A stretch of DNA of 26,327 bases from contig CAMLRO010000015.1 of NCBI GenBank assembly GCA_946482425.1, positions 1 through 26,327 of the forward strand, written 5' to 3'. This DNA is from an uncultured Lactobacillus sp. Its GTDB lineage: Bacteria > Bacillota > Bacilli > Lactobacillales > Lactobacillaceae. Made by a program: the position numbers and the translations under genes. Below, piece by piece: positions 1-26,327 of this stretch (positions are counted from its first letter, which is position 1; each line of letters starts with the position of its first letter). The notes under the pieces were generated by a model. The model had not been told where the DNA came from. It made no database searches and saw only the letters and a list, made by a program, of their open reading frames with translations.

Positions 1-46
1 TTGACTGTTAATCAAGATGTCGTCAGTTCGAGTCTGACAGCCGGAG
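1..46 (+). tRNA. tRNA-Asn (GTT), 3' part only
   Basis: The window opens inside the anticodon stem. The anticodon loop CTGTTAA gives anticodon GTT, the T arm is GTCAG-TTCGAGT-CTGAC at 22-38, and the acceptor strand AGCCGGA is at 39-45 with discriminator G46. CCA is not encoded. The 5' half lies outside the window. Confidence 0.9.
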
Positions 47-56
47 CGAGCAGCAG

Positions 57-83
57 AAAGAGGACCTAACGGTCCTCTTTTTT
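57..83 (+). terminator. Intrinsic terminator after tRNA-Asn
   Basis: A perfect 9-bp stem, AAGAGGACC (58-66) with GGTCCTCTT (71-79), has a 4-base loop and runs into a T tract. It ends the tRNA transcript just before the PTS promoter. Confidence 0.9.
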
Positions 84-149
84 GTTCCTGTTTTTTCCTT
101 AATATTAAAGGAATAGTAATTTATTTATATGAGAAAAGAATGGGGTTAC

Positions 150-178
150 GTGACTTAAAAGCACTTTCACGGTACAAT
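150..178 (+). promoter_or_regulatory. Sigma-A promoter of the man PTS operon
   Basis: A -35 box GTGACT (150-155), a 17-base spacer and a -10 box TACAAT (173-178, 5/6 to consensus) stand 36 bases before the chosen manL start. This would place transcription start near 185. That makes the in-frame ATG at 140 impossible for this transcript and supports the start at 215. No -24/-12 sigma-54 box was seen, unlike in some LevR-controlled man operons. Confidence 0.65.
156..169 (+). promoter_or_regulatory. Candidate cre site (CcpA operator)
   Basis: TAAAAGCACTTTCA matches the ideal palindrome TGAAAGCGCTTTCA at 12 of 14 positions. It lies wholly inside the -35/-10 spacer, so bound CcpA would block RNA polymerase. 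Carbon catabolite control of this PTS is inferred from this position. Confidence 0.6.
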
Positions 179-214
179 AGTAGCGGATACATTTTATCTA
201 AAGGAGGAAATCTC

Positions 215-1219
215 ATGGTAGGAATTGTTTTAGCCAGCCATGGTGGATTTGCCGATGGAATTGCGCAGTCTGCGCAAATGCTGTTTGGCGAACAAGACAA
301 TTTTGCTCATGTCATTTTAAAGCCTGATGAAGGCCCAGATGATATTAGGGGCAAAATGGAAACAGCAATTGCTTCGTTTGAAAATCAGGAAGAAGTTTTG
401 CTGATAGTCGATTTATGGGGTGGTACGCCGTTTAATCAAGCAAGCGGTTTACTCGAAAAGCATCCTAAATGGGCTGTAGTAGCAGGTATGAACCTGCCTC
501 TGGTGGTAGAAGCTTTAACACAGCGGATGACTAAGCCAGATGCTACAGCTCACGAAATTGCAACTGCTGTGGTAGAGCCAGCACGTGATGGTATTAAAAT
601 AAAGCCGGCAGAACTAATGCCGAAGTCTTCAACAAAAGTTCAAACTAAGGCACAAACTGCTGGTAAGAAGAAGACCATTCCCGCGGGTACTGTTGTTGGT
701 GATGGTCATATAAAATTTGTTTTGGCACGAATTGATTCTCGTTTATTACATGGTCAGGTTGCTACAGGATGGATACCATCCATGCACCCAGACAGAGTAA
801 TAGTTGTTTCTGACAGTGTAGCAAAAGATGAAATGCGTAAGAGCATGATTCGTGAAGCAGCTCCTGCCGGTGTTAAGGCACATACTGTTCCTTTAAAAAA
901 GATGGTTGAGATTGCAAAAGATCCCCGTTTTGGCAACACACATGCGTTATTATTATTTGAAAATCCTGAAGATGTTTTAAAGGTAATAAAAGCTGGAGTT
1001 GACATTAAGACTGTCAATGTTGGATCAATGTCTTATAAAGTTGGCGACGTCAATGCTAACAATGTATTGTCTATGAATCAGGAAGATGTTGATACTTTCC
1101 ACGAACTTGAAAAAATGGGAGTCAAGTATGATGTGCGCAAAGTTCCAACTGATAAAGAAGGCAATATGGAAGCTATTTTAAATAAAGCTCAAAGTTTGCT
1201 TGACGAACAAAACAAGTAA
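215..1219 (+). CDS. manL: PTS mannose/glucose-family EIIAB component
   Basis: This cytoplasmic phosphotransfer protein of the mannose-family PTS passes phosphate from HPr through EIIA to EIIB and then to the sugar carried by EIIC/EIID. The EIIA domain fills the first ~130 residues, with the phospho-His in A-S-H-G-G-F (His9). A Lys/Ala/Thr-rich linker follows. The EIIB domain carries the active His in R-I-D-S-R-L-L-H-G-Q (His179). The ATG at 215 is chosen (334 residues) because AAAGGAGG stands 7 bases upstream; an in-frame ATG at 140 would lie upstream of the predicted transcript start. It is the first gene of a four-gene operon, with EIIC starting 17 bases after its stop. Glucose and mannose are the usual substrates of this family, but substrate is not readable from sequence. 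Confidence 0.93.
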   Translation: MVGIVLASHGGFADGIAQSAQMLFGEQDNFAHVILKPDEGPDDIRGKMETAIASFENQEEVLLIVDLWGGTPFNQASGLLEKHPKWAVVAGMNLPLVVEALTQRMTKPDATAHEIATAVVEPARDGIKIKPAELMPKSSTKVQTKAQTAGKKKTIPAGTVVGDGHIKFVLARIDSRLLHGQVATGWIPSMHPDRVIVVSDSVAKDEMRKSMIREAAPAGVKAHTVPLKKMVEIAKDPRFGNTHALLLFENPEDVLKVIKAGVDIKTVNVGSMSYKVGDVNANNVLSMNQEDVDTFHELEKMGVKYDVRKVPTDKEGNMEAILNKAQSLLDEQNK

Positions 1220-1236
1220 GAGAATAGGAGTAAAAA

Positions 1237-2046
1237 ATGAACGCTATTCAAATGATTTTAGTTGTCATAGTTGCCTTTCTTGCAGGTATGGAAGGCATCT
1301 TGGATCAATGGGAATTTCACCAACCACTGGTCGCTTGTACGTTAATCGGCCTAGTAACCGGTAATCTGGTTTTGGGCGTTACTTTAGGTGGATATTTACA
1401 AATGATTGCCTTAGGCTGGGCTAATATTGGTGCCGCTGTTGCGCCTGATGCTGCTTTGGCTTCTGTTGCTTCAGCTATCATTTTAGTTCAAAGTGGTCAA
1501 GGAACAAGGGGGATTGGTATGGCTACAGGTATTGCGATGCCTTTAGCTGTTGCCGGACTCTTTTTGACTATGATTGTGCGGACTATTTCTACTGGTATTG
1601 TGCACATTATGGATGCAGATGCCAAAAAAGGTAATTGGCGTAAAATTAATATGTGGCAATGGATTGATGTTTGTCTACAAGGGTTGAGAATTGCTATTCC
1701 AGCCGCTTTGTTACTAGCTATTCCAGCTTCTACTGTTAAATACTGGCTAGGCTTAATGCCGGCATGGCTCAGTGATGGTATGTCAATCGGTGGTGCCATG
1801 GTTGTAGCCGTTGGTTACGCGATGGTAATTAACATGATGGCTAGCCGTGAAGTTTGGCCATTCTTTGCTATCGGCTTTGCCTTGGCGGCTATTAAAGACT
1901 TAACTTTGATTGCCTTAGGTGCCATTGGTCTAGCAATGGCTCTTATGTACTTAGCTTTAGAGTCAAAGGGTGGTAATAACGGCAGTTCAAATTCTGATAA
2001 TGAAGGTACCGGCGATCCACTCGGCGATATCATAGATGACTATTAA
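1237..2046 (+). CDS. manM: PTS mannose-family EIIC membrane component
   Basis: This integral membrane permease subunit has 269 residues, the normal family size. Several hydrophobic segments are visible from the N terminus (Q-M-I-L-V-V-I-V-A-F-L-A-G), and the family segment W-E-F-H-Q-P-L-V-A-C-T-L-I-G-L-V-T-G appears near residues 25-42. The C-terminal ~25 residues are hydrophilic and rich in Asn, Ser, Gly and Asp, consistent with a cytoplasmic tail. A ribosome site (AGGAG) precedes the ATG. It works as a complex with the EIID encoded next, translocating the sugar while EIIB phosphorylates it. Confidence 0.93.
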   Translation: MNAIQMILVVIVAFLAGMEGILDQWEFHQPLVACTLIGLVTGNLVLGVTLGGYLQMIALGWANIGAAVAPDAALASVASAIILVQSGQGTRGIGMATGIAMPLAVAGLFLTMIVRTISTGIVHIMDADAKKGNWRKINMWQWIDVCLQGLRIAIPAALLLAIPASTVKYWLGLMPAWLSDGMSIGGAMVVAVGYAMVINMMASREVWPFFAIGFALAAIKDLTLIALGAIGLAMALMYLALESKGGNNGSSNSDNEGTGDPLGDIIDDY

Positions 2047-2073
2047 AGTGATATTTAAGAGGAGGATTTTACA

Positions 2074-2988
2074 ATGGCTGATAAAAAAATAAAATTAACT
2101 AAAGCCGACCGCTTCAAAGTTATGTGGCACTCACAATTTTTGCAAGCTTCATGGAACTACGAAAGAATGCAGAATGGTGGGTACGCATATTCACTTATTC
2201 CTGCTTTGAGAAAACTTTATCCTAAAAAAGACGACATGGCTGCAGCTTTGCAAAGACATCTGGTCTTCTTTAACGTTCACCCTTATCTAGTATCGCCAAT
2301 TTTAGGTGTTACTTTAGCCTTAGAGGAAGACAAGGCTAACGGTGCTAAGGTTGAAGATGAAGCTATTCAAGGTGTTAAGGTCGGAATGATGGGACCTTTA
2401 GCCGGTGTTGGTGACCCTGTATTCTGGTATACCGTGCGGCCAATAGTTGGTGCCTTAGGTGCTTCAATGGCTATTCAGGGCAACATTTTAGGACCAATTT
2501 TGTTCTTCGTTATTTGGAATGTAATTAGATTGGCTTTCATGTGGTACACACAAGAATTTGGTTACAAAGCAGGTTCTGCGATTACTAATGATATGTCTGG
2601 TGGTCTATTGCAAAAGGTAACTCGTGGAGCTTCCATGATGGGTATGTTTGTTTTAGGTTCCTTGATCGAGCGCTGGGTTAACATTAAGTTCACTCCGATT
2701 GTTTCAAAGACACCTGTGCAAAAGGGTGGCTATATTGATTGGGGTTCACTTCCAGCCGGTGCTAAAGGTATTCAACAAGCTTTAATTGATCAGGCAAATG
2801 GCTTATCTCTTACTAAGTTTAAAGTAACTACTTTGCAAAACAATTTGGATAGTTTAATTCCCGGTTTAGCCGGGCTACTTTTGACTTTCCTGTGTATGTG
2901 GCTGTTAAAGAAGAAAGTTTCACCAATCGTAATTATTATTGCCATCTTCATTGTTGGTGTCGTTTTGCACGTTCTGCATGTGCTTTAA
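2074..2988 (+). CDS. manN: PTS mannose-family EIID membrane component
   Basis: This is the 304-residue partner of EIIC in the mannose-family permease. Characteristic EIID segments are M-W-H-S-Q-F-L-Q-A-S-W-N-Y-E-R-M near the N terminus and G-M-M-G-P-L-A-G-V-G-D-P-V-F-W around residues 108-122. Hydrophobic segments close the C terminus. AGAGGAGG lies 9 bases upstream of the ATG. In other Gram-positive bacteria Man-PTS EIIC/EIID also acts as receptor for class IIa bacteriocins and some phages; nothing in this sequence tests that here. Confidence 0.93.
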   Translation: MADKKIKLTKADRFKVMWHSQFLQASWNYERMQNGGYAYSLIPALRKLYPKKDDMAAALQRHLVFFNVHPYLVSPILGVTLALEEDKANGAKVEDEAIQGVKVGMMGPLAGVGDPVFWYTVRPIVGALGASMAIQGNILGPILFFVIWNVIRLAFMWYTQEFGYKAGSAITNDMSGGLLQKVTRGASMMGMFVLGSLIERWVNIKFTPIVSKTPVQKGGYIDWGSLPAGAKGIQQALIDQANGLSLTKFKVTTLQNNLDSLIPGLAGLLLTFLCMWLLKKKVSPIVIIIAIFIVGVVLHVLHVL

Positions 2989-2994
2989 TTCAAA

Positions 2995-3357
2995 ATGGTT
3001 GAATCAAGTAACACTAAAGTTGATTTAACGGCAAATGCGACTTGGTTTCGCTCGTTGTCAACATACGGTAAAGTAATGGTCGGAGATAAGGCGTTTGAAT
3101 TTTATAATGACCGTAATATCTCTGATTATGTCCAGATTCCGTGGCAAGAAGTTACCTATGTGGTGGCGGATGTTTATTTCCATGGTCGTTATATCCCTCG
3201 TTTTGAAATTCGCACCCGTGCAAACGGAAAATTTATTTTTACAACACGAAATAATAAAAAAACTTTGCGCGCTATTCGTAATTACGTGCCTGCTAATCGC
3301 ATGCGGCAAGCATTGGGATTGTGGCAAAAAATCAAAAGAAGAATACTACATAAATAA
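2995..3357 (+). CDS. manO: DUF956 family protein of the man operon (ManO-like)
   Basis: This 120-residue protein starts 6 bases after the EIID stop and lacks a strong ribosome site, so translational coupling to EIID is likely. The sequence has no membrane segment. It has the family features G-K-V-M-V-G-D-K-A-F-E-F-Y-N and Y-V-Q-I-P-W-Q-E-V, followed by a basic stretch (R-T-R-A-N-G-K-F-I-F-T-T-R-N-N-K-K). DUF956 genes regularly end manLMN operons in Firmicutes, and a regulatory or accessory role in the PTS is assumed but not established. A strong terminator follows 5 bases after the stop. Confidence 0.82.
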   Translation: MVESSNTKVDLTANATWFRSLSTYGKVMVGDKAFEFYNDRNISDYVQIPWQEVTYVVADVYFHGRYIPRFEIRTRANGKFIFTTRNNKKTLRAIRNYVPANRMRQALGLWQKIKRRILHK

Positions 3358-3362
3358 AAAAG

Positions 3363-3394
3363 TTCCTAGACAAAGTAATTGTCTAGGAATTTTT
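3363..3394. terminator. Bidirectional intrinsic terminator
   Basis: A perfect 11-bp stem, TTCCTAGACAA (3363-3373) with TTGTCTAGGAA (3379-3389), has a 5-base loop. T runs on the right and A runs on the left let it stop both the man operon and the convergent B3/B4 gene. Confidence 0.92.
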
Positions 3395-3396
3395 GT

Positions 3397-4086
3397 TTAG
3401 TTTTTGGTTTTGAGAGTTATTGTTCCTTCAACACCCAATTCTGTAGCGATTTTCTTTTTTAAGGCTTGAATTGCTTGCTCAGCTCTGTCTTTTTGATCAG
3501 CTGTTACCGCCTCCATGATTAATATTGCATTGGTGGTATCTTCTGTCAACATGGTTCTCTTGCCATCACGCCAGTTAAGAGAGCGACATACTGCACCATT
3601 TTCGTCATAATAAATAACTTCACCTGCTCTTGGCGGATCGCTTTTTTCAGCACCAAGTGGATAAAAATCTTCATTTCCACTTGCTACACCGAGGTGCATT
3701 TGCCCTGCAATTTGATCAAGATCTTCACCACCGCACGGAACGGCATATTCTAAAGAAACGCTGTTATAAATGTCAACTAAAGGGTTGATAGGATTAAAAA
3801 CTTTACCTTGAGAAACTCGCTTTAAAAGGGCCTCAATCGAAGACCGTGCACCTTTTTTCTTTTTAAATTTGCTCAGAACCTCACGCCATTCGGCAATAAC
3901 AATGTTGTCCTTAAACTCTTTTGCTGTTAAATACTGTTTGGCTTCTGTTTCAGCCTGATTGAGCATAATTTGATATTTGTCCGAATTATCAGGGATGTGA
4001 TTGTTCAGGTCATTAACTACTAGTGTGTAAATTTTTGCTTGGGGAAAAATAGACCAAAAAGTATTATCAACAATTAATTTCTGCAT
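3397..4086 (-). CDS. Solo B3/B4 tRNA-binding/editing domain protein
   Basis: This 229-residue protein resembles the B3/B4 (editing) domain of the phenylalanyl-tRNA synthetase beta chain, found as a free-standing protein in lactic acid bacteria. Visible family features are the middle segment F-N-P-I-N-P-L-V-D-I-Y-N-S-V-S-L-E-Y-A-V-P-C-G-G-E-D, and later Y-Y-D-E-N-G-A-V-C-R-S-L-N-W-R-D-G-K-R-T, which ends the fold. It probably binds or deacylates mischarged tRNA, by analogy only. The ATG at 4086 has a strong GGAGG site 6 bases upstream. It ends 2 bases from the shared terminator with the man operon and is preceded by a long hairpin. Confidence 0.8.
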   Translation of the reverse strand: MQKLIVDNTFWSIFPQAKIYTLVVNDLNNHIPDNSDKYQIMLNQAETEAKQYLTAKEFKDNIVIAEWREVLSKFKKKKGARSSIEALLKRVSQGKVFNPINPLVDIYNSVSLEYAVPCGGEDLDQIAGQMHLGVASGNEDFYPLGAEKSDPPRAGEVIYYDENGAVCRSLNWRDGKRTMLTEDTTNAILIMEAVTADQKDRAEQAIQALKKKIATELGVEGTITLKTKN

Positions 4087-4096
4087 GAGTTACCTC

Positions 4097-4152
4097 CAAA
4101 AATAAAAGCACCTACCAAACTCTACTAAGACCTAAAGAGTTTGATAAGTGCT
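4097..4152 (-). terminator. Long hairpin before the B3/B4 gene: permease terminator or leader attenuator
   Basis: Arms at 4107-4123 and 4136-4152 pair over 17 positions with two G-T wobbles and a 12-base loop. Read on the minus strand the stem runs into TTTTATTTTT. It lies 70 bases after the permease stop and 11 bases before the B3/B4 ATG. It is therefore either the permease terminator or a terminator in the leader of the B3/B4 gene. No T-box core sequence was recognised. Confidence 0.7.
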
Positions 4153-4221
4153 GTCGCCCGGTGTCGATACTTCTTAATTTTTTTAAATTTTAATATAAAA
4201 AACCAGCAAATGCAAATATAA

Positions 4222-5592
4222 TTATGCCTTCTTTTCTTCGTGCCAAATTTTAGACAGGGTTGACAAGACTATAAAGATTAACAGTGCTGAAATCATAGAA
4301 ATCCTGTTTTCAGGTAAGATTAACAACAATATGATCATTAAAATAAAAAAGATTAGTGTTATGTAGTCCAAAAAAGGGAAACCGGGCATCTTGAAATCAG
4401 TTAATTCTTGCACAGGTGTTTTTTTCCTATATGCAATATGCGTTAAAAGCATCAGGCACCAAATAATTAAAAACATACTGGTAGAAGTAGAAGAAATAAA
4501 ATTAAATGCCTCATTGCCGATAACGATGATGACAAAAGGTGCTAACGCCATTAGGCAAGCTGATAGGGTCAGTGCGTTTTGTGGTAATTGTCTTCTTAAA
4601 TGACCAAATGTCTGGTTAAATTTACCCTTACCGTTAAAAGTAACTGAAAATAACAACCGGCCTGCACTATACAGAATACTATTAGTTGAAGAAACTGCGG
4701 CAGAAATGACCACAAAATTAATAATTGAACCGGCATTGCGGATGCCAGTTGCCGCTAAGGTCTGTACAAACGGACTAGAATTTGTAGCCACCTTATCCCA
4801 CGGAATAACTACTAAAATTGCAATGATAGCCAGTACATAGAATAAAATTATTCGTAGTGGGACTTGATTAATAGCCTTTCTAATCGTTACCTTGGGTTTT
4901 TGTGCCTCTGCGGCAGTTAATCCGACTAGTTCAACGCCAACAAAGCTAAAGATGACCATTTGGAAGCCGGAGAAGAAACCTGTGCTTCCTTTAGCAAAAA
5001 AGCCACCATGCGCAGATAAGTTAGCTAGAGTAACGGGACCAAAAGAGGTTTTGCCACCAGTTATTAATAAATAGGCTACTAAAATCACAAAGGCAATAAC
5101 CGTCACAATTTTGATTATGGCAAAACTAAATTCCAAGTTGCCAAAAAGACGGGCAGAAAGCAAATTAATAAATAGCAAAACAGCGATGGTAATTAAACCA
5201 GGCACCCAGGTGGGTAAATGCGGGAACCAATATTGAAAGTAAATCCCTAGAGCTGTCATTTCCGCCATGCCTAACGTTACCCAACTAATCCAGTAAAGAT
5301 AACCTGAAATAAAACCAGTGTTTTTACCTAAATACTTTTCAATAAAATCAATATAGGTGTGTTTAGATAAATCAGAAACTATCAGCTCTCCCAAAGCCCG
5401 CATTAGTAGAAATAAGAAAATACCGACCACGACATAAATCAGAATGACGCTGGGACCGGCTCGTCTAATGCTGTTACCTACACCTAGAAATAAACCAGTA
5501 CCAATTGTCCCACCTAGGGCAATTAATTGAATATGCGCGTTAGTCAAGGTTCGTTCATAGCTTGAACCGTTATTTTCCTCTTCTTCGCTCAT
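4222..5592 (-). CDS. Amino acid permease, APC superfamily (AAT type)
   Basis: This 456-residue transporter has about 12 hydrophobic segments. The first begins in the diagnostic stretch L-I-A-L-G-G-T-I-G-T-G-L-F-L-G, which forms the substrate-binding unwound helix in APC transporters. The conserved segment S-G-F-Q-M-V-I-F-S-F-V-G-V-E-L-V-G-L-T-A-A-E-A lies in the middle. It should import an amino acid with protons across the cytoplasmic membrane; the substrate cannot be told. The hydrophilic N terminus is acidic (S-E-E-E-E-N-N). The ATG at 5592 follows GGAGTGATTTA, an acceptable ribosome site. It is transcribed divergently from the acetyltransferase gene. Confidence 0.88.
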   Translation of the reverse strand: MSEEEENNGSSYERTLTNAHIQLIALGGTIGTGLFLGVGNSIRRAGPSVILIYVVVGIFLFLLMRALGELIVSDLSKHTYIDFIEKYLGKNTGFISGYLYWISWVTLGMAEMTALGIYFQYWFPHLPTWVPGLITIAVLLFINLLSARLFGNLEFSFAIIKIVTVIAFVILVAYLLITGGKTSFGPVTLANLSAHGGFFAKGSTGFFSGFQMVIFSFVGVELVGLTAAEAQKPKVTIRKAINQVPLRIILFYVLAIIAILVVIPWDKVATNSSPFVQTLAATGIRNAGSIINFVVISAAVSSTNSILYSAGRLLFSVTFNGKGKFNQTFGHLRRQLPQNALTLSACLMALAPFVIIVIGNEAFNFISSTSTSMFLIIWCLMLLTHIAYRKKTPVQELTDFKMPGFPFLDYITLIFFILMIILLLILPENRISMISALLIFIVLSTLSKIWHEEKKA

Positions 5593-5778
5593 TAAATCAC
5601 TCCAATTTCTTAAAAAAACGTTACATTATTAAATTATAGCATTATACAAAAGTGTATGTTTTTAACTAATTAAAAAAATTAGCAGATTGTAATTTTTGTT
5701 ATGCTAAAAAGGGCTACATTTAAGCTTAAATTGTAGTATGATATACTTTATTAAAATTTAATTAAGGAGAACGATGTA

Positions 5779-6327
5779 ATGTTTACCATTAGTCAATTTA
5801 CTATTAACAACATGACGATTAGTTTAGTTTTACCCGAAATTAGTCATGCAGAAGCTTTATATGAAAATATCGCCCATGATCGTAAAGAGCTGGCACACTT
5901 CCTACCCTGGGCAGATAATATGACAAGCGTCAATGATGAGGTTGATTTTATCAAGGCAATGCGTGTCGATACGGCGCGTTATGAAAAGTTGGCTCTAGTT
6001 GTTCTAGTTGATGGTGAACCGGCAGGAATGGTGGATCTGCATAATATCAAACTCAAAAATGAAAGCGGTGAAATTGGTTATTGGCTAGGGCAAAAATATC
6101 AGGGCCAGGGAATTATGACCCAAGCTGTTAAAAAGCTAGTAGAAGTTTCGTTTAACCAGTTGGGTTTTCACAGCATTAAATTACTGGCAGATACTAATAA
6201 CCAGCCTAGTAGAGCTATTGCAGAACGGCTGCATTTTGCTCACGTAGCTACCCTCAGAGATGAAGTTAAATATCACGGTCAATTTTGTGATATGGAGCTA
6301 TACATCACATTTAATCCTCAAAATTAG
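5779..6327 (+). CDS. GNAT family N-acetyltransferase, RimJ/RimL-like
   Basis: This 182-residue single-domain acetyltransferase has the acetyl-CoA pyrophosphate-binding loop Q-G-Q-G-I-M at about residues 107-112. A typical RimJ/RimL C-terminal segment follows (S-I-K-L-L-A-D-T-N-N-Q-P-S-R-A-I-A-E-R-L-x-F). It probably transfers acetyl groups to a protein N terminus or a small amine, and the substrate is not predictable. AAGGAGA precedes the ATG by 8 bases. It is a single-gene unit ending at a terminator shared with galE, and it is divergent from the permease. Confidence 0.85.
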   Translation: MFTISQFTINNMTISLVLPEISHAEALYENIAHDRKELAHFLPWADNMTSVNDEVDFIKAMRVDTARYEKLALVVLVDGEPAGMVDLHNIKLKNESGEIGYWLGQKYQGQGIMTQAVKKLVEVSFNQLGFHSIKLLADTNNQPSRAIAERLHFAHVATLRDEVKYHGQFCDMELYITFNPQN

Positions 6328-6332
6328 TCAAA

Positions 6333-6365
6333 AAAATTGCTGGTAAGTTTTTACCAGCAATTTTA
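6333..6365. terminator. Bidirectional intrinsic terminator
   Basis: A perfect 14-bp stem, AAAATTGCTGGTAA (6333-6346) with TTACCAGCAATTTT (6351-6364), closes a 4-base loop. It sits between the converging acetyltransferase and galE genes and touches the galE stop codon. Confidence 0.92.
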
Positions 6366-7358
6366 TTATTTGTCTGCGTATCCTTGGGGATGACTTTGGT
6401 GCCATTTCCATGCACTTGTCATCATATCCTCAGCGTTCTCATGTTGTGGCTGCCAGCCTAAAATAGTTCTGGCTTTAGCTGAATCGGCAACTAAACTGTC
6501 AGGGTCACCTGCACGGCGTGGACCCATCGTATATGGAATTTCAACATTAGTAACTTTACGAGCTGCTTGTAATATTTCCAAGTTGGAGTAGCCGTGAGCA
6601 GTCCCGAGGTTGAACACATCGGACTTGTTAGTTTTAACTAAGTATTTTAGTGCCAGTACATGTGCATCAATGAGATCTTCTACTTGAACGTAATCTCTAA
6701 CATTAGTACCATCTTTAGTATTGTAATCATTCCCAAAAATAGTAAATTTACCGTCACCGGTCAGAGCACTTTTTAAAATATTAGGAATTAAATGCGTTTC
6801 GGGGGCATGATCTTCTCCGATTGACCCGTCACTTGCAGCACCGGCAACATTGAAGTAACGTAGTGCAATTGATTTGATGCCATCCGCTTTATCTGCCCAA
6901 TGCATGATTTTTTCCATCATTACTTTGGTTTCGCCATAAGGGCTGATCGGATTAAGCGGTGAATCTTCAGTAATTGGCAATTTCTTAGGGATGCCGTAAG
7001 TTGCCGCACTTGAAGAAAAGACGAGGTAATTGACACCGGCATCTTTCATTGCTTCTAGGAGCGCAATCATACCCGAAACATTATTGTCATAGTATTTCAG
7101 TGGGTTTTGTACAGATTCAGGCACTAGAGAATAAGCGGCAAAATGCATTACTGCTTCAATTTTCTCTTTACGCAATATTTGGCTAACTAAAAACTTGTTC
7201 TCAATATCGCCTTGATAAAATTTAGCTTTTGGATTGACTGCTTTTCTATGGCCTGTATACAAAGCATCAAGGACAACAACATCATTTTTTTGCTCAATTA
7301 GTTTCTTAACAGCTATTGAGCCAATATAACCGGCACCGCCGACGACTAAAATACGCAT
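6366..7358 (-). CDS. galE: UDP-glucose 4-epimerase
   Basis: This 330-residue extended short-chain dehydrogenase interconverts UDP-glucose and UDP-galactose with bound NAD. It is used in the Leloir pathway and for cell-wall polysaccharide precursors. The N terminus M-R-I-L-V-V-G-G-A-G-Y-I-G-S carries the NAD-binding G-x-x-G-x-x-G. The catalytic Ser lies in F-S-S-S-A-A-T-Y-G and the Y-x-x-x-K in S-P-Y-G-E-T-K. R-Y-F-N-V-A-G-A is also typical of GalE. The ATG at 7358 is preferred over a TTG four codons upstream because that TTG overlaps the ribosome site TTGGAGG. No other gal gene is adjacent. Confidence 0.93.
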   Translation of the reverse strand: MRILVVGGAGYIGSIAVKKLIEQKNDVVVLDALYTGHRKAVNPKAKFYQGDIENKFLVSQILRKEKIEAVMHFAAYSLVPESVQNPLKYYDNNVSGMIALLEAMKDAGVNYLVFSSSAATYGIPKKLPITEDSPLNPISPYGETKVMMEKIMHWADKADGIKSIALRYFNVAGAASDGSIGEDHAPETHLIPNILKSALTGDGKFTIFGNDYNTKDGTNVRDYVQVEDLIDAHVLALKYLVKTNKSDVFNLGTAHGYSNLEILQAARKVTNVEIPYTMGPRRAGDPDSLVADSAKARTILGWQPQHENAEDMMTSAWKWHQSHPQGYADK

Positions 7359-7434
7359 AAATTCCTCCAATTATTATATGGTAATGATCTTCTGTCTAAA
7401 TTTTAGCACAGTCTGTTAATTTAAAAGACAATTA

Positions 7435-7463
7435 TTGACAGTAAAATCATTTTGCAATACAGT
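7435..7463 (+). promoter_or_regulatory. Promoter of the nitroreductase gene
   Basis: A perfect -35 box TTGACA (7435-7440), a 17-base spacer and a -10-like TACAGT (7458-7463) lie 36 bases before the ATG. Confidence 0.6.
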
Positions 7464-7498
7464 TACTTTTGGTAAGATAGTTAGAAAGAAGTATCAAA

Positions 7499-8257
7499 AT
7501 GATTCATAATTCCACAATTAACCAGCAAATTAATCATCGCTCTATCAGAAAATTTAAAGATCAAACACTAAGTGCAGAACAATTAAATACTTTGTACACC
7601 GTTTTTCAACATACAGCGACCAGCATGTTTATGCAAAATGCTACAATGCTTCATATTACTGATGAAGGTAAAAGGGCAAAAATCAGAGAATTGTGCGGAC
7701 AAAAATATGTTGGTGCTGAAGGAGATTTGTTTATCTTTGTAGTTGATTTATACCGCAACCAACAAATTCGCCGCCAATTAGGTAAAGATGACGGACGTGT
7801 TCATACCACGGATATTTTCTTTCAGGGGATGGATGATACATTACTTGCTTGGCAAAATGTGGCTAATGCTGTTGAAAGTATGAATCTTGGTTATGTGCCA
7901 CTCGGCACCATTAATGATCATCCGATAAAAATGTTAGAGGTATTAGACTTGCCTAAGCTGACATTTCCGGCTCTAGGAATGCAAGTGGGTATTCCTGATC
8001 AAGAACCGCAATTAAAGCCGCGCTTGCCACTAGCCTTTACTACTTTTGAAAATGAGTATCCGCGTGATTTTAAAGTGGCAGACTTGAAAGAATATGACCA
8101 AGTCGTTACCACTTACTATGACTTGCGGGATGCTAATAGACGTATTGATTCTTTCACTAATCAAATAACTGGTGACAAGTTAAACGATAAGAGAATTGAT
8201 CGTGACGAGTTGCCCGAATTGTTGCACAAACAAGAGCTTTGCCTAGATTGGAAATAA
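7499..8257 (+). CDS. NfrA-like FMN-dependent nitroreductase/NADPH oxidoreductase
   Basis: This 252-residue protein has the nitroreductase fold. The N-terminal H-R-S-I-R-K-F (about residues 13-19) is the usual FMN-phosphate-binding stretch. A-N-A-V-E-S-M-N-L-G-Y-V-P-L-G (around 122-136) and the later G-M-Q-V-G-I-P match the NfrA/FRP subgroup, which reduces flavins, quinones or nitro compounds with NADPH. The C-terminal tail after residue ~190 is the long extension of this subgroup. The physiological substrate is unknown. It is a single-gene unit with its own promoter and terminator, and the only gene between galE and the tRNA attachment site. Confidence 0.85.
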   Translation: MIHNSTINQQINHRSIRKFKDQTLSAEQLNTLYTVFQHTATSMFMQNATMLHITDEGKRAKIRELCGQKYVGAEGDLFIFVVDLYRNQQIRRQLGKDDGRVHTTDIFFQGMDDTLLAWQNVANAVESMNLGYVPLGTINDHPIKMLEVLDLPKLTFPALGMQVGIPDQEPQLKPRLPLAFTTFENEYPRDFKVADLKEYDQVVTTYYDLRDANRRIDSFTNQITGDKLNDKRIDRDELPELLHKQELCLDWK

Positions 8258-8260
8258 AAT

Positions 8261-8293
8261 AAAAGTCGCGCATTCGATTGCACGACTTTTTTT
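8261..8293 (+). terminator. Terminator of the nitroreductase gene
   Basis: The stem AAAGTCG-C-GCA pairs with TGC-A-CGACTTT, with one C-A mismatch, and runs into TTTTTTT. Confidence 0.8.
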
Positions 8294-8306
8294 GTTTTGG
8301 TATAAT
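8278..8306 (+). promoter_or_regulatory. tRNA-Thr promoter, extended -10
   Basis: A perfect TATAAT (8301-8306) is preceded by TGG, giving an extended -10. A partial -35 box TTGCAC (8278-8283) lies 17 bases upstream, inside the preceding terminator. It ends 18 bases before the tRNA. Confidence 0.7.
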
Positions 8307-8324
8307 TTAAACGTTGTGAAAGTT

Positions 8325-8397
8325 GCTGATTTAGCTCAGTTGGTAGAGCGTTTCCCTCGTAAAGAAAAGGTCGCCAGTTCGATTCTGGCAATCAGCA
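8325..8397 (+). tRNA. tRNA-Thr (CGT), integration site of the mobile element
   Basis: This is a 73-base cloverleaf. The acceptor GCTGATT (8325-8331) pairs with AATCAGC (8390-8396), and the D stem is GCTC/GAGC. The anticodon loop CTCGTAA at 8356-8362 has anticodon CGT (8358-8360). The T arm is GCCAG-TTCGATT-CTGGC, and the discriminator is A397 of the 8000 block (8397). The last anticodon-stem pair (8355/8363) is a C-A mismatch. The 3' end is repeated after the integrase gene, so bases from 8384 onward are probably supplied by the element. Confidence 0.92.
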
Positions 8398-8400
8398 TAA
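8384..8400 (+). repeat. attL: 17-bp direct repeat in the tRNA-Thr 3' end
   Basis: TCTGGCAATCAGCATAA occurs here and exactly again at 19537-19553. The flanking bases differ at both copies. It spans the end of the T loop, the acceptor strand and three bases beyond the tRNA, the classic target of tyrosine integrases. Confidence 0.88.
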
Positions 8401-8419
8401 CAAAGGCTAATATAGCATT

Positions 8420-8456
8420 AAAGCCCGTTGTATCAATCTTGATATGACGGGCTTTT
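8420..8456 (+). terminator. Terminator after tRNA-Thr
   Basis: AAAGCCCGT (from 8420) pairs with ACGGGCTTT, and an inner TATCAA/TTGATA extends the stem. T-rich sequence follows. It lies inside the element and would end tRNA transcription. Confidence 0.85.
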
Positions 8457-8508
8457 GTTTGTTATGAAGCATTTTAAATAATTGTAAATTAATGTGAAAT
8501 GTTGTGGT

Positions 8509-8627
8509 CAGTCACACTATAGGTCACACAAAGTAAAATAAGTTGAAAATTTGTCGTCATAAATTTTTCAGGAATGGATATAACCCTTGATGTAGCAGGC
8601 TTAATTGCCTGCTTTTTTGTGTGACTG
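8509..8627. repeat. GTCACAC repeats flanking a small terminator near attL
   Basis: GTCACAC occurs at 8511-8517 and again as GTCACACA at 8523-8530. The exact inverse of CAGTCACAC (8509-8517), GTGTGACTG, lies at 8619-8627. Another GTCACACA lies near the right end at 19471. Repeats of this kind near both ends are candidate integrase arm-binding sites. Between them, at 8594-8618, is a small terminator-like hairpin (GCAGGC/GCCTGC plus T6). No gene was found here. Confidence 0.5.
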
Positions 8628-8708
8628 AGTGTTAACTTGCAGTTAGTGTAAAATACATGAAATATATATTAAACTATATAGTAAATTTTCATCATGTTTT
8701 AGAAATTG

Positions 8709-8736
8709 TTACGCTTAGATTGTAAACTTAGCGTAA
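8709..8736. repeat. Inverted repeat TTACGCT/AGCGTAA
   Basis: TTACGCT (8709-8715) and AGCGTAA (8730-8736) are perfect inverses around a 14-base centre. Their function is unknown. The segment 8628-8745 otherwise holds only A+T-rich sequence. Confidence 0.5.
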
Positions 8737-8745
8737 ACTAGATGA

Positions 8746-8792
8746 ATAAAAAATAGCTGAAACAAAATTGATCATTTCTTGTTTTAGCTATT
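8746..8792 (-). terminator. Intrinsic terminator of the lanthipeptide precursor gene
   Basis: Arms at 8752-8765 and 8779-8792 pair over 14 positions with one wobble or mismatch. On the minus strand the stem runs into TTTTTTATTC. It begins 22 bases after the precursor stop codon, which supports the small gene as a real, separately transcribed unit. Confidence 0.8.
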
Positions 8793-8814
8793 AGTCTTAA
8801 TTTAATATATGTTT

Positions 8815-8937
8815 TTATTCAACACATTCTATAGTTGTGCAATTACTGTAGTGGCAGCTATCACTATCTTCAGGAGCTTCATTAGTTGAATCAGCCATAT
8901 CAACTGCTAGTTTCTGCAATCTAATTAATTCAGTCAT
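8815..8937 (-). CDS. lanA: Candidate class III lanthipeptide precursor (LanA), 40 residues
   Basis: This small gene lies 113 bases upstream of the synthetase gene, on the opposite strand. The N-terminal leader MTELIRLQKLAVDMAD matches the class III pattern I-L-x-L-Q-x-L, seen for example in labyrinthopeptin leaders, at L-I-R-L-Q-K-L. A short acidic spacer (E-A-P-E-D) leads to the core SDSCHYSNCTTIECVE. The core has Cys28, Cys33 and Cys38 and hydroxy residues Ser25, Ser27, Ser31, Thr34 and Thr35. Ser31-x2-Thr34-x3-Cys38 fits a labionin-type motif with Thr in the second place. AGGTAGGA stands about 8 bases before the ATG, and a strong terminator follows the stop. lanA is the generic class name. 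Residue assignments are read directly; cleavage site and rings are inferred. Confidence 0.8.
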   Translation of the reverse strand: MTELIRLQKLAVDMADSTNEAPEDSDSCHYSNCTTIECVE

Positions 8938-9024
8938 TTTCAAGTCCTACCTTTCTATAAACCGCAATAATTATTACTTAAAGCAAGTATACAACATTTA
9001 TTTTTAATTGTTAATAAAAAATGA

Positions 9025-9030
9025 TATAAT
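9025..9030 (+). promoter_or_regulatory. -10 box upstream of the LanKC gene
   Basis: A perfect TATAAT lies 21 bases before the ATG; the -35 region is poor (TTTTAA at 9002-9007). GGTGAT at 9040-9045 is the ribosome site. The 113-base A+T-rich interval holds divergent promoters for precursor and synthetase. Confidence 0.5.
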
Positions 9031-9050
9031 TTTTAAAGGGTGATATTAAT

Positions 9051-11348
9051 ATGTGTAATTATTTGTTAAATAGTTATAAAAAGATTTATAGTACATCAGT
9101 TCTTCCAGACAAAGTTAAAGACATTTCATACTATCATATTTCCAGAAATGCCAATCATTATTTCCTTCAGTTTGACTTTTCAAATAAAAAATCATATCGG
9201 CAAGGATTTAAAATTCATATTTCAGCAACTATGAAAAACTATCAAGAGATTTTAAATTCAGTTTTTGAGTTCTGTAAAAATCATAAAGTTGATTTTAAAT
9301 ATATATCAAATATGAAAGAATTATATTTAAACCTTTCTGGTACTACTAATAATCTTTGGTCCACTGGAAAGTTCATAACAATTTATCCAAGTAATTATTC
9401 TGATTTTTTGAATTTGGTTAAAGATTTGTATGCTTTGCCTAATTTTAAAGACAAAGAAGGAATTTGCATCTTAACTGATAAAAAGTATAGGGATTCAAAT
9501 AATATCTTTTATCGTTATGGGATGTTATCTAAAAATGATAATAAAGGAATATATGATAAAAATGGTCAAAAATTATACGATGATTACAAAACTTTAGAAT
9601 ACAAATTACCTTACTTTGTTAAGGAGCCTTTTCCAAAAAAAGAAGCAAGCAATAAAAATAAAAGTAATAATCTTATTTTTAATAGCTATATACCAATTAA
9701 AGCATTACATTCTAAGGCTGCAGGCTCCGTTTTCCTAGTAGAAACTAATAAAAGAGAAAAGTATGTTCTTAAGAGTGCAATTAACGGATACTATGACACA
9801 ACACAGTCAAAAATAGAAATATTAAAGAATGAAGAAAGAAATATAAAAAGAATGCATCATTTAAGTTTCGTTCCTAACTATGTAGATTCTTTTTATGAAG
9901 AGAGAAATTATTTTTTAGTTGAAGAGTATATTAAGGGAATAACTGTAGATGATTATAGAGCCTTAACTAGTAATGACTTTATTTCAAACAAAGATACTGC
10001 TAGTAAATTCTCTAAGATTATTATAGATTTACTTTCTAAAGTTGATAAACTACATAAGTCTAATGTATTTTTAGGTGATATCTCTAGTCAAAATATTTTG
10101 GTTAACACAGATAAAAATGAAGTTTACTTTATTGATTTAGATCAAACTATATTTCTTGGAGAAGTAGATCTACATAAAAGAGAAAATAATTTCTATAGAA
10201 CAGAAGGATTTTATGATAATAAAATTCAGTATTTGACTCCATTAAAGCAAGATATTGAACAACTGGGATATTTACTTATTTCGTTTTTTTGCCGTGCTAA
10301 TATGTTTTTAAAAATTGATAATTCTGGTCAAACATCAATAAAATTTTTTGAAAAATTTGCCAATTTAAATAAAATACCTAAAGTTTTCGTTGAAGCAGCA
10401 GAACAGCTAATTAAGAATCCTGATATTGATCTGCAAAAAATGATAAATTACTTGAAAACTAGTAATTTAGATTCAGATTCAGTAATTAGCACTGATAGTT
10501 TTCCTGATAATTTTTTAAATAGATTAATTAAAACAGATGAATGCGCTAAAATTGATAACTTACTTATATCTGAGTCTTCCGATTCTTTTGTACTTACATA
10601 TACAGATGATTTTATTTATTCTGATAAACTTTCCAAGCTAAGATTGTATTATTTAAAAGATGAGTCGTTAATACAAAACGTATTTAAAGATTTTAAAATG
10701 AGAACAAAGCTTTTTGATAAAGTAAATATACTTATTAAGGAAATTGAAAAACAGAACAAAGATATTAAACAGCTTAGTTTAGAAAATATTATTTCATTAA
10801 TTTTTTGTTGTCTTGTTATCATTAAAGATTATAAACTGCATGATTCTGATTTCTTTAATAGAATAGTTGAATGTACAGATTTAATATTATCTAAATATTG
10901 TGTGCGAAACAAAAATTCAAAGTTGTTAGGATTTAAGGTAAAGCTTATATCAAAATATTTATCACCATACTTAAGTGACGGAACAGCAGGTATTTTAGAA
11001 TTATTGATATATTTTAAAAAATATTTTGGAATTAATAAGTATGATGAATACATTTTTGAGATGGCAAAAAACCTTAGTAAGGCTATAATGCCTAAAAATG
11101 CTTCACTTTATCGTGGCTTAGGTGGAATAGTTAATGCACTATTGGACTATAGAATGGCTTTTGATGATAGCAGATATGATAATACTATTATTAAAATGAT
11201 CAATTGCTTTAAGTACTATTCAATTAATTCACACGGTACTGCTTTAATGATTGATCAAAGTTTTGGAACAGCAACAACTAATTTTAAAGATGGTAATCAA
11301 GGAATAATTTATGTTTTACAAAAAGCAAAACATATTCTTGGAAAGTGA
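9051..11348 (+). CDS. lanKC: Class III lanthipeptide synthetase (LanKC)
   Basis: This is a trifunctional enzyme that phosphorylates Ser/Thr of the precursor core, eliminates phosphate and closes (methyl)lanthionine or labionin rings in the cytoplasm. The lyase domain carries Q-G-F-K-I-H-I-S-A (Lys54, His56), G-K-F-I-T-I-Y-P (106-113) and F-Y-R-Y-G (153-157), all hallmarks of class III/IV synthetases. The kinase domain has the ATP lysine in V-L-K-S-A (Lys241), the catalytic loop L-G-D-I-S-S-Q-N (Asp343, Asn348) and the metal-binding D-L-D at 362-364. The C-terminal cyclase-like domain has S-D-G-T-A-G-I-L (from 642) and Y-R-G-L-G-G (from 687). No W-C-Y-G or C-H-G zinc ligands are present (S-H-G-T-A replaces C-H-G), which argues for class III rather than IV. 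At 765 residues it is somewhat short for the family. The gene is very A+T-rich, suggesting transfer. lanKC is the generic class name. Confidence 0.9.
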   Translation: MCNYLLNSYKKIYSTSVLPDKVKDISYYHISRNANHYFLQFDFSNKKSYRQGFKIHISATMKNYQEILNSVFEFCKNHKVDFKYISNMKELYLNLSGTTNNLWSTGKFITIYPSNYSDFLNLVKDLYALPNFKDKEGICILTDKKYRDSNNIFYRYGMLSKNDNKGIYDKNGQKLYDDYKTLEYKLPYFVKEPFPKKEASNKNKSNNLIFNSYIPIKALHSKAAGSVFLVETNKREKYVLKSAINGYYDTTQSKIEILKNEERNIKRMHHLSFVPNYVDSFYEERNYFLVEEYIKGITVDDYRALTSNDFISNKDTASKFSKIIIDLLSKVDKLHKSNVFLGDISSQNILVNTDKNEVYFIDLDQTIFLGEVDLHKRENNFYRTEGFYDNKIQYLTPLKQDIEQLGYLLISFFCRANMFLKIDNSGQTSIKFFEKFANLNKIPKVFVEAAEQLIKNPDIDLQKMINYLKTSNLDSDSVISTDSFPDNFLNRLIKTDECAKIDNLLISESSDSFVLTYTDDFIYSDKLSKLRLYYLKDESLIQNVFKDFKMRTKLFDKVNILIKEIEKQNKDIKQLSLENIISLIFCCLVIIKDYKLHDSDFFNRIVECTDLILSKYCVRNKNSKLLGFKVKLISKYLSPYLSDGTAGILELLIYFKKYFGINKYDEYIFEMAKNLSKAIMPKNASLYRGLGGIVNALLDYRMAFDDSRYDNTIIKMINCFKYYSINSHGTALMIDQSFGTATTNFKDGNQGIIYVLQKAKHILGK

Positions 11349-11353
11349 CACCA

Positions 11354-12955
11354 ATGAAATTAAAAGATCTTTTAAAATTAAATATTCCACTAAGTGTTGT
11401 AATAATCTTTCTTACATTATTAGGATCTATATCAATTGCATATAAGAATTATATATTATCAATAACTATTAATGCCCTAATAGCAACAAACTGGAGTAAA
11501 TGGTGGCTCTTTACTTTCTTAGAAATGATAACAGATATTTTAGGACATTTTTTAAAGCGGTTAGGGATATATCTTTTTAGTAAACAAAGTCAAGCTTATA
11601 TTCATCAGATAAGATATCGCATAACCGAAAATTATTTTTCAAAAACTGATAACATTTCTAAAGTGTCTACAATGCAGAATCGATTAACAAATGATTTAAA
11701 TATGCTTTATGATTTGTATTTAACGCCAACTTATAGAATATGGGGGTTAGTTTGTGATATCATTTTTTCTTCCACAATGATTTTTACTTTTAATCCATTT
11801 TTACTTGCTCTAACTTTTATACTTGCAATTATTTTGCTTTTTGTCCCTAAAATATTGTCTAACTCTTTGCAAAAAGCCACCACTAAAATTTCTGTTAGCA
11901 ATTCAACCTATCTTAATACTTTAGAAAAATGGTTATCTGGTTTAGCTATTCTTCAACGCTACAATGTTCGTAAAAAATTGTTAACAGTATTATCAGATAG
12001 TTCGGCAAAGTTAGAACAGGCAACAGTCACTAAAGAGAAAAAAGTTAATGAATTAGAAACTGTCAACATGGCGGCTAATATGATAGCGCAGATGCTAGTT
12101 GATATTAGTGCAGGTATTTTAGTATTAACTGGTCAGTTAAACATAGGACTATATTTTAGTTTAGGAAACTACTCTAGCGTAATTTTTAGTGAATTAGGTG
12201 CGGTGACATCAAGGATTACCCAAGTTCAATCAACTAAGAGTTTAAGAGATAGTGTTAGTACTAGTTATTCAATTATTCTAAAAAACAATCAAGAATTATC
12301 TAAATCTACTTTAGACAATTTTGCTACAATTACAATTAATAATTTAAGTTTACAATTTCCTAATGCTGAGCGACTTGAATATCCAGATTTTACTATTAAT
12401 GCTGGTGAAAAAGTTTTGCTATCAGGTGATAGCGGTACAGGAAAGTCAACACTTTTAAAATTAATATTAGGAGAAATTATTCCATCAACAGGAACAATAA
12501 CTTTTAAAGATAAAAATGGCAACTCATTGCAACCAAACTTATCACAGATTGGTTATGTTCCCCAAGAAGCGCAACTATTTCCGGGAACGATTGAAGAAAA
12601 CATTACTATGTTTAATTCACAATTAGACCATAAGGCGTCGGCTTGGGCGGAAAAAATGCAATTATCCGCAGACTTAAATAAATTTCCAGCCGGGATTCAT
12701 ACAGCGGTCAATTTAAATAAGGAAAACTTATCGGGAGGACAAAAACAAAAAATTGTCTTAGCTAGAACAGAAACTTATGATAATAATATCATTTTAATTG
12801 ACGAAGGTACATCTGCCATAGATTCTAATGCTACACACAAAATTTTAAAAAATATTCTTTCTAGCAATTCAACAGTAATCTTCATTGCTCACAACTTAAC
12901 ACCGCAAATTCATCAAATGTTTGATCATGAAATTCATTTAAAAAATCCCCAATAA
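11354..12955 (+). CDS. lanT: ABC exporter of the lanthipeptide cluster (LanT-like)
   Basis: This 533-residue half-transporter has about six N-terminal membrane segments (to residue ~290) fused to a nucleotide-binding domain. Walker A G-D-S-G-T-G-K-S-T is at 358-366, the signature L-S-G-G-Q at 459-463, and Walker B I-I-L-I-D-E with Asp483/Glu484; H-N follows as the switch His. There is no N-terminal C39 peptidase domain, so it should export but not cut the leader. The ATG at 11354 is chosen over a GTG at 11345 because GGAAAG is well spaced from it. The gene starts 5 bases after the synthetase stop, so the two are surely co-transcribed. Export of the mature peptide, self-protection, or both is inferred from context. 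Confidence 0.88.
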   Translation: MKLKDLLKLNIPLSVVIIFLTLLGSISIAYKNYILSITINALIATNWSKWWLFTFLEMITDILGHFLKRLGIYLFSKQSQAYIHQIRYRITENYFSKTDNISKVSTMQNRLTNDLNMLYDLYLTPTYRIWGLVCDIIFSSTMIFTFNPFLLALTFILAIILLFVPKILSNSLQKATTKISVSNSTYLNTLEKWLSGLAILQRYNVRKKLLTVLSDSSAKLEQATVTKEKKVNELETVNMAANMIAQMLVDISAGILVLTGQLNIGLYFSLGNYSSVIFSELGAVTSRITQVQSTKSLRDSVSTSYSIILKNNQELSKSTLDNFATITINNLSLQFPNAERLEYPDFTINAGEKVLLSGDSGTGKSTLLKLILGEIIPSTGTITFKDKNGNSLQPNLSQIGYVPQEAQLFPGTIEENITMFNSQLDHKASAWAEKMQLSADLNKFPAGIHTAVNLNKENLSGGQKQKIVLARTETYDNNIILIDEGTSAIDSNATHKILKNILSSNSTVIFIAHNLTPQIHQMFDHEIHLKNPQ

Positions 12956-12991
12956 ATTTATAAACTGAAAAAAGGCTAGTGAAAATTGATA

Positions 12992-13010
12992 TGGACCCTA
13001 AAATTAGGAC
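12992..13010. repeat. Terminal inverted repeat relic of an IS3-family element
   Basis: TGGACCCTAAAATTAGGAC resembles the outer end of IS150-group elements (TGGACCC followed by a TTGG-like stretch). It lies just beyond the transposase relic. The opposite end is not recognisable. Confidence 0.5.
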
Positions 13011-13023
13011 AAATTATTAATTT

Positions 13024-13590
13024 TTAACTTAGGACTAGCTGCTGATATTTTATCTTAATTCTTTTGTTATTGTAGTAATCAATATATTCTCTAATTGCCT
13101 GTTCTAATTCAGTTGGCTTTTCAAGGCCATAAAGCATTTTCCGTTTTAAGATATCAAAAAACTATCCATTAATCCATCGTCTAATGAATTACCCTTGCAT
13201 GACATTGATTACTCAACACCACTACTTTTTTAGCCATGCCTGGAAAGTGGTGAGTTGATACTGCCAATCTCGGTCAGTGTAAGTCATATAGTGCCGGATG
13301 CTTTTGCCAAGTTAACTCTAATATTAGTCATTGTCTGTCTTAAGTTAGGACTGTAGGAAATTGTATAAGAAATAATTTCTTGCGTGCAGCCATTAATAAT
13401 TGTTGATAAGTAGGTCTTTTGTCCGTTAAGTTTGAACTCACTTACGTCGGAGTACCATTTATAATTAGGCAAGATAGAGAAGAAATTACGGCGAATTAAG
13501 AATAAGAATTTGGAATTATATAGTTTAGTTAAATCAACACCAAAAAGCTCAAGCAATTTCTGAACTACATTTTGTGTTTAAGAGTTTAGT
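13024..13590 (-). pseudogene. Degenerate IS3-family (IS150-like) transposase, orfB remnant
   Basis: An open stretch at 13284-13556 reads V-Q-K-L-L-E-L-F-G-V, then W-Y-S-D-V-S-E-F-K-L-N-G-Q-K-T-Y-L-S and E-I-I-S-Y-T-I-S. These are the N-terminal and first catalytic parts of an IS3 orfB integrase, with Asp of the DDE triad in S-D-V. Further along the minus strand, in shifted frames, come Y-Q-L-T-T-F-Q-A-W-L-K, then I-R-E-Y-I-D-Y-Y-N-N-K-R-I-K-I-K and a stop at 13024. Stops and frameshifts between these parts, and the missing orfA, make it non-functional. It separates the lanthipeptide cargo from the element core. Confidence 0.85.
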
Positions 13591-13625
13591 TTTTATAAGA
13601 CGCATTTTTCTGCATAAATTTTGAA

Positions 13626-14672
13626 TTAATCTAAGTTCCAAATTATGTAGCCATCACTAGTTTTGGTCGCACTTATAAAAGAAGTCTGGTAATAAGTTTC
13701 GGAAATAGAGTTAAGGAGAAAATTTAAAACTTTAAAAGCCGCATTTAGCACAGATTCATTTTCGTGTTCTGATGTACTTAGATTATTAACTTCTGCTGCC
13801 ATTCTTATATATATATTATTGTATTTTAACTCGTTATTTCCCTTATCTTGCGAAAGCGGATTGCCGCTTGGAAAATTTGTACGATTAATGGAAACCAAGA
13901 ATTGCGACTTGTTTTTTTTGGCAGTTTCAATAATTGAATCAAGTACTTTAATATCCGACTTGGCAAATTCTTTAATAATTTCTTTTGTGATACGCATATT
14001 TCCTTCGGGTATCCCTTTACCCAGAGAAATATGCGTTTTTTTAGTTTGGAGGGATTTTTCAAGTGCCATTTTGCCGGTAGTTAAGGCTTCATGGAAAAAC
14101 ATTATCAAGCTTGCAGAAGACAGCTCCTCAGAAGATACTGACCCAGTAAATAACTTACTAGAACTCATGAAATAATCAAATGCTTCAGAAAAGTTAATAA
14201 TACTAAGAACAAAATTGGCTACGGGCGCAATAAACTGATATTTCGTATATAAAATTTTTTCTTCTAATGTGCCAGCAGTTAATATATTTACGTCATCTGT
14301 AAAAAAATTCTTATCCCGAATTTCTTCAAGATACTTTACAGCGTAATTATATACATTGGTTAAATATTTTGTAACTTCTTGTCCATTGTCAAATAGAGTG
14401 TCAATATATTTCTTTTTTAGTGTGCGAATAATTGCTGCTCTTTGGACTGGATTTTCGGGTCTAGTAGGATTTGTGGGAGAAATCCAATTAGTAAAAGTTG
14501 AACTAGCAGTTTTTTTACCGTATTCATCGATCCGGATAGGTATTTTGTCTGCTTCTATAAAAATATTTTGATTTATATCTTCAATAACTTCAAAATTTTT
14601 CTTGTTTTTCTCTTTCCTATATTCAGTTAATAACTTAGGAAATTTGTTTTCAGGTTTAGGACATTCGGGCAT
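13626..14672 (-). CDS. Protein of unknown function, divergent from the element core operon
   Basis: This 348-residue soluble protein is not recognised. The ATG at 14672 is chosen because AAAGGAG lies 8 bases upstream; an in-frame ATG at 14708 lies inside a hairpin. The N-terminal ~90 residues, including K-K-T-A-S-S-T-F-T-N-W-I, then R-P-E-N and R-A-A-I-I-R-T-L-K-K-K-Y, loosely resemble helix-turn-helix regulators. The middle and C-terminal parts look mainly helical, with no membrane segment. Placed head-to-head with the replication/transfer operon across a palindrome-rich gap, it could be the element's regulator. A defence or cargo protein is equally possible. Confidence 0.65.
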   Translation of the reverse strand: MPECPKPENKFPKLLTEYRKEKNKKNFEVIEDINQNIFIEADKIPIRIDEYGKKTASSTFTNWISPTNPTRPENPVQRAAIIRTLKKKYIDTLFDNGQEVTKYLTNVYNYAVKYLEEIRDKNFFTDDVNILTAGTLEEKILYTKYQFIAPVANFVLSIINFSEAFDYFMSSSKLFTGSVSSEELSSASLIMFFHEALTTGKMALEKSLQTKKTHISLGKGIPEGNMRITKEIIKEFAKSDIKVLDSIIETAKKNKSQFLVSINRTNFPSGNPLSQDKGNNELKYNNIYIRMAAEVNNLSTSEHENESVLNAAFKVLNFLLNSISETYYQTSFISATKTSDGYIIWNLD

Positions 14673-14699
14673 AGTTTTGTCTCCTTTATTATTTTTGCT

Positions 14700-14728
14700 A
14701 CCCATCATTTTGTATAAGAATGATGGGT
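14700..14728. repeat. Perfect 10-bp inverted repeat before the unknown gene
   Basis: ACCCATCATT (14700-14709) and AATGATGGGT (14719-14728) enclose a 9-base loop, 28 bases before the chosen start of the minus-strand gene. T-rich sequence follows on the plus side. It may be a leader hairpin or an operator. Confidence 0.6.
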
Positions 14729-14762
14729 TATATTTTTGTTCTAATAGCTATCATACTTAACC

Positions 14763-14801
14763 ATGAAGATTAAATCTGATTGCAATCAAACAAATCTTCA
14801 T
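14763..14801. promoter_or_regulatory. Nested palindrome, candidate operator of the element core
   Basis: An outer inverted repeat ATGAAGATT (14763-14771)/AATCTTCAT (14793-14801) encloses an inner perfect palindrome TGATTGCAATCA (14777-14788). It lies in the gap between two divergent genes, where an element regulator would bind. Confidence 0.55.
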
Positions 14802-14842
14802 TAGTTGAATAGTATATAAGTGAAATTTTACACCTAATTATG

Positions 14843-14866
14843 TAAGCGTATGTAAAAAAGCGCTTA
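14843..14866. repeat. Inverted repeat TAAGCG/CGCTTA before the first core gene
   Basis: TAAGCG (14843-14848) and CGCTTA (14861-14866) flank a 12-base A-rich centre, ending 4 bases before the ribosome site of the next gene. A related AGCGTAA inverted repeat lies at 8709-8736. Its role is unknown; it may be an operator or an RNA hairpin controlling translation. Confidence 0.45.
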
Positions 14867-14880
14867 GATTGGAGATAAAT

Positions 14881-15219
14881 ATGACAATTAAAATAAATTT
14901 AACGGCAAAACAAGTATTAAATGGTATCACAGCGATTGTTACTGGAATTAATGAACGTAAAGCCAGTGAAAAATATGACAATGCTAAAGATGTTACCGAA
15001 TACCCTTATCTAGTGAGAATGGCAATTACAGTTGATAAAAACAATGTTAATAACGGTCAAATGTTAAACTTCAAACTTAAAAAGGTTGATGGATTAAAAG
15101 CTGGTAAAATGATCGATTTTGATAAAAGTTCTATTAAGAATGATCAAGTTAATTTATGGGCTAACCAACGTGGTTATGTTCAAGTTTCCATTAAAGGAGA
15201 TGAGATCATTGCAGGGTAA
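14881..15219 (+). CDS. Small conserved-looking protein, first gene of the element core operon
   Basis: This protein has 112 residues from the ATG at 14881, which has GGAG 6 bases upstream; a TTG at 14869 overlaps that site and is rejected. The sequence is hydrophilic with alternating beta-like stretches (Y-L-V-R-M-A-I-T-V, M-L-N-F-K-L-K-K-V, Y-V-Q-V-S-I-K) and no membrane segment. I do not recognise it. Its place directly before an FtsK-like translocase resembles the small orf22/orf23-type proteins that precede orf21 in Tn916-like elements, but that is position only. It overlaps the next gene by about 11 bases. Confidence 0.75.
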   Translation: MTIKINLTAKQVLNGITAIVTGINERKASEKYDNAKDVTEYPYLVRMAITVDKNNVNNGQMLNFKLKKVDGLKAGKMIDFDKSSIKNDQVNLWANQRGYVQVSIKGDEIIAG

Positions 15220-16339
15220 ACATACAACTATCTGTAATTATATTGAAAATGTGCTTGATAGTGTCTTATCGGATGAAGCAAGCACAATTAAGCAATCTTA
15301 TCTAGTCTTGGAAGTAATTAAGGAGCCTTGTGGCTTCTTGTTTATTCCGCGTTACCCAACAAATTTAGTATTAAATACAGATACCTATTACCGTATTTAC
15401 GATATTATTTCGGCAGCTGTTTTCCCTGAATATACCTGTGTTAGACCTACTTCTATGCAATTAGTGGAAGTGGACGGTGAACAATTAGCAACAGCCAGAG
15501 GGTTTTATTTTCCAGGTTACAAGGGTAAGAAACAACGGCTTGTTGGCACAATTACTAAAATTGTGGCTGATTATGATTTAAATAAGGAAATACCGTTGAT
15601 GCGGGGCTTAACGGTTGGCAGGAATGCCACCACTTGGATTATTAGTGGTAATACAGGCAGTGGTAAAAGCTATGCTTTACGCTATTTAGAAGAAATAATT
15701 AGCCGTTTAACTAATCAAAATGGTGATAAATCAGCACAGGTTATCATGATTGATCCCAAAAAGTCTGATGGTGCAAGATATGCGAAAAAACATACTGAAA
15801 TCAAATTGTTAATTCCAGAAGATAGCGATCGCCCAGAAGATTTTTTAACTAGAGTGAATGCGGAATTGGCTGCTGTAGTTAAGGAAATGCAGTTAAGGCA
15901 AAGTAAGCTTTATGAAGTTTCAAATAAGATTAGTACTGACGCTAACGAAATCAATGTACCACCGATTTTTGTTGTTTTGGAAGAAATGGCAAGCTTAACT
16001 TTGGGCTTAGCACCAACTTCAAGACAAGTTAAGGATTTATACCGTGAATTAGAATTAATTGCCTTACTTGGCAGAGAAAGCTTAATCAATTTAATTATTA
16101 CCAGTCAAATTGCTAGAAATGATATTGTGCCTATTCCGATTCGCTCACAGATGAACGTTAGAATTTTGCTGGGTAGAATTGATAAAGCAACCGTGCAGTA
16201 TTTATTTCCGTCAATGATTGATGGCTTGTCTATCCCTATTGGTGGCTTAGGAACAGGAATAATTGAGATTAATGATGGTAAACATTACGGGATTGAACCA
16301 CTTGCAATGCCGACAATAACCAAAGGAGAAGAATCGTGA
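15209..16339 (+). CDS. FtsK/SpoIIIE-type DNA translocase (TcpA/Orf21-like)
   Basis: This 376-residue P-loop ATPase probably delivers element DNA to a transfer channel, or handles it during excision and replication. Walker A I-S-G-N-T-G-S-G-K-S lies at about 145-154 and the Walker B-like I-F-V-V-L-E-E near 250-258. M-I-D-P-K-K-S-D between them is typical of FtsK-family coupling proteins. No membrane segments are present. The TTG at 15209 fits AAAGGAG with ideal spacing and the ATG at 15200 is the alternative; in-frame codons further upstream overlap the previous gene too far. The following gene starts on its stop codon (GTGA overlap). Confidence 0.82.
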   Translation: MQGKHTTICNYIENVLDSVLSDEASTIKQSYLVLEVIKEPCGFLFIPRYPTNLVLNTDTYYRIYDIISAAVFPEYTCVRPTSMQLVEVDGEQLATARGFYFPGYKGKKQRLVGTITKIVADYDLNKEIPLMRGLTVGRNATTWIISGNTGSGKSYALRYLEEIISRLTNQNGDKSAQVIMIDPKKSDGARYAKKHTEIKLLIPEDSDRPEDFLTRVNAELAAVVKEMQLRQSKLYEVSNKISTDANEINVPPIFVVLEEMASLTLGLAPTSRQVKDLYRELELIALLGRESLINLIITSQIARNDIVPIPIRSQMNVRILLGRIDKATVQYLFPSMIDGLSIPIGGLGTGIIEINDGKHYGIEPLAMPTITKGEES

Positions 16340-16791
16340 AGAGGATAGACTTAATTAATAAGTTATTTGATAAATTAATTGCTTTGCTTAGTAAGATCAG
16401 CGTAATTTTGTTGATTGTTCTAGTAATTCTGCTAATCGTACATTATTTTCTAAAATTTTATGGTAAATCAATTTCTAAAACAATTGCATTAGAACAAACA
16501 TTAAAGCTTATGGAACCAGAAAAGCCAGATAAAATAATTGTGGCAGTTAATAAAGTGGTTTGTTGGGCGGGTGTTAAATACCTTGATAATAAAGAGCGTG
16601 TGCAGATAATTGTTCCAACTAAACGCTGGTTTCAATTATCATCACAATTAGAAGTTAAAAAACGGATTAGGGAAATGCTTAATTCAGAAGACTTCAGATT
16701 ATTTTTAATGGATAATTTAAGCAATTATCGTTTTGTAAGTAAGCCTGACTATTATCATAATCAGTTTGTCTTAATCGGTACAAGAATTTAA
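16336..16791 (+). CDS. Small single-pass membrane protein of the element core
   Basis: This 151-residue protein starts with GTG overlapping the translocase stop by 4 bases, so the two are translationally coupled. One strong membrane helix (I-S-V-I-L-L-I-V-L-V-I-L-L-I-V near residues 20-40) is followed by a soluble domain of ~105 residues. Basic residues before the helix suggest a cytoplasmic N terminus, with the soluble domain outside. The family is not recognised. Its coupling to an FtsK-like protein that lacks membrane segments suggests it may anchor the translocase to the membrane, which is inference only. Confidence 0.75.
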   Translation: MKRIDLINKLFDKLIALLSKISVILLIVLVILLIVHYFLKFYGKSISKTIALEQTLKLMEPEKPDKIIVAVNKVVCWAGVKYLDNKERVQIIVPTKRWFQLSSQLEVKKRIREMLNSEDFRLFLMDNLSNYRFVSKPDYYHNQFVLIGTRI

Positions 16792-16796
16792 TAGAG

Positions 16797-16842
16797 GCAA
16801 GGTGCCAGCTTTGTCCTCAAGACAAAAAGAATGGCACCTTGC
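16797..16842. repeat. Large perfect hairpin: terminator-like or origin element
   Basis: GCAAGGTGCCA (16797-16807) pairs perfectly with TGGCACCTTGC (16832-16842). An inner stem TTTGTC (16810-16815)/GACAAA (16821-16826) closes the 5-base loop CTCAA. It directly follows the membrane protein stop, and no clean T run follows on either strand. It may be a cruciform used by the Rep protein rather than a simple terminator. Confidence 0.65.
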
Positions 16843-16862
16843 ATAATTTATAAATATTCTAC

Positions 16863-16943
16863 TGTGCAAGTGTGTTAAGCATTGATATAACAACATTTGC
16901 TGGGCTTGTTATGGCAAATGTTAAAAGTGTGCAAACTGTGCAG
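16863..16943. other. Candidate replication origin or nick region upstream of rep
   Basis: TGTGCA occurs in three direct copies (16863, 16928, 16937). Two alternative overlapping stems, AACATTTGC/GCAAATGTT (16892-16922) and ATAACAA/TTGTTAT (16887-16912), lie between them. HUH initiators of the RepB type nick in the loop of such a hairpin next to direct repeats, and this interval lies immediately before the rep gene. The nick site itself is not identified. Confidence 0.5.
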
Positions 16944-16954
16944 AAGGGAATTAT

Positions 16955-17995
16955 ATGGCAGAGATTAGAGCTAGACAGTTTATGTACATGCAAGATTTTG
17001 ACCATTTAAAGATAGATTTTACTGAACTAACCAATATTTTAACTAAGGCTAATATTCAAGAGTGGGCTTATATAATTCATGACCAAGATTTTGATCAAGA
17101 TAATAAGCTAATTAGGAAACATCTACATGTGGTCTTAAAATATGCTAATCCGCAAATACTTTCTCATGTTGTAAGGCTTTTTAATGATGAACCGCAATAT
17201 TTAGAAGTTTGGCAAGGAAGAATCAGTAACGCTTATAGCTATCTAATTCATGCAACATTGGAAGCTAAAGATAAGTATCAATACGATCCTAATAGTGTGG
17301 TGGCTTCATTTGATTTTCCCGCAAGGATTACTGAAATACAAAGCAGTGTTAACCAAAGCAGGTTAAATTCTAAAGTAGTGGCTAATTTCTTAACGCAATA
17401 TGCTAATGAAGAAATTGATTATCAAGAATTAGCGGATATTATTGGTTTAGCTGAAGTTGCCAAAAGAAAAAGTGTGATTGACAATATTACCAAATTAATC
17501 GCGGACAAAAAGCATGAAGAATGGTTACATGAATATCATGATCGCAAAGCAGAAACAATTTGGTTATGGGGCAGTGCAGGAGTTGGTAAAACACGTTATG
17601 CCAACAAGCTAGTTCGTGGTGAAAAAGTTGCTATTTTAGGCAGCAGTCGGGATTACTTTCAAGATTATCATGGTGAACATTATGTAATTTTGAATGATTT
17701 GCGTCCCAATGATTTTAGATATGCCGACTTATTAAGGCTATTAGATCCATATGAGCATGATAAAGTAGCGCCAAGACGTTATCATGATGTGAAATTGAAC
17801 ATTGAAATGTTGATTATTACTACTCCTTATAGTCCGTTTGAATTTTATCAACATGTGAAGATTGCTGACGAAAGAACAGATACTTTTGAGCAGCTTAAAA
17901 GACGAATTCATGCAATCCATATTACACCCAAATTTATTGCAGAAGTATTTAAAGACAGTGAATCTGAATATGAAGAATTATTTGAAGGTAAGTAA
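16955..17995 (+). CDS. RepB-like HUH initiator fused to a P-loop ATPase
   Basis: This 346-residue replication initiator has two domains. The N-terminal domain resembles pMV158/pLS1-type Rep_2 proteins. A-Y-I-I-H-D-Q-D-F-D precedes the metal-binding H-U-H motif H-L-H at 56-58, and S-N-A-Y-S-Y-L-I-H (91-99) holds the likely nicking tyrosine, with Tyr96 the best fit to the Y-L-x-H pattern. The C-terminal domain has Walker A G-S-A-G-V-G-K-T at 206-213 and looks like a small superfamily 3-type helicase. It should nick and unwind the element origin for rolling-circle replication after excision, or for mobilization. AGAAGGGA precedes the ATG. The next gene begins 5 bases after its stop. Confidence 0.85.
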   Translation: MAEIRARQFMYMQDFDHLKIDFTELTNILTKANIQEWAYIIHDQDFDQDNKLIRKHLHVVLKYANPQILSHVVRLFNDEPQYLEVWQGRISNAYSYLIHATLEAKDKYQYDPNSVVASFDFPARITEIQSSVNQSRLNSKVVANFLTQYANEEIDYQELADIIGLAEVAKRKSVIDNITKLIADKKHEEWLHEYHDRKAETIWLWGSAGVGKTRYANKLVRGEKVAILGSSRDYFQDYHGEHYVILNDLRPNDFRYADLLRLLDPYEHDKVAPRRYHDVKLNIEMLIITTPYSPFEFYQHVKIADERTDTFEQLKRRIHAIHITPKFIAEVFKDSESEYEELFEGK

Positions 17996-17999
17996 AACA

Positions 18000-18188
18000 A
18001 TGAAAGAAGATGAAAAAATGTTTGGCAATGAATTACTTAATGCTAGGCAAATAGCAGAAAAGTTAGAAATTTCTAGCACCTACTTTTTTAAATTAACTAA
18101 ATTAGGTATGCCATTTCACCGCGTAACTCCAAGAGGTAGAAAGTTCTATAACTATGATGAAGTGGTAAGTTGGATTAGAAATCGGTAG
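18000..18188 (+). CDS. Excisionase-like small DNA-binding protein (Xis)
   Basis: This 62-residue protein has a winged helix-turn-helix pattern: L-L-N-A-R-Q-I-A-E-K-L-E-I-S-S-T-Y-F-F-K-L, then F-H-R-V-T-P-R-G-R-K-F-Y-N-Y-D-E-V-V-S-W-I. This fits MerR/Xis-type excisionases that bind next to attachment sites and favour excision. It lies between rep and int, the usual place for xis. The ATG at 18000 is chosen because earlier in-frame codons lie inside rep; a second ATG at 18018 is also possible. Confidence 0.78.
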   Translation: MKEDEKMFGNELLNARQIAEKLEISSTYFFKLTKLGMPFHRVTPRGRKFYNYDEVVSWIRNR

Positions 18189-18252
18189 GAACTATGGTAA
18201 AATTTAAAGTGGTCAAGGGTATGTTCTTCTTGAAAATAAAAGGAGAGTAAAC

Positions 18253-19485
18253 ATGCCAATTAGTAAAATTAATAAAGGTAAGAAAGCTGGTAAGTATCGC
18301 GTAAGAATACAGCCAAGAGATGAACATACTGGAAAAGTTATTCCAGTTCCTAGTCAAGTTGCGGACAATTATCGGGCAGCTAAAGCTCTTTATGAAAAAA
18401 TGTGGGTAGATTTTCGTTCTAATCCACGTGGTAATTATCAGGAACTGAATCAACCACTGGTGCAATCATATAAAAGTTTTATTGAAAGTGAGCATAAGTT
18501 AGGTAGATGGCAATCTGCAACTACTTATAAAGCGTGGACTTATACAGTTAGGCTATTAGAAGATTATTTTGGTGATAAAAAGGTAAAAGATATTACTGAA
18601 ACTGATATCAGGCAATTTGCTCGTGATTATGTTGAAAAACATCATGCAAGTGTTGCGCCACATGCAACTATCGAACGCCAGTTACAGATTATTAGATGTT
18701 ATTTTGGTTCATTAGATAATATTGTAAAAAATCCTGTTCCTGTAAAAGCTCTGTATAAGTTCTTTCGCAATGATGAGATGACTGTACCAGATGAAAAATA
18801 TGTTTTTACTGATCAAGAAATTACTGCTATTATTGCAGATATTAAAAAACGTTTAGCTTTGACTAAAACAAATTATTGGTGTAGTCGCTTGGCAATTTGG
18901 ATAGCTTTGGAAACAGGAATGCGACCGCAAGAAATTCAAGCTTTGAAATGGACAGATTTAACTAAAGATCATGATAAAGTAGTGTTTGAAATTAGCGATT
19001 CATGGAATAGCAAAGCAAAGAAATTAAACGGTCATTTAAAAAGTAGACCTAAAGGCGCTAAAAGATTAACTTTGCCAATATCTGAAACTTTGTATAAGAC
19101 ATTAATGATCTTTAAAGACAAGCAAACTGATGTATTGCAAGAATATGGTTTAGATAATGAGCAGGATTATATTTTATTAGCATTAACTACCTATAATTTA
19201 TGTTCGTTAGGGATGCCAATAGATCAACGTGGCTTAAATGATATGATACGTAAAATCTGTAAAAAGATTGGTGTTAATAATCGTGGCTTGCGTGTTAGTA
19301 TGTATACTTGTCGTCATACGGTGGCAACCAAATTAGCCAACATTCCAGGTATGAGTTACCCTTGGGCAGCTTATCGATTAGGTCATTCATTAAAAACTTT
19401 TATGAAAGTTTATGTTCATGTTGATCAAGATAAGAACGAAGATATGTTAAATATCGTCAGTTCACAATTAGTCACACAAAATTAG
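18253..19485 (+). CDS. int: Tyrosine recombinase/integrase
   Basis: This 410-residue phage-type integrase catalyses recombination between the element and the tRNA-Thr 3' end. The N-terminal ~60 residues (K-I-N-K-G-K-K-A-G-K-Y-R-V-R-I) look like the AP2-like arm-binding domain, and a SAM-like core-binding domain follows to ~175. Catalytic residues are Arg224 (E-T-G-M-R-P-Q-E-I), Arg354 (Y-T-C-R-H-T), His378 (L-G-H-S) and the nucleophile Tyr387 (K-V-Y-V-H-V). The first His of the H-x-x-R box is Tyr here, as in some relatives. AAAGGAGAG precedes the ATG. The gene ends 51 bases from attR, and its last codons contain one GTCACACA repeat. Confidence 0.95.
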   Translation: MPISKINKGKKAGKYRVRIQPRDEHTGKVIPVPSQVADNYRAAKALYEKMWVDFRSNPRGNYQELNQPLVQSYKSFIESEHKLGRWQSATTYKAWTYTVRLLEDYFGDKKVKDITETDIRQFARDYVEKHHASVAPHATIERQLQIIRCYFGSLDNIVKNPVPVKALYKFFRNDEMTVPDEKYVFTDQEITAIIADIKKRLALTKTNYWCSRLAIWIALETGMRPQEIQALKWTDLTKDHDKVVFEISDSWNSKAKKLNGHLKSRPKGAKRLTLPISETLYKTLMIFKDKQTDVLQEYGLDNEQDYILLALTTYNLCSLGMPIDQRGLNDMIRKICKKIGVNNRGLRVSMYTCRHTVATKLANIPGMSYPWAAYRLGHSLKTFMKVYVHVDQDKNEDMLNIVSSQLVTQN

Positions 19486-19536
19486 ATACAATAGTTATAA
19501 ATGCTAGAGTAGTACGACTTTAAAGTGTTTTGCTAC

Positions 19537-19553
19537 TCTGGCAATCAGCATAA
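19537..19553 (+). repeat. attR: second copy of the 17-bp direct repeat
   Basis: TCTGGCAATCAGCATAA is identical to 8384-8400. An inverted repeat AGAGTAG (19506-19512)/CTACTCT (19533-19539) overlaps its left edge. From here to 19747 no gene is seen, only A+T-rich sequence. Confidence 0.88.
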
Positions 19554-19747
19554 TTTTATTGTTTAATATTTTAAAACCGCTCAAAAAAGTTCCATTATGA
19601 CAGTATCTGAAAGTGTTTTGCTCAATTTTAGAAAACATAAATAATTATGATTTTAAATAAATAGGCACATCAGTAAGCACAATAATATCTAATTATGTTC
19701 GTAGTGTGTCTAGTGAATAAGAGTATTTAAAAAATATGATGAACAGG

Positions 19748-21199
19748 CTATAATAGACTATTTTTCCAAGTATCATAATAATTAGCAAATCTAGGGTACC
19801 TGTTTTTGAATTCTTCAATCGAGAGTGATGTATCAAGTAACTTATTATAAGTTTGAAAAACGCTAAAATGATCAACGCTAGCAAACCTTCGTTCATAGCA
19901 TTGAGAATTATTATCTGCTTTTTGAATTAAATCTTCTATTGCTGTTTTATCGTATTTTTCTAGAAATGGCGCTATCCAAGATGTAAATATATTATTAGCA
20001 GAATCGTAAGACGAAGAATGTGCGTAAATAATATTTGCTAGCTCAAAAAATTGATGTGAATAGCCACTTCTTGAATATATGTTATACAGCTTTTGAACTT
20101 CATTTGTATAATTTATAAGATCGTTTTTCTGCATATTTGGTATATAACAATTTATAAGTTCAAAGAAATATTCTGCGAGAGTTATTTTATCCATATTATC
20201 TGCTCTGCTGGATCCGTACATACTTGTATACACTTTGTCAGAAGAAGATAGTAGTTTATTTTGATGTTGGGCAATGCTGTTAGAATCAATAAAGTAGTTC
20301 TTTAAATAAGTTATTGGATCTTTATATGAAAACTTGACAAGATTTTCTTTTAAAAACTTAGGAACATTACTTGAATATAGCTCAGGATATCTTTGAAATA
20401 ATAGGCTTAATTTTTCAAATACATCAGGAGAATTAACTAAAACATTCTTAAATAAATTTGATGATTCTTGAAAATATTTTTTAGTCAGGTCTGGTTTATG
20501 ATCAATCATTATAGCTAAAGTTTTATAAAGTATGTTTCTATTTTTATTACAATCAATGTCATCGATGCAAAACGTAAATTTGAATATATTTTTTAACACA
20601 TAGATATAAATTTTATCATTGTTGTCAATTTCGACAAAATATTTTAGTTTTAAAAAATCGGTCAATGTCTCTTCATCGTTAATAAGAAGAGCATCACTTT
20701 TAGAAGCCAATTCTGTAACTAGGTGTTCAACAATTTTTCCATTGGGATGAGCTTGTTGGAGGAAAATGTTATCTAGACTTTCTCGAATAAGACCGGAGAC
20801 AATTTCCATGCTAGGTTCTTGTAATCTACTCAATGAATTAGAATCAAGATTTGGATGAGCACATAAATTTCTCCAATTTTTAAGTCCCTCGATTGTGGCA
20901 AAAGCCTGTTTACTTAAAAAATCTGGCATATTTTCTTCTATTTTTTTGATCATTTTTGTTTCTTTAGATGGAACATAGTTTTTTTTATTATCCTGTATAT
21001 CTTTCAAAATATCTTTTGCTGCTTTATCTTTATAATTTTTATCGAGATAGTCTAATTTATCAATAATGTTTGCCATTACCGCCGCATAAAGCATGACAAT
21101 GGCTGATCTGTAATTTTTATTTTCATAAGATGAAATAACTTCTTTTAGATACTCTCTTGATTCATTATCAGGGATTTTTTGAATTTCGAATTCGAACAT
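19748..21199 (-). CDS. HEPN-motif protein, candidate RNase defence or toxin protein
   Basis: This 483-residue soluble protein has an N-terminal helical domain: residues ~15-50 Y-R-S-A-I-V-M-L-Y-A-A-V-M-A-N-I-I-D-K-L, then W-R-N-L-C-A-H-P-N at 109-117. Arg110 and His115 make the R-x4-H signature of HEPN ribonucleases. The remaining ~340 residues are mostly helical and not recognised; they may sense a trigger. HEPN proteins with such unrelated C-terminal parts are common in abortive-infection systems. AGAAAGGAAAG precedes the ATG. It stands alone and is divergent from the HigA-like gene. A defence role is inferred from the motif and from the adjacent restriction enzyme. Confidence 0.7.
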   Translation of the reverse strand: MFEFEIQKIPDNESREYLKEVISSYENKNYRSAIVMLYAAVMANIIDKLDYLDKNYKDKAAKDILKDIQDNKKNYVPSKETKMIKKIEENMPDFLSKQAFATIEGLKNWRNLCAHPNLDSNSLSRLQEPSMEIVSGLIRESLDNIFLQQAHPNGKIVEHLVTELASKSDALLINDEETLTDFLKLKYFVEIDNNDKIYIYVLKNIFKFTFCIDDIDCNKNRNILYKTLAIMIDHKPDLTKKYFQESSNLFKNVLVNSPDVFEKLSLLFQRYPELYSSNVPKFLKENLVKFSYKDPITYLKNYFIDSNSIAQHQNKLLSSSDKVYTSMYGSSRADNMDKITLAEYFFELINCYIPNMQKNDLINYTNEVQKLYNIYSRSGYSHQFFELANIIYAHSSSYDSANNIFTSWIAPFLEKYDKTAIEDLIQKADNNSQCYERRFASVDHFSVFQTYNKLLDTSLSIEEFKNRYPRFANYYDTWKNSLL

Positions 21200-21543
21200 G
21201 TACTTTCCTTTCTGACAACTTTATTTTAGCTATTTTTGCACCCTAATCTTTATCCTTGATGTAAGAGAAAGATCAAAAGTCAATATAAATTTTTCTCAGC
21301 TAAGCAAGGTATTTATACAATATATAAATAATATTTTCATTTTCTAAAGAAAAAAATTATCGAATGATTGGAAACAAAGCTTAATTTATAGACTTTTTCC
21401 TATTATATCACTTTATTAGTATATTAAATTATAAATATTTGTACTAAAAACAATTCAGAAAAAGTATCTATTTAGATAAGTTCACAAGCTTTTTAGCAAT
21501 TATAGATCCAATTTTAATTATCACTAATTAGGAGTTTAATAAA
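21200..21543. other. A+T-rich divergent intergenic region, no gene seen
   Basis: This is 344 bases between the divergent HEPN and HigA-like genes. I looked for a HigB-type toxin before the antitoxin gene and found no open frame or recognisable fragment. It presumably holds the two divergent promoters. Confidence 0.55.
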
Positions 21544-21837
21544 ATGAGTAAAATTCCAACTCCCACAATTGGAGAAATATTAAAAGAAAAATTTATGAAG
21601 CCGCTACAAAATTCAGCATATAAACTAGCAAAATTAATAGGTGTGCCAACTTCAAAAATTAAAAATATATTGCATGATAGAGTTGGAATAACAGTGGATA
21701 CTTCTATTAGATTAGGAAGAATATTTGGAATGAGTGACAAGTATTTTCTAAATTTGCAGGAAGATATAGATTTTCGTAATGCTAAGATAAAAAAGGGTAA
21801 AGAATACGATCAAATAAAAAAGTACCAATCTGCATAG
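21544..21837 (+). CDS. HigA/VapI-type antitoxin, XRE helix-turn-helix protein
   Basis: This 97-residue DNA-binding protein has the HigA pattern. P-T-P-T-I-G-E-I-L-K-E-K-F-M-K-P-L is followed by an XRE helix-turn-helix (A-Y-K-L-A-K-L-I-G-V-P-T-S-K-I-K-N-I-L-H-D-R). V-D-T-S-I-R-L-G-R-I-F-G-M-S-D-K-Y-F-L-N-L-Q comes next, which is diagnostic of this family. AGGAG lies 8 bases before the ATG. No HigB toxin is adjacent on either side, so it is an orphan antitoxin, or it now regulates the restriction gene 198 bases downstream in the same direction, or the HEPN gene. The pairing is speculative. Confidence 0.85.
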   Translation: MSKIPTPTIGEILKEKFMKPLQNSAYKLAKLIGVPTSKIKNILHDRVGITVDTSIRLGRIFGMSDKYFLNLQEDIDFRNAKIKKGKEYDQIKKYQSA

Positions 21838-21993
21838 CTGTTTTATCCGTTGATATGTTTGAAATTTGAAATAGTCTTTTAAAATAATTTTATGTATATG
21901 CTTATATTTCTTGCCAGGTAAAAGTTTCCTGCAATTAAATATAAAAACTGAATTTGGTTCGAGATTTTATATTCTAATAGAAACGCTATCTTG

Positions 21994-21999
21994 TATAAT
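21994..21999 (+). promoter_or_regulatory. -10 box before the restriction-modification gene
   Basis: A perfect TATAAT lies 37 bases before the ATG; the -35 region is weak (TTCTAA at 21972-21977). It suggests the enzyme has its own promoter rather than depending only on the HigA-like gene. Confidence 0.45.
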
Positions 22000-22035
22000 A
22001 GAATTAATTACTAGATTAATTACAAGGATAAAATA

Positions 22036-24819
22036 ATGGATGTTGCAACACAAAAGAAAAATGCAAAAAAATTTATTAATGATTGGAAAAATCGTGGGCG
22101 TGAAAAGCAAGACAGTCAGTCATTCTGGTTAGCATTGTTACATAATGTATTAGATGTAGAAAAACCAGAAAATTTTATTCATTTTGAGGAAAAGGTGCAT
22201 CTTGAACACGATAGTTTTATTGATGCATATATTGATCAGACTCATGTGATGATTGAGCAAAAGGGTAGTAATAAAGACTTAGATAAGCCAATCAGACAAT
22301 CTGATAAAACATCTCTCACTCCGTTTCAACAAGCCCAGAGGTATTCTGCTGGGTTGTCTTATTCAAAACGTCCACGTTGGATTGTAACTTGCAATTTTAA
22401 AGAATTTCGTGTTTATGACATGGAGCATCCCAAGTCGGAACCAGATAAAATTGAATTAAAAGATCTTGTAACTGAATATTATCGCTTAGATTTTCTAGTT
22501 GATAGTAGCAATCAACATTTAGAAAAAGAAAAGCAAGTTTCAATTAATGCGGGAGAATTAGTTGGGCTAATTTATGATGAACTTTTAAAACAATATAAAA
22601 ATCCTGATAGTCAATATTCACAAAAAAGTATTAATCAACTTTGTGTAAGGATTGTTTTTTGTCTTTATGCAGAAGATGCTGGTATTTTTGGCCGCAAAAA
22701 TATGTTTCATGATTACCTTGAAGACTTTGATGCACATCATTTTAGATCAGCATTGATCAATCTTTTTAAAGTTTTAGACACAAAGGTAGAAGATAGGGAT
22801 CCTTATTTAGCTGATGATGAACCTAAACTTGCAGAATTTCCTTATGTTAATGGCGGAATGTTTTCAGAAAAGGATATTGAAATTCCTTCGTTTACTGATG
22901 AGCTGAGAGATTTATTACTTAATAAAGCTAGTAATGAATTTGATTGGTCTGAAATAAGTCCAACTATTTTTGGCGCGGTTTTTGAATCTACTTTAAACCC
23001 GGAAACGAGACGCCAGGGTGGGATGCATTATACTTCTGTTGAGAATATTCATAAGGTAATTGATCCCTTGTTTCTTGATGATTTAAAAGATGAATTTAAT
23101 GAAATAAAGAAAACTAAACAACCTGCAACATTAAAGAAAAAAGCTAAAACGTTCCAAGATAAAATTGCTAACTTAACCTTTTTTGACCCTGCTTGTGGTT
23201 CTGGGAATTTCTTAACAGAAACATATTTGCAACTTAGAAAATTGGAAAATGAAGCTATCAAGTTAATATATCCTAACCCAGTTTTAGATACTGACATAAG
23301 TGAAAACGTGATTAAGGTATCTATTAGGCAATTTTACGGTATAGAAATTAATGACTTTGCTGTTTCAGTTGCAAAAACTGCTCTTTGGATTGCAGAAAGC
23401 CAAATGCTAGAAGAAACAAAAGATATTTTTTATGCTAGTTGGGACTTTCTTCCATTAAAGACTTATACGCATATTCATGAAGGTAATGCTTTAACAATGG
23501 ATTGGAACAAAGTTTTACCTAATTATGCATGTCATTACATTATGGGTAACCCACCGTTTATAGGAGCAAATTCAGAAAATAAGGAACAGAAGAAAGAAAT
23601 TAAAAATTTGTTACCAGGTTTTAAAAATACAGGGTTACTAGATTATGTTGCAGGATGGTATATAAAAGCATCTGATTATATTAAAAAATGTAAAATAAGA
23701 GTGGCATATGTTTCTACAAACAGTATTACTCAAGGAGAACAGCCTGGAATTTTATGGAAATATCTCTTAGAAAATAAAATCCATATTGATTTTGCGTATA
23801 GATCGTTTCAGTGGTTCAGTGAAGCTAAAAATGGTGCAACAGTACATGTTGTAATTATTGGATTCAGTAAATTTTATAATAAATCCAAATTTATCATAGA
23901 TGATACAGTCCGAGCCAATGCAACTAATATAAATGGCTACCTATTGGATATGCCAAATATATTGATAACCCGAAGAAATATACCAATTAATATTAATGCT
24001 CATAAAATGATTAAGGGAGTTCAGCCTACTGACGGTGGAAATTTAATATTTAAAGAGACCGAAATGCAATCTTTTTTAAAAAAAGAACCGAAAGCACAAC
24101 CTTATTTTAAAAAATTAATAGGTGCAAAAGAATTTTTATATAATAAGCCAAGATATTGTTTATGGTTAGTAGGTGTTAAACCAAGTATTCTAAGAAATAT
24201 GCCTAATGTTTTGAAACGTGTAAGTGCAGTAAAAGAATTTCGATTAAGAAGAGAGGCTCCTGAAGGAACAAAAAAGCTTGCTGAAAGGCCAACTGAATTC
24301 AGAGAAACATATAATTTTAAATCTTATATTGTTGTACCGAGTACTACTTCTTCAAAACGAAGATATATACCTATGGGATATTTTGATGAAAATACTATTT
24401 CTACAAATGCTAATTTAATAATTCCAAATGCCTCATTATACGATTTTGGTATTTTAGAATCGAATGTGCATATGGGTTGGATGCGTGTAGTTGCTGGCCG
24501 TTTAGAAACAAGATATAGATATTCTGCTAAAATTGTTTATAACAATTTTCCATGGCCTAATCCTACTGATGAGCAAAAGAAAAAGATAGAAAAAACAGCT
24601 CAAGCAATTTTAGATGCACGTGCTTTATATCCTGACAATTCACTTGCCGATTTATATGATCCGTTAACTATGCCATCTAAACTTTTGAAAGCTCATCAAA
24701 ATAATGATCGTGCAGTAATGGAAGCATACGGATTATCGGTTAGGAATACAACGGAAAGTGATGCAGTTGCCTTTCTATTTAATATGTATAGCAAATTAGC
24801 TAAAAAAGATAAAAGTTAA
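22036..24819 (+). CDS. MmeI-like single-chain restriction-modification enzyme (type IIL/IIG)
   Basis: This 927-residue protein combines endonuclease and N6-adenine methyltransferase. The N-terminal nuclease has the PD-(D/E)xK-type residues Asp63 and Glu74-x-Lys76 (F-I-D-A-Y, I-E-Q-K). A helical spacer of ~200 residues follows. The methyltransferase has motif I D-P-A-C-G-S-G-N-F-L at 384-393 and motif IV N-P-P-F at 505-508. The target-recognition region is near residues 620-850, with R-R-Y-I-P-M-G-Y-F, H-M-G-W-M-R-V-V-A-G-R-L and Y-N-N-F-P-W-P, all typical of this family. The family methylates one strand of its site and cuts about 20 bases away; the site here cannot be read. AAGGAT precedes the ATG. 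The frame is intact and all key residues are present, so it is probably active. Confidence 0.9.
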   Translation: MDVATQKKNAKKFINDWKNRGREKQDSQSFWLALLHNVLDVEKPENFIHFEEKVHLEHDSFIDAYIDQTHVMIEQKGSNKDLDKPIRQSDKTSLTPFQQAQRYSAGLSYSKRPRWIVTCNFKEFRVYDMEHPKSEPDKIELKDLVTEYYRLDFLVDSSNQHLEKEKQVSINAGELVGLIYDELLKQYKNPDSQYSQKSINQLCVRIVFCLYAEDAGIFGRKNMFHDYLEDFDAHHFRSALINLFKVLDTKVEDRDPYLADDEPKLAEFPYVNGGMFSEKDIEIPSFTDELRDLLLNKASNEFDWSEISPTIFGAVFESTLNPETRRQGGMHYTSVENIHKVIDPLFLDDLKDEFNEIKKTKQPATLKKKAKTFQDKIANLTFFDPACGSGNFLTETYLQLRKLENEAIKLIYPNPVLDTDISENVIKVSIRQFYGIEINDFAVSVAKTALWIAESQMLEETKDIFYASWDFLPLKTYTHIHEGNALTMDWNKVLPNYACHYIMGNPPFIGANSENKEQKKEIKNLLPGFKNTGLLDYVAGWYIKASDYIKKCKIRVAYVSTNSITQGEQPGILWKYLLENKIHIDFAYRSFQWFSEAKNGATVHVVIIGFSKFYNKSKFIIDDTVRANATNINGYLLDMPNILITRRNIPININAHKMIKGVQPTDGGNLIFKETEMQSFLKKEPKAQPYFKKLIGAKEFLYNKPRYCLWLVGVKPSILRNMPNVLKRVSAVKEFRLRREAPEGTKKLAERPTEFRETYNFKSYIVVPSTTSSKRRYIPMGYFDENTISTNANLIIPNASLYDFGILESNVHMGWMRVVAGRLETRYRYSAKIVYNNFPWPNPTDEQKKKIEKTAQAILDARALYPDNSLADLYDPLTMPSKLLKAHQNNDRAVMEAYGLSVRNTTESDAVAFLFNMYSKLAKKDKS

Positions 24820-24956
24820 CTCATACCTATTCTTAAGAAAAATGGTTAACTACCGTAATGAATGGGAAAAAATACCACCTTTCAACAGTTTGGAAAAGTC
24901 TATATGACTAAAAATATTAATGATTATGAAAAGCAATACAAATTGTCTGGAAAAAA

Positions 24957-25668
24957 CTAGTTCTCAGACCATGAAAAAAGAACCATGATTTCCTTACGGA
25001 TTTCATCGCTTTTTGGCTCTTTATCAAACATCCTAAAGTAGGAAGCAGATAGAAATATGACGATATTTTTATCTGCTTTTGGATTATGCTTAAAAGCTAG
25101 CAATGTTTGATGCATCTGCTAGCCAACTTCTTCTTTAGCGTGAATGACTTTTGTAATTGCATGCGGATCTTTGGTGACCAAAGGCATCATAAAATGACTG
25201 CAACAGGTTGTAAGCATAAGTGAGCTCCTCACTCCGTGCTATTCCTGGCTTACTACTTTCTCTTGCGTCAGCTTGTTTTTGTAGTGCCAATTATACTGCT
25301 TATACTACGGATGAAATTTTTCGAATTCCTGATACTTCTTGAAATACAATTTCCACGGTGATTTAAGGAGTTTATATTCTTTGCTGGTCCTTTTTTAATT
25401 TCTTCATGCCCTGCACGCGCAGAGAGTTGAAGGAGCGCGTATGCATTTGTACAATGTGAAAGCGATCAATCACGATTTCAGCGTTGGGAAAGCGAATTCT
25501 CACACAATGTCCTAATAGTAAAAATTCAGGTCCAAAGAAACTGTTCTGACATCTGCAAAACCGCTGATGAAAACTTTCCTCTTAAGGTCATTAAGCAAAC
25601 GGAAGAAATAATCTTCAAGAACAATGTTTTGATCTTTAATATCAAGGGCAAATTTAATATAATTATTA
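24957..25668 (-). pseudogene. Degenerate ISL3-family transposase
   Basis: Translated on the minus strand in shifting frames, this region gives I-K-F-A-L-D-I-K-D-Q-N-I-V-L-E-D near 25615-25668, the ISL3 N-terminal pattern. V-R-T-V-S-L-D-L-N-F, A-E-I-V-I-D-R-F-H-I-V-Q-M and R-S-F-N-S-L-R-V-Q-G-M-K-K-L follow near 25430-25530, then P-W-K-L-Y-F-K-K-Y and W-H-Y-K-N-K-L-T-Q-E. It ends with V-L-F-S-W-S-E-N and a stop at 24957. Internal stops and a deletion of the zinc-ribbon and first catalytic part show it is dead. It explains most of the 1.07-kb gene-free stretch after the restriction gene. Confidence 0.82.
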
Positions 25669-25892
25669 AAATAGAAGATAATTCAAGCTTTCTATAAAAT
25701 ATGAGGTAAAGTTAATATTCTATTACAAGAAACAAGAGGTAGAGGTTCTCTTTTTTATATAATAAAAATCTACTAACGGCTTATCACATGAATAAGTCAT
25801 CAACAGGATAAATTACAGAGCCAAACAATTCTTAACGAATTTATATTTGAAAGGTTTTATTTTGCAACTAACTTTATATAGATTAAAGACGT

Positions 25893-26327
25893 TTACGCAT
25901 AGTAGTCAATGATTGCTTTCAATATTTTCGCAGCGTCAGGGTTGCCGGTGCCTTCTTCATAATATTTGCTAAAACGTGGGTCACACACATACATTTGGGC
26001 AAGTTTCTTATGTGCTTCTCCCGAATACTGACCTTTAGGCCAAATTGTCAGTAAATATTCTTTATGTAAGTCGAAAAGGTGCTTGGCAGCAGCTAGTTTG
26101 ATATCAGTAGTCGTATTAAAGTTCTTTAGTTCAGTTAAAATTTCCGCACTCAGTTTTTTGAAATGTGCTAATTTATCTGCAGATAAAGAACTGAACTTTT
26201 CATTACTAAGATCTATTTGAGCATCCCCATATTTCTTCCTGATTTCCGAACCGTATTGTTTTTCATTTTTGGTAATCATTTCTTTTTTTAATGTGGCAAA
26301 TTTTTCCGTGTCAGTCATTTGTGCTTC
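25893..26327 (-). CDS. MerR-family regulator, C-terminal TipAS domain (5' end beyond window)
   Basis: The reading frame stays open to the right edge (E-A-Q precedes the first Met at 26318), so this is the 3' part of a longer gene. The 144 visible residues match the TipAS ligand-binding domain: E-K-Q-Y-G-S-E-I-R-K-K-Y-G-D, L-F-D-L-H-K-E-Y-L-L-T-I-W-P, A-H-K-K-L-A-Q-M-Y-V-C-D-P-R-F-S-K-Y-Y, and A-K-I-L-K-A-I-I-D-Y-Y at the end. The MerR DNA-binding domain should lie outside the window. Such regulators sense peptide-like drugs or other small molecules. Bases 25669-25892 before it hold no gene that I can see. Confidence 0.87.
   Translation of the reverse strand, partial: EAQMTDTEKFATLKKEMITKNEKQYGSEIRKKYGDAQIDLSNEKFSSLSADKLAHFKKLSAEILTELKNFNTTTDIKLAAAKHLFDLHKEYLLTIWPKGQYSGEAHKKLAQMYVCDPRFSKYYEEGTGNPDAAKILKAIIDYYA

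Follow-up and report, generated by a model that had tools for sequence, protein, structure and literature searches.

ThurKC and ThurA1 of Bacillus thuringiensis (8sam, 8sao and 8sap) are among the closest described counterparts of the locus examined here, which lies in a 26,327-nucleotide stretch of DNA from an uncultured Lactobacillus sp. (contig CAMLRO010000015.1; the whole stretch is called the window below). The ThurKC leader binds as a helix in the groove of the lyase and kinase domains via an LELQL element, and the cyclase domain is required for dehydration, even in trans (PMC10604976). Ser726, Phe770 and Asp771 replace the zinc ligands in this enzyme; the D771A variant forms no protected labionin ring and yields mostly an intermediate that is phosphorylated and only partly dehydrated (PMC10604976). 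A LanKC subfamily with distinct cyclase domains, LanKC-Hbt (NorKC), has been reported (PMC10206099), as have modified class III products from Bacillus and Myxococcus (PMC9576775). Structures have been solved for two other three-domain class III enzymes, PneKC and SalKC (salivaricin), and one is available for the 865-aa curvocidin synthetase CuvL, which is titled a trifunctional synthetase (8cav). PneKC and SalKC come from Streptococcus, which belongs to the same order, Lactobacillales, as the window. These two solved structures fall outside the range given by a first-pass annotation of this DNA, in which class III peptides were held to be mainly actinobacterial with a few from Bacillus and Paenibacillus.

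Class III and IV systems are found in Firmicutes, with 55% of class III precursors unannotated (PMC7268733). Class IV clusters have been reported in L. mulieris and L. kefiranofaciens (PMC10449518, PMC10137885) and in Lacticaseibacillus (PMC13067958), and bee-gut lactobacilli of the Firm-5 group have antiSMASH-predicted lanthipeptide clusters of classes I-IV, those of L. helsingborgensis belonging to classes I and IV (PMC10673953). The available text of the last paper describes no isolated class III product; it reports that supernatants of Firm-5 bacteria carrying such clusters failed to inhibit Melissococcus plutonius. The first-pass annotation knew of no characterised Lactobacillus member, and this much stands: the matches listed from the open-licence literature include no Lactobacillus class III product whose chemistry has been characterised, nor do they describe a LanKC branch with a shortened cyclase, and the accessible part of PMC10134562 names no class III lanthipeptide. 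The rarity thereby implied must be tempered, however, as class III/IV clusters have already been genome-mined from Lactobacillus, Firm-5 included.

The product predicted from the window is of an established natural-product class; what is unusual is the reduced ring-forming part of the enzyme. Our main reading, to which we assign a probability of about 0.8, is that the locus is a minimal class III-type cassette of precursor, LanKC and exporter (Table 1), which sits in an integrative element at a tRNA-Thr gene and would make a small-ring peptide.

Table 1. Features of the cassette and of the surrounding element in the window.
Feature	Position	Strand	Basis or remark
tRNA-Thr (CGT), integration target	8324..8398	+	tRNA call; sequence shared with G001, G025 and G030 stops at 8398
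Left attachment repeat TCTGGCAATCAGCATAA	8384..8400	+	17 bp, at tRNA-Thr end
A+U-rich terminator-like hairpin and T tract	8752..8792	-	downstream of precursor
Predicted class III lanthipeptide precursor, 40 aa	8815..8937	-	ORF of 40 codons (ATG at 8937, stop at 8815); homologous ORFs at 7 other loci
Candidate precursor promoter TTAACA-17-TATACT	8986..9014	-	consensus match only, 10/12
LanKC, 765 aa	9051..11348	+	RamC_N lyase ~32-204, kinase ~205-470, reduced LanC-like cyclase ~480-765
ABC transporter, permease and ATPase	11345..12955	+	domain matches; overlaps LanKC stop
FtsK/SpoIIIE/TraB-like ATPase, probable coupling or translocase protein	15119..16339	+	22.0 bits, below cut-off of 24, with further profile evidence
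Rep_OBD and RNA_helicase protein, rolling-circle initiator or relaxase-like	16955..17995	+	domain match
Excisionase-like HTH protein	17862..18188	+	weak (1.7e-5 and 3.6e-4); true start probably inside ORF
Tyrosine integrase of element	18253..19485	+	domain match
Right attachment repeat	19537..19553	+	exact copy of left repeat

The synthetase matches the RamC-type lyase profile (PF25816 RamC_N) at 107.5 bits (cut-off 27), the kinase profile (PF00069) at 36.3 bits (cut-off 31.7) and the LanC-like profile (PF05147) at 27.1 bits (cut-off 23.2), the last over only positions 3-74 of 350. Kinase residues Lys241, Glu261, Asp343, Asn348 and Asp362 are invariant in 24 aligned rows. The fold model matches ThurKC, PneKC and SalKC across all three domains and aligns to near the end of ThurKC; when the two sequences are aligned, Ser and Tyr-Arg stand where ThurKC has the counterparts of the zinc ligands. 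The first-pass annotation had described a LanKC with lyase, kinase and zinc-less cyclase motifs; the domains are indeed recognised by Pfam, but the cyclase is strongly reduced and the protein scores 252 bits against the LanKC equivalog NF038151, far below the cut-off of 575. Of six relatives scanned with this model, the five with short cyclases also fall short (245-277) and a canonical Paenibacillus enzyme passes (736). The window enzyme is therefore not a standard LanKC. Its pairing with the precursor as a class III system, likewise proposed in the first-pass annotation, is well supported by homology, peptide conservation and fold.

With ThurKC and ThurA1 the window shares the lyase-kinase-cyclase order, the full-length fold, a metal-independent cyclase and an LQ-type leader. 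However, identity to ThurKC is only about 19-20%, Asp771 is replaced by Arg, and the cyclase is reduced, whereas that of ThurKC is complete (residues 491-862) and makes labionin; the ThurKC system also has a two-component protease, and none was recognised at the window. PneKC and SalKC have the same domain order as the window LanKC but are longer (865-871 aa), with 16-18% identity in the structural match, and identity to CuvL is 14-15%. Like the clade of the window, the LanKC-Hbt subfamily (NorKC) is set apart by the cyclase domain, although there the domain gained His cross-linking (PMC10206099) and in the window clade it is shortened. Also comparable are short-cyclase cassettes in L. kefiranofaciens and L. 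gasseri (on plasmids), L. psittaci, L. jensenii, Lactobacillus sp. ESL0246 and Levilactobacillus brevis CD0817, which, like the window, each have a divergent short precursor and encode enzymes of 737-796 aa. An ABC transporter is present in all four of these cassettes that were inspected for it (ESL0246, L. brevis, L. gasseri and L. kefiranofaciens). The transporter of the window has no C39 peptidase match, and comparison with locus L031 makes an in-frame ATG at 11354 its likelier start.

The precursor and LanKC genes of the window diverge across a gap of 113 bases. The precursor was called from a TTG at 8943 in the ORF list, but we prefer the downstream ATG, which is preceded by a ribosome-site-like AAAGGTAGGA. 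The leader begins MTELIRLQKL and is of the LxLQxL type (LIRLQKL), and the peptide ends in the core SDSCHYSNCTTIECVE; Met1, Leu7, Gln8, Leu10 and Cys28 are invariant across seven aligned precursors, and no Pfam or NCBIfam family matches the peptide at E <= 0.1. In these respects, namely a 40-codon minus-strand gene divergent from LanKC, its own ribosome site and a class III-type leader, the first-pass annotation was correct. The intrinsic terminator that it called strong is real in outline as a hairpin (7+8 pairs, -12.4 kcal/mol, z -2.2) with a T tract, but "strong" is generous, because the hairpin is A+U-rich, 6 of 200 shuffles are as good and the consensus terminator scan did not list it. It could mark the end of the precursor transcript. 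The region contains 38 matches to the promoter consensus, where shuffled sequence gives 32.9 on average, and no 11-mer is shared by three or more of seven divergent promoter regions.

An alignment-based scan of genome contigs yielded 204 relatives, and the best 80 among them, representing 79 loci, were kept; a single-sequence scan of genome contigs gave 27 pattern matches and zero relatives, and the phage collection gave no match. One distant match lies on a viral contig, which was examined for precursors only. Around the close LanKC relatives we searched for short ORFs that follow a ribosome-like site and begin with a leader of class III type, reading the six cassettes named above, a further locus (G012) and the window. 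With duplicates merged and the window included, a divergent precursor ORF stands on the opposite strand upstream of LanKC at 8/8 distinct Lactobacillaceae loci, so that the peptide is indeed conserved beside related LanKC genes, one of the points on which the first-pass proposal depended. The shared form is an M-x-[EL]-[LM]-x-x-L-Q-x-L leader followed by an [ST]xxC core. The peptide is identical between a genome contig and a plasmid of L. kefiranofaciens, and on all three L. gasseri plasmids among the matches listed; in L. brevis, a 390-aa transposase ORF separates precursor from LanKC. In 1.58 Mb of Markov-random DNA, the leader motif with a ribosome site arose nine times, twice with a later [ST]xxC, and, judged by its sequence, the ORF is unlikely to be a chance event.

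When 75 genomes of the genus were searched with a profile of seven of these peptides, four genomes reached E <= 8e-14, which proves nothing because all four hits are rows of the profile itself; its best score elsewhere was no better than E 0.012, and the G012 precursor, picked up by the motif scan, escaped it. In a 5.8-billion protein set the profile found 11 proteins. One of these, a hypothetical protein of the honeybee symbiont L. helsingborgensis, is identical to the window peptide at 39 of 40 residues, and related peptides have been deposited for L. helveticus and Levilactobacillus yiduensis. The suggestion that the divergent placement hides the gene from gene callers thus holds for some annotation, in which the precursor is omitted, but not for all. 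It appears that automatic annotation labels the enzyme weakly and sometimes omits the precursor. The near-identical homologue comes from the same symbiont group as the bee-gut Firm-5 clusters. At 15 other loci of the genus (L006-L020), 13 with LanKC frames of 826-876 aa, no precursor was found with the patterns used in 1.5-kb flanks; a wider locus (L108), which by its length is on the contig of L008, has one loose candidate of 58 aa (10352-10528), directly after LanKC.

To gauge how far the cyclase is reduced, we counted the residues that follow the kinase in a single 116-sequence alignment. The window enzyme has 325, full-length members of the Lactobacillaceae clade 304-345, and two shorter clade proteins 273 (P0018) and 135 (P0021); other short enzymes have 307-364, the Streptococcus type 243-260 and the longer group 379-462. 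GxxG-hydrophobic motifs after the kinase average 3.1 in the short type (22 rows, range 2-4) and 7.1 in the longer group (66 rows, range 4-11). The last three repeats are retained in the window (first glycines at residues 644, 689 and 748), and the fold model has about ten long helices past residue 480; a full LanC toroid has fourteen helices. The short LANC_like match had been read as a truncation, but the fold and the conserved last GxxG at the C terminus ruled this out, and the cyclase is a shortened domain rather than a truncated one. Absence of the Asp771 equivalent was likewise dropped as proof of a dead cyclase: among 24 aligned sequences Asp is found at this position only in P0010, a member of the short-cyclase clade, and three canonical sequences are without it, so the Tyr-Arg found in the window at ThurKC Phe770-Asp771 does not prove the cyclase dead.

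A first tree was built from 84 of the 116 aligned sequences; the locus-derived synthetases from L. psittaci, L. jensenii and L. gasseri and those from the Streptococcus loci were absent from it and were added in a second tree of 82 rows. On the first tree the short type needs 6 changes, and a single origin is therefore not established. P0025, with 401 residues after the kinase, falls inside the branch and P0054, with 283, outside; the Enterococcus gallinarum enzyme lies within a wider branch in the first tree (40 rows, value 95) but outside it in the second. Ten rows have only 2-45 residues after the kinase, that is, no cyclase, and fall outside the short-cyclase branch in the first tree, so full loss of the cyclase happened elsewhere too.

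The unexpected part of these systems is the reduced cyclase together with, in the relatives, a shrunken core. Beside LanKC, the cores read FTFKC in E. gallinarum, FTWKC in Paucisalibacillus and ATYKC in Streptococcus, where the short ORF has no LQ leader and was assigned by position only. Among 12 precursors beside short-cyclase enzymes, all have [ST]xxC, 10 have [FWYA][ST]xxC and 4 a labionin-type motif; in 30 precursors of other class III loci the corresponding counts are 21, 7 and 27. [ST]xxC alone therefore separates the groups poorly, and the p-values of 0.0005 and 0.001 for the motif comparison are only indicative, because the rows (one hand-chosen precursor per locus) are not independent, the 30 "canonical" precursors were mostly chosen for a strict leader match and the enzyme length was not in hand for every one. 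The window core, by its motifs, is atypical among the short-cyclase precursors. It has three Cys, in SDSC, YSNC and TIEC, where its relatives have one or two; no aromatic residue precedes a ring Ser/Thr; the common [FWYA][ST]xxC form is absent; and the labionin-type pattern [ST]xx[ST]x(2-5)C is matched loosely, across another Cys. The idea of a shrinking core thus rests more on the relatives than on the window.

Under our main reading, the leader helix TELIRLQKL would dock between the lyase and kinase domains, by homology with ThurKC; the kinase would phosphorylate Ser and Thr of the core, the lyase would eliminate the phosphate to leave dehydrated residues, and Cys would add to these to close small rings. 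Four-residue (methyl)lanthionines are probable at SDSC and TIEC, with possibly one at the middle Cys. The reduced cyclase, without zinc ligands and without the Asp771 equivalent, probably at least activates the kinase and guides the core. We infer that the ABC protein exports the product and that the leader protease is probably supplied by the host. Our guess is that the product most likely acts against, or signals to, close relatives. Should the peptide be dehydrated without enzymatic cyclisation, as it may be, "lanthipeptide" would be a loose name for it.

It is possible, though in our view doubtful, that the LanKC has lost cyclase catalysis altogether and does no more than phosphorylate and eliminate, leaving the LanC-like remnant as an allosteric scaffold, with rings forming spontaneously or the product being a linear dehydropeptide. 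The drop from about seven to about three GxxG motifs and the 325 residues after the kinase, against 379-462, fit this idea, as does Tyr-Arg at a position where D771A of ThurKC abolishes the protected labionin ring; the need for the ThurKC cyclase in dehydration, even in trans, would explain why a remnant was retained. However, the clade preserves the last three repeats, which the model folds with confidence, [ST]xxC occurs in 12/12 compared precursors, and position 771 is not diagnostic. A broader proposal, which we hold only tentatively and think rather unlikely as a whole, is that a Bacillota LanKC branch is losing the LanC toroid stepwise, with lyase and kinase intact, while its precursors have shrunk to 29-44 residues around [F/W]-[S/T]-x-x-C and the leftover cyclase serves mainly as a kinase switch, rings closing with little or no catalysis. 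Its members, the window enzyme among them, would be from Lactobacillaceae, Paucisalibacillus and Streptococcus, with E. gallinarum perhaps separate. If true, this would reveal a route by which the cyclase can disappear from a three-domain LanKC, in a lineage distinct from the cyclase-less enzymes elsewhere in the tree and spread between lactobacilli by plasmids and integrative elements. Substrates of 29-44 aa paired with shortened synthetases make the minimum of LanC needed for dehydration and ring closure directly testable.

Two other explanations carry far less weight. That the short ORF is not the substrate, and that the LanKC uses another peptide or is a decayed kinase, might be suggested by G012, one of the eight loci, whose LanKC is split over two contigs in pieces that carry internal stops. 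The window LanKC, though, is open over its whole length and keeps the active-site residues, all eight loci share the leader motif and the divergent arrangement, and the weak profile scores elsewhere in the 75 genomes also speak against the idea, which we consider very improbable. It is equally hard to credit that the locus is of class IV (LanL), although the papers cited above give this label to clusters of L. kefiranofaciens, L. helsingborgensis and L. mulieris that may be of the same family: the zinc-ligand positions are not occupied by ligands but by Ser and Tyr-Arg, the class III model leads the class IV model by 252 to 177 bits, the leader is of the LQ type, and antiSMASH 5.0, according to PMC7268733, does not separate class III from IV.

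Finally, we considered the DNA around the cassette. An integrase gene and direct repeats at the 3' end of a tRNA gene delimit an 11.2-kb stretch, and 0.01 matches to the attachment repeat are expected by chance with up to 2 mismatches. The related genomes G001, G025 and G030 are 97.6%, 88.4% and 88.5% identical to the window over about 4 kb and carry other DNA past the tRNA end. Between the repeats lie the lanthipeptide cassette, a transposase remnant and the genes listed in Table 1; none of the element ORFs scanned was recognised as encoding a protease or an immunity protein. On its gene content and ends, the stretch in tRNA-Thr is most likely an integrative element, possibly a mobilisable one. 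Related cassettes are found on plasmids of L. gasseri and L. kefiranofaciens, which suggests that mobile DNA carries lanthipeptide cassettes between lactobacilli of gut, dairy and bee origin. In L. brevis, two transposase genes flank LanKC and the transporter gene but leave the precursor outside, and the L. kefiranofaciens precursor is followed on its own strand by two ABC genes.

The lanthipeptide cassette is the cargo of an integrative element seated in a tRNA-Thr gene, which in addition to its integrase has excisionase-like, Rep_OBD and FtsK-like genes. For the 360-aa ORF in the same element, no match was obtained in Pfam, NCBIfam, PHROGs or PADLOC at E ≤ 0.001. Defence-like genes adjoin the element; one ORF there matches PD-T7-3 (7.7e-80), a second matches a type IIG restriction-methylase, and an HTH antitoxin-like ORF sits between the two.

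Coordinates of features in the window and at loci of LanKC relatives
Feature	Position	Strand	Remarks
Integrative element in tRNA-Thr	8384-19553		11.15 kb; exact 17-bp repeats and integrase
90-aa transposase-like remnant	13284-13556	-	3' of ABC transporter
360-aa ORF	13626-14708	-	inside element
Defence-like genes	19748-24819
Tandem precursors, Paucisalibacillus globulus	L036:6429-6687
58-aa precursor candidate	L108:10352-10528
29-aa ORF, Streptococcus	L075:1311-1400
29-aa ORF, Streptococcus	L077:7774-7863
29-aa ORF, Streptococcus	L081:7587-7676

Elsewhere in the genus Lactobacillus, 13 of the 15 other loci (L006-L020) have LanKC-like frames of 826-876 aa, and a pattern search of the 1.5-kb flanks of these loci found no precursor. 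The L108 ORF, a loose candidate, lies directly past its LanKC. In the genome G012, two contigs (G012:C175 and C148; L027, L028) are concerned: LanKC-like pieces with internal stops lie on one, and an intact divergent precursor ORF accompanies an N-terminal LanKC piece on the other; this LanKC is possibly a decaying or misassembled copy.

Paucisalibacillus globulus has a shortened LanKC and, encoded on the other strand, two identical 32-aa precursors in tandem, with a 286-aa ORF in between; therefore, the opposite-strand layout also occurs outside Lactobacillaceae. The Streptococcus ORFs, which lack an LQ leader and end in TYKC[ST]VHKG, lie upstream of LanKC-like genes of 644-646 aa.
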